From assembly GCF_017309955.1 (NCBI RefSeq), contig NZ_CP021247.1, positions 1,823,001 to 1,887,000 of the forward strand: a stretch of 64,000 nt of DNA, given 5' to 3'. Positions within the stretch are counted from its first letter, which is position 1. Every line of letters starts with the position of its first letter. Under the pieces are notes generated by a model that saw only the letters and a list, made by a program, of their open reading frames with translations, searched no databases and was not told the origin of the DNA. Below, one piece after another: positions 1-64,000 of this stretch. The DNA is from Novosphingobium sp. KA1. Its GTDB lineage: Bacteria > Pseudomonadota > Alphaproteobacteria > Sphingomonadales > Sphingomonadaceae. Position numbers and translations under genes: made by a program.

Positions 1-94
1 GGCTTGGCAAGGTCGGACACACTCTTCAGCACAGGATGATTCTTTCATTCGACGTAAGCTCAAGCAATGATGGCACAAATCATAGCGCACTTCG

Positions 95-514
95 TCATCT
101 ACGATGAATCGGTTCTGCTTTGGCTACCAGCCGCATCAGCGCCGACGCCCCGGTCCCGCCGCCGCCGATCAGGCAGAAGATCGTGCGCCAGACCTCGGAA
201 GGCACGGCCTCGCGCGTGATGCCGTGAACCAGTGCATAGCCCGCAACTGCGGCAGGCGCTGCGAAAACAAACGCGATGGCAAGACGCAGGATCGGCGGGC
301 GCACGACCATGAACAGGACGATCAGCAGACCATAGGCGGCAGCCCCCGCCACCAGCCCGACCGAGCCCGCGCCGATCAGGCCGGAGCCGGAGGCATAGGC
401 GCAACGCGCCACCTCCACGCCGAGCATGAAGGGCAGCGCATAGACGGCGAGTGTATAGGCCAGGACACATAGACCGGCGACCAGCGCGACGGTCATCAAC
501 ATGAGCACAATCAT
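95..514 (-). CDS. small multi-pass membrane protein
   Basis: A 139-aa protein with about four hydrophobic segments (near residues 1-30, 45-70, 74-98 and 108-128) and a short basic tail. The start is well supported by an AGGAGG ribosome site 7 bases before the ATG. I do not recognise a named family. It follows the ParB-domain gene on the same strand after about 135 bases, so the two may be co-transcribed. Proteins like this often sit in the backbone of integrative elements and could act in conjugation or element maintenance; that role is inference from position only. Confidence 0.6.
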   Translation of the reverse strand: MIVLMLMTVALVAGLCVLAYTLAVYALPFMLGVEVARCAYASGSGLIGAGSVGLVAGAAAYGLLIVLFMVVRPPILRLAIAFVFAAPAAVAGYALVHGITREAVPSEVWRTIFCLIGGGGTGASALMRLVAKAEPIHRR

Positions 515-649
515 CGCACGGTCCTCCTGAACCGATGACGGCCACGGTCATCGGATCGGTCGCGCGGGGTCGATCCTCGCGCGACCGCGATTTTTCTGAG
601 GGTGGAAAACAGGATGGCCGGGACCACTTGCACGATCCCGGCCCGGTCC

Positions 650-2692
650 TCACTCAGCGGCTTGTAGGTAGGCGTCGGCCTCCGGCTCGGCGGCAGGCCG
701 CGCGGTGCGCAGCACGGTCGGCAGCCAGCCGGTTCCGGCCAGAAGCTGTTCGGCGGCCTGCACCATCTCCGGCTTCTTCAATCCCGCGATCCGCTCGGCG
801 GCCTCATCGCTGACGGCTTCCCGCACGGCGGCGAGGATATGCGCCTTGGTGACGCGACCAAAATAGGTCTGGCCGGTCGGGGTCCAGTGCGCCGTCATGT
901 CCAGCATCGTCGCCGTCGCCAGCTTTTCCGCCGTCGCGCGCGCGTTCGGCTTCTGCTCCCACTGAACCCTGACCGCATTGATGGTCAGCGATGCGCAATG
1001 CGCGAGCAAGGCCATGAGGCTCACATGGTCCAGACCGGCGACGAAGGCCCACAGGTCCGCTACGTCGCGGGGCATATCCGATGCCCATTCGGCATGACGA
1101 TCCGCCAACGCCTTCGCGGCGGGCGTGTCCTCGATGCCGTCCGCATGGGAGGCGAGATAGGCGCTGCTCAACCGGATTTCGAGGCAGGACGCTTCCCCGC
1201 CGCGATAGAAGGTCTGCGCCGCCAGCGCGTGAACCACGGCGACAAGCGCCGTATCCGGCTGCTCGCCAAGGGCGAGGCGCAGGCCAAGGGTGCGATGGGC
1301 GGTCAGATCGCGGATGAGAAGGTCCGACAGCGGCTTTCCCGCATCCCCGGCTTCCTCTTCCTCGGTCTCGAGCGCGGAATCTGACCGCTCGTCCTCGTTC
1401 CCCTCGTCCCCGACGATCACCCCATCCTCGTTGACCATCACGCCATCCACTTCATAGGTGGCGCTTTCCGCTTCCTCCGGTTCCGGTGCTTCGTCCTCGG
1501 CGCGGATGAAACCACGCTCGATCCGGGCCGTGCCGTCATGGTTGAGGATGACGAACACGCCGCCGCGCGCGATCTCATCGGCGTCATAGGCGTGGCGCTT
1601 GGCGTCAATCCGCTCGATCTCGGCTTCAAGCTCCGCCAGCCGCTGATCCACCTCGTCGGGAAGGTCCACGTCCGCGTTCTGCCATTCTGCCGACAGGCGC
1701 TCCAATTCCTCCTGCGCGGCGTCATAGGCGGCGGCATCTTCCTCCGACAAATCCACCGGATGCGGATAGCTGCGGCGCAAGCCGTGGGCATGGGGATAGT
1801 CGATGTGAGCGGCGGTCCACTTCCATCCTTCTGCGGCCTGCACCTCGGCGGCGATGTCTTCCAGCTTTCCGATGACAAGCCGGTCGAGCAACGCGGCATC
1901 CTCGAAATAGCCGCCCCGATCCTCGGTGAAGAGGTCGCGGATGATCGTGCCGCCTGCCTCCGCATAGGCGTCCGCCCCGACGAAACGCGCCCGCCGTTCG
2001 GTCGCCTCCACGTTCGCCTTGGTCAGATCACGCCGGATCGTCGCGGGTTCGCGGTTCCACGACAGGTTATTGAAAACCAGTTCCTGCCGGTCATGATCCT
2101 CGGTGATGGCGAAGGCCATCAACTGATCCAGCGACAAGCCGTCATCCCGATAGACCTGCATCAGCTTCGGGCTGACAGCGCCAAGGCGAAGCCGCTGCTT
2201 CACGACATAGGCAGAAACCCCGAACCGGGCGGCGATCTCTTCCGCGCCCCATCCGCGATTATCCGCCAACTCCCGGAACCGCTCGAACTGATCGGCAGGG
2301 TGCATCGCCTCGCGGGTGACGTTCTCGTCAAGGCTGATTTCCGCAGCGTCATTCTCGGTGTCCAGTACGCAGCGGATGCCTTCCGTCTTCTTGATCTGCT
2401 TGCGCTTCACGCGCAGCAACTGCGCGAGCCTGCGGCCTTCTCCGATGGTCACGAAATAGCTGCCGGTCGGTTCGCCCTCCGCGTTCGTCTCCGGCTCCAC
2501 CACCAGATTTTGCAGCATACCCTTCGCCGCAATGCTGGCCGACAGCGCTTCGATATGGGCTTCGCTGTGCGGGGTCTTGCGGGCGTTGCGGGGCGACTTC
2601 TTCAACTTGTTCAGCGGCACGAACAGCACCGCGCCGTTTTCGGCGGCGGGGACTTCGGAAGCCGTGGCGGTCGTTTCGATGGTGTTGGTCAT
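650..2692 (-). CDS. ParB-domain nuclease/partition-like protein
   Basis: A 680-aa protein. Residues about 20-130 form a ParB N-terminal domain (VPLNKLKKSPRNARKT, then a GEGRRLAQ box), followed by a KorB/Spo0J-like helix-turn-helix (EIAARFGVSAYVVKQRL). The rest is a long acidic region (Glu/Asp-rich near residues 340-470) and an alpha-helical tail. The ATG at 2692 has a GAGG site 9 bases upstream; an upstream in-frame ATG lacks one. It is far longer than chromosomal ParB (about 300 aa) and has no parA beside it, which fits the long ParB-like proteins of plasmids and integrative elements rather than the chromosome segregation protein. A DNA-binding or regulatory role for the island is inferred. 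Confidence 0.8.
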   Translation of the reverse strand: MTNTIETTATASEVPAAENGAVLFVPLNKLKKSPRNARKTPHSEAHIEALSASIAAKGMLQNLVVEPETNAEGEPTGSYFVTIGEGRRLAQLLRVKRKQIKKTEGIRCVLDTENDAAEISLDENVTREAMHPADQFERFRELADNRGWGAEEIAARFGVSAYVVKQRLRLGAVSPKLMQVYRDDGLSLDQLMAFAITEDHDRQELVFNNLSWNREPATIRRDLTKANVEATERRARFVGADAYAEAGGTIIRDLFTEDRGGYFEDAALLDRLVIGKLEDIAAEVQAAEGWKWTAAHIDYPHAHGLRRSYPHPVDLSEEDAAAYDAAQEELERLSAEWQNADVDLPDEVDQRLAELEAEIERIDAKRHAYDADEIARGGVFVILNHDGTARIERGFIRAEDEAPEPEEAESATYEVDGVMVNEDGVIVGDEGNEDERSDSALETEEEEAGDAGKPLSDLLIRDLTAHRTLGLRLALGEQPDTALVAVVHALAAQTFYRGGEASCLEIRLSSAYLASHADGIEDTPAAKALADRHAEWASDMPRDVADLWAFVAGLDHVSLMALLAHCASLTINAVRVQWEQKPNARATAEKLATATMLDMTAHWTPTGQTYFGRVTKAHILAAVREAVSDEAAERIAGLKKPEMVQAAEQLLAGTGWLPTVLRTARPAAEPEADAYLQAAE

Positions 2693-3174
2693 ATTCTTGA
2701 TCCTCATTGGCTTGGGTTGGAGCGCAGCGCTGCGCTGCAACCCTGGCCGTCGCCGAGACCGGGGGGTGCAAGGAGCAAGGGCGGGCGGGACGGAGGGGGA
2801 TCACCCAGCCTGCACAGAACGGAGGAACGACGTGGAGGAAGGCTGGGGATACCGTCCCGGTCGAGCGTTAGCGATCCCTTGCGCCGCGCCAGGGGGCGGC
2901 GCCCCCAAGCAACCCGCTCGGCATGAGCGCCAGCGGGCGCCGGGCATAAAGCTGGATCAGGATGTGCAAAGCTGCAAAACCTGAAAACGGCAAATTCTGA
3001 TCTCCGCGGGCTTCGCGGCGGGTTTTGAGTGCTTGCCCATTCATGGGAAATCTCCATGACGGGCGCCGGAAAGCCTCTTTCCCTGATCGCGACCTTTGCG
3101 TTACCAATTTGCGGGCCATTGACTCCCAATTTGCCGAGGTAGATAGTCTCAATCTGCTGAGTCTTGGAGCTGGC
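2693..3174. other. intergenic gap between divergent genes
   Basis: 482 bases between the divergent ParB-domain and DUF4143 ATPase genes. No convincing gene on either strand. It should hold the promoters for both directions. GC-rich short inverted repeats lie near 2725-2745 (gcgcagcgctgcgctgc) and 3003-3022 (cgcgggcttcgcggcgg). No integrase or oriT-like feature was recognised. Confidence 0.5.
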
Positions 3175-4404
3175 ATGTACGAACGGTTTGTAGAACGGCG
3201 GGCGGAAGAGGCCCTCGCGGATACGCCCGTGGTCCTGATCGTGGGGCCGCGCCGTGCCGGCAAGACCACGCTCGTCCGCAAGATGGGCGAGACTGGTCGA
3301 ACATATATTACCCTGGATGATCAGACGGCTCTCGCAGCCGCGCAATCCGATCCGGCCGGTTTCATCCGTGGGCTGGATCAAGCCATCATCGACGAAATCC
3401 AGCGCGCCCCTGACCTACTACTGGCCATAAAGAAGACGGTCGATGAGGATTATCGGCCAGGACGATTCCTGCTGACGGGATCAGCGAACGTCCTGACCCT
3501 GCCACGGATCGCGGACAGTCTGGCCGGACGGATGGAAACTATCCAGATGTTGCCGCTGGCCAAGTCCGAAGTCGAAGGCCGGACACCCACATTTCTCGAA
3601 CGGCTCTTTGAGGGCAAGCTCCAGAGTCAGCGGAACGCCATCGTCGGTGACGATCTGGTCCAACTTGTCCTTCTAGGGGGCTTTCCCGAAGCGATCAGCC
3701 GTGAAACCGAGCGGCGGCGCCAAGACTGGCTGCGCTCCTATCTCACGTCGATTCTCACGCGCGACCTGCGCGATATTGCCGATGTGGAGAAACTGACCGA
3801 GCTGCCGAAATTCGTGCGGCTTCTGGCGGAGCACTCAGGCCAGTTGGTCAATTATTCTCAGTTCGCAGCCGGGATCGGCGTCACCCATAAGACCGGACAG
3901 CGCTATGTTGGGCTACTCGAACAAGTCTTTCTGGTCGCAACGGTGCAACCTTGGTTCACCAATGCCCTGAAGCGTATCGCCAAGACACCCAAGCTGCACT
4001 TCCTCGATTCCGGCCTGTTAGCGACTGTTCGTGGTCTGACATTCGACAGGGTGAAGGCCGATCGCGCGACATTTGGCGCGCTTCTGGAGAGCTTCGTGTT
4101 CTCGGAGGTGCTGAAGCTGATGAGTGCCTCGGATTTGCGGGTAACGCCGCATCATTTCCGGGATCGCGACATGCGTGAGGTCGACATCGTGCTGGAACGC
4201 GACGACGGCATGATCGTCGGAATCGAGGTGAAGGCCAGCGCCACTGTCAAAGCCGGTGATTTCGGAGGGTTGCGTGCCTTGGCCGAGGCCTGCGGAGATC
4301 GCTTCGCCTTTGGTGTGGTCCTCTACGACAGCGCGGACGTTGTGCCGTTCGGCGACAAGCTGGTGGCAGCGCCTCTGTCATGTTTGTGGAGCGCCGCGGC
4401 ATGA
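3175..4404 (+). CDS. AAA ATPase with DUF4143 domain
   Basis: A 409-aa P-loop ATPase of the AAA_14/DUF4143 family. The Walker A is GPRRAGKTTL (near residue 23), Walker B is IIDEIQR, and LLTGSAN forms sensor 1. The middle carries the family's GGFPEA box. The C-terminus (EVDIVLE...GIEVKASA) resembles the D-ExK core of a restriction-endonuclease-like fold. The ATG at 3175 was chosen because GGAG lies 5 bases before it and the match to the family begins there. Family members are widespread in mobile and accessory regions and their targets are mostly unknown. It runs in the same direction as the defence block 121 bases downstream, so it may be part of it or a neighbour. Confidence 0.85.
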   Translation: MYERFVERRAEEALADTPVVLIVGPRRAGKTTLVRKMGETGRTYITLDDQTALAAAQSDPAGFIRGLDQAIIDEIQRAPDLLLAIKKTVDEDYRPGRFLLTGSANVLTLPRIADSLAGRMETIQMLPLAKSEVEGRTPTFLERLFEGKLQSQRNAIVGDDLVQLVLLGGFPEAISRETERRRQDWLRSYLTSILTRDLRDIADVEKLTELPKFVRLLAEHSGQLVNYSQFAAGIGVTHKTGQRYVGLLEQVFLVATVQPWFTNALKRIAKTPKLHFLDSGLLATVRGLTFDRVKADRATFGALLESFVFSEVLKLMSASDLRVTPHHFRDRDMREVDIVLERDDGMIVGIEVKASATVKAGDFGGLRALAEACGDRFAFGVVLYDSADVVPFGDKLVAAPLSCLWSAAA

Positions 4405-4525
4405 AAATTCGCGAAAAGCAGGAAGCGCAAAAAATCCGGCAACCAATGCTCTTGCGACAGTCAGCGTTCGGAAAGTCTGTCAAGAATCAATATATATTAA
4501 GCGTTTTGGTGGAGCATCTCGGCCC
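4405..4525 (+). promoter_or_regulatory. probable promoter/leader of defence block
   Basis: A 121-base gap that is visibly AT-richer than its surroundings (tatatatt near 4491-4498). It is the only sizeable gap before the five-gene block, so a promoter here is likely. A clean -35/-10 pair could not be assigned. GGAG at 4511-4514 precedes the helicase ATG by 11 bases. Confidence 0.4.
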
Positions 4526-7500
4526 ATGAAAGCTTTTCAGTTCAATCATAGGCTTATCGATTCATACGCTCGCTTCTCGCGGTCATTTAGCACTGTCCGA
4601 TCCGATGATCTGAAAGCTGAAATTGATAGGAAATATGACAACGGCCATTTCTGGCCCGATACTTTGCTGTCTATTAATCCTCGCTTTCTTAAGGGAGCGA
4701 CGGCGGACGAACTAGTCGCTTCCGGCGACCTCGATGAAGCGACGGGCAAAATATTCCGATTCGGGTCAACACCGCTACGATTTCACCGCCACCAAGCCCA
4801 AGCGATCGCCAAAGCTCGCGCGGGGAAAAGCTACGTAGTCACGACAGGAACAGGGTCGGGTAAATCGCTCTGCTTTTTCGTGCCGGTTGTCGACTCGATT
4901 GTCCGTGCGCGGAAAGCCGGGAAGCCTCGCAAGACCAGTGCGATCATCGTTTATCCGATGAACGCACTTGCCAATAGTCAGATGAACGAGATCGAGAAGT
5001 TCATCTCGCAATCCGGGCTTCCGAAGGAATCCAAACCGGTTGTGCGGCGCTATACAGGGCAGGAAAGCCAGGAAGAGCGGCAGCAGATCGCCGACAATCC
5101 GCCGGATATTCTGCTCACCAACTTTATGATGGCCGAACTTCTCCTGACGCGACAGGACAGTCTCGACACGAAGGTCATTGAGAACGCAAGCGGCCTAGAC
5201 TTCATCGTCCTCGACGAACTCCACACCTATCGGGGCCGTCAGGGCGCCGACGTGGCCGTTCTCGTCCGACGCCTCCGCAATCGCTGCACACCGGATAAGG
5301 CGCCAATCTGCATCGGCACATCGGCTACCATGGCGAGCGAAGGGTCGGACGCAAATAGAGCCCAGGCCGTAGCAGATGTTGCGTCCCGCCTTTTCGGAGT
5401 CACCATCGGACCGGACTCTGTAATCGATGAATCTCTGGAACGCGCAACGGATGACCGGCTGAAGCTGGATGACGTGCGTTCGAAACTGACTTCCGTGCTT
5501 ACATCACCAATGCCCGATGAGTTGACCGACGAGGTGTTGAAGCAGCACCCCTTGGCGGTTTGGACGGAATTGGCGATCGGTTTGGATGATGGTCTGGAAC
5601 TGAAGCGCAAGAAGCCAATTCCATTCGGGGAAGCGGTGGAACTTCTATCACAAGATAGCGGCACGGAGGCGGAAACCTGCCGGCATTATTTTGAGGCATT
5701 TCTGACCCGTATTAGCCTGCCGGAAACTGATCGAGGCGGTCAGGGAGCCAGCGCGTTTCTGGCATTCAAGCTTCATCAGTTCATATCGGGCGCAGGCGAA
5801 ATCTTCGTCACATTGACCGAGAAGCCCAGAAACGTGCTCTTTGAGGGGCAACTCGAAGACCCTGACGCGCCGGGACATCGTCTTTATCCTACGCGCTTCT
5901 GCCGGGGGTGTGGGCATGAGGTTCACGTTGTCACCAGAACGGATGATGCCTCAGGCGTTCTATTCGTTCCCAGAAACATCGACGACGCCCCCCTCGACGA
6001 TCAGGAAACTGAGACGGCCGGCTATCTTATCCCTGACGGCGACGGCGATCCCGACTACATCTTCACGGGCGAGATCGAAACCTATCCCGAAGATTGGCGC
6101 GAAGAGCGTCACGGGATTGAGCGCCTGCGGGCGAACAGAAAGGGACGAGTGCCGCAACAGTTCTCGGTCGCCCCCGATGGCCGCCCCGCGTTAACGGGCA
6201 AAGCCTTCTGGTTCATCCCCGGCAAATTCGGCTTTTGTCCCTGCTGCCTCGATCAGCCTCACCCGAGCATGAGAGAACGCAGCAAGCTTGCGGGCCTGTC
6301 GGGCGAAGGACGCAGCTCTGCCACGACTCTGCTTGTTTCGACGGCTCTGGAATGGATGAACAGCCACAATAGCGGCGTTCCCAAAGAAAAGCGAAAGCTC
6401 CTTGGCTTCACCGACAACCGGCAGGATGCCGCGCTTCAGGCAGGCCATTTCAACGACTTCCTGTTCGTCAGCCTACTACGTGGCGCGATCCTACGCGCGG
6501 TCTTGGATGCTGGTAATGATGGGATAACGGAAGACGAATTTGGTCTGAAAGTGGTCAAGGCGCTCGGCTTTACCGCGAGTAACAGGGAGGCCCGCATCCA
6601 TTGGATGTTGGATGCAGAAGCTGGAGCCGTGGTTCGCGAAGACGCGCAGCGATCCCTCGCAAAGGTCCTGGCTCACAGACTCTGGACAGATTTGCGGCGC
6701 GGATGGCGCTACACGAACCCGAGTCTCTCCGTCCTCAAGCTAATCGATGTTTCGTTCATCGGCCTTGATGAGGTCGCGGAGGATTCAGAATGCCTCGGGG
6801 CAATCCTGCCAGCTTTGACCACTCAGAGCGTTTCGCAGCGGAAAGAAATGCTGAAAACGCTTCTGGGCGCCATGCTCGACGGCTTGGCAGTGGGAACCGA
6901 GGCGCTCGATCTAACAGTCCTCGACACCGTCGCACAGAAATCCAGAAATCTCCTGCGCACACCCTGGTCCATCGACGCGAAGGAAAACCCAAGGAGCCGT
7001 ACGACCCTGTTTCTTCAGGCTCCGGGCAAGGATCGGGTGGGGCTCCGGGAAGAGCAAACGATCGTTCGTGCCGGGCATAATTCCCGTATCGGACGCCTGA
7101 TTAATCGCAGGGACTTTTTCGGAGAAAAGCTTGGCAGAGACGACTATCTGACGGTCTTGACTGGCCTGATGGAGCTTTTGGCCCGCGAGGGGCTGGTGTC
7201 GCGGGTTGACATAGAGGCGGACTTGCAAGGATGGCGCCTGTCACCATCGACCGTTCGGATTGTCCCTGGTGAGGCCGTCCGGTCTGGCACGGCCAAAGGA
7301 AATCGCTATTTCCACGATCTGTATCATCAGATTGCCGCTGATCTGAAAGCTGGTGGAAGCGGCTTTTGGGGGCTTGAGGGTCGTGAACATACGGCGCAGG
7401 TTTCTCAAAGACAGCGCGAATGGCGCGAATGGCGTTTCAGATACGAAAAGGAAGACCGGGAAAACCTCGCCCAGTACGCCGCCGAACTCAAGGCGGTGGG

Positions 7501-9691
7501 GGAGTCAGACCAGTTCCTTCCAGCTCTCTTCTGCTCTCCGACCATGGAGCTTGGCGTCGATATTTCGGCGCTCAATGCCGTCTATTTGCGCAATGTGCCG
7601 CCGACGCCGGCGAACTATGCGCAGCGCGCTGGTCGCGCCGGCCGTTCCGGACAGGCCGCCGTCATCGTGACCTATTGCGCTGCTCAATCGCCGCATGACC
7701 AGTATTTCTTCGAACGGCGCAATGAGATGGTGGCCGGTGTCGTTCGCCCCCCTGCGCTCGACATCACAAACGAAGAGCTTGTGCGTTCACACCTGCACGC
7801 CATTTGGCTCGCTGAGGCGAAACTCGCCCTCTCACCGGATATCCCAGAAATCCTTGATCTGACAGGGACCGGCTATCCGTTGAAGCAGGAAGTCCACGAC
7901 ATCATCGATCCGCCCGCACTCGCTGCGGCGGCCCATGCGCCGATGAAGCGAGTACTTGATCAAATTCTTGCATCCGTGGATGGCCGAAAGCCAGCTTGGA
8001 TGAATGATCCCGACGATTTCGTGTCTGCTGTCGCTCAACGTGCGCCCGAGGACTTTGATCGTGCCTTCGACCGTTGGCGCGAACTCTACAATTCTGCTCG
8101 AACGCAATTGATGGAAGCCAATGCGCGCTCCGAGATCACGGGGCTTTCCGGCGCAGATCGTCGTCGTATCAAAGCGGCGCAGATGCAGGCGAGCGACCAG
8201 ATCACCATTCTGGAACAAGGCAAGGCCTCGAACGGATCGGACTTCTATTCCTACCGCTATCTTGCGACCGAGGGCTTCTTACCGGGCTACAATTTCCCGC
8301 GCCTACCTCTCTATGCCTTTATCCCTGGCGAGGGCAAAGCGGGTTCATTCCTCCAGCGCGCTCGTTTCCTGGCCATTTCGGAATTTGGGCCACGCAGCCT
8401 GATCTATCATGAGGGGCGTGCCTATCGAGTCATGAAGGCGAAGCTGCCGCCGGAAGTCCGGACGGGGGATGGGGCTGAACTGGCCACGAAAGACATCTTT
8501 ATATGTTCGAACTGCGGCGCCTGCCATGACGGAGAGGTTGAACGGTGCCACGCCTGCAATGCGCCGATGGCGGGCGAAGTGCCGGTACAGAGAACGCTCC
8601 GCATCGACAATGTGGAAGCGGCCCCGGCCGAGCGGATCACGGCGAACGACGAAGAGCGTGTCCGGCAGGGCTTCGACATACAGACCGTCTTTTCCTGGCC
8701 GAAACGGGACGGTCGCACGCAAGTTATCGAGGCCGACTTCCGCTGTGAGGACGTCTCGATCCTCAATCTCCAATATGCGAACAGCGCCGAGATCAGCCGT
8801 ATCAACAAGGGTCTGAAACGACGCGCCAATCAAACCGTCTTCGGCTTTCACATCGATCCGCGTAGCGGCTATTGGGCAAAGTCGGACGACGAAGATCCCG
8901 ATGTCGATGTGCCGCCGGATGTGGTGAGGCCGGTTCGGATCGTCCCGATCGTGCGTGACCGTAAGAACGCGCTGCTGTTCCGTTTCAACAATCCTGCCGA
9001 CTACGCGCCCGAGACCATTGCGACGGTCCAACATGCACTCATGAGAGGCGTCGAGATTGTCTTCCAGTTGGAGGAAGGCGAGATACTCGGTGAGCCGCTC
9101 CCCGCTCGCGACAATCGCCGCGCTGTCCTGGCCTATGAAGCCACGGAAGGCGGGGCAGGCGTACTGAGCCGTCTGATCGAGGATTCCCAGGCGCTCGGGA
9201 AAGTCGCTCGGGCAGCACTGATCTTGATGCATTTTGATAGGGTCGATGAGGCCATCGCAGCAGGCAATGCCAAGCTGCTCGTCAATCACGATGAGGAATC
9301 ATGTGTCCGGGGCTGCTACCGATGTCTGCTGTCCTATTTCAATCAACCCGATCACGAGTTGATCAACCGCACCCATGAGGAAGCCAAGCAGATGCTGGTC
9401 GATCTCGCGCGGGGCCAGGTTGTACTGGCGGCGGATCAGCCAGCAGAAAGTGGGGAATGGGTGGACACCTTCAAAGCGGCGGGACTTCCTGCCCCGGATA
9501 GCTCCACCATGAAATTTTCCGATCAGGAAATGAGTTTTGCATGGCGCAGCCATTTCGTCGCCGCTTGCATTGTTCCCTTGACGGAAGCAACACGCCAAAC
9601 TGCGGAGGCCAAGGGCTGGACGCTGTTTGAGTTACCGCAAGTCGTCACTGTGGGCGTGCCCGACGCAATGCGTTCGATGTTCGGGGAATAG
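4526..9691 (+). CDS. large DEAD/DEAH helicase with DUF1998-like C-terminus (DruE / DrmA-DrmB-like)
   Basis: A 1,721-aa superfamily 2 helicase. Walker A is TGTGSGKS (107-114), motif II is DELH (230-233), motif III is TSATMA (265-270). Motif V/VI follow after a large insert, near residues 1006-1042 (TMELGVDIS and QRAGRAGRSGQ). Two CxxC pairs (CRGCG near 458, CPCC near 571) may form a split zinc ribbon, and a second ribbon (CSNCGAC...CHAC) lies near 1326. The C-terminal 150 residues carry the DUF1998/MrfB-type signature: EGGAGVLSRL, then CVRGCYRCLLSY near 1593. The size and helicase-plus-DUF1998 layout match Druantia DruE; in DISARM these parts are split into DrmA and DrmB. The neighbouring DrmD- and DrmMI-like genes favour a DISARM-related function. 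Predicted role: translocation on invading DNA. The ATG at 4526 begins the conserved part; an open stretch upstream is probably untranslated. Confidence 0.88.
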   Translation: MKAFQFNHRLIDSYARFSRSFSTVRSDDLKAEIDRKYDNGHFWPDTLLSINPRFLKGATADELVASGDLDEATGKIFRFGSTPLRFHRHQAQAIAKARAGKSYVVTTGTGSGKSLCFFVPVVDSIVRARKAGKPRKTSAIIVYPMNALANSQMNEIEKFISQSGLPKESKPVVRRYTGQESQEERQQIADNPPDILLTNFMMAELLLTRQDSLDTKVIENASGLDFIVLDELHTYRGRQGADVAVLVRRLRNRCTPDKAPICIGTSATMASEGSDANRAQAVADVASRLFGVTIGPDSVIDESLERATDDRLKLDDVRSKLTSVLTSPMPDELTDEVLKQHPLAVWTELAIGLDDGLELKRKKPIPFGEAVELLSQDSGTEAETCRHYFEAFLTRISLPETDRGGQGASAFLAFKLHQFISGAGEIFVTLTEKPRNVLFEGQLEDPDAPGHRLYPTRFCRGCGHEVHVVTRTDDASGVLFVPRNIDDAPLDDQETETAGYLIPDGDGDPDYIFTGEIETYPEDWREERHGIERLRANRKGRVPQQFSVAPDGRPALTGKAFWFIPGKFGFCPCCLDQPHPSMRERSKLAGLSGEGRSSATTLLVSTALEWMNSHNSGVPKEKRKLLGFTDNRQDAALQAGHFNDFLFVSLLRGAILRAVLDAGNDGITEDEFGLKVVKALGFTASNREARIHWMLDAEAGAVVREDAQRSLAKVLAHRLWTDLRRGWRYTNPSLSVLKLIDVSFIGLDEVAEDSECLGAILPALTTQSVSQRKEMLKTLLGAMLDGLAVGTEALDLTVLDTVAQKSRNLLRTPWSIDAKENPRSRTTLFLQAPGKDRVGLREEQTIVRAGHNSRIGRLINRRDFFGEKLGRDDYLTVLTGLMELLAREGLVSRVDIEADLQGWRLSPSTVRIVPGEAVRSGTAKGNRYFHDLYHQIAADLKAGGSGFWGLEGREHTAQVSQRQREWREWRFRYEKEDRENLAQYAAELKAVGESDQFLPALFCSPTMELGVDISALNAVYLRNVPPTPANYAQRAGRAGRSGQAAVIVTYCAAQSPHDQYFFERRNEMVAGVVRPPALDITNEELVRSHLHAIWLAEAKLALSPDIPEILDLTGTGYPLKQEVHDIIDPPALAAAAHAPMKRVLDQILASVDGRKPAWMNDPDDFVSAVAQRAPEDFDRAFDRWRELYNSARTQLMEANARSEITGLSGADRRRIKAAQMQASDQITILEQGKASNGSDFYSYRYLATEGFLPGYNFPRLPLYAFIPGEGKAGSFLQRARFLAISEFGPRSLIYHEGRAYRVMKAKLPPEVRTGDGAELATKDIFICSNCGACHDGEVERCHACNAPMAGEVPVQRTLRIDNVEAAPAERITANDEERVRQGFDIQTVFSWPKRDGRTQVIEADFRCEDVSILNLQYANSAEISRINKGLKRRANQTVFGFHIDPRSGYWAKSDDEDPDVDVPPDVVRPVRIVPIVRDRKNALLFRFNNPADYAPETIATVQHALMRGVEIVFQLEEGEILGEPLPARDNRRAVLAYEATEGGAGVLSRLIEDSQALGKVARAALILMHFDRVDEAIAAGNAKLLVNHDEESCVRGCYRCLLSYFNQPDHELINRTHEEAKQMLVDLARGQVVLAADQPAESGEWVDTFKAAGLPAPDSSTMKFSDQEMSFAWRSHFVAACIVPLTEATRQTAEAKGWTLFELPQVVTVGVPDAMRSMFGE

Positions 9692-9695
9692 AGTG

Positions 9696-12461
9696 ATGAC
9701 AGTGAATTTTGCCCCGGGAGATTTGGTTCGAGCACGCGGCCGTGAGTGGGTTACACTTCCGTCACCGCAGAACGGCGTCCTCACGCTCCGCCCCCTTTCC
9801 GGTAGCAGCAGCGATACCGTTGTTCTCGACCCGACGCTCGAACTTCTACCGGTCGAGCCGGCCCGTTTCGATCTCCCCGCAGATGCGGCCACGACCGTTC
9901 AGGCCAAAGCGGCATTACTGGCGGATGCGATGCGCCTGACGCTTCGCCGTGGCGCAGGCCCTTTCAGGTCGGCAGCCCAGCTCGCCTTTGAGCCGCGAAC
10001 CTATCAGCTTGTCCCCCTGCTGATGGCACTTCGCATGGTGGCGCCGCGCTTGCTGATCGCCGATGATGTGGGCATCGGCAAGACGATCGAAGCGGGCCTG
10101 ATTCTGCGCGAGCTGATGGACCGAGGCGAGGTGGATGCGTTCTCGGTGCTTTGCCCACCGCACCTCGTCGAACAATGGATCGGAGAGCTGAAGGCCCGTT
10201 TCGGCATTGACGCCGTTGCGGTCACGTCCAGCACCGCAAGCCGTCTTGAACGTGGTCTACCGCTCGCCCAGACTCTATTTGAGGCTTATCCTTTCACGGT
10301 CGTCAGCCTCGACTACATCAAGGCGGAGAAACGCCGCGAAGGCTTCGCGCGCGCCTGCCCGGATTTCGTCATCGTCGATGAGGCTCACGCCTGCGTCGGA
10401 ACGCACAAGGGCCGGCAGCAGCGCTTCGATCTCTTGCAGGGTCTGGCGCGGAATCCGGATCGCAGGATGATCCTTCTGACCGCGACGCCGCATTCCGGGG
10501 ACGAGGAGGCGTTCGCTCGTCTCCTTTCCCTGATCGATCCGTCATTTGCCTCAATGGACTTCGAGGACACGCGATATCGCGAGCGTCTGGCGCGCCATTT
10601 CGTGCAAAGGCGCAGGATCGATCTCGTTACCGGCGATTGGGATGAGGATCGCGCATTCCCGAAACATGAAACCACCGAGTTTGCCTATCACCTGTCCGGT
10701 GCTCATCGCGACTTTCAAGAGGCCGTCCTTGATTACTGCTTCGGTGTCGTCTCCAAGGCGGGATCGGGGCAGCGTGAGCAGCGCCTCGCCTTCTGGGGCA
10801 CACTGGCCCTGATGCGCTGCGTCGGCTCTTCTCCAGCCGCTGCCTTGAGCGCGTTGCGGAACCGCATGTCGAGCGAAAGCGATCGCCTCGAACCTCAAAT
10901 CTATGACGAGGACGGAGATGATGAGGACGCGGTCGATCTCGAACCAGGCACGGCATTCGAGGTCGATCCTGCGCTTCTCGCGCTGGTAAGGCACGCCGAG
11001 GAATTGGTAGGAAAAGCCGATCCGAAGCTGGCGGCTTTGATCGAGACGCTGACGCCTCTCATCAAGAAGGGCGCAAATCCCGTCGTCTTCTGCCGTTATC
11101 TGGCGACGGCCGAGCATGTACGCGATGGTCTGCGTAAAGCCTTTCCGAAGCTCACCATCGAGTCCGTAACGGGTATTCTCACACCGGACGAGCGTCGTGA
11201 TCGTGTCGCCGACATGGCGGCGACGGGCGAGGAAAAGCCGGTCCAGCGCATCCTTGTCGCCACCGATTGCCTCTCCGAAGGGATCAACCTCCAACAGCTC
11301 TTCGACACTGTCGTCCACTACGACCTGTCGTGGAATCCGACCCGGCACCAGCAGCGCGAAGGGCGAGTCGATCGGTTCGGGCAGCCGGTGGACCTTGTCC
11401 GGTCGATCATGATGTTTTCGCCGGACAGTGCCATCGATGGCGCCGTGCTTGAGGTCATCCTTCGGAAGGCCGAGGAAATCCGCAAGGCAACTGGCGTGAC
11501 CGTGCCACTCCCAGAGGAACGCGGGCCGGTGACGGACGCATTGATGGCGGCGATGATGCTGCGCCGCCGAGGGAGTCCCCAGCTCACGCTCGATCTTCGC
11601 TTCGAGGATAGCGTGAAAGCGGTGGAAGCGCGCTGGCGGGACGCTTCCGAGAACGAGCGGAAATCGCGGGCGCGTTTCGCGCAGAACGTCATGAAGCCGC
11701 AAGAAGTCGCACCCGAATGGGAAAAGGTTCGCGCGTTGCTTGGCTCACCAGCAAATGCGCGCCTATTTGTCGAGCGCGCCATGTCGCGCTTCGGCGCGCA
11801 GTTGGAAACCCGCAAAGCCGTGCTTCTGGCCCATGTCGACGCTCTCGATGCCGACCTGCGTGGGCGTTTGGCCGAACATGATCTGAAAGGAACGGTGCGC
11901 CTGGCGACGATGGAGCCTGCACCCTCGGGCACGGCGCTGCTCACCCGAACGCACCCGCTGACGGCGACACTCGCCGAGGCGCTGGTCGAAGCCTCACTTG
12001 ACCGGGAATCTTTGTCCGGGCTGGGCATCGGTCGTGTCGGCGCGTGGCCGACCGCCACCGTCCAGCAAGTCACCCGCCTCGCGCTCCTGCGCATCCGCTT
12101 CAAGCTGACTGTCCATGCCCGCAAGGAACGGCTGTTGCTGGCAGAGGAAGCGGCGCTCGTCGCGGTGCAGGGCGCGCGGATCGTGGCTATCGGCGAAGAA
12201 GCGCGCGAACTGCTGAACGCGCCCGCGACGGCCGATCTTGCGCCCATCGCGCGGGACAGATTCATCGCCAAGGCCAAGGAGGAACTGCCTGACCTGCTCG
12301 AAGGGCCGATCGCCGAGTTCGTCCAATCGCGAGGGCAGGAGCTGATGGAGGATCACGCCCGCCTTCGCATTGCGTCCGGGTCCGCTTCCCGGGTCACTGT
12401 GGAGGCCGTATTGCCGCCGGATGTCATCGGCCTGTTCACGCTGATGCCGGGAGAGGCTTGA
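9696..12461 (+). CDS. SNF2/RapA-type helicase, DrmD-like
   Basis: A 921-aa Swi2/Snf2 family ATPase. Walker A is DVGIGKT (124-130, following LLIAD), the DEAH box is near 228-231, TATPHSG is near 262-268, and motif VI is QQREGRVDRFGQ near 552-563. The first 90 residues form a small beta-rich domain typical of DISARM DrmD and RapA-like proteins, and the C-terminal 300 residues are helical. The ATG at 9696 lies 4 bases after the upstream helicase stop, so translation is probably coupled. DrmD is the class 1 DISARM helicase; that assignment rests on motif layout and on the methyltransferase that follows immediately. It may instead belong to a sister family. Base composition is somewhat lower in G+C than the chromosomal genes to the right. 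Confidence 0.85.
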   Translation: MTVNFAPGDLVRARGREWVTLPSPQNGVLTLRPLSGSSSDTVVLDPTLELLPVEPARFDLPADAATTVQAKAALLADAMRLTLRRGAGPFRSAAQLAFEPRTYQLVPLLMALRMVAPRLLIADDVGIGKTIEAGLILRELMDRGEVDAFSVLCPPHLVEQWIGELKARFGIDAVAVTSSTASRLERGLPLAQTLFEAYPFTVVSLDYIKAEKRREGFARACPDFVIVDEAHACVGTHKGRQQRFDLLQGLARNPDRRMILLTATPHSGDEEAFARLLSLIDPSFASMDFEDTRYRERLARHFVQRRRIDLVTGDWDEDRAFPKHETTEFAYHLSGAHRDFQEAVLDYCFGVVSKAGSGQREQRLAFWGTLALMRCVGSSPAAALSALRNRMSSESDRLEPQIYDEDGDDEDAVDLEPGTAFEVDPALLALVRHAEELVGKADPKLAALIETLTPLIKKGANPVVFCRYLATAEHVRDGLRKAFPKLTIESVTGILTPDERRDRVADMAATGEEKPVQRILVATDCLSEGINLQQLFDTVVHYDLSWNPTRHQQREGRVDRFGQPVDLVRSIMMFSPDSAIDGAVLEVILRKAEEIRKATGVTVPLPEERGPVTDALMAAMMLRRRGSPQLTLDLRFEDSVKAVEARWRDASENERKSRARFAQNVMKPQEVAPEWEKVRALLGSPANARLFVERAMSRFGAQLETRKAVLLAHVDALDADLRGRLAEHDLKGTVRLATMEPAPSGTALLTRTHPLTATLAEALVEASLDRESLSGLGIGRVGAWPTATVQQVTRLALLRIRFKLTVHARKERLLLAEEAALVAVQGARIVAIGEEARELLNAPATADLAPIARDRFIAKAKEELPDLLEGPIAEFVQSRGQELMEDHARLRIASGSASRVTVEAVLPPDVIGLFTLMPGEA

Positions 12462-12463
12462 GC

Positions 12464-15400
12464 ATGGCGCGCAAACCCGTCACCGACATGTCGGCATGGC
12501 CGGCCCTCGCGCTGGAAGGCAACCTCATCGCTCCGGCCATGGTCGCCAGCATCGACCGCCGGCAAGCCACCGATCAGGCGGAAGAGGATTATCGCATCCG
12601 CAAGGGGCTGACGATCCGCGAGGAGATTTCAACCTCCTTCCGCGTCGGCCAATCCCATTTTGACGCCTTCACGAAGCTGCCGAATCCCTCAGTCGAGGCG
12701 ACCCGTCGCTTTGTCCGTGCTTTCCTAACGGAGACTTTCGGTTTCGACGATCTCGTCCCGGTCGACGGCACGCTCTCCTTCCTCGCCGGCAGCCGTGTCC
12801 CGATTGTCGTCGTGCCGCCATCTGAAGAGAAGCTCGATCGGCGTAGCCCGACCCTTTCGACCGACCGTTCACGGTCTCCGGCCTTCGCGCTTCAGGATTA
12901 TCTCAACGATCATGACGATGCGCTTTGGGGGCTGGTCACAAACGGGACCATTCTACGTCTCATGCGGGACAATGCTTCGCTGACGCGGCCAGCCTACGTC
13001 GAAGCCGATCTCGCGCAGATATTCACCAACGAGGACGCCGCCTCCTTCGCGGTTCTCTGGTCATTGATCCACCGCACGCGGTTCGGTGCTGCGGGCGCCC
13101 CGGCCACGGATTGCGCGCTGGAACGTTGGCGTGATGCCGGCTCCCGCGAAGGCGAAGCCGCGCGCGATCGGCTGGCGGCGCAAGTGGAAACCGCGCTCCG
13201 GGTGCTCGGCTCGGGTTTCCTCGAAGCCAATCCCGATCTCGCTGCGCGCTTGAAGTCAGGCGAGATCGACCTGACCGAGTGGTTTAACGAACTGCTGCGC
13301 CTCGTTTATCGCCTGATCTTCCTAATGGTGGCCGAGGACCGGAACCTGCTCCATCCCGAAACGGCAGCACAGGACGCCCGTAAGCTCTACCGCGAAGGCT
13401 ACAGCCTCGCCGCGCTGCGGGCTTCCTGTGTTCGCGCGGCTACCTGGGACAAGCATCACGATCGCTATGAGGGCATCAAGATCGTCTTCCGCGCGCTGGC
13501 GCATGGACAGGATGCGCTCGGCCTACCGGCACTCGGCGGACTTTTCAGCGATGATAAGCTGCCCCACCTCGAAACGGCCCGCCTGCGCAATCGCGCTTTC
13601 ATGGAGGCGCTCTACCGCCTCTCCTGGCTTTCAGACAAAGCCGGTATGACGCCGGTGAACTGGCGCGTGATGGAGACCGAGGAGCTAGGCTCGGTCTATG
13701 AATCCCTCCTCGAACTCCAGCCGCAGCTTGGCGATGACGGCAAGAGCCTGCACTTCGCCTCAGAGGCGGCGGAGCAGAAGGGTAATCAGCGCAAGACCAG
13801 CAGTTCATATTATACGCCGGACAGCTTGGTGCAGGCGCTTCTCGACATCGCGCTCGACCCGGTGCTCGACGAGACCGAAGCCGAAGCAAGCGATCCCGCC
13901 CAAGCACTACTGAACCTTGCGATCATCGATCCGGCCTGCGGATCGGGCCACTTTCTTTTGGCTGCTGCCCGCCGCATCGCAACTCGACTGGCCCGTATAC
14001 GGGCTGAAGGCACACCCGCTCTGGCCGATTTCCGTCATGCTCTGCGCGATGTGGCTCGCTGCTGCATCTACGGTGTGGACCGTAATCCAATGGCGGTCGA
14101 GTTGACCAAGGTCGCCCTCTGGATCGAGACCGTCGATCCCGGCCTTCCGCTCGGCTTCTTCGACGCGCAAATCCGTTGCGGCGATGCGCTGCTCGGCGTT
14201 TTCGACCTCAAAGTGCTGGAGGACGGTATTCCCGATGCCGCCTACAAACCCCTTGCCGGCGATAACAAAGACGTGGCGCGATATTACGCGCAGAAAAACA
14301 GACGTGAAGTAGCTGAAAAGGGCAAGATTGCGCAGGGCTTTGGCTTCAATCGGTCACGAGACTTCATGCGTGACTTCGAGGCGCTGCGTGCAATGCCCGA
14401 GAATACCGTCGAGCAGATCGAGGCCAAGGCGGAGCGCCTGCGCACGTTGACTGCTGAGGGTGCTGCTCGATGGACGTTAACGCGGGCGTGTGATTTCTAT
14501 GTCGCTGCCTTCCTGAGTTCCAAGCGTGAGGGCGGGCAATATGCCGGACCCGATGGTTTACCTCGTAGGGGCGCGGAAACCGTGCCGACTTCAGGCACGA
14601 TCTGGGAGCTTTTGCGAGGTGTAAGTCCATTCGCGCCCTTGGTCGGCGCCGCGACCGACGTGGCTGGGGCAGCACGAGCTTTGCACTGGCCTCTCGAATT
14701 TCCGGACGTGATGGCGCGCGGTGGATTCGACGTCGTATTGGGCAATCCCCCATGGGATACCATGAGCCCCGACTATAAGGAGTTTTTCTCCACCTACGAT
14801 CCGAATGTTCGCCATCTATCTCCGGCAGAACAGAAGGTGGCATATGAAGAACTTTTGCTCGATCCCAAGATAGCGGAACGATGGGGGCGGCACTGCGAAG
14901 CGCTTTATGCTGCCGTTCATTTCATCAAATCAAGCGGGCGCTACAAGCTATTTGCCGAGGGTAATCTCGGAAAGGGCGACTTCAACGTCTATCGCATGTT
15001 TGTCGAAACCGCGCTTGCTGCTACCCGCAGCGGGCGCGTGGCGGCGCAGTTCGTGCCGGAAGGCTTGTATAACGGCGCCAACGCGACAGCTATACGCAAA
15101 GAGCTTTTCACCAAGTTCCGCCTCGAAAGACTGGCGGGCTTTGAGAATACCAAGGGGATCTGGTTCCCCGCTGTCGATACACGGATGAAATTCTGCCTCT
15201 ATGTCGCCCGGAAAGGCGGAGAGACCGCGCTCGTACCGGCCGCATTCCGTGTCAATTCGACCGAGAAACTCCAAAGTCTCATGGCAGGGCGCATTCTCTC
15301 AATCCCCGTGGCAATCGTCGAAGAGTTTTCTCCCGACGCGGTGGCAGTGATGGAGTTTGCCGCGCAATCTGAAATCGATGTTTGCGCGAAGATGTACGGG

Positions 15401-16816
15401 CTTTATCCAAAATTTGGCGCTGAAATTAAGGATGTCCCATATCGACACTACATGCGCGAAGTCGATATGGGAACGGATCGCGGGCTGTTCTCCGAAGGTG
15501 ACGACGGCCTACCTGTCTTTGAAGGGCGCATGATCGACGCCTACGATTACCGAGCCAAGGGCTATGTGTCGGGGCGGGGGCGTGCGGCCGTATGGGATGA
15601 TCTACCCTTCGGCTCGCCAAATAAACGCATTCAGCCGCAGTGGCGTATCCTGCCCGAGAGCATTCCCGACAAGCTCTCGGGGCGCATTGATCGCTACCGG
15701 ATCGGATTCGGAGATATTGCAAGCCCGACGAACCAGCGTGGTTTGATTGCTGCGCTTTTGCCAGGACCGAGCGTGAGCGGCCATAGTGTGCCGACGATTG
15801 AGTTTAACAATGCCGGACTCGATGCTTTGCTTCTTTGGCTCGGGGTCGCGAATTCATTTGCGATGGACTTTCTCGTCCGACCGAAAGTGTCTCTGCATAT
15901 GACCTACACGATTATGGATAGCCTGCCTTTCCCAAGGACTGTTGCGGAAACTCCGGCTGCAATCGAAATCGTGCGCCGCGTTTGTGCGCTTTGTGCTGTC
16001 GGCCCTGAAATGCAAGGGCTTCGTCAGACAGCTGTAGAAGCTGGAATTTTGCCATCTCTTGACGATGTCGTTGAAGATCCAGATCGGCGTGCAGTACTAT
16101 CGGCGGAGATCGACGTTTTGGTGGCGCGAGAAGTCTATGGCCTGGGCAAAAACGAGATGCTCTATATCCTCGATCCCGTGAACATCCTCGGAGAGGATTG
16201 CGGCATCGAGACTTTCAAGGCGCTTCGCAATCGCGAATACCGTGAGTTCAACGAGTTCCGCACTCAGCGATTGATAGAAGAGGCGTGGGATCGTCTGACA
16301 ATTGCCGAGGCGAGGCCAGCTCCGGCCGACCTGCCAGATGGCGCATGGGCGCGGGCTACACAGCAGCCACATGACGCCGGCGCCGCCCTAACCGCGATCC
16401 TGAAGGCCATCGACGGGCCAACGCCAAGGGAAGCCATTCGTTTCGCTGCGGCGCTGGTCCTGGAGCCACACCTTCTGACGGCGCTGCTCCCGGCGGCGCA
16501 AGCACAACAGTGGCGGCGGCTGAACGGGCAAGAGGCTGAACCACGAACCGGCAATGTTTTCGGGTTCGCGGCGCGCACCAATCAGGGCTGGGGCACTTCC
16601 GTGTCCAACCATCGTGGCAACGGCCGCCTGATCGAAGACCTGTCGACCGGAACATGGGCGCCAGGGCCGGGCCTCGACGTGTTCGACACCACCGGCTGGC
16701 CGGACGGCCGAGCGCACTTCGTACTGGAGGCGTTACGATCACTCGATCTCGCTTCGACCGTTTCCTCTATGCCGGATGAGGTCCGGGACTGGATCGCCCA
16801 TGCCGCAGCAGCATGA
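12464..16816 (+). CDS. Eco57I/PglX-like adenine-specific DNA methyltransferase (DrmMI-like)
   Basis: A 1,450-aa gamma-type N6-adenine methyltransferase. The AdoMet site DPACGSGHF lies near residue 490 and the catalytic NPPW near 760, followed by a putative target-recognition region to about 1230. The roughly 450-residue N-terminal part precedes the helical SSYYTPDSLVQ entry to the catalytic core. This layout is shared by BREX PglX, type IIG enzymes such as Eco57I and DISARM DrmMI. No nuclease motif was found in it, so it probably marks self DNA while other subunits restrict. The ATG at 12464 has GAGAGG 7 bases upstream and lies 2 bases after the DrmD-like stop. An in-frame TTG at 12458 is less likely. 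Confidence 0.88.
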   Translation: MARKPVTDMSAWPALALEGNLIAPAMVASIDRRQATDQAEEDYRIRKGLTIREEISTSFRVGQSHFDAFTKLPNPSVEATRRFVRAFLTETFGFDDLVPVDGTLSFLAGSRVPIVVVPPSEEKLDRRSPTLSTDRSRSPAFALQDYLNDHDDALWGLVTNGTILRLMRDNASLTRPAYVEADLAQIFTNEDAASFAVLWSLIHRTRFGAAGAPATDCALERWRDAGSREGEAARDRLAAQVETALRVLGSGFLEANPDLAARLKSGEIDLTEWFNELLRLVYRLIFLMVAEDRNLLHPETAAQDARKLYREGYSLAALRASCVRAATWDKHHDRYEGIKIVFRALAHGQDALGLPALGGLFSDDKLPHLETARLRNRAFMEALYRLSWLSDKAGMTPVNWRVMETEELGSVYESLLELQPQLGDDGKSLHFASEAAEQKGNQRKTSSSYYTPDSLVQALLDIALDPVLDETEAEASDPAQALLNLAIIDPACGSGHFLLAAARRIATRLARIRAEGTPALADFRHALRDVARCCIYGVDRNPMAVELTKVALWIETVDPGLPLGFFDAQIRCGDALLGVFDLKVLEDGIPDAAYKPLAGDNKDVARYYAQKNRREVAEKGKIAQGFGFNRSRDFMRDFEALRAMPENTVEQIEAKAERLRTLTAEGAARWTLTRACDFYVAAFLSSKREGGQYAGPDGLPRRGAETVPTSGTIWELLRGVSPFAPLVGAATDVAGAARALHWPLEFPDVMARGGFDVVLGNPPWDTMSPDYKEFFSTYDPNVRHLSPAEQKVAYEELLLDPKIAERWGRHCEALYAAVHFIKSSGRYKLFAEGNLGKGDFNVYRMFVETALAATRSGRVAAQFVPEGLYNGANATAIRKELFTKFRLERLAGFENTKGIWFPAVDTRMKFCLYVARKGGETALVPAAFRVNSTEKLQSLMAGRILSIPVAIVEEFSPDAVAVMEFAAQSEIDVCAKMYGLYPKFGAEIKDVPYRHYMREVDMGTDRGLFSEGDDGLPVFEGRMIDAYDYRAKGYVSGRGRAAVWDDLPFGSPNKRIQPQWRILPESIPDKLSGRIDRYRIGFGDIASPTNQRGLIAALLPGPSVSGHSVPTIEFNNAGLDALLLWLGVANSFAMDFLVRPKVSLHMTYTIMDSLPFPRTVAETPAAIEIVRRVCALCAVGPEMQGLRQTAVEAGILPSLDDVVEDPDRRAVLSAEIDVLVAREVYGLGKNEMLYILDPVNILGEDCGIETFKALRNREYREFNEFRTQRLIEEAWDRLTIAEARPAPADLPDGAWARATQQPHDAGAALTAILKAIDGPTPREAIRFAAALVLEPHLLTALLPAAQAQQWRRLNGQEAEPRTGNVFGFAARTNQGWGTSVSNHRGNGRLIEDLSTGTWAPGPGLDVFDTTGWPDGRAHFVLEALRSLDLASTVSSMPDEVRDWIAHAAAA

Positions 16817-18782
16817 GATGTTCGCTCCTCCGAAACTCGACCTGACCGCTCCTGCAGGTCTGAAGGAGCCACGGCTTTGGGTGCGCCGCTTGGCTCTCTG
16901 GGAAGCGCCCGGCGGTCCGAAAATTCGCGAGGACATCTTACTTCGGCCGGGTCTCAACATCGTCTGGTCGCCCGATGGCTTCGATGATGACAACGCTAGC
17001 GGCGCGCGCGCCATCGGTCACGGAGCCGGCAAATCGCTATTCTGCCGTCTGCTGCGCTACTGCCTCGGCGAACAGCGCTTCGCAGACGAGACCCAGCGGG
17101 AGCGGATTGCGATCGCCTTCCCTGACGGCATCGTCGGCGCCGAGGTGATGCTCGATGGTGTATGTTGGGCAGTTGTCCGGCCATTGGGCAACCGGCGTCG
17201 CCATGTTGCCATCGCTGATGGCAACCTCGATGAGATCGCCGCAGGCGACGGCGCGACGACAAGCATCGACCCGCTGATCGAAGCCATCGAGCAGGCCATC
17301 GTCACGTCCTCTATCGCGAGTTTGGCCCGGCTTCAGCCCGGCCAGAAAGCATGGCCGATCGCGCTCGCCTGGCTGACGCGCGATCAGGAATGCCGTTTCG
17401 ACGATGTTCTCGATTGGCGCTCTCCCGCCTCCGGTTCCGATGCACCGATACCGGCGAGCGGTCGCGAAACCGGGCCGCGGCGGGAGGCGCTTCGCGCGTT
17501 CCTCATGGCGATCACGGAAGAGGAGCAGCAGGCTCGGCGCAACGAGGAAACGCTGCGTGGAAATGTCACCAATGCGGAGCGTGAAATATCCCACATTACT
17601 TGGGATCTCGGTCGCCGCTATATCCGACTGATCGACCAACTCGGCCTCGGTGAACAGACACTGCCGGAAATGCCTTTGCTCCTGGAAGTGTTTCGGAAGA
17701 CGACCGATGACCGGCTTGCCGCCGCAGCTCAGCTTCCCAGCGGCAACACCGCTGAGTTGGCGGCAGCACGGAAGGCATTGCAGGAGGCTAATGGCGAGTT
17801 GAGCCGCGCAAACGAAGAACGTGTTCGCCTGGATGCGCAGTTGCCCGCCGAGAAGCAGGTCCTCTCTCTGCTTTCCAGCGAAATCCCCGGTCTTTCAGCG
17901 GCAGCGGAAAACGCGGCAAGTCAGGTATGTCCGATCTGTGAAGTGCCGATCGATAAAGTCTTGTCGGAGGGGTGTGGCCTGTCTCACAGGCTGCACGACG
18001 AAGCGGAATGCCGAGCCCGGCTTGAAACGAAGCGCCAGGAAATCGGCGAGCAGAGGAAGAAAATCGACGATCTGGAAACGCGGTCAAAAGCACTCCAACC
18101 CGTCATCGCCTTGGCCAAGCAAAAAGCTGAGCAGGCGGAGAAGCGCGTCCAAGCCATTGAGGGCGTCCGTGATGCGCGCACGTCCGCATGGCAGGCCGCG
18201 ACCCGTCTCACGGAGGGCGTCGAGCGATTTAGCGAACTATCGGCCGAACGGGATGATCTGCGAAAGCGGTTGCGGGGTTTTGAGGACAATCTGGTCAAAG
18301 AGCGCGAAAGGCTCGCCGCCTTCCGCGATAAGCAGGGGCTGACTTTTGGCAGGATCACGCAGAAATTCTCGGCCATCATTCGTCGGCTGGTCAACGACAA
18401 CGCGAAGGGAACGGTTACTCTGAACGGGAACGGACTCGAAATTGTCGTCGATGTTGATGGAGATCGCCGCACAGCCGCCATAGAGTCCCTGAAAGTTTTG
18501 GCGTTCGATCTTGCCTGTCTCTGCCTGAGCATTGAGGGCGCAACACGCGTCCCGGCGTTTCTCGTTCATGATAGTCCCCGCGAGGCTGATCTTGGCCTTA
18601 GCATCTACGACGAGTTGTTCCACCTGATGTGTGAACTGGAGACACTGACCGAGGTCACGGCCTTCCAGTATATCGTGACGACCACAACACGTCCTCCCGA
18701 TGATCTCCGCTGCGATCCTTGGCTGAGGCTGACCTTGAAAGGTGCGCCAGGTTCGGAGCGCCTCATGGCGCGCGATTTGTAG
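16800..18782 (+). CDS. Rad50/SMC-like ATPase with zinc hook
   Basis: A 660-aa ABC/SMC-type ATPase. Walker A is GHGAGKS (near 74-80), preceded by a beta-strand start (LLRPGLNIVWSP). Long coiled coils (about 240-370 and 390-520) flank a CPIC zinc-hook motif near 377. The C-terminal lobe has the Walker B variant FLVHDSPRE near 587, a form seen in DUF2326-like SMC ATPases of anti-phage and ABC three-component systems. The hook suggests dimerisation as in Rad50. The start is uncertain: ATGs at 16776, 16800 and 16818 are in frame; 16800 overlaps the methyltransferase by 17 bases, consistent with coupling. It lies directly before an HNH nuclease, so it may gate that nuclease as Rad50 gates Mre11; this is inference. 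Confidence 0.8.
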   Translation: MPQQHEMFAPPKLDLTAPAGLKEPRLWVRRLALWEAPGGPKIREDILLRPGLNIVWSPDGFDDDNASGARAIGHGAGKSLFCRLLRYCLGEQRFADETQRERIAIAFPDGIVGAEVMLDGVCWAVVRPLGNRRRHVAIADGNLDEIAAGDGATTSIDPLIEAIEQAIVTSSIASLARLQPGQKAWPIALAWLTRDQECRFDDVLDWRSPASGSDAPIPASGRETGPRREALRAFLMAITEEEQQARRNEETLRGNVTNAEREISHITWDLGRRYIRLIDQLGLGEQTLPEMPLLLEVFRKTTDDRLAAAAQLPSGNTAELAAARKALQEANGELSRANEERVRLDAQLPAEKQVLSLLSSEIPGLSAAAENAASQVCPICEVPIDKVLSEGCGLSHRLHDEAECRARLETKRQEIGEQRKKIDDLETRSKALQPVIALAKQKAEQAEKRVQAIEGVRDARTSAWQAATRLTEGVERFSELSAERDDLRKRLRGFEDNLVKERERLAAFRDKQGLTFGRITQKFSAIIRRLVNDNAKGTVTLNGNGLEIVVDVDGDRRTAAIESLKVLAFDLACLCLSIEGATRVPAFLVHDSPREADLGLSIYDELFHLMCELETLTEVTAFQYIVTTTTRPPDDLRCDPWLRLTLKGAPGSERLMARDL

Positions 18783-18789
18783 GCGGCCA

Positions 18790-19563
18790 ATGCCTGAAGC
18801 CCCCCAATCCTTCATGGTCCGGGAAGAATGTGAGAAAGCCGCCTCACAAAACGGCTTTCGCCGTGTTCTGGGCGAAGAAGCAGGATGGCGTGCATTCGCG
18901 TCCACGACAGCGCATGGCACCATCTATCTGGCTGCTGAAACCAGTCATGGGCCGTGGTTTCTCGCCACCGACCATGCAGGTGTCGTCGCGGAGCTGGATT
19001 GGCCAGCCACCGTAATGCCTGGCCCCGGCACGCGACAGTACTCCTTCAATGCGCTGGGCGAACTCTACGCAGCGCTGAATCGCGTCTATGCCTTGTCGAT
19101 CAGCCTTCCCGACGCACCCCTCCGGGAGTTCGAGCGGCGCGTAGCAGGTCTGTCTCGAACCACCGAGGTCGAGCGCTTGGTGGTGCAGCGGATCGGGCAA
19201 GACATCTTTCGGGACCGCCTTATGGACTACTGGCAGGGGCGTTGCCCTCTGACTGAGATTTCCGATCCGGCCCTGCTACGCGCGTCGCACATCATCCCTT
19301 GGGCGGACTGCGAAAGCGACGCCGAACGGCTCGACGTGCATAATGGCTTGCTGCTGTCAGCGTTGTGGGATGCCGCCTTCGATCGCGCGCTCGTGACCTT
19401 CGACGGCGAAGGCAAGCCTGAATTCTCCCCATCACTCACCGAGCACGCGCGCGCCGAATTACGCTGGAGCGCCCCCGTTCCGCTGACGGACAAGCATCGC
19501 GGACGGCTTGCCCGCCATCGCGAGAGAGCACGATCTCTATGGCAGCGTGGCCCGCAAGCTTGA
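18790..19563 (+). CDS. HNH endonuclease
   Basis: A 257-aa protein. The last third is an HNH_2-type nuclease: GRCPLTE (near 149), ASHIIPW with the first catalytic His, DVHNGLLLS with the HN pair, and AAFDRAL. The first 130 residues form an uncharacterised alpha/beta domain (includes YLAAETSHGPWFL), which is common in this family as a sensor or DNA-binding part. The ATG lies 7 bases after the Rad50-like stop. It is the only clear nuclease in the block and so the likely effector. The C-terminal tail after residue 235 overlaps a decayed reading frame and may have been altered by recombination. Confidence 0.85.
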   Translation: MPEAPQSFMVREECEKAASQNGFRRVLGEEAGWRAFASTTAHGTIYLAAETSHGPWFLATDHAGVVAELDWPATVMPGPGTRQYSFNALGELYAALNRVYALSISLPDAPLREFERRVAGLSRTTEVERLVVQRIGQDIFRDRLMDYWQGRCPLTEISDPALLRASHIIPWADCESDAERLDVHNGLLLSALWDAAFDRALVTFDGEGKPEFSPSLTEHARAELRWSAPVPLTDKHRGRLARHRERARSLWQRGPQA

Positions 19564-19675
19564 CGCCGCGCTCCAAGTGGCCAGATCGCGCTCCTTCACC
19601 CACGACGGCGCGGCGTGCCGGTCTGCCGAGCTGATACGGGAGCATAACGGTATCGCAGAGGGAAGCGTTCGATAA
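19487..19675 (+). pseudogene. remnant reading frame at island edge
   Basis: An open frame without a good start codon, beginning after a TGA at 19484-19486 inside the HNH gene and ending at TAA 19673-19675. Its last 55 codons have a strong G/C third-position bias and read like real protein (for example ARKLDAALQVARSRSF and ELIREHNGIAEGSVR). The most likely explanation is the 3' end of a gene that lost its 5' part when the HNH gene was joined to it. The family is not recognised. It could also be a chance open frame. Confidence 0.35.
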
Positions 19676-20047
19676 GGATGGCAAATCAGGCAGTGCATCG
19701 GTATGATATGGACGTTGCAAGCACTTTCACCACCCGAGCCTTCAAGCGGCGCTATCGCCGTCACCGGCGATAGATGGCGAGTTCTTCGTCCGGCTCATTC
19801 GCCGAAAAAAACCAATGTTTTCAAAAGCGGTAGGTTTTTGACGGTAGGTGCGACGGTATCTTGCTTGCCAAAAATATTTTTTCTCTTTGTTTTTCAATTG
19901 GATAAACTATGAGTCCGACAATTGAGTGGGAATGATTTGGCGTCTGGCACCGACTGGCAGCCAGTAGCACGAAAACGGAACTAAGCCCGCAGACATGCGG
20001 GCTTTTTCTGTTTTGGGGCTGGCGTTCTCGAACGGGTTTCGGCGCTG
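19676..20047. other. candidate island edge, non-coding
   Basis: No gene seen. Contents in order: a perfect hairpin at 19752-19773 (9-bp stem ctatcgccg, loop tcac); three short direct repeats cggtaggt/cggtaggt/cggtat at 19828-19859; an AT-rich stretch at 19858-19912 unlike anything else nearby; and a plus-strand terminator at 19983-20008. Direct repeats beside an AT-rich zone are typical of integrase arm sites at element ends. No tRNA 3' end could be recognised, so the attachment site itself is not defined. Confidence 0.4.
19983..20008 (+). terminator. Rho-independent terminator, orphan
   Basis: A 9-bp stem aagcccgca / tgcgggctt with loop gaca, then a T-rich tail on the plus strand. No intact plus-strand gene ends just before it, which suggests that the gene it served was displaced or truncated by the island. 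Confidence 0.75.
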
Positions 20048-22438
20048 TCAGTCGAAGTCCAGCGAGACATGGGCGACGTCGCCTTCGATGGCGCCATGCG
20101 GGGTGGCATAGGCGGTTACCGGAACGCCGAGATCGCGGCCGATGTCGAGCGTTTCGCCGTTGCCCGCGGCCATCAACATCGAGGTCGGCAGGCGCGCGCT
20201 GCCCATCGGCACCCCGCCGGCGTCGAGGGTGACCGTTGCCGGTCCCGCCATGGCATCGACGGCAAAGCGCATCGTCAGCGTGACGGCGCCCGGCGGCAGG
20301 GGACGCTCCGCGACGAGGCGGGTCACTTCCTGCGGATCGGTGGAGCGCGCGGCAACGAAGGCGGGGCGGCCCTTGTCGAGATAGAGGCTCCATCCCCCGA
20401 AGCGGCTGCCATAGGCGACGACCGCGCCCGACGCGTCCGGGCGGTCCAGGGTGAGCTGGGCGGTCAGCGTGAAGCTGCGGGCGATCGGCACCGGCTCGCT
20501 GTTGGCGGGCAGGCTGACGTCCTTGCCCCAGAACTCGAACTGCTTGCGGGCTCCGGGGCGCATCATCGCCGCGCCGCGGGCCATGCCGAAGCGGTGGTCG
20601 AGCGGGAAGACTTGGTTGCGGGCGGCTTCCTCCTTCCACAGCGCCTGCATCGCCTGGAGCCGCGCGGGTTCCTGTGCGGCAAGGTCGTTGGCCTGCGAGA
20701 AGTCCCGGTCGAGATGGAAAAGCGACCATTGGATCTGCGGGCGGGGGCCGCCGGGAGGCAGGTTCTGCCAGGCCATGCGGCCATCGTCGCCGGACAGGAA
20801 CCAGCCATCGTGATAGAGGCCGACCTTGCCGCCGATCTCGAAATACTGGGTGCGCGGCCTTGCCGCATCGCAGGCGGCGAGGCTGGCAAGCAGGCTTTGC
20901 CCGTCCATCGGTTTCTGGGAGACGCCGTAGACGCTCTGCGGCACCGGCAGTTGCGCCGCGTCGAGCACCGTGGGCGCAATGTCGACAAGATGGGAAAACG
21001 TCCCGCAGACCGCGCCGGGGTGCGCGACATGCCCTTTCCACGAGAGGATCATGCCGTTGCGAATGCCGCCGAGGTAGGAGGCATATTGTTTTGTCCAGCG
21101 CAGCGGCGTGTTCATCGCCCAGGCCCATCCGGCCGGATAGCTTTCGTAGGTCTCGCCGCTGCCCAGCCGGTCGATGTTGGCCTGCATCCAGGCCTCGCTC
21201 TCGTCATGATTTGTCATGCCGCGCAGTTCGTTGATCGTGCCTCGCGGCCCGGCCTCCGCGCTGGCGCCGTTGTCGCCCAGCACGAGTGCAACGAGCGTGC
21301 GATCGAGTTCGCCCATGCGCTGCAATTCGGCGATCACCCGCCCGATCTGCTCGTCCTGATAGACCAGCTGGGCGGCGGCGACTTCCATCGTGCGCGCGGC
21401 AAAGGCCTTCTGGCCCGGGGTCAGGCTGTCCCAGGCCGGGATTTCGGCAGGACGCGGCGTCAGCCGGGTGCCCTTGGGGATGATGCCCATGGCGAGTTGG
21501 CGCCGCCAGGTCTGCTCGCGCTGCACGTCCCAGCCGCCGTCGAACTTGCCCTTGAAGCGGGCGATGTATTCGGGCGGGGCCTGATGCGGCGCATGGGTGG
21601 AGCCGGGCGCCATGTAGACGAGGAAGGGCTTGTCGGACGCGGCCGCCTTCTGGTTGTGGATCCAGCGGATCGCATCGTCGGCCAGGCGGCTGTCGAGCAG
21701 GCGGCCTTCGCCGTCGTTGCCTTCGACCCGCTGGATGCCGCGATAGAGGATCGGTGAAAACTGGTCGCTGTCGCCGCTGACGAAGCCGAAGTAGTAATCG
21801 AAGCCCAGGCCGGTCGGCCAGCTGTCGAAGGGGCCGGCTTCGCTGCGTTCGTTGGAAGGCAGGTTATGGTGCTTGCCGAACATGGCGGTGCTGTAGCCGT
21901 TGAGGCGCAGGACCTGGGCGATCGTTGCGGTTTCGGGCAGGATCTTGCCGCCATAGCCGGGGAACGGCGAGGGCACGTCGCTGAGCCAGCCGACCCCGGC
22001 GGCATGGTGGTTGCGTCCGGTCAGTAGCGCGGCGCGGCTGGGTGAGCAGATGCCGGTGGTGTTGAAGCGGTTGTAGCGCTGGCCTTGCGCGGCCAGCCGC
22101 TCGAAATGGGGCGTCGGCACGGGGCCGCCGAACGCGCTGGACATCGCGAAGCCGACGTCGTCGCTCATCATCAGGAACACGTTGGGCGCGCCTTGCGGCG
22201 CCCGGACGGGTGCCTGCGGCATGCCCCTGGCATCGAGCGCGTTGTCGGCAAGGGTTCCGGCAAAGGGCGGCGGCGAGATCGGCAGGATCGTGCGGGCCGA
22301 TTGGGCCAGCGTCTGGGCCAGCGTCTGGGCCAGCGTCTGGGCCTGCATCTGGGTCTGCATCTGGGCCTGCGTCGTTCCCGGAGCCGTGACCAATGCCAGC
22401 GCCGCTGCGCCTGCCAACCATCCGAACTTGTGTTGCAT
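20048..22438 (-). CDS. secreted arylsulfatase
   Basis: A 796-aa alkaline-phosphatase-superfamily sulfatase that hydrolyses sulfate esters. The sulfatase signature CSPSRAALLTGR is near residue 130; the Cys would be converted to formylglycine. The metal-binding SDD of LMMSDDVGF is near 88. An N-terminal signal peptide (GAAALALVTAPGTTQAQ) points to export. Six 12-bp tandem repeats (22302-22373) encode a (T/M)QAQ-type Gln-rich linker right after the signal. The C-terminal 200 residues form a beta-rich extension found in the longer arylsulfatases. The ATG at 22438 is the first start that gives a signal peptide; the open frame continues further upstream without coding character. Divergent from a LysR regulator that probably controls it. 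Confidence 0.9.
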   Translation of the reverse strand: MQHKFGWLAGAAALALVTAPGTTQAQMQTQMQAQTLAQTLAQTLAQSARTILPISPPPFAGTLADNALDARGMPQAPVRAPQGAPNVFLMMSDDVGFAMSSAFGGPVPTPHFERLAAQGQRYNRFNTTGICSPSRAALLTGRNHHAAGVGWLSDVPSPFPGYGGKILPETATIAQVLRLNGYSTAMFGKHHNLPSNERSEAGPFDSWPTGLGFDYYFGFVSGDSDQFSPILYRGIQRVEGNDGEGRLLDSRLADDAIRWIHNQKAAASDKPFLVYMAPGSTHAPHQAPPEYIARFKGKFDGGWDVQREQTWRRQLAMGIIPKGTRLTPRPAEIPAWDSLTPGQKAFAARTMEVAAAQLVYQDEQIGRVIAELQRMGELDRTLVALVLGDNGASAEAGPRGTINELRGMTNHDESEAWMQANIDRLGSGETYESYPAGWAWAMNTPLRWTKQYASYLGGIRNGMILSWKGHVAHPGAVCGTFSHLVDIAPTVLDAAQLPVPQSVYGVSQKPMDGQSLLASLAACDAARPRTQYFEIGGKVGLYHDGWFLSGDDGRMAWQNLPPGGPRPQIQWSLFHLDRDFSQANDLAAQEPARLQAMQALWKEEAARNQVFPLDHRFGMARGAAMMRPGARKQFEFWGKDVSLPANSEPVPIARSFTLTAQLTLDRPDASGAVVAYGSRFGGWSLYLDKGRPAFVAARSTDPQEVTRLVAERPLPPGAVTLTMRFAVDAMAGPATVTLDAGGVPMGSARLPTSMLMAAGNGETLDIGRDLGVPVTAYATPHGAIEGDVAHVSLDFD
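22302..22373. repeat. six 12-bp tandem repeats in sulfatase 5' end
   Basis: Units tgggccagcgtc x3, then tgggcctgcatc, tgggtctgcatc and tgggcctgcgtc. They are in frame and expand the Gln-rich linker between signal peptide and catalytic domain. Confidence 0.9.
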
Positions 22439-22534
22439 CGCTTCCTCGTCCCCTGTCCGGAGGCGAGATTGCGTTTCCCATTGCATGCTGTCCAATGCAT
22501 ATATGGGCATCATTTGATGCATGATGGGAATGCA
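22439..22534. promoter_or_regulatory. divergent LysR/sulfatase control region
   Basis: A 96-base gap between divergent genes, AT-richer than its flanks. It contains an inverted repeat GCATCA-tt-TGATGC at 22507-22520 and nearby ATGCAT repeats. This fits a LysR operator (T-N11-A type) but is not proven. Confidence 0.45.
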
Positions 22535-23485
22535 ATGGATCTGACCCGCTTGCGCCATGTCATGGCGGTGGCGCGAAATCGCAGCTTTTCGCGGGCGGCG
22601 GAGGAGGAGGGCATCACCCAGCCCGCGCTCAGCCGCAGCATCGCCGCCTTCGAGCAGCGCCACGGCGTTACGCTGTTCGACCGGGGGCGGGGCGGTGTTC
22701 ATCTGACGGCAGTGGGCCGTCACGTGGTGGAGCAGGCGCGGCCGCTGCTCGATGCCGCGGGCGATCTCGAACGCAGCCTCAAGCGCTATCCCCAGGGCGA
22801 GCCCGGGCAGGTGGCGATCGGGCTCGGGCCGCTGATGGCCGGGCTGTTCCTGCCGCGGATCGGCAGCCTCCTCCTGGATAGCTGGCCGGGGATTCGCGTG
22901 CGCACGCTGGTCCGCTCGCCCGATCAGCTTGTCGCCGAACTGTTGAACGACCGCATCGAGATGATCCTCGGCAGCAACTGGAACCTGGGGCGGGTGGCGG
23001 GCACCGAGACGGTCCGGCTTGGCCAGGTGGAGATCGCCTGGATGGTGCGCGGGGGCCATCCGCTGGCGGGCAGGAGCGGGGTGACGGCGGCGGATCTCGA
23101 ACGTTATCCCATCGCCAGCGCGGTCGATACCTTGTCCGGCGCGGTGGCGGACCGGACCGCGGCAGACAGGGCGGCGGCGGATGGGGCGGGCAGCTTCGTG
23201 TGCGACAACTTCCACGTCCTGCGCGAGACGGTGCTGGGCAGCGATTGCGTGTGGATGTCCTCGCCGGCCTTCCTCGCGCCGGACTTGCGGCAAGGGCGCA
23301 TGGTGCGGCTTGCGGTGGCGGGCTCGGCGGCGATGCTGACCGATATCGTCATGATCATGCGGCGTGGGCGCAGCCGTTCACCGGCGATCCTGGCCATCGC
23401 CGAACACGTGCGGGCGCTGCTGGTGGAGGATGGGGACGGGGACGGGGACGCGGTCAGAGCAGGAGGTTCGGGCCCTCCAGCTTGA
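22535..23485 (+). CDS. LysR-family transcriptional regulator
   Basis: A 316-aa LysR regulator. The winged helix-turn-helix is at residues 1-60 (FSRAAEEEGITQPALSRSI) and the periplasmic-binding-like effector domain follows from about 90. The start MDLTRLRHV is typical of the family. An in-frame ATG at 22517 would add six residues. It diverges from the sulfatase, so control of sulfate-ester use is likely. Its 3' end overlaps the convergent ogt gene by 32 bases. The tail (after residue 295) has a short Asp/Gly repeat from gatggggac-type repeats. Confidence 0.9.
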   Translation: MDLTRLRHVMAVARNRSFSRAAEEEGITQPALSRSIAAFEQRHGVTLFDRGRGGVHLTAVGRHVVEQARPLLDAAGDLERSLKRYPQGEPGQVAIGLGPLMAGLFLPRIGSLLLDSWPGIRVRTLVRSPDQLVAELLNDRIEMILGSNWNLGRVAGTETVRLGQVEIAWMVRGGHPLAGRSGVTAADLERYPIASAVDTLSGAVADRTAADRAAADGAGSFVCDNFHVLRETVLGSDCVWMSSPAFLAPDLRQGRMVRLAVAGSAAMLTDIVMIMRRGRSRSPAILAIAEHVRALLVEDGDGDGDAVRAGGSGPPA

Positions 23486-23993
23486 GCAGGAAGGCCTTGG
23501 CCTCCAGCCCGCCGGCAAACCCGGTCAGCGCGCCGCCGGCGCCGACCACGCGGTGGCAGGGCGCGATGATCGAGATCGGGTTGCGGCCGTTGGCGGCGCC
23601 CACCGCGCGGCTGGCGCCGGGGCGGCCGATCGCCTCGGCAATCTGGCGGTAGCTGCGGGTCTCGCCGTAGGGGATCGTCAGAAGCGCCTGCCACACGCTT
23701 TGCTGGAATGCGGTGCCGCGAAAGTCGAGCGGCAGGTCGAACACCGTGCGCCGCCCCGCAAAATAGTCCGCGAGTTGGGCCCGGGCCTGTTCCAGCACGG
23801 GATGGGCATCACCCGGGGGGAGTTCGTGCAGGGGCACGTGGTGGGTGGCGTGCAGGTGCACGCGGCGGGGAGCGTGCAGGGGCACGCGGCGGGGGTCGTC
23901 GTTTTCCCATAGCACTGCCACCAGCCCGGCATCGCTGGCGACCAGCGTCAGTTCGCCGACGGGCGAGGGCATTCGGGACATGTGCAAGGACAT
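23454..23993 (-). CDS. ogt: methylated-DNA--protein-cysteine methyltransferase
   Basis: A 179-aa Ogt-type suicide repair protein that transfers alkyl groups from O6-alkylguanine to its own Cys. The active site is PCHRVVG, preceded by the RAVGAANGRNPISI helix-turn-helix; the end (GFAGGLEAKAFLL) is also typical. The ATG at 23993 has GGAG 7 bases upstream. Residues about 31-57 contain three imperfect 8-residue repeats (RRVPLHAP, RRVHLHAT, HHVPLHEL) in the poorly conserved N-terminal domain, from a GC-rich DNA repeat near 23817-23900; this looks like a recent expansion that may be tolerated. Convergent with and overlapping the lysR gene. Confidence 0.93.
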   Translation of the reverse strand: MSLHMSRMPSPVGELTLVASDAGLVAVLWENDDPRRVPLHAPRRVHLHATHHVPLHELPPGDAHPVLEQARAQLADYFAGRRTVFDLPLDFRGTAFQQSVWQALLTIPYGETRSYRQIAEAIGRPGASRAVGAANGRNPISIIAPCHRVVGAGGALTGFAGGLEAKAFLLKLEGPNLLL

Positions 23994-24118
23994 CGGTGAA
24001 CTCCAGTAGCGGGACGGGATAGAGCCCCGGCTGGTCCTGGGAAAGGGCTCTATTCGATTGATTTTGCCGGACCTTGCGGCAAACCTGCCGGGCCTGTCGT
24101 TTTGCCGGAGGTGGATGC

Positions 24119-24553
24119 ATGGCTGTTCAAATCGTCGTTGCCGGGGCTGCCGACCGCGAGGAGGTCGTTGCGCTCTGGCAGGCGGCGGGGCTCACCCGGC
24201 CGTGGAACGATCCACGCGCGGATTTCGACCTTGCTTGCCGGGGAGGGGCCTGCCGGGGAGGGACAAGCGTGATCCTGCTTGCGCGCGAGCAAGGCGGTCT
24301 GGTCGGAACCGCGATGGTCGGTTTCGACGGCCATCGCGGCTGGGTCTACTACCTCGGCGTCAGGGAAGAACGGCGGGGCAAGGGGATCGCCCGCATGCTG
24401 ATGGGGGCCTGCGAAGACTGGCTGGTCGCGCGGGGCAGCCCCAAGATCCAGCTCATGGTGCGGGGCGACAACCAGGCCGCGCTGGGGTTCTACGCGGCCC
24501 TGGGGTATGCCCGGCAGGACGTGGTGACGCTGGGGAAACGGCTGGATGGCTAG
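24119..24553 (+). CDS. GNAT acetyltransferase, YpeA-like
   Basis: A 144-aa Gcn5-related N-acetyltransferase. The acetyl-CoA site is RRGKGIARMLM (near residue 84), followed by LMVRGDNQAALGFYAALGY, the usual C-terminal beta-bulge region. It most resembles the YpeA/RimI-like group; the substrate is unknown. The ATG at 24119 has GGAGG 8 bases upstream. Residues near 42-50 repeat (CRGGACRGG) because of a duplicated GC-rich segment near 24237-24262, a small in-frame insertion. Confidence 0.9.
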   Translation: MAVQIVVAGAADREEVVALWQAAGLTRPWNDPRADFDLACRGGACRGGTSVILLAREQGGLVGTAMVGFDGHRGWVYYLGVREERRGKGIARMLMGACEDWLVARGSPKIQLMVRGDNQAALGFYAALGYARQDVVTLGKRLDG

Positions 24554-24574
24554 GCGTCCGGCCGTTTCCGCTTT

Positions 24575-24842
24575 TAGGTCGTAAACGCATAAACGGCACC
24601 ATCGAGGTTTGAGGCAAAATGGCTCGGCGGCAGGAGGGAAGGCGCTGGAATATGTCGATATTTCAAGACTTCCCGACGCAGCGCTGGGCCATTTTGGCCA
24701 AATCCCGCAGGGACGCCCAAATGGCTTCCATCTCGAACCGAAGCGGCCTTGGACGGGCAACCAGCCCGTCCGGCGGCAACTTCGGCCCGAGCTGTTCGCC
24801 ATTTGGGCGCCTCGATGGCGGCGTTTATGCGTTTACGACCTA
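24575..24842. mobile_element. 268-bp MITE-like element
   Basis: Bounded by 21-bp perfect inverted repeats (taggtcgtaaacgcataaac + g at 24575-24595, complement at 24822-24842). Weaker inverted similarity continues inward for about 25 bases (ccatcgagg / cctcgatgg). A TA lies at each outer edge, as in elements that duplicate TA (IS630/IS5-IS427 types). The interior has no transposase and includes the palindrome attttggccaaat. It fills most of the 305-base gap between the acetyltransferase and the next gene. Confidence 0.7.
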
Positions 24843-24858
24843 GTCCGCTCGGCAGCGA

Positions 24859-25278
24859 TCAGTTGGCCGCAGCGGTCTTTTTCACGCGGGTATAGGGCAC
24901 GAAGTCCTGCAGGCCGACAAAACCGCTCCACATCCGGCTGGTGCGGTCATGGAGCTGCACCGTGTCGAGGCGGCAGAGCTGGCTCGAGAATGTCTTGGTG
25001 ACAAGGATGTCGTCGTTGTCGAGCCGGTCGGCATTGGTCGGCCGGTTGACGTAGAGCGTGCGGCCGACGCGGTAGACGAGCGCGGTCTTGTCGACGATCA
25101 CGGTGCTGTCGGACTGGCTGAGCTGGATGCAGGTCACCGGCTTGCCGGCTTCGCGGCCTTCCAGCAGCTTGGCGAGCTGTTCCTCGCCGGTCAGCTTCTT
25201 CTTGGCGGCAAACGCTGCCGGGGCGGCAATGAGGCTGGCCGTGACGAGCGCGGCAGCGAAGACATGTTTGTACGTCAT
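24859..25278 (-). CDS. secreted hypothetical protein
   Basis: A 139-aa protein with a clear signal peptide (VTASLIAAPAAFAAKKK). The mature part has a conserved-looking pair of Cys (VTCIQL and SQLCRLD) that may form a disulfide in the periplasm. No named domain is recognised. The start at MTYKH gives the signal peptide; the longer open frame upstream does not look coding. It follows tldD on the same strand after 130 bases. Confidence 0.7.
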   Translation of the reverse strand: MTYKHVFAAALVTASLIAAPAAFAAKKKLTGEEQLAKLLEGREAGKPVTCIQLSQSDSTVIVDKTALVYRVGRTLYVNRPTNADRLDNDDILVTKTFSSQLCRLDTVQLHDRTSRMWSGFVGLQDFVPYTRVKKTAAAN

Positions 25279-25408
25279 TGTCTTACCTTCCACAAAAATC
25301 CGCCCTGCACTGACATTGGCACGCAGCGCCTGAACCGGCAATGACCATAACGCATGGGCGCAGGCAGGGGGCGCCCTGTCGTCAGCCTCCTCCAAGCCTG
25401 GTCCGGAT

Positions 25409-26827
25409 TCAGGCCGTACCGCCCACGGTGATGCCGTCGATCAGCAGGGTGGGCTGGCCGACGCCCGCCGGAACGCTCTGCCCGCCCTTGCCGCAGACGC
25501 CGACGCCGCGATCGAGTTCGAGATCGTTGCCGATGCCGGTCACGCGGGTCAGCACGGTGGGACCGTCGCCGATCAGCGTCGCGCCCTTGATCGGCGCGCC
25601 CAGCTTGCCGTTCTCGACCTTGTAGGCCTCGTTGCAGGAGAACACGAACTTGCCCGAGACGATATCGACCTGGCCGCCGCCCATCGACTTCACGAAGATG
25701 CCCTTCTTCATGCGCGCGAGCAGTTCGGCGGGATCGTCCTTGCCCGCCTTCATGAAGGTGTTGGTCATGCGCACCTGCGGGGCATAGGCGTAGTTCTCGC
25801 GCCGGCCGTTGCCGGTCGACTGCACGCCCATGAGCCGCGCGTTCATGCGGTCCTGCATGTAGCCCCTCAGCACGCCGTCCTCGATCAGCACGGTTTCCTG
25901 CGTGGGGGTGCCCTCGTCGTCGATCGAGAGCGAACCGCGCCGGTCACTGATCGAACCGTCGTCGATCACGGTCACGCCGGGGGCGGCCACACGCTCGCCG
26001 ATGCGGCCGGAAAAGGCGGAAGTGCCCTTGCGGTTGAAATCGCCTTCGAGGCCGTGGCCGACCGCCTCGTGCAGGATCACGCCGGGCCAGCCGGGGGACA
26101 GCAGCACGGCCATTTCGCCAGCGGGCGCGTCCACGCTTTCGAGGTTCACCAGCGCCTGATCCAGCGCGGTATCGATGGCGCGGTTCCAGTTCGCGGGATC
26201 AAACAGCGTGTCGTAGAGATAGCGCCCACCCATGCCGAACGAGCCGGTTTCGCGCCGTCCGTTGCTTTCGGCGACAATCGAGACCGAGAGCCGCACCAGC
26301 GGGCGCACGTCGGTGGCGATGAAGCCGTCGGGGCGGACGATCTCGACCACCGACCACTGCCCGGTCAGGCTGGCGCTGACTTGCGAGACGCGCGGATCGC
26401 GGGCGCGGGCGGCCGCGTCGATCTGTTCCAGCAGGCGCACCTTGTCCTCGAAGGGCACGAGGTCGAGCGGCGAGGCATCGGTGTAGAGATGGCGATTGCT
26501 GCGCGGCGGCGGGAGCGGGCGGGTGCCGGTGGCAGGATCGAGCAGTTGCAGCGTCTCGCCCGCGCGGCGGATGGCGGCGGCGGAGATCTCGTTGGCGTGG
26601 GCAAAGCCGGTCATCTCGCCGGTCACGCCGCGCAGGCCGAAACCGGCATCGCGCGAATAGTCGGCGGTTTTCAGACGGCCGTCGTCGAAGCCGAAGGCCT
26701 CGGTGGCAATGAACTGCATGTAGAGTTCGCCGTCCTCGCAGCGCTGCAAGGTCTCGCGGGCAAGGGCCTGGGCCTCGTCGGGCGAAAGCTGGCGATAGAG
26801 GAGCGAGCGCGGATCGGGGCTGGTCAT
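25409..26827 (-). CDS. tldD: metalloprotease TldD
   Basis: A 472-aa zinc protease subunit of the TldD/PmbA family, which as TldD-TldE processes peptides such as microcin B17 and helps CcdA turnover. The zinc motif HEAVGH (HExxxH) is near residue 253, and the conserved GGGQVDIVSGKFVF segment and C-terminal GNDLELDRGVGVCGKGGQ are present. Length matches E. coli TldD (481 aa). The start MTSPDPRSLLYRQ was chosen over an upstream open stretch on homology. pmbA/tldE is not in the window. Confidence 0.95.
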   Translation of the reverse strand: MTSPDPRSLLYRQLSPDEAQALARETLQRCEDGELYMQFIATEAFGFDDGRLKTADYSRDAGFGLRGVTGEMTGFAHANEISAAAIRRAGETLQLLDPATGTRPLPPPRSNRHLYTDASPLDLVPFEDKVRLLEQIDAAARARDPRVSQVSASLTGQWSVVEIVRPDGFIATDVRPLVRLSVSIVAESNGRRETGSFGMGGRYLYDTLFDPANWNRAIDTALDQALVNLESVDAPAGEMAVLLSPGWPGVILHEAVGHGLEGDFNRKGTSAFSGRIGERVAAPGVTVIDDGSISDRRGSLSIDDEGTPTQETVLIEDGVLRGYMQDRMNARLMGVQSTGNGRRENYAYAPQVRMTNTFMKAGKDDPAELLARMKKGIFVKSMGGGQVDIVSGKFVFSCNEAYKVENGKLGAPIKGATLIGDGPTVLTRVTGIGNDLELDRGVGVCGKGGQSVPAGVGQPTLLIDGITVGGTA

Positions 26828-26909
26828 GCCCACGGATATAGGGCGGCGATCCGCGGTATCAAATGAATTGAGGGCCGGGTCATCGGACCCGGCGCGAAAG
26901 GAAAGTCGA

Positions 26910-27122
26910 TCAGGCCGCCTGCTGGTCGGCCGGGCCGCCCTTGAGGACGAAGTGGCGGTCGCAATAACCGCAGTCGACATAACCCTTCTCGTCGATCTCC
27001 AGCCACACGCGCGGGTGGCCGAGGGCGGCAGCCTTGTAGGTGCCGTTCGAGCGGATGTCGGTGGCCCCGTCGCAGGAAACGCGGTGGGAATCGGTGTAGA
27101 CGGTTTCGGGCTGCGTGCTCAT
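26910..27122 (-). CDS. zinc-finger domain protein (zf-CHCC, NDUFS6-like)
   Basis: A 70-aa protein with the pattern C...H...CxxC (VSCDG, LGHPRVWLEID, CGYCDRHFVL), matching the zf-CHCC family. The mitochondrial relative NDUFS6 binds zinc at complex I, and alphaproteobacterial members are thought to be related accessory proteins. The start MSTQPE is preferred to the upstream ATG, which lacks conservation. Lies upstream of tldD in the same direction. Confidence 0.85.
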   Translation of the reverse strand: MSTQPETVYTDSHRVSCDGATDIRSNGTYKAAALGHPRVWLEIDEKGYVDCGYCDRHFVLKGGPADQQAA

Positions 27123-27172
27123 GGTTGGGCCGATTACCAAGCCTCCGGAAGAATTTCCAGCGGGCAAATGAT

Positions 27173-27202
27173 CCGGGCGCGCGGCGAAATGCGCGCGCCC
27201 GG
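27173..27202 (-). terminator. strong hairpin between azoR and zinc-finger gene
   Basis: An 11-bp perfect stem ccgggcgcgcg / cgcgcgcccgg with an 8-base loop just past the azoR stop. There is no T-run, so it may act as a transcript-stabilising hairpin rather than a full terminator. Confidence 0.45.
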
Positions 27203-27219
27203 TATCGTCCCGCGCAATA

Positions 27220-27789
27220 TCAGGCGGGAACAGTCAGGGCGCCGGCTTCGGCAAGCGCGTCGGCCAGGGCCTTCTCGCGGACTTCCGGCCCGATGGCGAT
27301 GCCTTCGGCCAGGACAAAGATCGGATCGGTGATGCCGATGAAGCCGAGCACGGCGCGCAGGTAGCTTTCGGCATGCTCGACGGTGGCGCCGGGCTGGCCT
27401 TCACCGTAGTAGCCGCCGCGCGACAGGGCGACGTAGACCTTCTTGCCGCCGGCCAGGCCCTTGGGGCCTTCGGCGGTGTACTGGAAGGTCTTGCCGGCCA
27501 CCAGCACGCGGTCGAACCAGGCCTTGAGCTGGCTGGGGATGGTGAAGTTGTACATGCCGGCGCCGATCACGATCACGTCGGCGGCGAGGAATTCGGCGAG
27601 TTCCGGCGTACCGTCCGGGTTGCCGAGAACGTCGAGCGTCAGGTGCGGCAGGGCTTCGGCGGCGAGGTCGTGGTAGCTGACTTCGAGCGAGGGATCGGCC
27701 GCGGTCAGGTTGGCGACGATGGCGGCCGAAACCGCACGGCTGACCGAGTTTTCGCCGAGGATGCTGGAATCGAGGTGGAGAAGCTTCAT
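27220..27789 (-). CDS. azoR: FMN-dependent NADH-azoreductase
   Basis: A 189-aa flavodoxin-fold quinone/azo reductase of the AzoR family, a two-electron NAD(P)H reductase active on quinones and azo dyes. Recognised by [15 protein letters not shown] at the N-terminus (FMN phosphate loop), [20 protein letters not shown] and the SRGGYYGEG loop. Close to the usual 200 aa. Divergent from an HxlR regulator, a very common pairing that implies electrophile- or quinone-responsive control. Confidence 0.95.
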
Positions 27790-27917
27790 GGGGGAGTGCC
27801 TTCAGTTGGGAACAGGTGGCCTGGAAACATGCCAGTCTGGAAAAATGACTGGGCATAGCTATGTTGCACCGCGGCGCGCGCCAAGAGCGCATTTTTTCAG
27901 GACCAGGTAACGTGAAG
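27790..27917. promoter_or_regulatory. azoR/hxlR divergent control region
   Basis: A 128-base gap between divergent genes; the only place for both promoters. HxlR regulators usually bind such gaps. No clear operator repeat was found. Confidence 0.4.
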
Positions 27918-28331
27918 ATGACTACCCTCGAGCTTGTCGATCTGCCGGAGCAGGCGTCTCCCGCCGAAGTTGTCCACTCCGTCCGCAGCTGCCGCATGTT
28001 CGGCGACATCCTTGCGCGCGTGGGTGACAAGTGGTCGATGCTGGTGGTCATGACGCTGCTGGAGGATAACCGCCATTTCAACGAGTTGAAGCGCGGGATC
28101 GACGGCATTTCGCAGCAGATGCTGTCCCGCACCTTGCGCGCGCTGGAGCGCGACGGGCTGGTGCTGCGCACGGTCCACGCCAGCGTGCCGGTACGGGTCG
28201 AATATGCGCTGAGCGGACTTGGTCGCTCGCTGGCGGAACCGGTCAAGGCGCTGGGCGCCTGGGCCTTTACCCACCGCGTGTCGATCGAGGCGAGCCGGGC
28301 GGTCTACGACAGCCGCAGCGACGGGGTTTGA
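27918..28331 (+). CDS. HxlR-family transcriptional regulator
   Basis: A 137-aa winged-helix regulator. The family hallmarks are SCRMFGDILARVGDKW near residue 24, HFNELKRGIDGISQQMLSRTL and the wing VRVEYALSGLG. The Cys in SCRMF is the usual redox-sensitive position. A GTG at 27912 could add two residues. Probably regulates the divergent azoR in response to quinones or aldehydes. Confidence 0.92.
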   Translation: MTTLELVDLPEQASPAEVVHSVRSCRMFGDILARVGDKWSMLVVMTLLEDNRHFNELKRGIDGISQQMLSRTLRALERDGLVLRTVHASVPVRVEYALSGLGRSLAEPVKALGAWAFTHRVSIEASRAVYDSRSDGV

Positions 28332-28358
28332 GGGGGAAGCCTTTCGGCCCGGATAACC

Positions 28359-28447
28359 GTCATCCCCGCGAAGGCGGGGATCCCGCTTGTTCTTGCGGGC
28401 GTGGCGCGAAGGAAGCGGGCCCCCGCCTTCGCGGGGGCGACGGAGTG
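28359..28447. repeat. dispersed palindromic repeat, family A copy 1
   Basis: An 89-bp GC-rich element with long complementary arms (ccccgcgaaggcggggatcc and its near-complement cccccgccttcgcggggg). An almost identical copy is at 62267-62357. It sits between the convergent hxlR and P450 genes, so it may act as a transcription stop. Confidence 0.9.
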
Positions 28448-28469
28448 TTTTCGACAGGATTTCGAAGTA

Positions 28470-29735
28470 TCATTCCAGCTTCAGGTGCAATTCCGCCAGC
28501 CCGCGAATGATGTAGCTTGGCTCGTAGGCGATGCGCCGCGCGCCCGCCGGGCCATGGTGCGCTTCGTCGAGCGTGATCGCGCGGGTCGCCGCCAGCAGGC
28601 ATTCGAGCAGCACCGCCACTTCCGCCCGCGCCAGTTGCGCCCCGGCACAAGTATGGGCGCCGCGTCCGAAGGCGAGGTGTTCCTTGATGCGGGGTCGGCC
28701 GATCACGAAGTCGGCGGGGTTCTCCCAGCGGCGCGGATCGCGGTTGGCGGCGGATAGCGAGATTACCAGCCGCTGTCCGGCGGGCACCTCGACACCGCCG
28801 ATCCGGGTCTTGCGGGCAGCGATGCGGAAGGTGGCCTTGGTCGAGCCTTCGATGCGCAGCACTTCCTCCAGGAACGGGCCGATCTGCGCCGGGTTATCGC
28901 GCAGTTGCTGTTGCAGCGGCTGGTCCTCGGCGAGACGGCGCAGGGCGTTGCCGATCAGCTTGGCGCTGGTGTCCTGTCCGGCGGCGAAGAGGAACATGGC
29001 GGACTTGACCACTTCCATCGCGTCCGGCGTCGAGCCGTCGGGATATGTGGCCATCGCCATCTCGGTCATCACGTCGTCCAGCGGCTGGGCGCGGCGCTCG
29101 GCGATGTAACGGACGAAGTAGCCGCCCATCGCCAGCAGCGGGTGGATCGACTGGCCCTCGTCTCCCGCATCCATGTTGCCCGGCGGCGGCGCCGCGTCGA
29201 TCAGCGCGCGGAAGGCCTCGCGGTCCTCGGGCGGCACGCCCAGCAGGTCGGCGATGACCATGGTGACGAAGGGCGTCGCCACTTCGCCCACCAGTTCGCA
29301 CCCGCCGCGCGCAACGATGCCCTGCACCATGTCTTCGGCGTAGCGGCGCATGAAGGCTGCGTTGTCCTTCAGGCGCGACGGCACGAACAGCGGATTGAGC
29401 AGGGCGCGCGCCGCCGCGTGGCGCGCGCCGTCATAGGAGACCAGCAGTTCGATCTCGCTACCGGGATGGCTGGCGAGTTGCTCGGAAATATCGTCGCCTT
29501 CCACCGCGAAGGGCAGCGGTGCCAGCGGATCGGGATTGAGCCAGGAGGAGAAATCGCGCGCGTTCAGCAGCACGTCCAGCGCTTCCTGAAAGCCGGTGAC
29601 GAGCAGGATGTCGCGGCCCGGCATCGGGCAGACCGGCCCTTCGGCGCGCAGGCGCTCGAAATAGTCGTAGGGATCGAGCAACACCGCGTGGTCGGTGAAA
29701 TAGTCGGGCTGCGTGTTCAGCGTTGCCGTGGCCAT
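28470..29735 (-). CDS. cytochrome P450
   Basis: A 421-aa soluble bacterial P450. The haem-binding loop FGRGAHTCAGAQLAR is near residue 357 and the I-helix oxygen-activation motif AAGQDTS near 244; the ExxR helix lies between them. The ATG at 29735 has GGGAGAG 7 bases upstream. No ferredoxin or ferredoxin reductase gene is adjacent, so redox partners are elsewhere. The substrate cannot be told; sphingomonad P450s of this type often act on terpenes, fatty acids or steroids. Confidence 0.93.
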   Translation of the reverse strand: MATATLNTQPDYFTDHAVLLDPYDYFERLRAEGPVCPMPGRDILLVTGFQEALDVLLNARDFSSWLNPDPLAPLPFAVEGDDISEQLASHPGSEIELLVSYDGARHAAARALLNPLFVPSRLKDNAAFMRRYAEDMVQGIVARGGCELVGEVATPFVTMVIADLLGVPPEDREAFRALIDAAPPPGNMDAGDEGQSIHPLLAMGGYFVRYIAERRAQPLDDVMTEMAMATYPDGSTPDAMEVVKSAMFLFAAGQDTSAKLIGNALRRLAEDQPLQQQLRDNPAQIGPFLEEVLRIEGSTKATFRIAARKTRIGGVEVPAGQRLVISLSAANRDPRRWENPADFVIGRPRIKEHLAFGRGAHTCAGAQLARAEVAVLLECLLAATRAITLDEAHHGPAGARRIAYEPSYIIRGLAELHLKLE

Positions 29736-29895
29736 CGTTCGCTCTCCCACCGGTGGCAGGTCGGGACTCGCCTGCCTTTTGTGATATACAGTGGATCGTA
29801 TTTGTTCGAAGGCAAGCCGTCAATCGCGCAATTGTTGCCGGGCCGCGCCGTCTATCCTGCCGCAGGCCCTTTACTGGCAGGCGATCCTGTCCCAC

Positions 29896-30855
29896 ATGCG
29901 GCGCATGACCAGCTCTGCAAGCGCCGCCATTTCCATCCGCGATCTCAAGAAGCGCTATGCCCCCGCGGGCAGTGGAGAAGGCAAGCTGGCGCTGAAGGGC
30001 GTGTCGTTCGATGTGCCCGAAGGCGGCATCTTCGGCCTGCTCGGCCCCAACGGCGCGGGCAAGTCGACGCTGATCAACATCATGGCGGGCCTGGTCCGCA
30101 AGACCTCCGGCTCGATCGACATCTGGGGCTTCGACATCGACCGCGACCAGCGCAATGCCAAGCGCTCGATCGGCATCGTGCCGCAGGAAATCGTCTTCGA
30201 CCCGTTCTTCACGCCTTTCGAGGTGCTGGAGAACCAGGCCGGCCTCTACGGCATCGCCAAGACCCTGCGCCGCAGCGAGGATCTGCTGCGCGCCGTCCAC
30301 CTCTCCGACAAGCGCGACGCCTATGCCCGTACGCTGTCCGGCGGCATGAAACGCCGCCTGCTGATCGCCAAGGCGCTGGTCCACCAGCCGCCGGTGCTGG
30401 TGCTGGACGAGCCGACCGCCGGCGTCGACGTCGAACTGCGCCGCCAGCTCTGGGAACTCGTCACCGAACTCAACCGCGAAGGCGCGACGATCGTGCTGAC
30501 CACGCACTACCTCGAGGAAGCCGAGGAGCTGTGCGACCGCATCGCCATCATCAACCACGGTGAACTGATCGCCAACAAGCCGACCCGCGAACTCGTCGGC
30601 ATGGCGCGCGAGAAGATCCTGGTCCTCACCCTCGACCGCGAGATGACCGAGCTGCCGAGCCACCCCGGCTTCGTGAAGTGCGAAAAGTCCGGCGAGCGCG
30701 AACTGCAGATCACCTACGACAAGGACCGGGCCAACGCGGGCGAGATTCTCTCGGCGGTGCAGGCGCAGGGGTTTGCCATCGTCGACGTGACGACGCGCGA
30801 GGCGGATCTGGAGGATGTCTTTGTCAGCCTGACGAGCGATGCCCGTCCTGCCTGA
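29896..30855 (+). CDS. ABC transporter ATP-binding protein
   Basis: A 319-aa ATPase subunit of an ABC-2/DrrA-CcmA-like exporter. Walker A is GPNGAGKST, the Q-loop is VPQEI, the signature is LSGGMKRRL, Walker B is VLVLDEPTAGVD and the switch His is in TTHYLEEAEE. A C-terminal extension of about 90 residues follows, as in DrrA-like proteins. The start is uncertain between ATG 29896 and 29905; neither has a strong ribosome site. No permease gene follows, which is unusual, so the partner must be encoded elsewhere. Confidence 0.93.
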   Translation: MRRMTSSASAAISIRDLKKRYAPAGSGEGKLALKGVSFDVPEGGIFGLLGPNGAGKSTLINIMAGLVRKTSGSIDIWGFDIDRDQRNAKRSIGIVPQEIVFDPFFTPFEVLENQAGLYGIAKTLRRSEDLLRAVHLSDKRDAYARTLSGGMKRRLLIAKALVHQPPVLVLDEPTAGVDVELRRQLWELVTELNREGATIVLTTHYLEEAEELCDRIAIINHGELIANKPTRELVGMAREKILVLTLDREMTELPSHPGFVKCEKSGERELQITYDKDRANAGEILSAVQAQGFAIVDVTTREADLEDVFVSLTSDARPA

Positions 30856-30934
30856 TCGGGCTGGCCGGGTGGAGGCATTCCGAGAATAGGGGCGATTCGG
30901 CCGTCGCACCGGCCGAACGCAGGCATTTCAGGTT

Positions 30935-31129
30935 TCAGTCCGCCAGCTGGGCGGTTTCCGCCGGGTCTTCCCGCCACTGCTTCGGGCCGTGACGGCGGAT
31001 GTCCTTGCCGCAGCCGTTGCAGGCCGCGACATAGTTCACGCCGTCCCAGCGCACTGCGCCGCGCCGGGGTTCATGCCGGTTGAAGGCGCAGAATATCGAC
31101 CGAAAGGATTGCCTGGAAAACGAGGACAT
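30935..31129 (-). CDS. small CxxC protein
   Basis: A 64-aa basic protein with a single CNGCGKDIRRHG motif near residue 37 after a WDGVNYVAACNGC strand, resembling a half zinc ribbon. The ATG at 31129 has GGAG about 10 bases upstream; a GTG one codon earlier is possible. It resembles small zinc-ribbon proteins of the sphingomonads with no known role. Confidence 0.6.
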   Translation of the reverse strand: MSSFSRQSFRSIFCAFNRHEPRRGAVRWDGVNYVAACNGCGKDIRRHGPKQWREDPAETAQLAD

Positions 31130-31335
31130 CACGACATGCTCCGTTCAAATGATTCCCGAAGCAGTTTCGAAGTGCTTCGTACGGCGCGACCGTCAGGCGG
31201 AATGGGGAGCGTTATGTCTTTGTGATTGGGTGGTTGTTTATCGCAATGATCGCTGCGCTGCAACATGATTGCGAGGCAAGCAAAGGTGCAAAGCTAAATA
31301 TTGCGCCTTGGCGATAGTCTCGGCATGGAGCCCGG

Positions 31336-32934
31336 ATGTCGACGAATCCTGCCCCCGCTTCCGCTTTTGACGTCATCGTGGTCGGTTCCGGCGCTGCCGG
31401 CCTGACCGCAGCGCTTGCGCTGGCCGAGAACCTCAAGGTGCTGGTCCTTGCCAAGGGCGGGCTGACCGGGGGGTCCACCGCCTGGGCGCAGGGCGGCATT
31501 GCCGCGGTGCTCGATGCCGGGGACACGTTCGAGGAGCATGTCAGCGACACGATGATTGCCGGGGCCGGGCTCAACCGGCTCGAGACCGTGGAGTTCGTGA
31601 TCGAGCGGGCGCCGCTGGCGATCGAGCGCCTGGTCGAACTGGGGGTGCCGTTCAACACCGAGGGCGACGAGCTTCACCTCACCCGCGAGGGTGGCCATTC
31701 GCATCGCCGCATCGTCCATGTCGCCGATGCCACCGGCTGGGCGGTGCAGAGCGCGCTGCTCAAGGCGGCCGAGGACAATCCCAACATCACCCTGCTGCCG
31801 GGCCAGTCGTGCATCGACCTCATCACCGGGCGGCATGAGGAGCGTTATTCGGGCTCGGGCCGGGTCTGGGGGGTCTACGCGCTCGACGAGCAGACCGGCC
31901 GGGTCACGGCCCATACCGCCCGCGCGACGATCCTGGCGACGGGCGGCGCCGGCCGCGTCTACCAGTTCTCGACCGCGCCGCGCGGGGCGACCGGCGACGG
32001 CATCGCCATGGCCTGGCGGGCGGGCGCGCGTGTCTCCAACATGGAGATGATGCAGTTCCACCCGACCTGCCTCTACAATCTCGAGGTCAAGAATTTCCTC
32101 ATCACCGAGGCGGTGCGCGGCGAGGGCGGACAACTGAGGCACCCGGTAACCGGACACCGCTTCATGCCCGACTATGACGAGCGGGCCGAACTGGCCCCGC
32201 GCGACGTTGTGGCGCGGGCCATCGACGACCAGATCAAGCGTTACGGCCTCGACTATGTCCATCTCGACATCAGCCACCAGCCCGAGGCCTTCGTGAAGGA
32301 GCACTTCCCGAACATCCACGAGAAGCTGCTGGGGCTTGGCATCGACATGACCAGGGAGCCGATCCCGGTGGTGCCCGCGCAGCACTATACCTGCGGCGGC
32401 ATCCTCATCGACCTTGACGGCAAGACCGACCTGCCCGGTCTCTATGCGGCGGGCGAGTGCACCGAGAGCGGGCTGCACGGCGCCAATCGCCTGGCCTCGA
32501 ACTCGCTGCTCGAGTGCTTCGTGTTCGGCGAGGCCTGCGCGGCGCATATCCTCGACCACTGGGACGCCTTCGACGCGCCGCCGCCGGTGCGCCAGTGGGA
32601 CGAAAGCCGGGTGACCGATTCCGACGAGGAAGTCGTCATCAAGCAGAACTGGACCGAGATCCGCCGCTTCATGTGGAACTACGTGGGCATCGTGCGCACC
32701 ACCAAGCGGCTGGAACGCGCGATGCACCGCATCCAGATGCTGAACGGCGAAGTGGAGGAATATTACCGCCACTTCCGCGTCTCGACCGATCTGATCGAAC
32801 TGCGCAACCTGCTCCAGACCGCCGAACTCATCGTGCGATCGGCGCTGCACCGGCATGAGAGCCGGGGCCTGCATTTCACGCTCGACTATCCGGCAACCGA
32901 AGCGGCGCCGCAGGACACCGTGCTGGTGCCCTGA
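31336..32934 (+). CDS. nadB: L-aspartate oxidase
   Basis: A 532-aa FAD flavoprotein that oxidises L-aspartate to iminoaspartate, the first step of NAD synthesis. FAD dinucleotide fold VVGSGAAGLTAALAL is at residue 12; GSTAWAQGG, HTARATILATGGAGRVYQ, MEMMQFHPTC and the GLYAAGECTESGLHGANRL box are characteristic. Length matches the family (about 540). GGAG lies 6 bases before the ATG. nadA and nadC are not adjacent, unlike in many bacteria. Confidence 0.96.
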   Translation: MSTNPAPASAFDVIVVGSGAAGLTAALALAENLKVLVLAKGGLTGGSTAWAQGGIAAVLDAGDTFEEHVSDTMIAGAGLNRLETVEFVIERAPLAIERLVELGVPFNTEGDELHLTREGGHSHRRIVHVADATGWAVQSALLKAAEDNPNITLLPGQSCIDLITGRHEERYSGSGRVWGVYALDEQTGRVTAHTARATILATGGAGRVYQFSTAPRGATGDGIAMAWRAGARVSNMEMMQFHPTCLYNLEVKNFLITEAVRGEGGQLRHPVTGHRFMPDYDERAELAPRDVVARAIDDQIKRYGLDYVHLDISHQPEAFVKEHFPNIHEKLLGLGIDMTREPIPVVPAQHYTCGGILIDLDGKTDLPGLYAAGECTESGLHGANRLASNSLLECFVFGEACAAHILDHWDAFDAPPPVRQWDESRVTDSDEEVVIKQNWTEIRRFMWNYVGIVRTTKRLERAMHRIQMLNGEVEEYYRHFRVSTDLIELRNLLQTAELIVRSALHRHESRGLHFTLDYPATEAAPQDTVLVP

Positions 32935-32986
32935 TGACGCCCGGGGCGTAGGCGCAGGGCGCTCGTGCGCCCTGCTTGGGTTTGCG

Positions 32987-33232
32987 TCACATGCCGATAT
33001 GCAGGGCGCGGCCGATGAAGATCAGCGCCATTGCGCCCAGTACCGAGGCGAGGCAGCCCGCGCGCTGGAAACCGGCCTCGCCGCGCGTGGTGATGAGCCC
33101 GGCGGCAAACGAACCGCCGATGCCGAGCAGGATCGTCGCGACCCAGCTCATGTCGACGAAGCCGGGATAGAGCCAGCGCGCCAGCACGCCGATGACGAGA
33201 CCGCTGATGATGGCGCCGATCAGGTTGATCAT
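32987..33232 (-). CDS. GlsB/YeaQ/YmgE-family membrane protein
   Basis: An 81-aa protein with three hydrophobic segments and the Gly-rich pattern of the transglycosylase-associated/GlsB family (GAIISGLVIGVLARWLYPG at the start, LLGIGGSFAAG in the middle). Family members are linked to envelope stress. Convergent with nadB. Confidence 0.9.
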   Translation of the reverse strand: MINLIGAIISGLVIGVLARWLYPGFVDMSWVATILLGIGGSFAAGLITTRGEAGFQRAGCLASVLGAMALIFIGRALHIGM

Positions 33233-33964
33233 GAAATCGAATGTCCTTGAAGCTTGGCCGGAATGGCGGGCGGGATGGTGAGGGTAGAAGTGTCCGCCTG
33301 AATGGAAGTTGCAAGGAGTCTTCGGCCAAGCGCGGACCGGACTCGGCGAATGCAGCGCGCGGAGTGCGGGATTCGCCGTGTCACGGCTTTGCGACGAACC
33401 GAGCGGCCGGTGATGGCGGGCACGGGGAAAACTGCGATCAAGTCTCTAGACAGGCGGCAAAAGCTGCCGTTCGGGGGGACTCGTTTCGCCGCAAACGCGA
33501 TTCGCTTCGTCGCCGTTTTATGTGGAAAAATTTTTGTGATCGGGGGTGAAATTGCCCCTTGCGCAAATGCCCGATGACGCAGTTCCCGCGCGTCGCGCCC
33601 GCTATCTGCCTGTAAACCCCTCCCCTGCGCTTGCCGTTCGCGGGCACGACCCCCACTTGCGTTGGAAAGCAGAAAAGGCACTATGGGTTGTGGCGCGTCG
33701 GTCGCGGGGCATCTAAACCTAGGTATTGTCGTTTTCGGCTCGTGGGGGCACGGCGGGAACGATTCCGGGCGGGATGTCAGGCTTCTCGAGCAAGGTGCCT
33801 GGGTCGGTCAGGGAATTTTGTTCTCTTCTTGCGCCGTCCGTGCCCGCCGGGTCGATCCCTCGATCCCGGCGACTCGCGCGGATGGTTCCGGTCGGCCTCG
33901 ACGCCAAGTTGTGAAGGCGCCCTGTGGCGCTTCGATGACGCCGCAGACAGCAACGGGGGCTAAT
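33233..33964. other. 732-base gap upstream of nrdA
   Basis: Between the divergent glsB-like gene and nrdA. No convincing gene. It holds a candidate DnaA box (33521-33529) inside an AT-richer patch (33518-33545), and an arm pair cggcaaaagctgccg at 33452-33466. A weak open frame runs on into nrdA from about 33662 but lacks a ribosome site and coding character. Confidence 0.5.
33521..33529 (-). promoter_or_regulatory. candidate DnaA box
   Basis: Reads TTTTCCACA on the minus strand, one base from the TTATCCACA consensus. DnaA control of ribonucleotide reductase promoters is known in E. coli; here the link is inference from position. Confidence 0.35.
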
Positions 33965-36076
33965 GTGGATTTCAGGAACGGAAGCGACGCTGAAGTGAAC
34001 AGCTCCGATGTTATGGATGGTCAGGTCGAGATGCCTGGCTTCGAATTGAACCGACCCGAGCCTTCGAAGGCGCCTGCGAAGGCTCCCAAGGCACCCGCCA
34101 AGGCAACCGGGGCGAAGCAGGAAAAGGAGGCGGGCGTGGGCCCGGCAATCGCGATGGACAAGACCGATACCGCTTCGGACGCACTGGTCGTTGATGCCCT
34201 GGCGGCTGTTGCCGCCGCCGCCTCGGCCGGCGCCGCCGCAAAGCCGCGCGTCAGCGATTCCAAGACGATCCACGATCGCCGCTTCACCATCGTCACCGAC
34301 GATTCGCGCAACGACCTGCTGACCGATTTCGGCAAGGAAACGCTCGACGATCGTTACCTGCTGCCCGGCGAGAAGTACCAGGACCTGTTCGCCCGCGTCG
34401 CCGACGCCTATGCGGACGACCAGGAGCACGCCCAGCGCATCTACGACTACATCTCCAAGCTGTGGTTCATGCCCGCCACCCCCGTTCTCTCGAACGGCGG
34501 CACCGGCCGCGGGTTGCCGATCTCGTGCTACCTGAACTCGGTGGACGACAGCCTCGACGGCATTCTCGCCACCTGGACCGAGAACGTCTGGCTCGCCTCG
34601 CGCGGCGGCGGCATCGGCACCTACTGGGGCAACGTGCGCGGCATCGGTGAGCCGGTCGGTCTCAACGGCAAGACCAGCGGCATCATTCCCTTCGTGCGCG
34701 TGATGGATTCGCTCACCCTGGCGATCTCGCAGGGCTCGCTGCGCCGTGGTTCGGCGGCCTGCTACCTCGACGTCTCGCACCCCGAGATCGAGGAATTCCT
34801 CGAGATCCGCAACACCACGGGCGACTTCAACCGCAAGGCGCTCAACCTGCACCACGGCGTGCTGCTGACCGACGAGTTCATGGAAGCCGTGCGCGACGGT
34901 ACCGACTTCGACCTCCGGAGCCCCAAGGACGGTTCGGTGCGCGGCACCGTGCACGCCCGCTCGCTGTTCCAGAAGCTGGTCGAAACCCGCCTGCGCACGG
35001 GCGAGCCCTACTTCGTGTTCTCCGACACCGTGAACCGCACGATGCCCAAGCATCACCGCGATCTCGGCCTCAAGGTCTCGACCTCGAACCTGTGCTCGGA
35101 AATCACCCTGCCGACCGGCCGCGACCACCTTGGTAACGACCGTACCGCCGTCTGCTGCCTGTCCTCGCTCAACATCGAGACCTGGGAAGAGTGGAAGGGC
35201 GAAAAGCGCTTCATCGAGGACGTGCTGCGTTTCCTCGACAACGTCCTGCAGGACTACATCGACCGCGCGCCCGACGAGATGGCCCGCGCCCGCTACTCCG
35301 CCGAGCGTGAACGCTCGGTCGGCATGGGCGTCATGGGCTTCCACTCGTACCTCCAGAAGCGCGGCATCGCCTTCGAGAGCGCGATGGCCAAGGCGCTGAA
35401 CATGCAGATGTTCCAGCACATCGCCGCCAAGGCGGACGAAGCCTCGCTGCTGCTGGCCCAGGAACGCGGCGCCTGCCCGGACGCGGCCGACATGGGCGTG
35501 ATGCAGCGCTTCAGCTGCAAGATGGCGATCGCGCCGACCGCGTCGATCTCGATCATCTGCGGTGGCACCTCCGCCTGCATCGAGCCGATCCCGGCCAATA
35601 TCTACACCCACAAGACGCTCTCGGGCAGCTTCGTGGTGAAGAACCCCTACCTCGAAAAGCTGCTGGCCTCGAAGTCGAAGGATTCCACCAACGTGTGGAA
35701 CTCGATCCTCGAACACGGCGGCTCGGTCCAGCAGCTCGACTTCCTCAGCCCCGAGGAAAAGGCGATCTTCAAGACCAGCTTCGAGATCGACCAGCGCTGG
35801 CTGCTCGAATTCGCGGCGGACCGTACGCCCTATATCGACCAGGCCCAGTCGCTGAACCTGTTCATCCCGGCGGACGTGGACAAGTGGGACCTGATGATGC
35901 TGCACTTCCAGGCCTGGGAGAAGGGCATCAAGTCGCTCTACTACCTGCGCTCGAAGTCGGTGCAGCGCGCGGGCTTCGCAGGCTCGGGCGGCGTCGAGGC
36001 GGACAATACGCCCGAAGCGCCCAAGTTCGAGATCGGCGAGACGACCGACTACGACGAGTGCCTTGCCTGCCAGTAA
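33965..36076 (+). CDS. nrdA: ribonucleoside-diphosphate reductase, alpha subunit
   Basis: A 703-aa class I ribonucleotide reductase large subunit, which makes dNDPs with NrdB. Present: MPATPVLSNGG, ISCYLNSVDD (first redox Cys), STSNLCSEITLP (active-site Asn-Cys-Glu), IAPTASISIICGGTSACIEP, the Tyr pair in KSLYYLRSKS, and the C-terminal shuttle CLACQ. GTG at 33965 is the likely start, with GGGGG 5 bases upstream; the next ATG is 34013 and lacks a site. The first 95 residues are low-complexity (Ala/Pro/Lys-rich, APAKAPKAPAKA), and no ATP-cone is visible, so the usual dATP activity switch appears to be missing. A terminator follows the stop. Confidence 0.95.
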   Translation: MDFRNGSDAEVNSSDVMDGQVEMPGFELNRPEPSKAPAKAPKAPAKATGAKQEKEAGVGPAIAMDKTDTASDALVVDALAAVAAAASAGAAAKPRVSDSKTIHDRRFTIVTDDSRNDLLTDFGKETLDDRYLLPGEKYQDLFARVADAYADDQEHAQRIYDYISKLWFMPATPVLSNGGTGRGLPISCYLNSVDDSLDGILATWTENVWLASRGGGIGTYWGNVRGIGEPVGLNGKTSGIIPFVRVMDSLTLAISQGSLRRGSAACYLDVSHPEIEEFLEIRNTTGDFNRKALNLHHGVLLTDEFMEAVRDGTDFDLRSPKDGSVRGTVHARSLFQKLVETRLRTGEPYFVFSDTVNRTMPKHHRDLGLKVSTSNLCSEITLPTGRDHLGNDRTAVCCLSSLNIETWEEWKGEKRFIEDVLRFLDNVLQDYIDRAPDEMARARYSAERERSVGMGVMGFHSYLQKRGIAFESAMAKALNMQMFQHIAAKADEASLLLAQERGACPDAADMGVMQRFSCKMAIAPTASISIICGGTSACIEPIPANIYTHKTLSGSFVVKNPYLEKLLASKSKDSTNVWNSILEHGGSVQQLDFLSPEEKAIFKTSFEIDQRWLLEFAADRTPYIDQAQSLNLFIPADVDKWDLMMLHFQAWEKGIKSLYYLRSKSVQRAGFAGSGGVEADNTPEAPKFEIGETTDYDECLACQ

Positions 36077-36102
36077 AGGTCGGCTGACAGGATCACCGAG
36101 AG

Positions 36103-36144
36103 ACGGCTCTCCGGCTTCGTGCTGGAGGGCCGTTTTCGTTTTGG
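36103..36144 (+). terminator. nrdA terminator
   Basis: Imperfect 13-bp stem acggctctccggc / gctggagggccgt with a 7-base loop and a T-rich tail (ttttcgtttt), 27 bases after the nrdA stop. Confidence 0.8.
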
Positions 36145-36164
36145 GGAAGAACAAGGGAGAAAGC

Positions 36165-36326
36165 AGGGGAGCATAGCCCCCCTGCACCCCCAATACCGTC
36201 TAGGTCACGCGGACCAACTGCGTGGCGCGCCCACGGCGGCGTCGGGAGGCTTAATGGCTGCGCCGCAGGGAGCGCACTATGGCAAGGCAGGGCGCAACAA
36301 ATATGTTTCGAGGGTCTGGGGGATCT
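36165..36326. repeat. dispersed repeat, family B copy 1
   Basis: About 160 bp starting gcaggggagcatagcccccc and ending cgagggtctgggggatc. Related copies lie at 52131-52293 (same orientation) and 58928-59093 (inverted). The 5' end forms a hairpin (gcagggg...ccccctgc). It fills most of the 373-base gap after nrdA; the rest of the gap to 36449 shows no gene. Confidence 0.88.
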
Positions 36327-36449
36327 CTTGAGCTTGTCGAAGGGCCCCAGGGCTTCCTTTTTTCTTCTTCTTCCAACCCCTTCTGACCTAAATCTGTCAT
36401 TCCCGAAGCCTAGCTGCCCCTCGTAAAACGCTTCCCAAGGATCCCCCCG

Positions 36450-37577
36450 ATGATTGACCGCCGTTCGCTTGTAGGTGCCGGACTGGGCGTGGGGCTGGCG
36501 GCGGGGTTCGGGCCCGGCGTGCTGGCAGCGGCTGCGAGAGCGCGGCCCGCGCGTCCGGCCAGGCCGCTGGTGATCGGTCATCGCGGCTGTTCGGCGCTGC
36601 GGCCCGAGCATACGCTTGGTTCCTATGCCAAGGCGATTGCCGATGGCGCGGACTTCATCGAGCCCGATCTGGTCAGCACCCGGGACGGCGTGCTGATCGC
36701 GCGGCACGAGAACAACATCGCCGAGACCACCGACGTTTCCGCCCGGCCCGAATTCGCCGGGCGCAAGGCGACCAAGACCATCGATGGCGAGCAGGTGACC
36801 GGCTGGTTCACCGAGGACTTCACGCTGGCCGAGATCAAGAGCCTGCGCGCGAAGGAGCGGCTGGGGGCATTGCGTCCGGAAAGCCATGCCCACGACGGGC
36901 GGTTCCAGGTCGTGACCTTCGAGGAAATCGCCGATTTTGTCGCCGCCGAGGCAGCCGCGCGCGGGCGGGTGATCGGGGTGATTCCGGAACTGAAGCACTC
37001 CACTTATTTCGGCTCGATCGGCCTGCCGCTGGAGCAGCGTTTTCTCGATAGGCTGCACGCCAGCGCCTATCTCCAGAGCGCGCCGGTGATCGTGCAGAGC
37101 TTCGAGATCGCCAACCTGAAGTGGCTGCGCGCGCGTCTGGATGCCCTCTCGAATGTCCAGTTGCTGCAATTGACCGTGCCCGGTTCGATGCGTCCGGCGG
37201 ATGTGGTGGCGAGGGGCGCGGGCCCGACCTTCGACCAGATGCACAGCGATGCCGGTCTGGCGGAAATCGCAAGGTATGCCGACTGGATCTCGCCTAACAA
37301 TCTGGCGCTGCTCGGGCGGGACAAGGACGGCAAGCTGCTGCCGCAGGGCACCGGTCTGGTCGAGCGTGCCCATGCGGCGGGCCTGCTGGTTTCGACCTGG
37401 ACCTTCCGTCCGGAGAACTACTTCCTGCCTGCCGATCTGCGCGACGGCACCGAGCAGGGCAAGCACAATCCGGCGGGATCCGTGGCCGAAATCCGCCGCT
37501 ATCTGGCGCTGGGGATCGACTCGTTCTTCACCGACGATCCGGCGATCGGCCGTCAGGCCGTGGACGGGCGCGGCTGA
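36450..37577 (+). CDS. glpQ: glycerophosphodiester phosphodiesterase, periplasmic
   Basis: A 375-aa GlpQ-type enzyme that cleaves glycerophosphodiesters to glycerol-3-phosphate and an alcohol. The catalytic start IGHRGCSALRPEHT is near residue 48, with EPDLVSTRDGVLIARHENN carrying the metal Glu/Asp and second His. The N-terminus (DRRSLVGAGLGVGLAAG) is a probable Tat signal. Length fits GlpQ (358 aa in E. coli) rather than the short cytosolic UgpQ. No glpT or ugp genes are adjacent. Confidence 0.9.
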   Translation: MIDRRSLVGAGLGVGLAAGFGPGVLAAAARARPARPARPLVIGHRGCSALRPEHTLGSYAKAIADGADFIEPDLVSTRDGVLIARHENNIAETTDVSARPEFAGRKATKTIDGEQVTGWFTEDFTLAEIKSLRAKERLGALRPESHAHDGRFQVVTFEEIADFVAAEAAARGRVIGVIPELKHSTYFGSIGLPLEQRFLDRLHASAYLQSAPVIVQSFEIANLKWLRARLDALSNVQLLQLTVPGSMRPADVVARGAGPTFDQMHSDAGLAEIARYADWISPNNLALLGRDKDGKLLPQGTGLVERAHAAGLLVSTWTFRPENYFLPADLRDGTEQGKHNPAGSVAEIRRYLALGIDSFFTDDPAIGRQAVDGRG

Positions 37578-37706
37578 TACGAAGGGGGGGAGGCGATGGC
37601 GGAATGTCTCGCTTGTTGCCGCCGCTTGGGCAGGACGGTTGTGCCGCGGCTGCCTTGTACGTGACGTTTCGCTTCCTAAATGCCCAATGCTGTAGAAGGA
37701 GGCACT

Positions 37707-37910
37707 ATGGATCGGATGCTTGAACAGTTGACGATGGACGGCAGCGTTCCCGACGAAGTCTATCGTTTGATGCGAGACGCAATCCAGAAAGCGGGCGATC
37801 AGCGCAGCCACCTCTTCGAAGCCGGGCAGGAGGCGCATTACCAAGCCTTGGCAGTGTTCCTTGCGCTTAAAGCCGCCGGATATTCCATAAAGAAATCTTC
37901 CCCTACCTGA
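37707..37910 (+). CDS. small hypothetical protein
   Basis: A 67-aa soluble, mostly helical protein (includes DEVYRLMRDAIQKAG and AVFLALKAAGYSIKK). The ATG has an AAGGAGG site 5 bases upstream, one of the strongest in the window, so it is probably translated well. No family recognised. Confidence 0.65.
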   Translation: MDRMLEQLTMDGSVPDEVYRLMRDAIQKAGDQRSHLFEAGQEAHYQALAVFLALKAAGYSIKKSSPT

Positions 37911-38051
37911 AATTCACTCTCATCTGCCGTGATGGCGCGGCGGGAGCGGCAGTTTCCGGGTGGAGCCTTGCTCCGCGGTTGCCGGATTCCAGAAAAAAGG
38001 CAGGGAAGCCAATGCTCCCCTGCCTTTCCTTCCCGAGATCGGTCGTTCGGC

Positions 38052-39566
38052 TCAGAACTTGTAGTTCGCCATCAGGCCGAAGTAGTTGCCGCTCTTGCCG
38101 CCGTTGTCCTGGAAGGAATCGCTGGCGGCGAAGTAGGTTTCCCAGAGGCGGAAGGCGAGGCGGTCGGTAGCCTGCCACGAGGCTTCGAGGTTGAGGTCGG
38201 TGCCGATCCGGCGGCTGGAATCGTAGGGTGCGAAGCTTGATCCCGAGGGGCCGATGTAGACGCCGTCGCCCTTGCTGGCGCGCCACAGGAAGTCCGGGCC
38301 GGCCATGACGGTGATCGCCGGAGTCGGCTTCACGGTGACCGAGGGGTAGAGGTCCATCAGGTTCGAGAAGCTGAAGAACGCGGCCTCGCTGATCAGCGGC
38401 AGGCGGGCGGCGGCGGGCACGAAAGTGCTCACCTTGTTGTCGGCGAGGTCCTTGTCGCCGCTGAAGTAGTTGGCGCGCAGGCCGAGGCGGGGCTTCATCG
38501 GGGCGTCGCCGAAAGTGTATCCGCCTTCGAACATGACGCCGTAGGCGTCGATTTCCTTGCCGATGAACCGGCCGCTCTGGTGGGTACCTTCCAGGTCGAG
38601 GTCCCAGTGGGGACCGCGCTTCCACAGGCGGGCGCCCCAGTTGTTGCGGTCGTCCTTGCCGACGCCGGCGGCCAGCGTCGCGCGGTCGCGCTCCATCTCG
38701 TACCAGTAGATGTCGGTGCCGAAGCCGGCGATGCGGTTGGGTGCGCTGATGTAGACGCCGTGGAAGTCCTGCGCGTGGTTCGGGCCGTCGTTGAACGTGC
38801 CCGGATCGATCAGGATCGGCTTCACCGCAAAGACATCCACCGAGACCTTGCCCGGCAGGATGTAGGTGGCGCGCACACCCTGATAGGTGAAGCGCATGTT
38901 GAGGCCCTCGCGCACGCCTGCCAGCTTGCCGTTGCCCAGCGGCATCTCGAAGCGGCCGGGACGGAAGGTGATCTTGCCGGCATCGCCCAGCGGTACCGTC
39001 ACGTCGACGAAGGCCTGGTAGATGTCCAGCTTGTCGCGGTTGGGGCCGGTGGCGAAGCTCTCGCCAAATTCGCGGTTGTCGCCCAGTTCGAGGTAGGCGC
39101 GCAGGTTCGGGCCGACATGCAGGTCCGCCAGCAGACGCAGGCGGGTCTGGATGGGATTGTTGCTGTCATTTGCCGAAAGGCCCAGCTTGGCGTGGTGCCA
39201 GTCGGTATAGTAGACGCGCGCCTCGCCGCCGAGCGTGAGGTAGATGTCGTCACCCGCGATGGGGAGGTGCTTGATCTTTTCGAGCAGCGGCGCATCGGCA
39301 TCGGGCTTTTTCGACCAGTCCTCGGTCCAGCGGATGTTCTGCGGCAGGCCTTCAGGGCCGGGGCGGCCGCCGGGCATGGCTTCGGCGGGGCGCGCCTGCG
39401 ACTTGGCGGGGCGGATGCCTGGAGGGGCCTGGGTGGAGAGCGTGCCGGCCTCGCCGGTCTTGGCGGTTTCGGGCGGGACCGACTGCGCGAGCGCGGGCTG
39501 GACGGCGAACATGGCCGCAGCGGCCGTGCCGCAGGCGAGAAGGGTCAGGGCGCGGGACATGCGCAT
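38052..39566 (-). CDS. alginate-export-family outer membrane porin
   Basis: A 504-aa outer membrane beta-barrel protein. The signal peptide is LLACGTAAAAMFAVQPALAQ. The body has alternating strand patterns and the C-terminus ends in Phe (YFGLMANYKF), as needed for barrel insertion. It matches the alginate_exp (PF13372) type. It lies just downstream of the AAHS transporter and gallate dioxygenase genes on the same strand, so it probably lets aromatic acids cross the outer membrane. The ATG at 39566 has GAGAGG about 10 bases upstream. Confidence 0.88.
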   Translation of the reverse strand: MRMSRALTLLACGTAAAAMFAVQPALAQSVPPETAKTGEAGTLSTQAPPGIRPAKSQARPAEAMPGGRPGPEGLPQNIRWTEDWSKKPDADAPLLEKIKHLPIAGDDIYLTLGGEARVYYTDWHHAKLGLSANDSNNPIQTRLRLLADLHVGPNLRAYLELGDNREFGESFATGPNRDKLDIYQAFVDVTVPLGDAGKITFRPGRFEMPLGNGKLAGVREGLNMRFTYQGVRATYILPGKVSVDVFAVKPILIDPGTFNDGPNHAQDFHGVYISAPNRIAGFGTDIYWYEMERDRATLAAGVGKDDRNNWGARLWKRGPHWDLDLEGTHQSGRFIGKEIDAYGVMFEGGYTFGDAPMKPRLGLRANYFSGDKDLADNKVSTFVPAAARLPLISEAAFFSFSNLMDLYPSVTVKPTPAITVMAGPDFLWRASKGDGVYIGPSGSSFAPYDSSRRIGTDLNLEASWQATDRLAFRLWETYFAASDSFQDNGGKSGNYFGLMANYKF

Positions 39567-39655
39567 GGGGGGAATTCCTCTCTGAAACGTCTTGGTATTT
39601 TTACTCGGGACGACCGGCCGCACCCCGGCCGTCCCGCATTTCTCTCTTGCCCGGA

Positions 39656-40963
39656 TCAGGCGATCGCGGTTTCGCGGTAGCGCACCAGCGACAGTGCGAC
39701 GGCCGCAATCAGGGTGCCGCAGGCCAGCGTCATGGCGACCGGGGCGAGCGCCCAGCCGGAACTGAACAGCAGGCCGGCGACGATCGGGCCGAGCGCCGCA
39801 CCGGCGCGGCCCACGCCGATGACCAGGCCGGTGCCGCCGCCGCGCAGCGCGGCCGGGTAGCTCTGGGCGATCACGGCATAGAAACCGGCGATGGCGGCAT
39901 TGAGGAAGAAGCAGGCCACGCAGGCGATCAGCGAGAGGCCGCTCAGCGTCGTGAAGCCCTGGCCGAACAGCATGACTGCGCCCGCACCCAGCACCATCGA
40001 GGCGACCACCAGCGGACGGATGCCGACTTTCTGGCTGAGCAGGCTGACGACGACCGAGCCGATGGCGCCGCCGACGTTCGCCCAGACCAGCACGCCGCCG
40101 GCCGATGCCGGCGCAAAGCCGAGGTCGACGACGATCTTGGGGATCCACTTCACCAGGAAGTAGAAGGTCATCATGTGGAAGAAGCACACCGCGGTCAGCA
40201 GCACCGTCACGCTGGCAAGGCCGGGCGCGAAAAGCGCGGCGACGCTGGTGCGCTTCTTGGCCGGATCGACCGGCGGCAGCGCGGCGAGCGGCTGGCGGTT
40301 CTGCTTCACCAACGTGCGGTTGATCTTCTCCAGCGCACCGGCAGGGCGCCGCAGCAGCAGGAAGGCCATGGTTTCAGGCACCAGCCAGAGCACCAGCGGG
40401 ATGAAGCACAGCGTGATCACCGCGCCGAATTCGAAGACCGACTGCCAGTGGCCGGTAGCGCCAAGCAGCATCGAGGCGATCGAGCCGCCGACGATGGCGC
40501 CCATCGGATAACCGCCGGCCATGATCGCGACGGTGAGGTTGCGGCGCCTGGCGTTCGAACATTCGGCAACGACGGCATTGGTCGCGGCGAGCATGCCGCC
40601 GATGCCGAGGCCGGTGAACAGGCGGTAGACCGAAAGGACCGGCACGCTGGTGGCGGTGGAGGCCAGGAACATGCCGCTGCCCATGATGACGAGGCAGGCC
40701 AGCAGCGTCGGGCGGCGGCCGACTTTGTCAGCCAGGCTGCCGAGAATGAAGGCGCCGATGCCCATGCCGAACAGTTCCATCGACAGCACGAGGCCGAGCG
40801 CGGCGCGGTCGATGCCCCAGTCCTTGGCGATGCCGGGCGCGGCAAAGCTGATCGACAGGACGTCGAACCCGTCAAGGGCGTTGAGCGCGGTCGCGATGCC
40901 GATGGCAATGATCTGCCGGTAATGCATCGGCTCGCGCGCGATGATGGCGCGTGGGTCTTCCAT
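39656..40963 (-). CDS. MFS aromatic acid:H+ symporter (AAHS family)
   Basis: A 435-aa transporter with 12 predicted membrane helices. Family markers: the LDGFDVLSISFAAPGIAKDWG start (DGFD motif needed by AAHS proteins such as PcaK), GSLADKVGRRPTL in loop 2-3 and the loop 8-9 QKVGIRPL. The AGGAGA site 5 bases before the ATG is strong. Between the gallate dioxygenase and porin genes on one strand, so gallate or a related hydroxybenzoate is the likely cargo. Confidence 0.92.
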   Translation of the reverse strand: MEDPRAIIAREPMHYRQIIAIGIATALNALDGFDVLSISFAAPGIAKDWGIDRAALGLVLSMELFGMGIGAFILGSLADKVGRRPTLLACLVIMGSGMFLASTATSVPVLSVYRLFTGLGIGGMLAATNAVVAECSNARRRNLTVAIMAGGYPMGAIVGGSIASMLLGATGHWQSVFEFGAVITLCFIPLVLWLVPETMAFLLLRRPAGALEKINRTLVKQNRQPLAALPPVDPAKKRTSVAALFAPGLASVTVLLTAVCFFHMMTFYFLVKWIPKIVVDLGFAPASAGGVLVWANVGGAIGSVVVSLLSQKVGIRPLVVASMVLGAGAVMLFGQGFTTLSGLSLIACVACFFLNAAIAGFYAVIAQSYPAALRGGGTGLVIGVGRAGAALGPIVAGLLFSSGWALAPVAMTLACGTLIAAVALSLVRYRETAIA

Positions 40964-41047
40964 GCACTTCTCCTGTGGTACCGCTGCCTTCCGAGGGCGC
41001 GGGAATTATTGGCGACGCTGGCGGCGGCGCATGGCTGGACTCAAGTG

Positions 41048-41196
41048 TCCGATCCGAAACTCTCGTTCCGGATTGTTCGGTGCCGGCCCTCTCCTCCACC
41101 CGGCCGCCCGACAGGGGGACTGGTGGAAGGTCGGGAGGGGGGAGAGGGCCAGTACCGAACCGAAATTCACCGCTGCGGCGAATTTCGAATCAGAAC
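41048..41196. repeat. dispersed hairpin repeat, family C copy 1
   Basis: About 150 bp: gatccgaaac, then a GC-rich palindrome around ccggccctctcc / ggagagggcc, ending near gaatttcgaatcagaac. A second copy in the other orientation is at 55418-55566. It lies between the gallate dioxygenase stop and the transporter start, so it is inside the presumed operon. Confidence 0.85.
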
Positions 41197-41197
41197 C

Positions 41198-42460
41198 TCA
41201 GGCCGGCTGTGCCGCCACCGAGTAAGTGACCTGCTGGTTGCGGGTATTCATGAAGTCCTCAAGCGTCTCTCCGCGCATTGAGGCATAAATGTCCAAATTG
41301 GATACCCCCGTCACGGCCGCCAGTTTCTCCAGAACGAAGAAGATGGCGCCGTAATGGATCAGCCCGCGCCAGTCGCGATTGCGGACAAGTTGCTGTTCCT
41401 GTTCGCTAAGTCCGCCGGATCCCATCGCCTTGTCCGCATCGGCGAGGAAGGCGGCGCGGGCCTCGGGCTCGACCAGCGCGTGAAGGAAACGATTCAGGCG
41501 ATAAGCCTTGGCACTGCGCTCCAGCGTGTAGGGATATGTGCCCTGAAGGTGTTCGGCGCCTGCCAGTTGCTGGTTCATGCGGGCGCGGTGGGCGGTGAGG
41601 AAGGCCGCGTCGGGTTCCGGTGATTGGTTCTCGTAGACGGCGGTGGCGATGCCGGTCATCGACGGCAGGTAATAGCTGCGATGCAGGCAGCGCACCCGCG
41701 CGGAGAGCGCGCCGCGCATGATCAGCCACATGATGACCTCGGCGCCCTCCATGCCGCCAAGCTGCGCATACTGGGCGTGGGTCATGCGGCAGAGCGCTTC
41801 GGGATCGTTTTCCAGCAGGTCCATGAAGCGGGCGTCCCATTCGGGATTGTTGAAGCCGCAGCGCTCGCCGTGGACCTGGTGCGACAGACCGCCGGTGGCG
41901 ACCAGCGCGACCTTGAGGTCTTCGGGGTAACTCTCGATGGCGGTGCGCAGCGCCTGCCCCAGCTTGAAGCAGCGGCGGGCGGTGGGGATCGGGAATTGCA
42001 GCACGCCGACCTGCAGCGGCACGATCTGCACCGGCCATTCGCCCTGCTCATGGGGCAGCAGCACCGAGAGCGGCGAGAAGCAGCCGTGGTCCAGCCCGCG
42101 TCCGCGGAAAGTGCCGATGTCGAACTCGTCGGTCATCAGGCTCTGGACGATGTGGCGCGAGAGCCCGGCATGGCCGCCGATGGACGGCAGGTGACGCGCG
42201 CCGCCGCCTTCGTCCGCCACGTTATAGCGTTCGTCCACGCCCATGGTGAAAGGGGCGTAGTGATCGAAGAAGAACGAGGTGATGTGGTCGTTGTAGACGA
42301 TCAGCAAGACATCCGGCTGCTTCGCGTCCAGCCAGGTGCGCACCGGCGCGTAGGCGTCGAAGATCGGCTTCCATGCCGGATCGTCCTGCTTCTTCGCGTC
42401 GAGCGCGAAGCCGATGGTGGGCGTGTGCGAGCTGGCGATAGCGCCAATGATCCGGGCCAT
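41198..42460 (-). CDS. desB: gallate dioxygenase (type II extradiol)
   Basis: A 420-aa fused LigB-LigA type dioxygenase that cleaves gallate to 4-oxalomesaconate. The N-terminal LigB-like part has the iron ligands His12, His59 (IVYNDH) and a Glu in GGMEGAE (238/241), plus the catalytic His in GGLSH near 194. The C-terminal 130 residues are LigA-like. The length equals that of known gallate dioxygenases GalA/DesB (about 420) and differs from split LigA/LigB and from 3-O-methylgallate dioxygenase. The start MARIIGAIA is fixed by homology. Downstream genes for oxalomesaconate processing are absent. Divergent from an AraC regulator. Confidence 0.9.
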   Translation of the reverse strand: MARIIGAIASSHTPTIGFALDAKKQDDPAWKPIFDAYAPVRTWLDAKQPDVLLIVYNDHITSFFFDHYAPFTMGVDERYNVADEGGGARHLPSIGGHAGLSRHIVQSLMTDEFDIGTFRGRGLDHGCFSPLSVLLPHEQGEWPVQIVPLQVGVLQFPIPTARRCFKLGQALRTAIESYPEDLKVALVATGGLSHQVHGERCGFNNPEWDARFMDLLENDPEALCRMTHAQYAQLGGMEGAEVIMWLIMRGALSARVRCLHRSYYLPSMTGIATAVYENQSPEPDAAFLTAHRARMNQQLAGAEHLQGTYPYTLERSAKAYRLNRFLHALVEPEARAAFLADADKAMGSGGLSEQEQQLVRNRDWRGLIHYGAIFFVLEKLAAVTGVSNLDIYASMRGETLEDFMNTRNQQVTYSVAAQPA

Positions 42461-42578
42461 GCGGGGCCGTCCTTCTTTGTCGAGCATCCATTCCACTGCG
42501 GATCGGTTCCGGTGAATGCCCGAGAGCACGCCGGTCCTGCCGCTTGTGCCCCCATCCACTTTAAACTAGTTCGGGTCC
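42461..42578. promoter_or_regulatory. desB/AraC divergent control region
   Basis: 118 bases between divergent genes. It must hold the desB promoter and the AraC-type regulator's own promoter. No clear direct repeat operator was identified. Confidence 0.4.
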
Positions 42579-43541
42579 ATGTCGGAAATTGAAAATCGTT
42601 TGGACTTTTCGCCAAATGAACCCGCGCCGGACGAAACTGCCGTCGGCAGTGTCAGCGCCGCTTCGGTTCCGCGCTATGTGCTTTATGGAGAGACCGGCGC
42701 GCGGGCAGACTGGTTCGTCAATGTCGAGCGGCTGGACGAGCGCTGCCGCGAACGCGGCTGGGAGATCAAGCCGCACACCCATCCGCACTTCCTGCAGATC
42801 GGCGTCTGCACTGCGGCGGGGGGAGAGATCACGCTGGAAGGGCAGGGCCATCGCTTCCGGCCCGGCAGCGTCATGGTGGTGCCGCCCTACCGCATTCATG
42901 GCTTCCGCTACGAACCGGAGGCCAATGGCTGGATGCTGACGGTGGAGAAGGGCTACCTCGAAGACCTGCTGGTGCGTGCACCGGTGCTCAAGGGCCTGCT
43001 GGAGGCGCCGCGCCTGTTCGATCTGGCCGAGCCCGCGCTTGGCCGCATCGATGCGGAGTTCGTGCAATTGCGCGAGGAAATGGCAGGGCAGCGCCACGGC
43101 CGTGCCATTGCCGCCGAGATCCACTTGCAGGCCATCCTGCTGCAACTGCTGCGCCACTGCCCGGAATCGAGCACGGCCTCGCCCGCTGCCGGTTCGCGCT
43201 ACGAAATCGTCGAGCGGTTCAAGGCGCTGGTGGAGGCGCGCTACCGGGAGCAGCCGCTGCTGCCGGATATGGCATCGAGGCTGGGTATCAGCGTCTCGCA
43301 GTTAAGGCTGGCCTGCAACCAGGTGACCGGCCTCTCGCCCAACGCCCTGATCCATGAGCGCACCGTGGCCGAGGCCAAGCGCTGTCTGGCCTATACCGGC
43401 ATGACCATCTCGGACCTGTCGGACTGGCTGGGCTTCAGCGATGTCGCCTATTTTTCGCGCTTCTTCACGCGCAAGGTGGGCGAGACGCCCAGCGGGTTTC
43501 GCCGGGCGCAGCGGTTCGGATCGGTGGCGGTCCGGGCTTAG
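42579..43541 (+). CDS. AraC-family regulator, PobR-like
   Basis: A 320-aa regulator. The N-terminus is a cupin sensor (HTHPHFLQIGVCTAAGG, VVPPYRIHGFRY) and the C-terminus is a double helix-turn-helix (DMASRLGISVSQL, then ISDLSDWLGFSDVAYFSRFF). The cupin-AraC layout is that of PobR-type activators of hydroxybenzoate genes. Divergent position makes it the probable activator of desB and its transporter and porin in response to gallate or a related aromatic acid. Confidence 0.9.
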   Translation: MSEIENRLDFSPNEPAPDETAVGSVSAASVPRYVLYGETGARADWFVNVERLDERCRERGWEIKPHTHPHFLQIGVCTAAGGEITLEGQGHRFRPGSVMVVPPYRIHGFRYEPEANGWMLTVEKGYLEDLLVRAPVLKGLLEAPRLFDLAEPALGRIDAEFVQLREEMAGQRHGRAIAAEIHLQAILLQLLRHCPESSTASPAAGSRYEIVERFKALVEARYREQPLLPDMASRLGISVSQLRLACNQVTGLSPNALIHERTVAEAKRCLAYTGMTISDLSDWLGFSDVAYFSRFFTRKVGETPSGFRRAQRFGSVAVRA

Positions 43542-43600
43542 AGTCTGTTTGAAAAATGCCCGAAACGGCATTGTAGGGGCGGGGGAGGGAGCGGACCGAT

Positions 43601-43644
43601 GCCGGGAAATTCGCTTTTCGTGAATTTCCAAACGGTCTCTCAGG
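43601..43644. repeat. short repeat, family D copy 1
   Basis: 44 bp: gccgggaaattcgcttttc, then gaatttccaaacggtctctc. A near-identical copy is at 48972-49014. It folds on ggaaattc / gaatttcc and lies just past the 3' end of the minus-strand PQQ dehydrogenase gene. Confidence 0.85.
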
Positions 43645-43661
43645 CGGTGCAGCGCTCCTGG

Positions 43662-46103
43662 TCAGGGGCGTGCGCCGGTGAGCGGGAAAGTGCCGAAGGG
43701 GCCGTTGGCGTTCTCGCCGGTCATGCGTCCCTCCTTCACGGTCACGTCGTAGCTGACGGTGATCGGCATCGGCATCGAGGCCTTGCCCTGGAACTTCGCG
43801 CGGCCGTCCTTCACGGCGCCGGCGACAGCGACGGTGCCTTGCTCGGCGCTGACCTTGCCGGTCACCACGTTGCCGTTCACGGCCAGGTCCATCACCGCTT
43901 TCTGCGGGCCGACCGGGGTCTGGATGACGATGGCCCACTTGCCTGTGAAGTCCTGCGGCCTGGCCGTGCTGGCCGCCGCCGCCCTGGCCTTGTCCAGCAG
44001 CGCCTGCTTCTCGGCCGGAGCCGCCTTTGCGCGGGCGCGCAGATAGAAGCGGATGGTTTCGAGGTCGCTGTCGGAGATATCGGGGAAGGGCGGCATGCCG
44101 TTCATCTTCAGCCCGCCCTGCTTGACGATCTGCCGGAACGTCGCGGCATCGGTGATGATCGGCGAATAGCGCAGGTCCGGCGCGGCGCCGCCGCCGACCG
44201 CGTTCCAGCCGTGGCAGACGATGCAGGCCTTCATGCCGAACAGCATCGCCCCTGCCTGCGCCTTGGCAAGATCGGGCCGGAAGGCCGGGTCCTGCGGCGG
44301 CGCCGGCTCTGCATAGGCAAAGGGCGGGATCGTGTCCTTGCCGCCGAGCGCAAACGTCAGCACCCGGCGCGGCAGGCGGTAGTCGGTGCGATAGGCGGCG
44401 TTGCCGAGCGACTGCATGCCCGCCCCCTGTCCGCCCGCACCGGTGATCACGGTGACGTACTGGCGGCCGTTCATCCGGTAGGTGATCGGGGCGCCGACGA
44501 TCGGGCTCTCGGTCCGGAACGACCAGAGTTCCTTGCCGGTCCCGGCATCGCGGGCGACGAACCTGCCGTCGACCTGGCCCTGGAACACCAGCCCGCCGCC
44601 GCTGGCCATGACCCCGCCGGGCCAGGTGCCGGGCAGTTCCACTTCCCAGGCCAGCGTCTGCGTGGCCGGGTTCCAGGCGCGCAGGAAGCTCTTGTGGCCG
44701 CCGGGCAGTTCGACTTCGGGAATCAGCGTCACGCCCATGCCCTTGCTGATCTCGCCGCCGCCCGCCTGGCCCTCGCCGATCAGCGCGCCCATCTCCAGAA
44801 CCGGGACATAGACCAGCCCGGTCCGCGGACTGTAGGCCTGCGGCATCCACGAATGCGCGCCGGTCGGCCCGGGCCAGAGTTCGAACATGCCGGGCTTGCC
44901 GGCATAGCGGATGCCGGGGTTCTCGACCGGACGGCCGGTCTTCTTGTCGATATGATCCGCCCAGCTGACCCGGGCGATCTTCTCGGCCGAGATGAATGCG
45001 CCGGTGGCCCGGTCGATCACGTAGAAGAAGCCGTTCTTCGGTGCCTGCATCAGCACCTTGCGGTCCTTGCCGTCGATCTTCAGCGTCGCCAGCGACATGT
45101 CGGTGGTGGCGGTGCAGTCCCACTGTTCGCCGGGACAGACCTGGTAGTGCCACTTGTAGGCGCCGGTATCGGCATCGACCGCGACGATCGAGGCGAGGAA
45201 CAGGTTGTCGCCGCCGCCGGGGCTGCGCAGGTTCTGGTTGTAGGGGAATCCGTTGCCGACGCCGAGGTAGATCATGTTCAGTTCGGGATCGTAGCTGAAC
45301 GCGTTCCACGCCGTGCCGCCGCCGCCGCGCCGGCTGCCGTCCGGGTTCTTCCACCCGCTCGGCCATGTCTTGCGCATGACCGCTTCGGCCTTCTGGTTGA
45401 CCGGCGAAACCTCGTCCCCCGGCGTGGTGAAGAAGCGCCAGACCCGCTTGCCGGTCCTGGCGTCGTAGGCGGTGACGAAACCGCGGGCCGGGCTGATGTC
45501 GGCGCCGCCGAAGCCGACGATGACCTTGCCGCCGAACACCCGCGGCGCGCCGTTCGAATTGCGCGGGGCCTGGTCGGGATAGTCGTAAGTCTTCCAGAGT
45601 TCCTTGCCGGTTTTGGCGTCGAGCGCGATCACGTAGCCGTCGGTGGTGACGAGGAAGACGCGGCCCTGGTGATCCGGGCCGGCATCATAGGCGATGCCCT
45701 TGTTGCCCCAGGACATCTGCAGGGCCGAGGTCGCGCGTTCGCGGGTGCCGCCGTCGTATTCCCAGAGCGGCTTGCCGGTAACGGCGTCGAGCGCACGGAT
45801 GTGCGAATGGCCGCTGGTGAGGAACACCTTGCCCTCCGCCATCAGCGGGGTGCTGGCGGTATAGCCGGGCTCCAGGTCGTAGTGCCAGGCCAGCTTGAGA
45901 TTGCCGACGGTATCGGTGTTGATCTCGTCCAGCGGGGAATAGTGGGTCTCGCCCGGGGTTCGGCCCCAGCCGGGCCACTCGTCGGGATCGGCGACCATGC
46001 CCTGTTCGATCGGCTGTGCGCCCTTGTCGCAGGCGGCCAGCGCCAGGGGCGCGAGCATGGCCAATGCCAGCCTGAGCGCTGCGGTAGCGGGACGTGCGGT
46101 CAC
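43662..46103 (-). CDS. PQQ-dependent quinohaemoprotein dehydrogenase
   Basis: An 813-aa periplasmic alcohol/aldehyde dehydrogenase of the quinoprotein beta-propeller type with a C-terminal cytochrome c (CIVCH near 626; axial Met in NGMPPF). It ends in a further beta-rich domain of about 110 residues (from DFTGKWAIVIQTP) not present in classical quinohaemoprotein dehydrogenases. The propeller motif GGGTAWNAFSYDPELNMIY and the WDCTATTD segment are recognisable. The vicinal Cys pair found near PQQ in this family is absent: the segment reads SALQMSWGNKGIAYD. A lipobox (LAAC, Cys25) suggests a lipoprotein. Substrate unknown. Confidence 0.88.
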   Translation of the reverse strand: MTARPATAALRLALAMLAPLALAACDKGAQPIEQGMVADPDEWPGWGRTPGETHYSPLDEINTDTVGNLKLAWHYDLEPGYTASTPLMAEGKVFLTSGHSHIRALDAVTGKPLWEYDGGTRERATSALQMSWGNKGIAYDAGPDHQGRVFLVTTDGYVIALDAKTGKELWKTYDYPDQAPRNSNGAPRVFGGKVIVGFGGADISPARGFVTAYDARTGKRVWRFFTTPGDEVSPVNQKAEAVMRKTWPSGWKNPDGSRRGGGGTAWNAFSYDPELNMIYLGVGNGFPYNQNLRSPGGGDNLFLASIVAVDADTGAYKWHYQVCPGEQWDCTATTDMSLATLKIDGKDRKVLMQAPKNGFFYVIDRATGAFISAEKIARVSWADHIDKKTGRPVENPGIRYAGKPGMFELWPGPTGAHSWMPQAYSPRTGLVYVPVLEMGALIGEGQAGGGEISKGMGVTLIPEVELPGGHKSFLRAWNPATQTLAWEVELPGTWPGGVMASGGGLVFQGQVDGRFVARDAGTGKELWSFRTESPIVGAPITYRMNGRQYVTVITGAGGQGAGMQSLGNAAYRTDYRLPRRVLTFALGGKDTIPPFAYAEPAPPQDPAFRPDLAKAQAGAMLFGMKACIVCHGWNAVGGGAAPDLRYSPIITDAATFRQIVKQGGLKMNGMPPFPDISDSDLETIRFYLRARAKAAPAEKQALLDKARAAAASTARPQDFTGKWAIVIQTPVGPQKAVMDLAVNGNVVTGKVSAEQGTVAVAGAVKDGRAKFQGKASMPMPITVSYDVTVKEGRMTGENANGPFGTFPLTGARP

Positions 46104-46211
46104 GGCGTCTTCCCCAAGATTGTCTTGTCTTTTCGGGGCAAGGGCTATCAGCCGCCGACAGGCTTGGGAAGATTTGCTATACTATGTGTATCATATCCTG
46201 CCCGGGTCATC

Positions 46212-46272
46212 GCCCACGCGAACGGGGGCCACGCGAACGGGGCCATGCGAAAAGGCCCCACGCGAACGGCAA
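46212..46272. repeat. imperfect tandem repeats upstream of PQQ dehydrogenase
   Basis: Four units of about 14-16 bp with the core ccacgcgaacgggg (one diverged to ccatgcgaaaagg). They lie about 110 bases upstream of the minus-strand PQQ dehydrogenase start, past an AT-rich promoter-like patch at 46170-46196. Confidence 0.75.
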
Positions 46273-46345
46273 CAGGCAAAGGCCCCGGCCACCCTTGCGG
46301 ATGACCGGGGCCCCGGTGGCTCCATCCTCCAGGCAGGGGATGGAA

Positions 46346-46573
46346 TCAGTGGGTGCCGGCGCCTGCCGGGATCGGGGTGCCCTGCTTCAGGTAGACCCGG
46401 TTGTCCTCGATGCGGTCGACATTGTCGAAGGCGATGAAGTGGTGGGCACCGTCCGAGCTGTCCGAACGGGTCAGCTTGATCTGGTCATGCTTCACTTCGT
46501 CGACGGTCCCGACATGCTGACCGGCGGCATCGGTAACTTCCATGTGCTCGCGAACGCGCAGCTTCTCGAACAT
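46346..46573 (-). CDS. DUF2171 domain protein
   Basis: A 75-aa beta-rich protein, HMEVTDAAGQHVGTVDEVKHD near residue 9, matching DUF2171, a PRC-barrel-like family of unknown function. The start at MFEKLRV was chosen because the conserved part begins there. It is upstream of the PQQ dehydrogenase on the same strand, separated by 242 bases with tandem repeats. A distant paralogue lies at 47286. Confidence 0.85.
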   Translation of the reverse strand: MFEKLRVREHMEVTDAAGQHVGTVDEVKHDQIKLTRSDSSDGAHHFIAFDNVDRIEDNRVYLKQGTPIPAGAGTH

Positions 46574-46825
46574 TGCATCTCTCCTTGTTGTCGTGATGGA
46601 AGGAAAACGGCGTGACGAGGCGTCCGTTCCGGCACTTGTCGGACCGCAGCCACGGGTCATGGCTTTCGCGCTTCCACGCCGCCTGGGGATCGGGCGGCTG
46701 CGACAATTTGCGGCTTGAGCGGGGGGGCTGCCCTCGGCTTGTCATCGCCGGGCGGCACGTCGCGGCCGGTCGGAACTGACTCATCCGAACAGATTCATCG
46801 GAACTTACAGGGGAATTTCACGAGC

Positions 46826-47209
46826 ATGCGCAAATGGCATCGTTGGCTGTCGATCTTTTTCGGCATCTTTATCCTGTGGATCGCGATCACCGGCGTGTTG
46901 AGCCAGGTCGCGGTGTTGTGGCCGAGCGGCGCCGCCGCCGAGCAGGTCGCCGCCAGCCCGCCCCCGGGCTTTGTCTGCCCCGAGGGCTGGCGCTGCATGC
47001 CGCCGCGTCCGCAGGGCGGCATGCGCTCGCTGGTCGGGCTGTTCCACCATCTCCACTCGGGCGAGAGCTTCGGGCCGGTCGGCACCGTGATCTCGGTGCT
47101 GTCGGGGCTGGCGCTGGTGTTCTTTTCGTTCTCGGGGATCTGGCTCTACATCCAGATGTGGCGTTTTCGCAGCAAGCGCGCGCTGGCGCCGCGCTGGTTC
47201 TGGAAGTGA
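46826..47209 (+). CDS. PepSY-associated membrane protein
   Basis: A 127-aa protein of the PepSY-TM type. The N-terminus MRKWHRWLSIFFGIF is the family's opening helix; a second helix (VISVLSGLALVFFSFSGI) ends with WLYIQMWRFR. Two Cys lie in the periplasmic loop (VCPEGWRC). Short members lack the full PepSY repeat. Such proteins are linked to metal or redox functions; role here unknown. Convergent with the second DUF2171-like gene. Confidence 0.8.
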   Translation: MRKWHRWLSIFFGIFILWIAITGVLSQVAVLWPSGAAAEQVAASPPPGFVCPEGWRCMPPRPQGGMRSLVGLFHHLHSGESFGPVGTVISVLSGLALVFFSFSGIWLYIQMWRFRSKRALAPRWFWK

Positions 47210-47243
47210 TCCGGGGCTGATCGCATCGAGGGGCGGGCGGGTA

Positions 47244-47281
47244 CCGCCAGGACAATGCCGGTTCGGGCATTGTCCTGGCGG
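47244..47281. terminator. bidirectional hairpin between convergent genes
   Basis: A perfect 16-bp stem (ccgccaggacaatgcc and complement) with a 6-base loop, between the convergent PepSY-type and DUF2171-like genes. Lacks a long T-run. Confidence 0.6.
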
Positions 47282-47285
47282 CCTC

Positions 47286-47528
47286 TCAGGGCTCGGCGCC
47301 CAGCCCGAAGGTGGCGTCCCCGCGCGGCGCGAGCAATATGCGATCGCCATCGATTCCGTCGATCTCGCTGACGGTGACGAAGGGGTGGCCGGGCTCGGCC
47401 AGCAACACTTCCTGCCCCTCGATCCGGTCGACTACGCCCAGCACTACGCCATCGGAATCGATCACGGTCATGCCCCTGCGCACGAAGCCGGATCCGGTGT
47501 GCCAGGAAGTCTCTGCATCGGTGCTCAT
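47286..47528 (-). CDS. DUF2171-like small protein
   Basis: An 80-aa beta-rich protein with GMTVIDSDGVVLGVVDRIEGQ, the same pattern as the DUF2171 protein at 46346 but diverged. PRC-barrel-like fold inferred. The two flank the PepSY-type gene. Confidence 0.75.
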   Translation of the reverse strand: MSTDAETSWHTGSGFVRRGMTVIDSDGVVLGVVDRIEGQEVLLAEPGHPFVTVSEIDGIDGDRILLAPRGDATFGLGAEP

Positions 47529-47841
47529 GGGGCTCTCCCGCGCTGTTGGGGGCTGCGCAATGCCAGCAATCTGGCGCGATCCGGCGAGTCGCGCAATCGC
47601 CTCTGGTCTACCAGTGCTTGCGTCCCCATATTGGGCGAGGCGCTAGATATGCCGTTTTTAGCTGTGCAAACTTTGCGGCGACGGCTCCACTTATGACGGA
47701 ATTTGAGTATCGTGGCCCCCGTCGGTTCCGCGGTGCGCTTCGGAGCCAGAAAATTCTAGCGCCACGAATGCCCGGAACGCCGTCATTGCGGCCGCCAGCA
47801 GCCGTCGGCGCGCCTGTACGAATCGCCATCGGAGTTCGCCC
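47529..47841. other. 313-base gap upstream of nrdB
   Basis: No gene seen. An inverted repeat CCCA-tat-TGGG is at 47625-47635 and an AT-richer patch at 47645-47680; a promoter for nrdB is expected here. No NrdR box matching the consensus was found. Confidence 0.45.
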
Positions 47842-48894
47842 ATGTCCCTTCTCGAAGCCCGCAAGACCTACAAGCCCTTCGAATACCCCTGGGCCTACGA
47901 CTACTGGAAAAAGCAGCAGCAGCTGCACTGGCTTCCCGAGGAAGTGCCGCTGGGCGAGGATTGCCGCGACTGGGCGCAGAAGATCTCGGAGCATGAGCGC
48001 AACCTGCTCACCCAGATCTTCCGCTTCTTCACGCAGGCCGACGTGGAAGTGCAGGACTGCTACCACGAGAAGTACGCCCGCGTCTTCAAGCCCACCGAAG
48101 TCAAGATGATGCTCACCGCCTTCTCCAACATGGAGACGGTGCACATTGCCGCCTACTCGCACCTGCTTGACACCATCGGCATGCCCGAGAGCGAATACGG
48201 CATGTTCCTCGAGTACTCCGAGCTCAAGGACAAGCACGACTACCTGCAGAAGTTCGGCGTCGACAACGACGAGGACATTGCCCGCACCCTCGCCATGTTT
48301 GGCGGCTTCACCGAGGGTGTGCAGCTTTTTGCCAGCTTTGCGATGCTGATGAACTTCCCGCGCTTCAACAAGATGAAGGGCATGGGCCAGATCGTCTCGT
48401 GGTCGGTTCGCGACGAATCGCTGCACTGCGAGGGCATCATCAAGCTGTTCCACGCCTTCACCCAGGAACGCGGCTGCCTGACCAAGGCCGTGAAGGACGA
48501 CATTGCCGATCAGTGCCAGACCACGATCCGCCTGGAAGACAACTTCATCGACCTCGCCTTCGAGATGGGCCCGGTCCCCGGCATGACCGCCAAGGACATC
48601 AAGCGCTACATCCGCTTCATCGCCGACTGGCGCATGGAGCAGCTGGGCCTCAAGCCGATCTACATGATCGAGGAACACCCGCTGCCCTGGCTGCAGCCGC
48701 TGCTCAACGGCGTCGAGCATGCCAACTTCTTCGAGACCCGTGCGACGGAATATTCGAAGGGCGCCACCCGCGGCGACTGGAACACCGTGTGGTCGAACTT
48801 CGACGCGCGCCGCAAGGTCAAGGCCAACGACGTCGAGCCGGTCGAGGAGCATTCCGAGCCGGACATGTTCGGCGGCACCCAGGCGGCCGAATGA
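47842..48894 (+). CDS. nrdB: ribonucleoside-diphosphate reductase, beta subunit
   Basis: A 350-aa class I small subunit that holds the diiron-tyrosyl cofactor. The expected residues are visible: Asp in VEVQDCYHE, Glu-His-Tyr in NMETVHIAAY (E-x2-H-x3-Y), Glu in GGFTEGVQL, and Glu-His in DESLHCEG. GGAG lies 8 bases before the ATG. No ATP-cone at the N-terminus. It is about 12 kb downstream of nrdA on the same strand, with its own gap and terminator, so the two are separate transcripts. Confidence 0.96.
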   Translation: MSLLEARKTYKPFEYPWAYDYWKKQQQLHWLPEEVPLGEDCRDWAQKISEHERNLLTQIFRFFTQADVEVQDCYHEKYARVFKPTEVKMMLTAFSNMETVHIAAYSHLLDTIGMPESEYGMFLEYSELKDKHDYLQKFGVDNDEDIARTLAMFGGFTEGVQLFASFAMLMNFPRFNKMKGMGQIVSWSVRDESLHCEGIIKLFHAFTQERGCLTKAVKDDIADQCQTTIRLEDNFIDLAFEMGPVPGMTAKDIKRYIRFIADWRMEQLGLKPIYMIEEHPLPWLQPLLNGVEHANFFETRATEYSKGATRGDWNTVWSNFDARRKVKANDVEPVEEHSEPDMFGGTQAAE

Positions 48895-48918
48895 GTTCCG
48901 CCGACTTCGGATAGCAAA

Positions 48919-48953
48919 AACCCCGCATGCGACTGGCATGCGGGGTTTTTTGT
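48919..48953 (+). terminator. nrdB terminator
   Basis: 12-bp stem aaccccgcatgc / gcatgcggggtt, 5-base loop, then a T-run, 24 bases after the nrdB stop. Confidence 0.92.
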
Positions 48954-48971
48954 TGTCTGGGGGCGGAGCGT

Positions 48972-49014
48972 GCCGGGAAATTCGCTTTTCACGAATTTCC
49001 AAACGGTCGCTCAG
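48972..49014. repeat. short repeat, family D copy 2
   Basis: Near-identical to 43601-43644. Here the fold is perfect (ggaaattcg / cgaatttcc, 7-base loop). Its last bases form the stop codon of the minus-strand nuclease gene. Confidence 0.85.
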
Positions 49015-49607
49015 CACCAGTCGCCGCGATAGCCTTTCCAGCGTTCGGCAAGGCCCTCGCTCACCAGCACTTCGCCAAGGCTGCGGCCGCCGCGGGTAAC
49101 GACGCGCAATGCGCGGCCGTAGCGGTCGGTATCGCGCCCATCGGTCCAGGCCTGGAGCGAGAACGGGCCCTGGTTGAGCAGTTCGGTCATGCGCGCGGTT
49201 GCCCTGGCGCCGAGCTGCGCCTCGTGCGGGCAGGATGGCGTGCTGGTTTCCGGCGCGTTGATGTCGGCTATGCGGATCTTCCGGCCTTCGTACCAGAACG
49301 TGTCGCCATCGACGACACAGGTCGTGCGCCTGGCGCCGGCGCAATGGGCGAAGCGGGCGTTCTCCCGGTCGATACTGCTGGCGACCGGGGCAGGTGACGG
49401 CGCGGCGAGCGGCAGCGTTCGTGAAGAGGGGGTCAGCGACGGCAGGTCGTTCCAGAAGAACACGGCCAGGAACATCGCCAGCGCGCCGAGGATCCAGGAC
49501 GGCGCAATCGGGAAGCGGCGGGTTCTCGCAGGGCCGCGTGCGGGTCGGCCACTGGCGATGGGGATCGGGTTGGAGGGGCGGCGAAACGGGTTCGGTCTAA
49601 AACGCAT
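49011..49607 (-). CDS. thermonuclease-family protein
   Basis: A 198-aa staphylococcal-nuclease-like protein. The core begins at CVVDGDTFWYEGRKIRIADINAPE (Asp and Arg of the active site) and continues with DRYGRALRVV and GEVLVSEGLAE. The first 90 residues include a basic stretch, a membrane anchor (SWILGALAMFLAVFFW) and a Pro/Ser linker, so the nuclease is probably anchored facing the periplasm. Its start overlaps the PilZ stop (ATGA). The stop lies in repeat D. Confidence 0.9.
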   Translation of the reverse strand: MRFRPNPFRRPSNPIPIASGRPARGPARTRRFPIAPSWILGALAMFLAVFFWNDLPSLTPSSRTLPLAAPSPAPVASSIDRENARFAHCAGARRTTCVVDGDTFWYEGRKIRIADINAPETSTPSCPHEAQLGARATARMTELLNQGPFSLQAWTDGRDTDRYGRALRVVTRGGRSLGEVLVSEGLAERWKGYRGDWC

Positions 49608-49963
49608 CAGGTCCCATATTCGCGCTGACCGGATTCGTCGAACTCTCCGCGGCAGGTGCGGATCATGCGATCGAGTTCGGCGCGGTGGAAGGCGTGGATC
49701 AGCTTGAGCCCCAGCGTGCCGTCGCGCGTCCAGCGCACGCGTGCCTCGATCGCGGCGGCGCCGTCGACCTTGATGGCAACGATATCGTCGAGTTGCAGCG
49801 TGGCCATGCGGTCTTGGGCGGCCTCGGACAGGCAGCCGAGCCGGCAGCCTTCCTGCGAAAGTTCGATCAAGAGGCCGCTGCCGATGCGGCGGCCGTCACG
49901 GTGGATCGATGCCTTGCGGCGTACGGCAAAGCGCTGGTGGGCGCTGAATCTCAAAGCTCTCAC
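49607..49963 (-). CDS. PilZ-domain protein
   Basis: A 118-aa PilZ-type protein. The N-terminus has the QRFAVRRKASI form of the c-di-GMP RxxxR motif, and IELSQEGCRLG is the D/NxSxxG motif with Asp replaced by Glu. It may bind c-di-GMP weakly. GTG start at 49963 with GGGGGG upstream. Coupled by an ATGA overlap to the nuclease gene. Confidence 0.8.
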   Translation of the reverse strand: MRALRFSAHQRFAVRRKASIHRDGRRIGSGLLIELSQEGCRLGCLSEAAQDRMATLQLDDIVAIKVDGAAAIEARVRWTRDGTLGLKLIHAFHRAELDRMIRTCRGEFDESGQREYGT

Positions 49964-50066
49964 AGGCGGTGCCCCCCGGCCATTCCTGGTCGGTCAGCCT
50001 GAAGCCCTAGGGTTATCATTCGGTTACCGGGTTTCTTGTGCCCGGATTAGCGACCCGACGGGGTGT

Positions 50067-50423
50067 TCAGACGGTCCAACTGCCCGGATTGGGCATGGGT
50101 TGATGTTTTTGCGCGTTGAGCAGGCTCAGCACGCAGCGAACGATGACCAGCACGCCGACCGCCATCAGCACCAGCAGGCCGATCACCACGATCAGCAGCA
50201 GGCAACCGACGATCGAGCCGACAAGGCCGATCCAGAAGGTATTGATCAGGTACTGATAGTGCGAGGCTTCCCACTCCGCCTTCGCCTCCCCCCGCCAGAC
50301 ATAGGCGAGCACGACGCCGACGATGAGTGTCACCCCCGTTACGCAGGAGGCCAGATAGAGCAGGCTGATGATCGTCGGATGGTTGAATTCGAAACCGGAA
50401 CTGGTGCTGCTGCGCTCGTCCAT
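50067..50423 (-). CDS. DUF4870-like membrane protein
   Basis: A 118-aa protein with three hydrophobic segments (IISLLYLASCVTGVTLIVG, the INTFWIGLVGSIVGC region, LLVLMAVGVLVIVRCV) and the DUF4870-like layout, including YQYLINTFW. The start MDERSST gives the whole conserved region. Function unknown. Confidence 0.8.
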   Translation of the reverse strand: MDERSSTSSGFEFNHPTIISLLYLASCVTGVTLIVGVVLAYVWRGEAKAEWEASHYQYLINTFWIGLVGSIVGCLLLIVVIGLLVLMAVGVLVIVRCVLSLLNAQKHQPMPNPGSWTV

Positions 50424-50641
50424 GGGTGCCCTCCGCGATGGCCGGGCGGAATGCTGCCTCCATTGTGCGTTTTGTGCAAGTCCTCTTTCGAAAAGGGAAA
50501 AATCGGTCGGCGCGGAGGCCTGGCTGCCACCGGGGCGATCATTGCCGGGGCGGACGCGATCGCGCTGGTCTCGCGCCGATAGGGGCTTACCCTGAGGGCA
50601 AGGGAATCGGCGGAAAGCCGGCGGATACAGGGGATTTGCGG

Positions 50642-52120
50642 ATGTCGGTGATCGAGATCGAAACGCGCATGGGACGGCTGGCCGGGCAAAGCGTGCAGGA
50701 CGGGCAGGGCGGGCTGGGCGTTTCGCGCTTCCTTGGCATTCCCTACGCCCGCGCCGGACGCTTCGCGGCGCCCGCACCGGCCGAGCCATGGCAGGGCCCG
50801 CGTGCCGCCGACCGATTCGCGCGCCGGTGTCCCCAGCAATATGGCGCCAGGGTAAGGCCGGAGATGCTGGAGGGAGAGGACTATGGCGAGGATTGCCTTC
50901 ACCTCAACGTCTTCTGCCCGCAAGGCGGCACGCCCGGCCCGAAGCCGGTCATGGTCTGGATCCACGGCGGCGCCTTCATGGCGGGCAGCGCGAATTCCTA
51001 TGATGCCTCCCGGCTGGCGCGCGAGGGCGACATCGTGGTCGTTACCATCAACTACCGGGTCGGCGTGCTGGGCTTCGTCAATTTCGGCGATGCGCTCGGC
51101 ATTCCCGGTATCCCGTCGAACCTCGGGCTGCGCGACCAGATCGCCGCGCTCGAATGGGTGCGCGATACCATTGCCGACTTTGGCGGCGATCCGCAGCGGG
51201 TGACCATCTGCGGGCAGTCGGCGGGGTCGATGTCGGTCTCGCTGCTGATGCTGTCGCCGCGCGCGCAGGGGCTGTTTCACGGCGCGGTCATGATGTCCGG
51301 CGCCGTCAGCCTGATCCACGACCGCGAGCGCGCGATCCGCGACGGCCAGCGTTATGCCGAGGTGCTGGGCCTCGACCAGGCGAGCGAAGAGCGCCTCAGG
51401 ACAATGCCTCTCGGCGACCTCATCAAGGCGCAGGCCGAAGTCGGCAAAACGTTGACCCATGCGATCCCCGCCGCCCCGTGGTACGACGGCGACATCCTGC
51501 CCGCCTCGTTTGCGCAGGCCCTGCAGACGCCGACCGCGCCGGTCCCGTTGCTGGCGGGCGCCACCCGCGACGAGATCCGGCTGTTCGACCTCATGCCGGG
51601 CGATATCCTGCCCTCGAAATGGGCCGATCTCGAAGCGCTGCTGCGCGCGCAGCTTGGCGAGGTGCAGGCCGCGCGGATCCTGGCTTGTTATCCGCGCGAC
51701 CGGAAGGGACGCATCGCGCTGGGCTCCGACCTTACGTTCGTCATGCCGACCCGCCACTTTGCCGAACGCCACGCGCAAACGCAGCCGACTTGGTTCTATC
51801 GTTTCGATTATGCCCATCCGCTGGCCGGTGCCACGCACGGACTGGACCTGACGGTGTTCTGGCCATTTACAGGGCTCAAGATGGCGCTGGTGCGCGGTGG
51901 GCCGGATCGGGGGCGCCGCGCCGAACTGGGGCGGCGGATGCGCGCGCATGTCGCGCATTTCGTCCGGCATGGCGATCCGGGCGACAGCTGGCCGCGCTAC
52001 GAAGAACCCTCGCGCAAGGTGCGGGTCTACGATCTGGCTGACCGGTTCGAGGAGGATCCTGAGGCAGAGCGTTATGGCGCGTGGGCCGGGCGGGACGTGG
52101 AGCCGGGGAGGGGGAAGTAG
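50642..52120 (+). CDS. type B carboxylesterase
   Basis: A 492-aa alpha/beta-hydrolase of the carboxylesterase/lipase family. The oxyanion loop WIHGGAFMAGS, nucleophile elbow GQSAGSMS, acid residue in GATRDEIRLF and His in THGLDL make the triad Ser-Glu-His. It also has EDCLHLNVFCP, the family signature. No signal peptide, so cytosolic. Substrate unknown; p-nitrobenzyl-esterase-like proteins act on many esters. A GGGG site precedes the ATG at 50642. Confidence 0.93.
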   Translation: MSVIEIETRMGRLAGQSVQDGQGGLGVSRFLGIPYARAGRFAAPAPAEPWQGPRAADRFARRCPQQYGARVRPEMLEGEDYGEDCLHLNVFCPQGGTPGPKPVMVWIHGGAFMAGSANSYDASRLAREGDIVVVTINYRVGVLGFVNFGDALGIPGIPSNLGLRDQIAALEWVRDTIADFGGDPQRVTICGQSAGSMSVSLLMLSPRAQGLFHGAVMMSGAVSLIHDRERAIRDGQRYAEVLGLDQASEERLRTMPLGDLIKAQAEVGKTLTHAIPAAPWYDGDILPASFAQALQTPTAPVPLLAGATRDEIRLFDLMPGDILPSKWADLEALLRAQLGEVQAARILACYPRDRKGRIALGSDLTFVMPTRHFAERHAQTQPTWFYRFDYAHPLAGATHGLDLTVFWPFTGLKMALVRGGPDRGRRAELGRRMRAHVAHFVRHGDPGDSWPRYEEPSRKVRVYDLADRFEEDPEAERYGAWAGRDVEPGRGK

Positions 52121-52130
52121 AAGAGATAAA

Positions 52131-52293
52131 GCAGGGGAGCATAGCCCCCCTGCACCCCCATGACCGTCTAGGGCACGCGGGCCAACTGCGTTGTGCGCCC
52201 ATGGCTGCGTCGGGAGGCATTATGGCCTGCGGCAGCAAGGAGTGCGCTACGGATATGCAGGGCGTGGGCGGAGACGCTAATGGGGTCTGGGGC
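52131..52293. repeat. dispersed repeat, family B copy 2
   Basis: Same orientation as 36165-36326, with the hairpin gcagggg...ccccctgc at its 5' end. Lies between convergent esterase and nucleoside transporter genes. Confidence 0.88.
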
Positions 52294-52320
52294 CTGAGGC
52301 CCCGAGATCATCCCCTTTCC

Positions 52321-53658
52321 TCAGTTCAATCCAAGAAACAGCCCGGCCAGCGCTGCGCTCATCAGGTTCGAAAGGCTGCCCGCGCACAGCGCCCGCACGC
52401 CGAGACGCGCGATGATCGGGCGCTGGTTGGGCGCGAGGCCGCCGGTCACCGCCATCTGGATCGCGATCGACGAGAAGTTGGCAAAGCCGCAGAGCGCAAA
52501 GGTCACGACGGCAACGGTGCGCGCGGAAAGTTCCTTCATCTGGCCAAGGTCGATGAAGGCGACAAATTCGTTGAGCACGATCTTGCTGCCGAACAGGCTG
52601 CCGGCCTGCATCGCCTCGTGCCAGTCGGGCGCGGCGAGCAGGTAGAAGACCGGGGCGAACAGATAGCCGAGCAGGCCCTGGAAGGTCACGCCGGTGAAGC
52701 CGAACAGCGCCCCGATCCAGCCGACCAGGCCATTGGCAAGCGCGATCAGCGCCACGAAGGCCAGCACCATCGCGCCGACGGCGACGGCCAGCTTCACGCC
52801 GGTCTGGGCGCCCTGCGAGGCGGCCATGATGATGTTGGCGGGCTTTTCTTCCTCGTGCTCGACCGCTTCGGGCTCGTCGACGTGGACGCCCGGAAGGTGG
52901 GTCACGTCCGCGCGGTTGAGCGCGGCGGCGGCGGCACCGGCGGGCGGCAGGGTGCCTTCATGCACGTCGGCCTCACCCTCGGTACCGTTCTCGGCAACGG
53001 GGCGCGGATCGGGCATGATCATCTTGGCCATGAAGATACCGCCCGGCGCCGACATGAAGGCGGCGGCGACGAGGTAGTCGATGCGGATGCCCATCGAGGC
53101 ATAGGCGGCCAGGATCGTGCCGGCGACGCCGGCCAGGCCCACGCTCATCACGCAGAACAGCTGCGAGGGATTGAGGGCGGCGAGATAGGGGCGGATCACC
53201 AGCGGCGCCTCGCTCTGGCCCACGAAGATGTTCGAGGCGGCGCAGAGGCTTTCGACCTTGCTGATGCCGGTGATCTTTTCGAGGCCGCCACCGATCCAGC
53301 GCACCACCAGCGGCATGATCTTGAGGTAGTAGAGGATCGAGATCAGCGAGGCGAAGAAGATGATGACCGGCAGCGCCGAGATCGCGAAGGAGTGGCCGCC
53401 GATCTCCGGGCTGGCAAGCGGCCCGAACAGGAAGTCGACACCGGCATGGGCATAACCGAGCAGGCTTTCCACGCCCGCCGCGGCGCCGCCGAGCAGGTCC
53501 TTGCCGAAAGGAACATAGAGGACAAGCGCGGCAAGACCCGCCTGAAGCGCAAAGGCGGCGCCCACCACGCGCAGGCGGATGGCCTTGCGATTCGTGGACA
53601 GAAGAAAGGCGGCGGCCATGATGAGAACGATGCCGAGCAGGCTGTAGGCGACGTGCAT
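52321..53658 (-). CDS. nupC: concentrative nucleoside transporter (CNT)
   Basis: A 445-aa inner-membrane nucleoside:cation symporter. The family core is GQSEAPLVIRPYL, with GTILAAYASMGI, GSKIVLNEFVAFIDL and GFANFSSIAIQMAVTGGLAPNQRP typical of CNTs. A charged insert of about 55 residues (around 218-275, PRPVAENG to EEKPAN) replaces a short loop. Start taken at 53658 (MHVAYSLLG), matching the family start; 53682 would add eight residues. No nucleosidase gene adjacent. Confidence 0.93.
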   Translation of the reverse strand: MHVAYSLLGIVLIMAAAFLLSTNRKAIRLRVVGAAFALQAGLAALVLYVPFGKDLLGGAAAGVESLLGYAHAGVDFLFGPLASPEIGGHSFAISALPVIIFFASLISILYYLKIMPLVVRWIGGGLEKITGISKVESLCAASNIFVGQSEAPLVIRPYLAALNPSQLFCVMSVGLAGVAGTILAAYASMGIRIDYLVAAAFMSAPGGIFMAKMIMPDPRPVAENGTEGEADVHEGTLPPAGAAAAALNRADVTHLPGVHVDEPEAVEHEEEKPANIIMAASQGAQTGVKLAVAVGAMVLAFVALIALANGLVGWIGALFGFTGVTFQGLLGYLFAPVFYLLAAPDWHEAMQAGSLFGSKIVLNEFVAFIDLGQMKELSARTVAVVTFALCGFANFSSIAIQMAVTGGLAPNQRPIIARLGVRALCAGSLSNLMSAALAGLFLGLN

Positions 53659-53760
53659 CGTCCCCGGGTCTCCAAAAAACATGCTGAATCTGTGCGCAAA
53701 CCTAGAGGCGCGCATTCGTGACGGCTAGTGCAATTGTGCCAAGCCCGTTAGAGCATCGCC

Positions 53761-54438
53761 ATGGAACCGCAAGCCCCGGCAAGCGCGCAGTCCCGCGCGA
53801 TTCTCATTCCCCGCTCGATGTTGGTCTTCACGCCCCTCTACGGCGGGCTCGTGGTCCTGGCCGGTGTGCTGGGCATCAAGATCGCCTCGCTGGGGCACTG
53901 GCCGCTGGTCGGTGACCTTGCGGTGGAGTCCGGAATCTTCGCGTTTCTGCTGCTGGTGGTGATCTCCAGCGCGGTGGCGGAGCTGCACGGCACGGTTGTC
54001 GCCAACCGGCTGGTGCGCTTTGGCTTCATCCCGCTGATCGTCTCGATGAGCCTCTTGGCGCTGGTGATCAACGTCGTTCCGCCCGCGCCGTTCTGGCAGG
54101 ACCAGGAGGCCTATGCCCGCCTGCTGGGCCAGGGCGCGCGCATGCAGTTTGCAGGGCTGGTGTCCTACGGTGTGTCGCAGACGCTCAACGTCACCGTGTT
54201 CGCGCGGCTTGCCGCCGGACGCGAGGGCGGCCTGCTGATCGTCCGCGCCTGGATCGCCAGCCTGCTCAGCCAGATCGTCGACACCCTGATCTTCATCACC
54301 ATCTCCTTTGCCGGCGTCTTGCCGCTCTGGCAGATCATGGAGGGGCAGATCATCTCGAAGGTCCTGCTCTCCACGATCATGGTGCCGCCGTTCATCTGGC
54401 TGTTCGTGAAGCTGGGTCGCAAGCTGGACGGTGTTTGA
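53761..54438 (+). CDS. queuosine-precursor transporter family protein (VUT/YhhQ)
   Basis: A 225-aa membrane protein of the VUT/YhhQ family with about six helices. SAVAELHG and the conserved ISSxxAELxG-type segment, then VSYGVSQTLNVTVFARL (with the conserved Q) and the end WLFVKLGRKLDG support this. E. coli YhhQ imports preQ0/preQ1. The family is broad, so the cargo here is inferred. Confidence 0.85.
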   Translation: MEPQAPASAQSRAILIPRSMLVFTPLYGGLVVLAGVLGIKIASLGHWPLVGDLAVESGIFAFLLLVVISSAVAELHGTVVANRLVRFGFIPLIVSMSLLALVINVVPPAPFWQDQEAYARLLGQGARMQFAGLVSYGVSQTLNVTVFARLAAGREGGLLIVRAWIASLLSQIVDTLIFITISFAGVLPLWQIMEGQIISKVLLSTIMVPPFIWLFVKLGRKLDGV

Positions 54439-54515
54439 GCAAACCCCGCGAAATAATCGGTCTTCCGAGGCCGGAAACGGGTTTTAATTCCGCGCAAGGG
54501 GTCTAAAGCGCGCCC

Positions 54516-55415
54516 ATGCCGAATCCTCACGATCCCGCCATGCTCTCGAAGGCCGAGACGCTCGTCGATGCGCTGCCCTACATGCAGCGTTATGCCGGTC
54601 GCACGTTTGTCGTGAAATACGGCGGCCATGCCATGGGCGATCCCGAACTCGCGCGCGATTTCGCCGAGGACGTGGTGCTGCTCAAGGCGGTGGGGATCAA
54701 CCCCGTGGTCGTTCACGGCGGCGGTCCGCAGATCGGCGCCATGCTCAAGACCATGGGTGTCGAATCGCGCTTCGTGGATGGTCTGCGCGTCACCGACAAG
54801 GAGACCGCCAAGGTCGCCGAGATGGTGCTTTCGGGCGTGATCAACAAGGAAATCGTCGGCTGGATCAGCGAAGCCGGTGGCAAGGCCATGGGCATTTCCG
54901 GCAAGGACGGCGGTCTCGTCACCGCCTCCAAGGTCCAGCGCACCGCCAAGGACCCGGACAGCAATATCGAGCGCGTGGTCGACCTCGGTTTCGTGGGCGA
55001 GCCCGCGAAGATCGACACCAGCGTGATCGAGACGATCTCGGCCGCCGGCATGATCCCGGTGATCGCCCCGATCGCGCCGGGCGAGGACGGGGCGACCTAC
55101 AACATCAACGCCGACACCATGGCCGGCGCCATTGCCGCCGCGCTGGGCGCCGCGCGGCTGTTCCTGCTGACCGACGTGCACGGCGTGCTCGACAAGCAGG
55201 GCGAACTGCTGACCGATCTCACGCCCGCCGATATCAAGGTACTCCAGCAGGACGGCACGATTTCCGGCGGCATGATCCCCAAGCTCGAAACCTGCGTCCA
55301 TGCGGTGGAAGCGGGCTGCGAGGCGGCGGTCGTGCTTGACGGGCGGGTTTCCCATGCCATGTTGCTGGAAATATTCACGCAGGAAGGCGCCGGTACGTTG
55401 ATCCGGGCCGGGTAA
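54516..55415 (+). CDS. argB: acetylglutamate kinase
   Basis: A 299-aa amino-acid kinase that phosphorylates N-acetylglutamate in arginine synthesis. VKYGGHAMG is the phosphate-binding loop, followed by [22 protein letters not shown] and the sensor region [27 protein letters not shown] lies near the end. The length (about 300) fits the arginine-sensitive hexameric type, which carries an N-terminal helix as here. Other arg genes are not adjacent. Confidence 0.97.
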
Positions 55416-55417
55416 GA

Positions 55418-55566
55418 GTCTGATTGAAAATTCGCCCCAAAGGCGAATTTTGGTTCGGCACCAGCCCTCTCCCCCACCCTGCCACCCACAGGGTCCTATC
55501 GCCGGGTGGCAGGGTGGGGGAGAGGGCTGGTGCCGAACGATCCGAAACGATAGTTTCGGATCAGAC
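55418..55566. repeat. dispersed hairpin repeat, family C copy 2
   Basis: About 150 bp that folds on itself: cggcaccagccctctccccc pairs with gggggagagggctggtgccg across a gccacc/ggtggc centre. Opposite orientation to 41048-41196. Just downstream of argB, where it may also end transcription. Confidence 0.9.
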
Positions 55567-55619
55567 CTAAGCCACCTGCAGCGGGGGGACATTCCGGCAG
55601 AAAGGCCCTTTCGATTACA

Positions 55620-56186
55620 ATGCGTACCAGTTTCCTTCTCGCCCCGGTTCTCTCCGTTTCGGCTTTCGCGCTTCTGCTCGCGGGCTGCAGCAAGGAGCCG
55701 GACGCCCAGCCCAGCGGCGCGGCGAGCATGGAAGCGAGCGAGGCGGCTGCGGTCACCGACGATACGCCCAGCGACAGCGCGACCGCTGCGGCCAATGCCG
55801 ATGCCGATGCCGTCGCCAAGCTCGACCTCGAAGCGCTGAACGAACGCCGCGATCCGGAACGCCTGCTGCGCTTCTACACCAATGCCCTGCGCGTGGGTGA
55901 CTGGGCGGATGCCGCCCGCGCCTGGAGCCTCGACGCGCAGATGACCCCGGAGAAGCTGGCGAAGGAATTCGGCGGCGATGCCGGTCCGAAGATCGCGGTG
56001 GGCAAGGGCGACATGGAAGGCGCCGCCGGATCGCTCTATTACGAGGCGCCGCTGGTGATTGACTTCGCCGATGGTCGCCCTTCGCGCCGGGGCACTATTG
56101 TCCTGCGCCGCGTCAACGACGTGCCGGGGGCGAGCGCCGAGCAGCTCACCTGGCGGATCGAGCGCAGTTCCACGCTGCCGCAATAG
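55620..56186 (+). CDS. lipoprotein of unknown function
   Basis: A 188-aa lipoprotein. The lipobox LLAGC (Cys at about 23) follows a signal peptide; an Ala/Ser/Asp-rich linker runs to about residue 65; the C-terminal domain (LLRFYTNALRVGDWADAARAW...IVLRRVNDVPGAS) resembles small alpha-beta domains in the NTF2-like class but no family is certain. The neighbour at 57564 has a similar layout, though not obviously related. Confidence 0.8.
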   Translation: MRTSFLLAPVLSVSAFALLLAGCSKEPDAQPSGAASMEASEAAAVTDDTPSDSATAAANADADAVAKLDLEALNERRDPERLLRFYTNALRVGDWADAARAWSLDAQMTPEKLAKEFGGDAGPKIAVGKGDMEGAAGSLYYEAPLVIDFADGRPSRRGTIVLRRVNDVPGASAEQLTWRIERSSTLPQ

Positions 56187-56356
56187 CATGGCGTGAGGCG
56201 CGCCGGGCATTCCGGCCTTGGCCTTTGGCCCTTGGCCCTTGGTCGATGCCTATCCGTCCATCGTGGACGTGCCCTTGCCCCGGCGCCCGCCATTCGGCTA
56301 TCAGCGCCTGAGAAAGTGCTGGAAAGTCCGCCGCTCGCGGGCCTGAACGCATCCCT

Positions 56357-56671
56357 ATGGATTTCAAGGAGCCGGCGTTGCTGTTCCTCACCCTCTACCA
56401 GATAATCGACTACCTGATCAGCATCATCCTCTTTGTGGTGATCGTGCAGTTCGTGCTGGGCCTGCTGATCGCGTTCAACGTGGTCAACATGCACAACCAG
56501 TTCGTTTCTGCGGTGTGGACCGCGCTCAACGCGATCCTCGAGCCGATGCTGCGGCCGATCCGCCGGATCATGCCGAACACCTCGCCGATCGACTTCTCGC
56601 CGATGGCGCTGATCATTGGCCTGACGATCGTGCAGATCATCGTCGGCAACCTTGCAAGGGCCTATTACTGA
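56357..56671 (+). CDS. YggT-family membrane protein
   Basis: A 104-aa protein with two hydrophobic helices and the YggT pattern ([16 protein letters not shown], then [31 protein letters not shown]). YggT proteins are linked to cell-division or osmotic stress. Its TGA overlaps the folD ATG by one base. Confidence 0.93.
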
Positions 56672-57567
56672 TGACGCAGGCAAGCATCATTGACGGCAAG
56701 GCCTTTGCCGAAGGCCTGCGCGCGCGGGTCGGCACCGCCGCCGTCGGCTTCGAGGCGCGCACCGGTCGCAAGCCCGGCCTCGCCGTGGTGCTGGTGGGCG
56801 AAGACCCGGCCAGCCAGGTCTATGTCCGCAACAAGGGCAAGCAGACCCTCGCCGCCGGCATGGCCAGTTTCGAACACAAGCTGCCCGCCGACACCGCCGA
56901 GGCGGACCTCCTGGCGCTGGTGCGCGAACTGAACGAGGATCCGCGCGTCGACGGCATTCTTGTCCAGCTGCCGCTGCCTGCGCACATGAACGAGCAGAAG
57001 GTGATCGCCACGATCAACCCCGACAAGGACGTGGACGGTTTCCATGTCGTCAATGTCGGGCGTCTCGCCACCGGCCTGCCGGGCTTCGTGCCCTGCACGC
57101 CGCTGGGCTGCGTGATGCTGCTGAAGGACAAGCTCGGCTCGCTCTCGGGTCTCGACGCCGTGGTGATCGGCCGCTCGAACATCGTCGGCAAGCCGATGGC
57201 GCAGCTGCTGATCGCGGAGAGCTGCACCGTCACCGTCGCCCACAGCCGCACCAGGGACCTGCCCGAGGTCGTCCGCCGCGCCGACATCGTGGTGGCCGCG
57301 GTCGGACGTCCGGAAATGGTCAAGGGTGACTGGCTGAAGCCGGGTGCCACCGTGATCGACGTGGGCATCAACCGCGTCCCCGCGGCCGAGGAAGGCAAGA
57401 CCAGGCTGGTGGGCGACGTCGATTTTGCCTCGGCTTGCGAGGTCGCCGGCGCGATCACCCCGGTTCCCGGCGGCGTCGGCCCGATGACGATCGCGGTGCT
57501 GCTGCGCAACACCATTGTTGCCGCCCATCGCAACGCCGGTCTCGACTTCGACGAGAGCGCGCTTTGA
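56671..57567 (+). CDS. folD: methylenetetrahydrofolate dehydrogenase/cyclohydrolase
   Basis: A 298-aa bifunctional enzyme of one-carbon metabolism that interconverts 5,10-methylene- and 10-formyl-[19 protein letters not shown] carries the Tyr/Lys active site (Y-x3-K), [18 protein letters not shown] is the family signature and [16 protein letters not shown] is the NADP-binding loop. Length matches the family (about 290). Translationally coupled to yggT. Confidence 0.97.
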
Positions 57568-58265
57568 TCCTGCGCCGGGTTCTCGCGGGAGCAGCGGTGC
57601 TGGCGCTGGTGGCGACACCGGCGCTGGCGCGCCGCCCCGAGCGGGCGCCCGGCGTCGGCACGGCCAACCCCAGCGCGCTGATCGCGGCGGAGATCGCCTT
57701 CGCCCGTCTGGCGCGCGAGAAGGGGCAGTGGACCGCCTTTCGCGAAACCGCCGCCGAAGACGCGGTGATGTTTGTGCCCGAGCCCGTCCGCGCGCAGCAA
57801 TGGCTGGGTGGCCGCAAGGACCCGCCCACCGCCGTGCAGTGGCAGGCGGCGCAAGTCTGGATGAGCTGCGACGGCACCCTGGGGGTCACCAAGGGGGCGT
57901 GGCAGCGGCCGGACGGGACGGTCGGCTATTTCACCACGATCTGGCAGAAGCGCTGGAAAAAGAGCGATTACCGCTGGGTGCTCGATCAGGGCGACACGCT
58001 GGCGCAGCCGCTGCCGGACAGCGACATGCTCTCCGCCTCGGTGGCCGATTGCCCCCGGGGCGGCCCGCGTCCGCAGATGGAGCGCCCCGAACCCGCCAAG
58101 GGGGCCCCGGGCATGGCCGGAGAAGGGCGCTCCGACGACGGCACGCTCACATGGTCGTACCGCGTCGGTGCCGACCAGTCCCGCTCGCTTGTCGTCTCGC
58201 TGATGAAGAACGGCACCATGACCGAAGTGATGCGCAGCGACGTCGCCGCGCCGAAGGCCCCGTAA
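57564..58265 (+). CDS. secreted hypothetical protein
   Basis: A 233-aa protein with a signal peptide ([15 protein letters not shown]). The mature part ([46 protein letters not shown]) is typical of NTF2-like/SnoaL-like periplasmic proteins of the sphingomonads. The only plausible starts are TTG at 57564, which overlaps the folD stop (TTGA), or CTG soon after. Probably the same transcript as yggT-folD-marC. Confidence 0.75.
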
Positions 58266-58269
58266 ACAT

Positions 58270-58902
58270 ATGTACGAAATCTTTCTCAGCGCCTTCGTCA
58301 CGCTTTTCGTGGTGATCGACCCGCCCGGCTGCGCGCCGATCTACGCCGGTCTTTCGGCCGAGGCGAACCGCTCGCAGGCGATCTCGATGGCGGCCCGCGC
58401 CTGCCTGATCGCGGCGGCCATCCTCGTGGTCTTTGCCCTGTTCGGCGCACGCCTGCTGGGCGCGCTGCACATCGAACTCAATGCCTTCCGCATTGCGGGC
58501 GGCATCATGCTGTTCATGATTGCCATCGACATGGTCTTCGAAAAGCGCACCCAGCGCCGCGAGGAACGGGCCGAGAAGATCATTGCCCATAACATGGAAA
58601 CCCCCGAGGTCGATGACGTCTCGGTGTTCCCGATGGCGATGCCGATGCTGGCGGGACCGGGGTCGATCGCCACGATCATGCTGCTCACCTCACGCGCGCA
58701 CGGCATGGAAGAGACCCTGGCGATCCTTGCCGCGATGGTCGCAGTGATGGTGCTGAGCTTCGCCGCGCTCGCCGCTGCCGGTCCGCTGATGCGGGTGCTT
58801 GGGGACAAGGTGGAGGCGGTGATTACGCGTCTGCTCGGCGTGTTGCTGGCGGCTCTGGCTGCGCAGTATGTGATCGACGGTGTGAAGGCCGTTTTGCTTT
58901 AA
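58270..58902 (+). CDS. MarC-family membrane protein
   Basis: A 210-aa protein with six predicted helices. VTLFVVIDPPGCAPIYAGL near the N-terminus, AFRIAGGIMLFMIAIDM and AMPMLAGPGSIATIMLL are MarC-family (PF01914) signatures. Despite the name, a role in antibiotic resistance is not supported; function unknown. It starts 4 bases after the upstream gene. Confidence 0.92.
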   Translation: MYEIFLSAFVTLFVVIDPPGCAPIYAGLSAEANRSQAISMAARACLIAAAILVVFALFGARLLGALHIELNAFRIAGGIMLFMIAIDMVFEKRTQRREERAEKIIAHNMETPEVDDVSVFPMAMPMLAGPGSIATIMLLTSRAHGMEETLAILAAMVAVMVLSFAALAAAGPLMRVLGDKVEAVITRLLGVLLAALAAQYVIDGVKAVLL

Positions 58903-58927
58903 GAATTGAAGAGGAAGTCCTGGGGGA

Positions 58928-59093
58928 TGATCCCCCAGACCCTCGAAACGTCTTTGTTGCGCGCCACCTAAGCGTAGTGCGCTCCTTGCGGCGCAGCCAC
59001 TATGTCTCCCGACGTAAGCCATGAGCGCGAAACGGGTAGTGCAGGGCACCACGAAGACGGTATCGGGGGTGCAGGGGGGCTATGCTCCCCTGC
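58928..59093. repeat. dispersed repeat, family B copy 3 (inverted)
   Basis: Inverted relative to the copies at 36165 and 52131; the hairpin end gcagggg...ccccctgc is here at the right. It separates the convergent marC and wecC genes. Confidence 0.88.
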
Positions 59094-59111
59094 TTTATCC
59101 CTTGTCCTTCT

Positions 59112-60413
59112 TCAACCAGCCAAAGCCAGCTTCGCCGCTTCTTCCCGCACCACGCGCGGCTGATCCGGCCAGATGCCGCGCGTGTCGTAGACCAGCTTGT
59201 CCGCACGCTCGGCCAGCGGGACCACGCGGAACACGTCGTGGTCGACCAGCACGATCAGGATCTCGCAGGTCTCCAGCGCATCGTCGATGTCGATCTGCAC
59301 GGCGCCGGTATCGGTGAATTCGATGGGAAGCTGCGCGGCGTAAGGCTCCACCACGTGGATGCGGCTGCCGAACTTGCGGGCGAGGCGGCTGGTGACGAAG
59401 CGGGCCGGGCTCTCGCGGAAGTCGTCGATGTTGGCCTTGAAGGCAAGGCCTAGGCAGGCGACTTTTGCGTGCGGATCGGCTTCCAGCAACGCCTCGGCCT
59501 TGGCGATCACGTGGTGCATCTTGTGATCGTTGACGCCGCGCGCGGTGCGGATCAGCGGGGTCTCGTCGGGGGCGCCGTGGACGATGAACCAGGGATCGAC
59601 GGCGATGCAGTGGCCGCCGACGCCGGGGCCGGGGGTCAGGATGTTTACGCGCGGGTGGCGGTTGGCGAGGCGGATGACTTCCCACACGTCCAGCCCCATG
59701 CGGTCCGCCACCATCGACAGTTCGTTGGCGAAGGCGATGTTGACGTCGCGGTAGGCGTTCTCGACAAGCTTGGTCATCTCGGCCGAGCGGGCATCGGTGG
59801 TCACGCATTCGCCGCGCACGAAGCGCTTGTAGAAGGCCAGCGCCTTGCGCGCGCAGCGCGGGGTGATTCCGCCGATCGAGCGGTCGTTGTTGGTCAGTTC
59901 CTCAAGGATGCGGCCGGGCAGCACGCGTTCGGGGCAGTAGGCGATCGAGACGTCGGGCGTATCGCGCGTCAGACCGGGAATCTTCAGGTCCGGGCGCAGC
60001 TCGGCGATCAGGTCGCGCAGTTGCTCGGTAGTGCCGACCGGCGAGGTCGATTCCAGGATCACCACGTCGCCCGCCTTGAGCACCGGCGCGACCGAGCGGC
60101 CGGCGGCGAGGACATAGGAAATGTCGGGGGCGTGGTTCTTGTCGAACGGCGTTGGCACCGCGATCACGAACACGTCGGCGGGAGCGATCGCGGTGGAGGC
60201 CGAAAGCAGCCCGCGCGAGACGACGCCCTGCACAAGCCCGTCGAGATCGACTTCCTCGATATGGATTTCGCCGCGGTTGATGGTGTCGACCACCGCCTGC
60301 GAGACGTCGAGGCCCAGCACCTTGCACCCGGCGCGGGCGATCACGGCGGCGGTGGGGAGGCCGATATAGCCCAGCCCCACCACGCAGACGTCAGGCTTGT
60401 TGTCCGATTTCAC
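59112..60413 (-). CDS. wecC: UDP-N-acetyl-D-mannosamine dehydrogenase
   Basis: A 433-aa nucleotide-sugar dehydrogenase of the UDP-Glc/GDP-Man family. VVGLGYIGLPTAAVIA is the NAD site, LESTSPVGTTEQL the conserved Thr loop, SIAYCPERVLPG and GVGGHCIAVDPWF (catalytic Cys) follow. Together with wecB it makes UDP-ManNAcA. GTG at 60413 is preferred: GGAG lies 10 bases upstream and ATG is absent; TTG at 60419 is only 4 bases from it. Overlaps the wecB 3' end by 23 bases. Confidence 0.93.
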   Translation of the reverse strand: MKSDNKPDVCVVGLGYIGLPTAAVIARAGCKVLGLDVSQAVVDTINRGEIHIEEVDLDGLVQGVVSRGLLSASTAIAPADVFVIAVPTPFDKNHAPDISYVLAAGRSVAPVLKAGDVVILESTSPVGTTEQLRDLIAELRPDLKIPGLTRDTPDVSIAYCPERVLPGRILEELTNNDRSIGGITPRCARKALAFYKRFVRGECVTTDARSAEMTKLVENAYRDVNIAFANELSMVADRMGLDVWEVIRLANRHPRVNILTPGPGVGGHCIAVDPWFIVHGAPDETPLIRTARGVNDHKMHHVIAKAEALLEADPHAKVACLGLAFKANIDDFRESPARFVTSRLARKFGSRIHVVEPYAAQLPIEFTDTGAVQIDIDDALETCEILIVLVDHDVFRVVPLAERADKLVYDTRGIWPDQPRVVREEAAKLALAG

Positions 60414-61548
60414 TGGCAAGCAACTCCACGATTCGACGCGAGGACTGCCCGTCCCCGAATGGATTGTGGGCGCGCGCCATGGACTCGTATGCCATGTTAT
60501 CGTCGAGCAGGGTTGATAATTCGGTAACGATCTTGCTGGCCGTGGTTCCCACGAGTCTGGCGGTTCCCGCGGCGACGCCTTCGGGCCGTTCGGTGGTCTC
60601 GCGCATGACCAGCACCGGCTTGCCCAGCGCGGGGGCCTCTTCCTGCACGCCGCCCGAATCGGTCAGCATGATCTCGGCGATGGAGATCAGGCGGGCGAAG
60701 TGCGGATAGTCGAGCGGCTCGATCAGGGCGACGTTGTCCAGCCCCGAGAGGCGCTCGTTCATTACCTTGCGCACGTTGGGGTTGAGGTGGACGGGGAAGA
60801 TCACCGCCACGTCGGGCCGCGCGGCGATCTCGCGGATGGCCTGGGCAATCTGCTCCATGCCCTCGCCGAAGTTTTCGCGCCGGTGGCTGGTGACGCCGAT
60901 GATCCGCTTGCCGGCAAAGCGCGCTTCCAGATCGGCCAGCCCAGCGGCGAGTTCGGGCTGGCGCTCGATTTCGGCGACCACCCAGTGCAGCGCGTCGATT
61001 ACCGTATTGCCGGTGACGTGGACGCGCGCGGGATCGACATTCTCGCGCAGCAGCGCGGCCTCGGAGGTTTCGGTCGGCGCGAAGTGCAGGCTGGCCATGG
61101 CGCCGATGATCTTGCGGTTCACTTCCTCGGGCCAGGGGTGGTGGATATTGCCCGAGCGCAGCCCCGCCTCGACATGATCGACCGGCAGCTTGCGGTAATA
61201 GGCGGCGAGCGCTCCCGCCATGGCGGTTGCGGTATCGCCCTGCACGATCACGCGGTCGGGCTTCACCGCGTCCATCACTTTGCCGAGGCCGGTGAGCAGG
61301 TTGGCGGTCAGCGCGTCCAGCGTCTGGTCCGGCTGCATCACGTCGAGATCGTGATCGGGCACGATCCCGGCGATCTCCAGCACCTGATCGAGCATCTGGC
61401 GGTGCTGCGCGGAGACGCAGACCACGCATTCGAAGCGCGGATCGGCCTTCAGCGCATGGACCAGCGGGAACAGCTTGATCGCCTCGGGCCGGGTGCCGAA
61501 GACGAGGAGGATGCGGGCGGGAGCGGATTCGGTCATCGCCAAGGCCAT
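60391..61548 (-). CDS. wecB: UDP-N-acetylglucosamine 2-epimerase (non-hydrolysing)
   Basis: A 385-aa enzyme that makes UDP-ManNAc from UDP-GlcNAc. [15 protein letters not shown] near the start, [25 protein letters not shown] and [12 protein letters not shown] plus [22 protein letters not shown] are all family landmarks. The start is ATG 61548 or 61536, with no strong ribosome site for either. With wecC it feeds an exopolysaccharide or O-antigen containing ManNAcA; no glycosyltransferase is in the window. Confidence 0.96.
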
Positions 61549-61655
61549 ACCAGAGCCGGGGTAATGCCGAAGTTAAAACCGAAGCGGCGCGGCATTCGTG
61601 GACAATATCGCAGGCCGCCCTTGCCTCGCCCGGTTCCATCGGCAATCAGTTCGCC

Positions 61656-62210
61656 ATGTCTATCCTCAGCGACAAGTGGATCCGCGAGCAGGCGCTCGAA
61701 CACGGAATGATCGAGCCCTTCGTCGAGGCCCAGCGCCGCGACGGGTGCATTTCCTACGGCCTCTCGTCCTACGGCTATGACGCGCGCGTCGCGCCGGAGT
61801 TCAAGATCTTCACCAATGTCGATTCGGCGGTGGTCGATCCCAAGGACTTCGCCAGCAATTCCTTCGTGGACCGCGAGACCGACGTCTGCGTGATCCCGCC
61901 CAACTCCTTCGCGCTTGCCCGCACGGTCGAATACTTCCGCGTGCCGCGCGACGTGCTGGTGATCTGCCTTGGCAAGAGCACGTATGCGCGCTGCGGGATC
62001 ATCGTGAACGTCACCCCGCTCGAACCGGGCTGGGAAGGGCACGTGACGCTGGAATTCTCCAACACCACGCCGCTGCCGGCCAAGATCTACGCCAACGAAG
62101 GTGCGTGCCAGTTCCTGTTCCTCAAGGGCAACGAGCCCTGCGAGACCAGCTATGCCGACCGCGCGGGCAAGTACATGGGCCAGCTTGGGGTGACCTTGCC
62201 GAAGCTTTGA
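61656..62210 (+). CDS. dcd: dCTP deaminase
   Basis: A 184-aa enzyme that deaminates dCTP to d[19 protein letters not shown], the nucleotide-binding [21 protein letters not shown] and [17 protein letters not shown] (catalytic Glu) match the family, as does the end [12 protein letters not shown]. Length is typical (about 190). Divergent from wecB. Confidence 0.96.
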
Positions 62211-62266
62211 ACTGCGTTCCGTTGGGCTGATTCGGACCCGACGGCCTCCACTGCACAACAATCCTC

Positions 62267-62357
62267 GTCATCCCCGCGAAGGCGGGGATCCCGCTTTTCT
62301 TGGCGGGCGTGGCGAGAAGGCAAGCGGGGCCCCCGCCTTCGCGGGGGCGACGGAGTG
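62267..62357. repeat. dispersed palindromic repeat, family A copy 2
   Basis: A 91-bp element nearly identical to 28359-28447, same orientation, again between convergent genes (dcd and the enoyl-CoA hydratase gene). Confidence 0.9.
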
Positions 62358-62391
62358 AGTTTGGGCGGAGCGAGATTACGTCCTCGGCCGC

Positions 62392-63159
62392 TTACTTACC
62401 CGACCACACCGGCTTGCGCTTTTCCGCAAAGGCACGCGGGCCTTCCTGCGCATCGGCGCTGTTATAGGTGTGCTCATGCGCTGCCCGCGCGGCTGCAAGC
62501 GCGGCGGAGCGGCCCATCTCGGTCGACAGCATCACCGTCTCGCGCGCGGCCTTGACCGAGAGCGGCGCGCCTTCCAGCACTTCCAGCGCCAGTTCGATGG
62601 CCGCGTCCAGCACCGCGCCGGGTTCGGCCAGGCGGTTGACGAGGCCGATCTCGTATGCACGCTGGGCCGTGATCGGCTTTCCGGTCAGCATGATCTCCAT
62701 CATGATCCGCTGCGGGATCATGTGGATCAGCGGCGAGGCCCAGGGGCTGCCGCGCCCGACCTTCACCTCGGTAATCGCGAACTTGGCATTGGTGCCGGCG
62801 ACGCAGAGGTCGCAGGCCTGCGCGATCATCCAGCCGCCCGCAAAAGCATGGCCATTGACGGCGGCGATGGTCGGCTTGGTCAGTTCGATGGTGTCGTAAG
62901 GCAGCGCGTAAAGGTCGCGCGGCGGCACGGCCATGCCGGTTTCGACCATTTCCTTGAGATCGCCGCCCGCGCAGAAGGCCTTGTCGCCGCTGCCGGTGAG
63001 CACGGCGATGCGGGCGGAGGCGTCGGCCTCGAACCTCGCCCAGGCTTCTCGCAACCCCTCGCGCACTTCGCGGCTCAGGCAATTGCGCTGTTCGGGGCGG
63101 TTGATGGTCAGGATCGCGATGCCGTCGGCGCGCGCATCGTAGAGTACCGCATCGGACAT
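62392..63159 (-). CDS. enoyl-CoA hydratase/isomerase family protein
   Basis: A 255-aa crotonase-fold protein. The oxyanion-hole pair is KAFCAGGDLKEM and AVNGHAFAGGWMIAQACD; SPWASPLIHMIPQ replaces the usual second Glu region, so the exact reaction (hydration, isomerisation or decarboxylation) is open. The start MSDAVLYDARADG is fixed by conservation. It begins 1 base after the stop of the CoA-transferase gene, so the two are coupled. Confidence 0.88.
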   Translation of the reverse strand: MSDAVLYDARADGIAILTINRPEQRNCLSREVREGLREAWARFEADASARIAVLTGSGDKAFCAGGDLKEMVETGMAVPPRDLYALPYDTIELTKPTIAAVNGHAFAGGWMIAQACDLCVAGTNAKFAITEVKVGRGSPWASPLIHMIPQRIMMEIMLTGKPITAQRAYEIGLVNRLAEPGAVLDAAIELALEVLEGAPLSVKAARETVMLSTEMGRSAALAAARAAHEHTYNSADAQEGPRAFAEKRKPVWSGK

Positions 63160-63160
63160 G

Positions 63161-64000
63161 TCAGAAGCCCCTTTTCCCGATTTCATGAGCGGTGCGCGAC
63201 AGGTCTTCGCGGAAGTCGGGATGGGCGATCGCAACCAGCCGCTTCGCGCGTTCGGCCAGGGGCTGGCCCTTCAATTGCGCCGCGCCATATTCGGTGACGA
63301 TCACGTCCACCTCGGTCCGCGCCGTGGTGACGGGGCCGGAGAGGGCGGGGACGATCTTGCTCAGCGTGCCGCCCCTGGCGGTGGAGGCCAGCACGATCAG
63401 CGAGGCGCCGCCCGGCGAGCGCGCTCCGGCGCGCACGAAATCGACCTGCCCGCCGGTACCGCCAAGATAGCTCATGCCCGATTGCTCGGCATTGACCTGC
63501 CCGGTGAGGTCCACTTCCAGCGCGGAGTTGAGGGTGACAAGGCGGGAGAGGCGGGAAAGCGTGCCGGCATCGTGGGTATAGCTGGTGGGGGTCATGCGGA
63601 TTGCCGGATTGTGCGCGGCCCAGTCGTAGAGCCGCCGCGTGCCGATCAGCGCGCCGTTGATCGAGACGCCCCGGTCGATCTCCTTGCGGGCATTGGTCAG
63701 CACGCCCATTTCGGCAAGGTCGACAAGGCCATCGCCCAGCATGCCCGAATGGACGCCAAGGTCGCGGCGGTCGTGCAGCAGGCGCAGGATCGCGTCCGGC
63801 ACCGCGCCCACGCCGGTCTGCAGCACCGCGCCGTCGCCGATGAATTCGGCGCAGTGGCGGGCGATGGCTTCGTCGGTGGGGCCGATCTTCGCAGGCGCAA
63901 CTTCCACCGGCGGGCGGCTGACGTGGACGGCCACGTCGATCAGCCCGCCGGGGATCGTCTCGCCGGGAACGTAGGGAACCTGCTCGTTGACTTCGGCGAT
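63161..64000 (-). CDS. acetyl-CoA hydrolase/transferase family protein (partial)
   Basis: The C-terminal 279 residues of a CoA-transferase; the gene continues past the window end. QVNAEQSG carries the family's catalytic Glu, and LGGTGGQVDFVRGA-like (GTGGQVDFVRAGAR) and EYGAAQLKGQPLAERAKRL are typical of 4-hydroxybutyrate/acetate-type CoA-transferases. Coupled to the enoyl-CoA hydratase gene, so the pair may activate and process a short-chain acid. Confidence 0.9.
   Translation of the reverse strand: MAEVNEQVPYVPGETIPGGLIDVAVHVSRPPVEVAPAKIGPTDEAIARHCAEFIGDGAVLQTGVGAVPDAILRLLHDRRDLGVHSGMLGDGLVDLAEMGVLTNARKEIDRGVSINGALIGTRRLYDWAAHNPAIRMTPTSYTHDAGTLSRLSRLVTLNSALEVDLTGQVNAEQSGMSYLGGTGGQVDFVRAGARSPGGASLIVLASTARGGTLSKIVPALSGPVTTARTEVDVIVTEYGAAQLKGQPLAERAKRLVAIAHPDFREDLSRTAHEIGKRGF

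Follow-up and report, generated by a model that had tools for sequence, protein, structure and literature searches.

A five-gene ARMADA-like block of Novosphingobium sp. KA1 that seems to combine a degenerate Vsr domain with a separate HNH nuclease and an SMC-like ATPase

The window analyzed in this study is a stretch of 64,000 nucleotides of Novosphingobium sp. KA1 DNA. Within this 64-kb window, five consecutive genes on the + strand were confirmed at positions 4526..19563. Gene 1 (4526..9691, +) encodes a YprA-like DEAD helicase of 1721 aa with a zinc-binding MZB/DUF1998 part, as indicated by the Pfam families DEAD, Helicase_C and MZB and by PADLOC. Its longest frame begins at 4256, and the start at 4526 gives the length seen in close relatives; the relatives among the matches listed were 99-81% identical and 1718-1728 aa long. 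The C-terminal domain of gene 1 (9380..9688, +) is a degenerate Vsr-like domain, of which the PDF.Y / IDG..H motif is absent; its kinship with active Vsr tails was established by comparing profiles, in part through intermediates. Gene 2 (9696..12461, +) encodes a SNF2/RapA helicase of the BrxHII/DrmD-like kind (Pfam SNF2-rel_dom and Helicase_C). The longest frame of gene 2 begins at 9627, and many relatives start near residue 20-24 of it, that is, at about 9696.

Gene 3 (12458 or 12464..16816, +) encodes a PglX/Eco57I-like N6-adenine methyltransferase of 1452 aa (Pfam Eco57I and N6_Mtase), in which PACGSG lies at residue 492 and NPPW at residue 763. Two parts of this protein are important below. 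One is an exchangeable middle, probably the target-recognition part, at about residues 600-1250 (14255..16207, +), and the other is a C-terminal extension, the tail, at about residues 1285-1452 (16310..16813, +), which is predicted to form a winged-helix domain from a structural model (m25a49dd3279d) and the ranking of its fold. Gene 4 (16776..18782, +, likely start 16818) encodes an SMC/LmuB-like ATPase of 668 aa with a zinc-hook CPIC, assigned by PADLOC and by a profile match; its DUF2326 match was below the Pfam cut-off. Gene 5 (18742..19563, +, likely start 18790) encodes a protein of 273 aa consisting of an N-terminal domain and an HNH_2 nuclease (Pfam HNH_2). The frames and the relatives together point to 9696, 12464, 16818 and 18790 as the likely true starts, which leave intergenic gaps of a few bases, in agreement with the tight packing described in the initial annotation. 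The motifs found in the block were GTGSGKS/DELH, GIGKT/DEAH, PACGSG/NPPW, GHGAGKS/CPIC hook/FLVHD, and SHI/HNG.

In order to clarify the class to which the block belongs, we compared the five proteins with the PADLOC models, considering the best 25 matches per protein. Gene 1 matched DruE1 at 275 bits and DrmA at 56 bits, gene 2 matched PDLC02853 ('DpdE') at 649 bits and DrmD at 257 bits, gene 3 matched DrmMI at 249 bits, gene 4 matched LmuB at 61 bits, and gene 5 matched an HNH model at 88 bits. The curated cut-offs of NCBIfam were applied as well. The scores were 285.8 bits against a cut-off of 610 for DrmD (NF038317) and 121.3 against 950 for NF038318, both applied as tests for DISARM, and 196.1 against 500 for DpdE (NF041062) and 76 against 800 for DpdJ (NF041067). 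All the DISARM and Dpd cut-offs were thus missed widely.

The block shares with DISARM class 1 a SNF2 helicase, a PglX-like methyltransferase and a YprA-type helicase. However, helicase and DUF1998 are fused in one protein with MZB, so that a separate DrmB is missing; no PLD domain was found in the five genes by Pfam, which agrees with the earlier observation that DrmC is absent; and the DrmD score of gene 2 was less than half of the curated cut-off. With Druantia, the block shares gene 1, which the DruE models matched best, but it has a methyltransferase, a SNF2 helicase and an HNH nuclease instead of the Druantia partners, and no model of these partners (DruH, DruA-D) appeared for genes 2-5 among the PADLOC matches listed. 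The DruC model weakly matched four of 32 ATPase relatives (best 1.9e-5). For Dpd, the two curated cut-offs were missed, though the PADLOC 'DpdE' model matches gene 2. Because the gene set or the curated cut-offs disagree in each case, we rejected membership in DISARM, Druantia and Dpd.

A closer class is ARMADA Type I, which is described in a preprint (Bell et al. 2025, bioRxiv, PMC12458937) as a YprA homolog, a BrxHII-like helicase and a PglX-like methyltransferase, usually in that order, and as abundant in Pseudomonadota. Genes 1-3 of the window agree with it in kind and in order. The same text ascribes to the Type I helicase a fused C-terminal Vsr nuclease that is predicted to be active; this feature, which is stated there without being the definition of the clade, is absent from the window, where the Vsr is degenerate, the HNH is a separate gene, and an ATPase and a methyltransferase tail are added. 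In our helicase tree, which was built from the loci collected here, the HNH loci were nested among loci that have an active Vsr and the genes of ARMADA I. By gene set, ARMADA Type I is the nearest of the classes described so far, and the block of the window is ARMADA-like. The initial annotation had proposed a DISARM/Druantia-like restriction block; the relationship stands, and ARMADA Type I, which it did not name, is the closer class. Likewise, what it regarded as DrmA and DrmB in one DruE-sized protein is indeed a single protein of 1721 aa, but such a fusion is the usual state outside DISARM, according to PMC12458937. In the text of this preprint 'HNH' occurs once, in the title of a reference, and 'SMC' does not occur; among the open-licence PubMed Central papers listed in our searches, none other was seen to describe this combination of genes. 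The block looks like a branch of ARMADA-like systems with a testable and unusual architecture, of which the core class has already been described.

The arrangement was found in many other genomes. Relatives of gene 2 were present in 216 cases in named genomes, and the best 80 of the 216, which were 73-94% identical and mostly from Alphaproteobacteria, were kept; the order YprA, SNF2, methyltransferase, slot, HNH was common to most of those with long enough contigs. The sample was then widened by 12 annotated plasmid loci, by further loci later, and by genome searches, which gave loci in 7 of 385 genomes of a class, 12 of 397 of a phylum, 8 of 48 of a second class, 3 of 24 of an order and 9 of 370 of a third class, with queries and E-value limits differing between these searches. 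Among the 133 loci tabulated, 42 carried both the ATPase and the HNH behind the same first genes, with a dead-Vsr helicase. These 42 include the window, one contig counted twice and two near-copies, and some have a gene in pieces (e.g. L016, L043, L053 and L063). In the whole sample, the contigs of L053, L060 and L092 occur a second time as L117, L118 and L172, and L014 and L038 have the near-copies L015 and L093; the counts of 42 here and of 71, 48 and 53 below are therefore slightly inflated. Recurrence of the gene order in other genomes is thus clear, and the five-gene arrangement is far beyond chance.

We next describe the nuclease. In relatives at about 36-43% identity, the helicase keeps a Vsr/DUF559-type motif (PDF.Y, then IDG..H) past its zinc cluster. 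Deinococcus, Nocardioides, Rhodococcus, cyanobacteria, Thermus and a Roseomonas plasmid are among the sources of loci in which the motif is kept. In the window and its clade, the tail of the helicase is shorter and is without this motif. We called a Vsr 'active' by a motif pattern drawn up after inspection of the helicase tails, and searched each whole locus with an HNH profile. Where the sequence continued for 3.5 kb or more after the methyltransferase, an HNH was present in 0 of 21 active-Vsr loci and in 71 of 74 degenerate-Vsr loci; 17 degenerate loci with neither an HNH nor this length of sequence, and nine of the 133 loci without a readable C-terminus, stood outside the count. The three exceptions were L020, of which the methyltransferase is shortened (1028 aa), L145 (Kozakia), in which an IS21-type element lies directly past the methyltransferase, and L137 (Streptomyces), in which the Vsr motif is half-kept. 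In L136 (Chlorohelix), where 3.1 kb was available, the Vsr is also degenerate and no HNH is present; an EVE-domain gene comes next. No HNH was found in these four loci even by a low-threshold search. In a Hydrogenimonas plasmid with a degenerate tail, whose record breaks off inside the methyltransferase, an HNH was predicted and then found annotated, on the same strand and at the other end of this circular record, with a match of 9e-44 to the HNH profile.

Comparison of profiles related the dead tails to the Vsr tails. The value against the Vsr tails was 98.7% (E 1.6e-15) for the gamma group and 97.2% for Hydrogenimonas. The alpha tails gave 94.5% against the gamma tails, and against the active tails 88.7% together with the intermediates and 72.5% alone; the six intermediates alone gave 56.0%, and an unrelated control gave 0.16%. 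By this measure, the dead tails belong with the Vsr tails, although the signal is strong in some groups and weak in others.

How often the change occurred was considered with a tree of 32 rows, from which 11 active-Vsr rows (near relatives and long branches) had been removed by hand and L136 and L137 were also left out. Among its 15 'HNH' rows, L062 and L163 were assigned by the dead Vsr, their contigs ending before the HNH site, and L129 was counted although its HNH lies on L140; the contigs of the 'Vsr' rows L116, L165 and L167 end too early to show an HNH. The dead-Vsr rows formed one clade (14 rows, 98), with Hydrogenimonas apart, and a single dead-Vsr clade was not rejected by the AU test (p 0.459). 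Several independent exchanges of Vsr for HNH are thus unsupported. The first of the pair tests used below for the ATPase yielded only three independent pairs for HNH against Vsr, too few to judge from. Since the dead-Vsr rows form one clade and a single clade is not rejected, the association of dead Vsr and HNH, strong in numbers, perhaps rests on one or two events.

The HNH part of gene 5 was nearest in fold to VcaM4I and TagI, and by sequence it matched VcaM4I with an E-value of 7.6e-13. VcaM4I is a modification-dependent enzyme, and the title of the TagI entry describes TagI in the same way. These similarities would suit the idea that the HNH serves as a side weapon dependent on modification, directed at phages that evade the methylation check through their modified DNA, and that the dead Vsr is merely tolerated. 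We regard this explanation as unlikely and prefer to think that the HNH probably replaced the Vsr as the cutting part.

The slot between the methyltransferase and the HNH holds the SMC-like ATPase, other genes or nothing, depending on the locus. A conserved block near the end of the methyltransferase is common to the loci, and the number of residues past it was 146-211 in 48 of 48 ATPase loci and 0-29 in 53 of 53 ATPase-free loci. In this count L020 and L079 were unmeasurable, and for ATPase-free loci 2.5 kb of sequence after the methyltransferase was required; because the ends of 31 ATPase-free loci had been used to build the block model, the short tail of these loci is partly by construction. 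An independent measure based on a fixed motif divided the loci in the same way, with 164-211 residues in 36 ATPase loci and 3-47 in 47 ATPase-free loci. The link was first seen in 80 loci, and the later loci added seven with the ATPase and 27 without it, with zero exceptions.

On the helicase tree (FastTree), the ATPase changed at least 17 times. With 95 rows, from which L015 and L172 were dropped and in which identical rows were counted once, the tail as defined by length changed with the ATPase in 13 of 13 independent pairs (sign test, p 0.00024). In an earlier pair test, for which the tail was defined by a sequence profile, 12 pairs were the same, 0 opposite and 3 undecided. The pairwise identities of tail and ATPase were correlated at 0.78, and at 0.71 after removal of gene 2 (41 loci, 820 pairs; seven loci, near-copies or with split genes, omitted). 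Individual pairs of loci illustrate the same behavior. Per 100 residues, the identity between L008, an environmental Sphingobium locus, and L004 is 94-100% for the helicase and 88-100% for gene 2, yet it is at most 50% in any such stretch of the tail and the ATPase; their HNH proteins were 81-88% identical over the first 200 residues and 36% in the last part. L017 and L019 differ in the presence of the cassette; their methyltransferases were 77-98% identical over residues 1-900 and 91% at the end, and 24-51% in the target-recognition part. Between the methyltransferases of the window and L002 (Rhizobium), the pair that delimits the exchangeable middle, identity was 82-98% for residues 1-500, 23-38% for 600-1200 and 89-90% for the tail (last 150). 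This pattern looks like a swap of the target-recognition part inside a kept frame. The tail and the ATPase behave as a unit in every locus measured.

The ATPase and the HNH, in contrast, occur independently of each other. No ATPase match was found in 35 of 77 HNH loci, and five active-Vsr loci outside the dead-Vsr clade (L111, L113, L114, L169 and L174), in which the ATPase is also linked to the tail, had no HNH in the available sequence, which in L111 and L174 extends less than 2 kb past the ATPase. The form with the HNH but no ATPase is found, for example, on the megaplasmid of Methylorubrum extorquens AM1 (L146). The proposal that the ATPase controls the nuclease was set aside because of this independence; what the ATPase follows is the methyltransferase tail.

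These data also bear on two other explanations. According to the first, the block is a plain relative of DISARM or Druantia, and the ATPase and the HNH are passengers of a defence island. The DrmD, DrmMI and DruE models do match parts of the proteins, and unrelated genes occupy the slot before the HNH in other loci; however, the HNH persists in loci from alpha, gamma and Acidithiobacillus, every locus measured has either both the ATPase and the tail or neither, and the curated DrmD cut-off was missed. We consider this explanation very improbable. The second is a nested pair of systems, in which an ARMADA-like core shares the operon with a Lamassu-like abortive unit with the ATPase as LmuB and the HNH as an LmuA-type effector. 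It has in its favor that the ATPase is LmuB-like, that the two genes adjoin in the window, and that an HNH superfamily domain is counted among the LmuA effectors in a Lamassu review. The independent occurrence of ATPase and HNH in both directions, and the tracking of the tail and not of the HNH by the ATPase, speak against it, and we doubt that it is correct.

The ATPase nevertheless does resemble the LmuB of Lamassu. Its profile matched 9hqu_A of a Lamassu structure (E 1.1e-8), and a PADLOC LmuB model matched all 32 aligned members, so that it agrees, with modest scores, with an SMC-like ATPase of the LmuB type; the single sequence matched nothing among the solved structures up to E 0.1. In contrast to Lamassu (LmuACB), no separate LmuC gene was seen in the block, and the candidate for LmuC is the methyltransferase tail. 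When the predicted fold of the tail was compared, small Lamassu chains ranked first, weakly. Profile comparison of the tail with LmuC gave no signal, but this test is without power because the four groups of LmuC candidates hardly find each other (best pair 7.6%, the other five below 1%). No LmuA model appeared for genes 1-5 among the PADLOC matches listed. Septu consists of the PtuA ATPase and the PtuB HNH, and the block resembles it, by description, in having an ATPase next to an HNH nuclease; here, however, the two genes occur independently, and no Ptu models were among the PADLOC matches listed. Searches of the tail against the Pfam and PADLOC families gave nothing convincing. Among 75 matches of 97-292 aa (0.55-1.75 times the tail length), no clear separate gene for the tail was seen; many lay on short contigs, and the few informative names were methylase or restriction proteins marked partial.

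Taken comprehensively, we think it somewhat probable that the block is a branch of ARMADA-Type-I-like antiviral systems that performs methylation-licensed helicase restriction with an HNH cutter and an optional Lamassu-like sensor docked via the methyltransferase. The NPPW methyltransferase family carries out N6-adenine methylation, and both helicase families translocate. The methyltransferase would methylate adenine in the host DNA as a mark, and its middle part, which is exchanged between loci, would determine the site. The SNF2/RapA and YprA helicases, to judge from their families, would be loaded onto foreign DNA that is unmarked or remodelled and would translocate along it. The Vsr nuclease of the helicase itself has lost its catalytic motif, and the HNH protein at the end of the operon would make the cut, because it occurs with dead-Vsr helicases and keeps the HNH motif. 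The optional LmuB-like ATPase may dock on the winged-helix tail of the methyltransferase, sense the structure of DNA and report through the methyltransferase; the methylation check may thereby be complemented by a second licence, of a topology type. A more detailed reading is tentative, and we hold it with less than even confidence. That is, the system might be a composite machine in which a Lamassu sensor was taken up by an LmuC-methyltransferase fusion, one complex reads both the marking and the topology of DNA, a fused Vsr gave way to a separate HNH, and the tail and the ATPase form a plug-in cassette that was repeatedly gained, lost and swapped.

According to a 2026 review (PMC12904381), the way in which ARMADA, DISARM and BREX restrict unmarked DNA is still unknown, and protection without cell killing is reported for E. 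coli ARMADA Type II in the preprint of Bell et al. (PMC12458937). The operons described here make up a natural series, in which the main differences are the nuclease (Vsr or HNH) and the presence of the sensor cassette, and thus allow direct comparisons, which could show which nuclease cuts, what the ATPase contributes and what role the methyltransferase plays. If the tail is an SMC dock, restriction-modification and SMC-based immunity would be joined in one machine.

Gene 1 gave no match to phage records up to E 1e-60. In the genome of the window, gene 1 is present as a single copy by DNA search, and the HNH gene is the sole match to PF13391. The GC content of the block was 0.56-0.64, and that of the downstream region was 0.64-0.70.

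The place between the methyltransferase and HNH genes, which we call the slot, varied in its content among the related loci of other genomes and contigs. Genes other than the SMC-like ATPase can be present in the slot where the ATPase is missing, and in L038 and its near-copy L093 such a gene, GmrSD, lies next to the ATPase. An IrrE-like M78 peptidase was found in the slot of L021, L025, L045, L046, L064 and L079, and a CBS-domain protein with an RNEIMH-like motif was found in that of L019, L021, L059 and L081. The slot holds an HD protein in L077 and L080, an AAA_21 ATPase with a small partner in L140, a UvrD-like helicase in L162, and a gene with a weak UDG-like match in L044. The slot appears to be a site at which accessory defence genes dock.

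Gene 2 of the operon (window 9627-12461) was matched over its full length by the PADLOC model PDLC02853, named DpdE, with a score of 649 bits. Despite this match, the NCBIfam cut-offs for Dpd were not reached. Automatic annotation may label operons of this kind as partial Dpd.

The host genome also possesses a separate, high-scoring LmuB (locus L185, G000:C2:572427-574271; PDLC03863, E 5.2e-140), so that the operon's LmuB-like gene shares the genome with a gene of Lamassu type. We looked for a small ORF of LmuC size directly upstream of this separate LmuB, and none was found.

Just upstream of the operon is a DUF4143/AAA_14 ATPase (window 3025-4404), and before it, on the opposite strand, is a protein judged by eye to be ParB-like (window 650-2740), for which there was no Pfam match. 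The operon may lie at one border of a plasmid-like element that has integrated.

Several copies of the operon have insertion elements within or adjoining them, namely L131 and L133 of Deinococcus, L130 of Acidithiobacillus and L145 of Kozakia. In D. radiodurans MP1, the methyltransferase of the operon is fragmented. On the Nocardioides plasmid pNOCA01 (L132), a DISARM drmA/drmB pair lies a few genes upstream of a version whose helicase keeps the C-terminal Vsr nuclease motif, and behind this version come genes for an AAA ATPase and for McrC. Aureimonas sp. SK2 carries versions of the operon on two contigs (L003 and L064) of one genome record set, one with the C-terminal methyltransferase tail, which is cut by the contig end, and the other with an M78-type gene in the slot.
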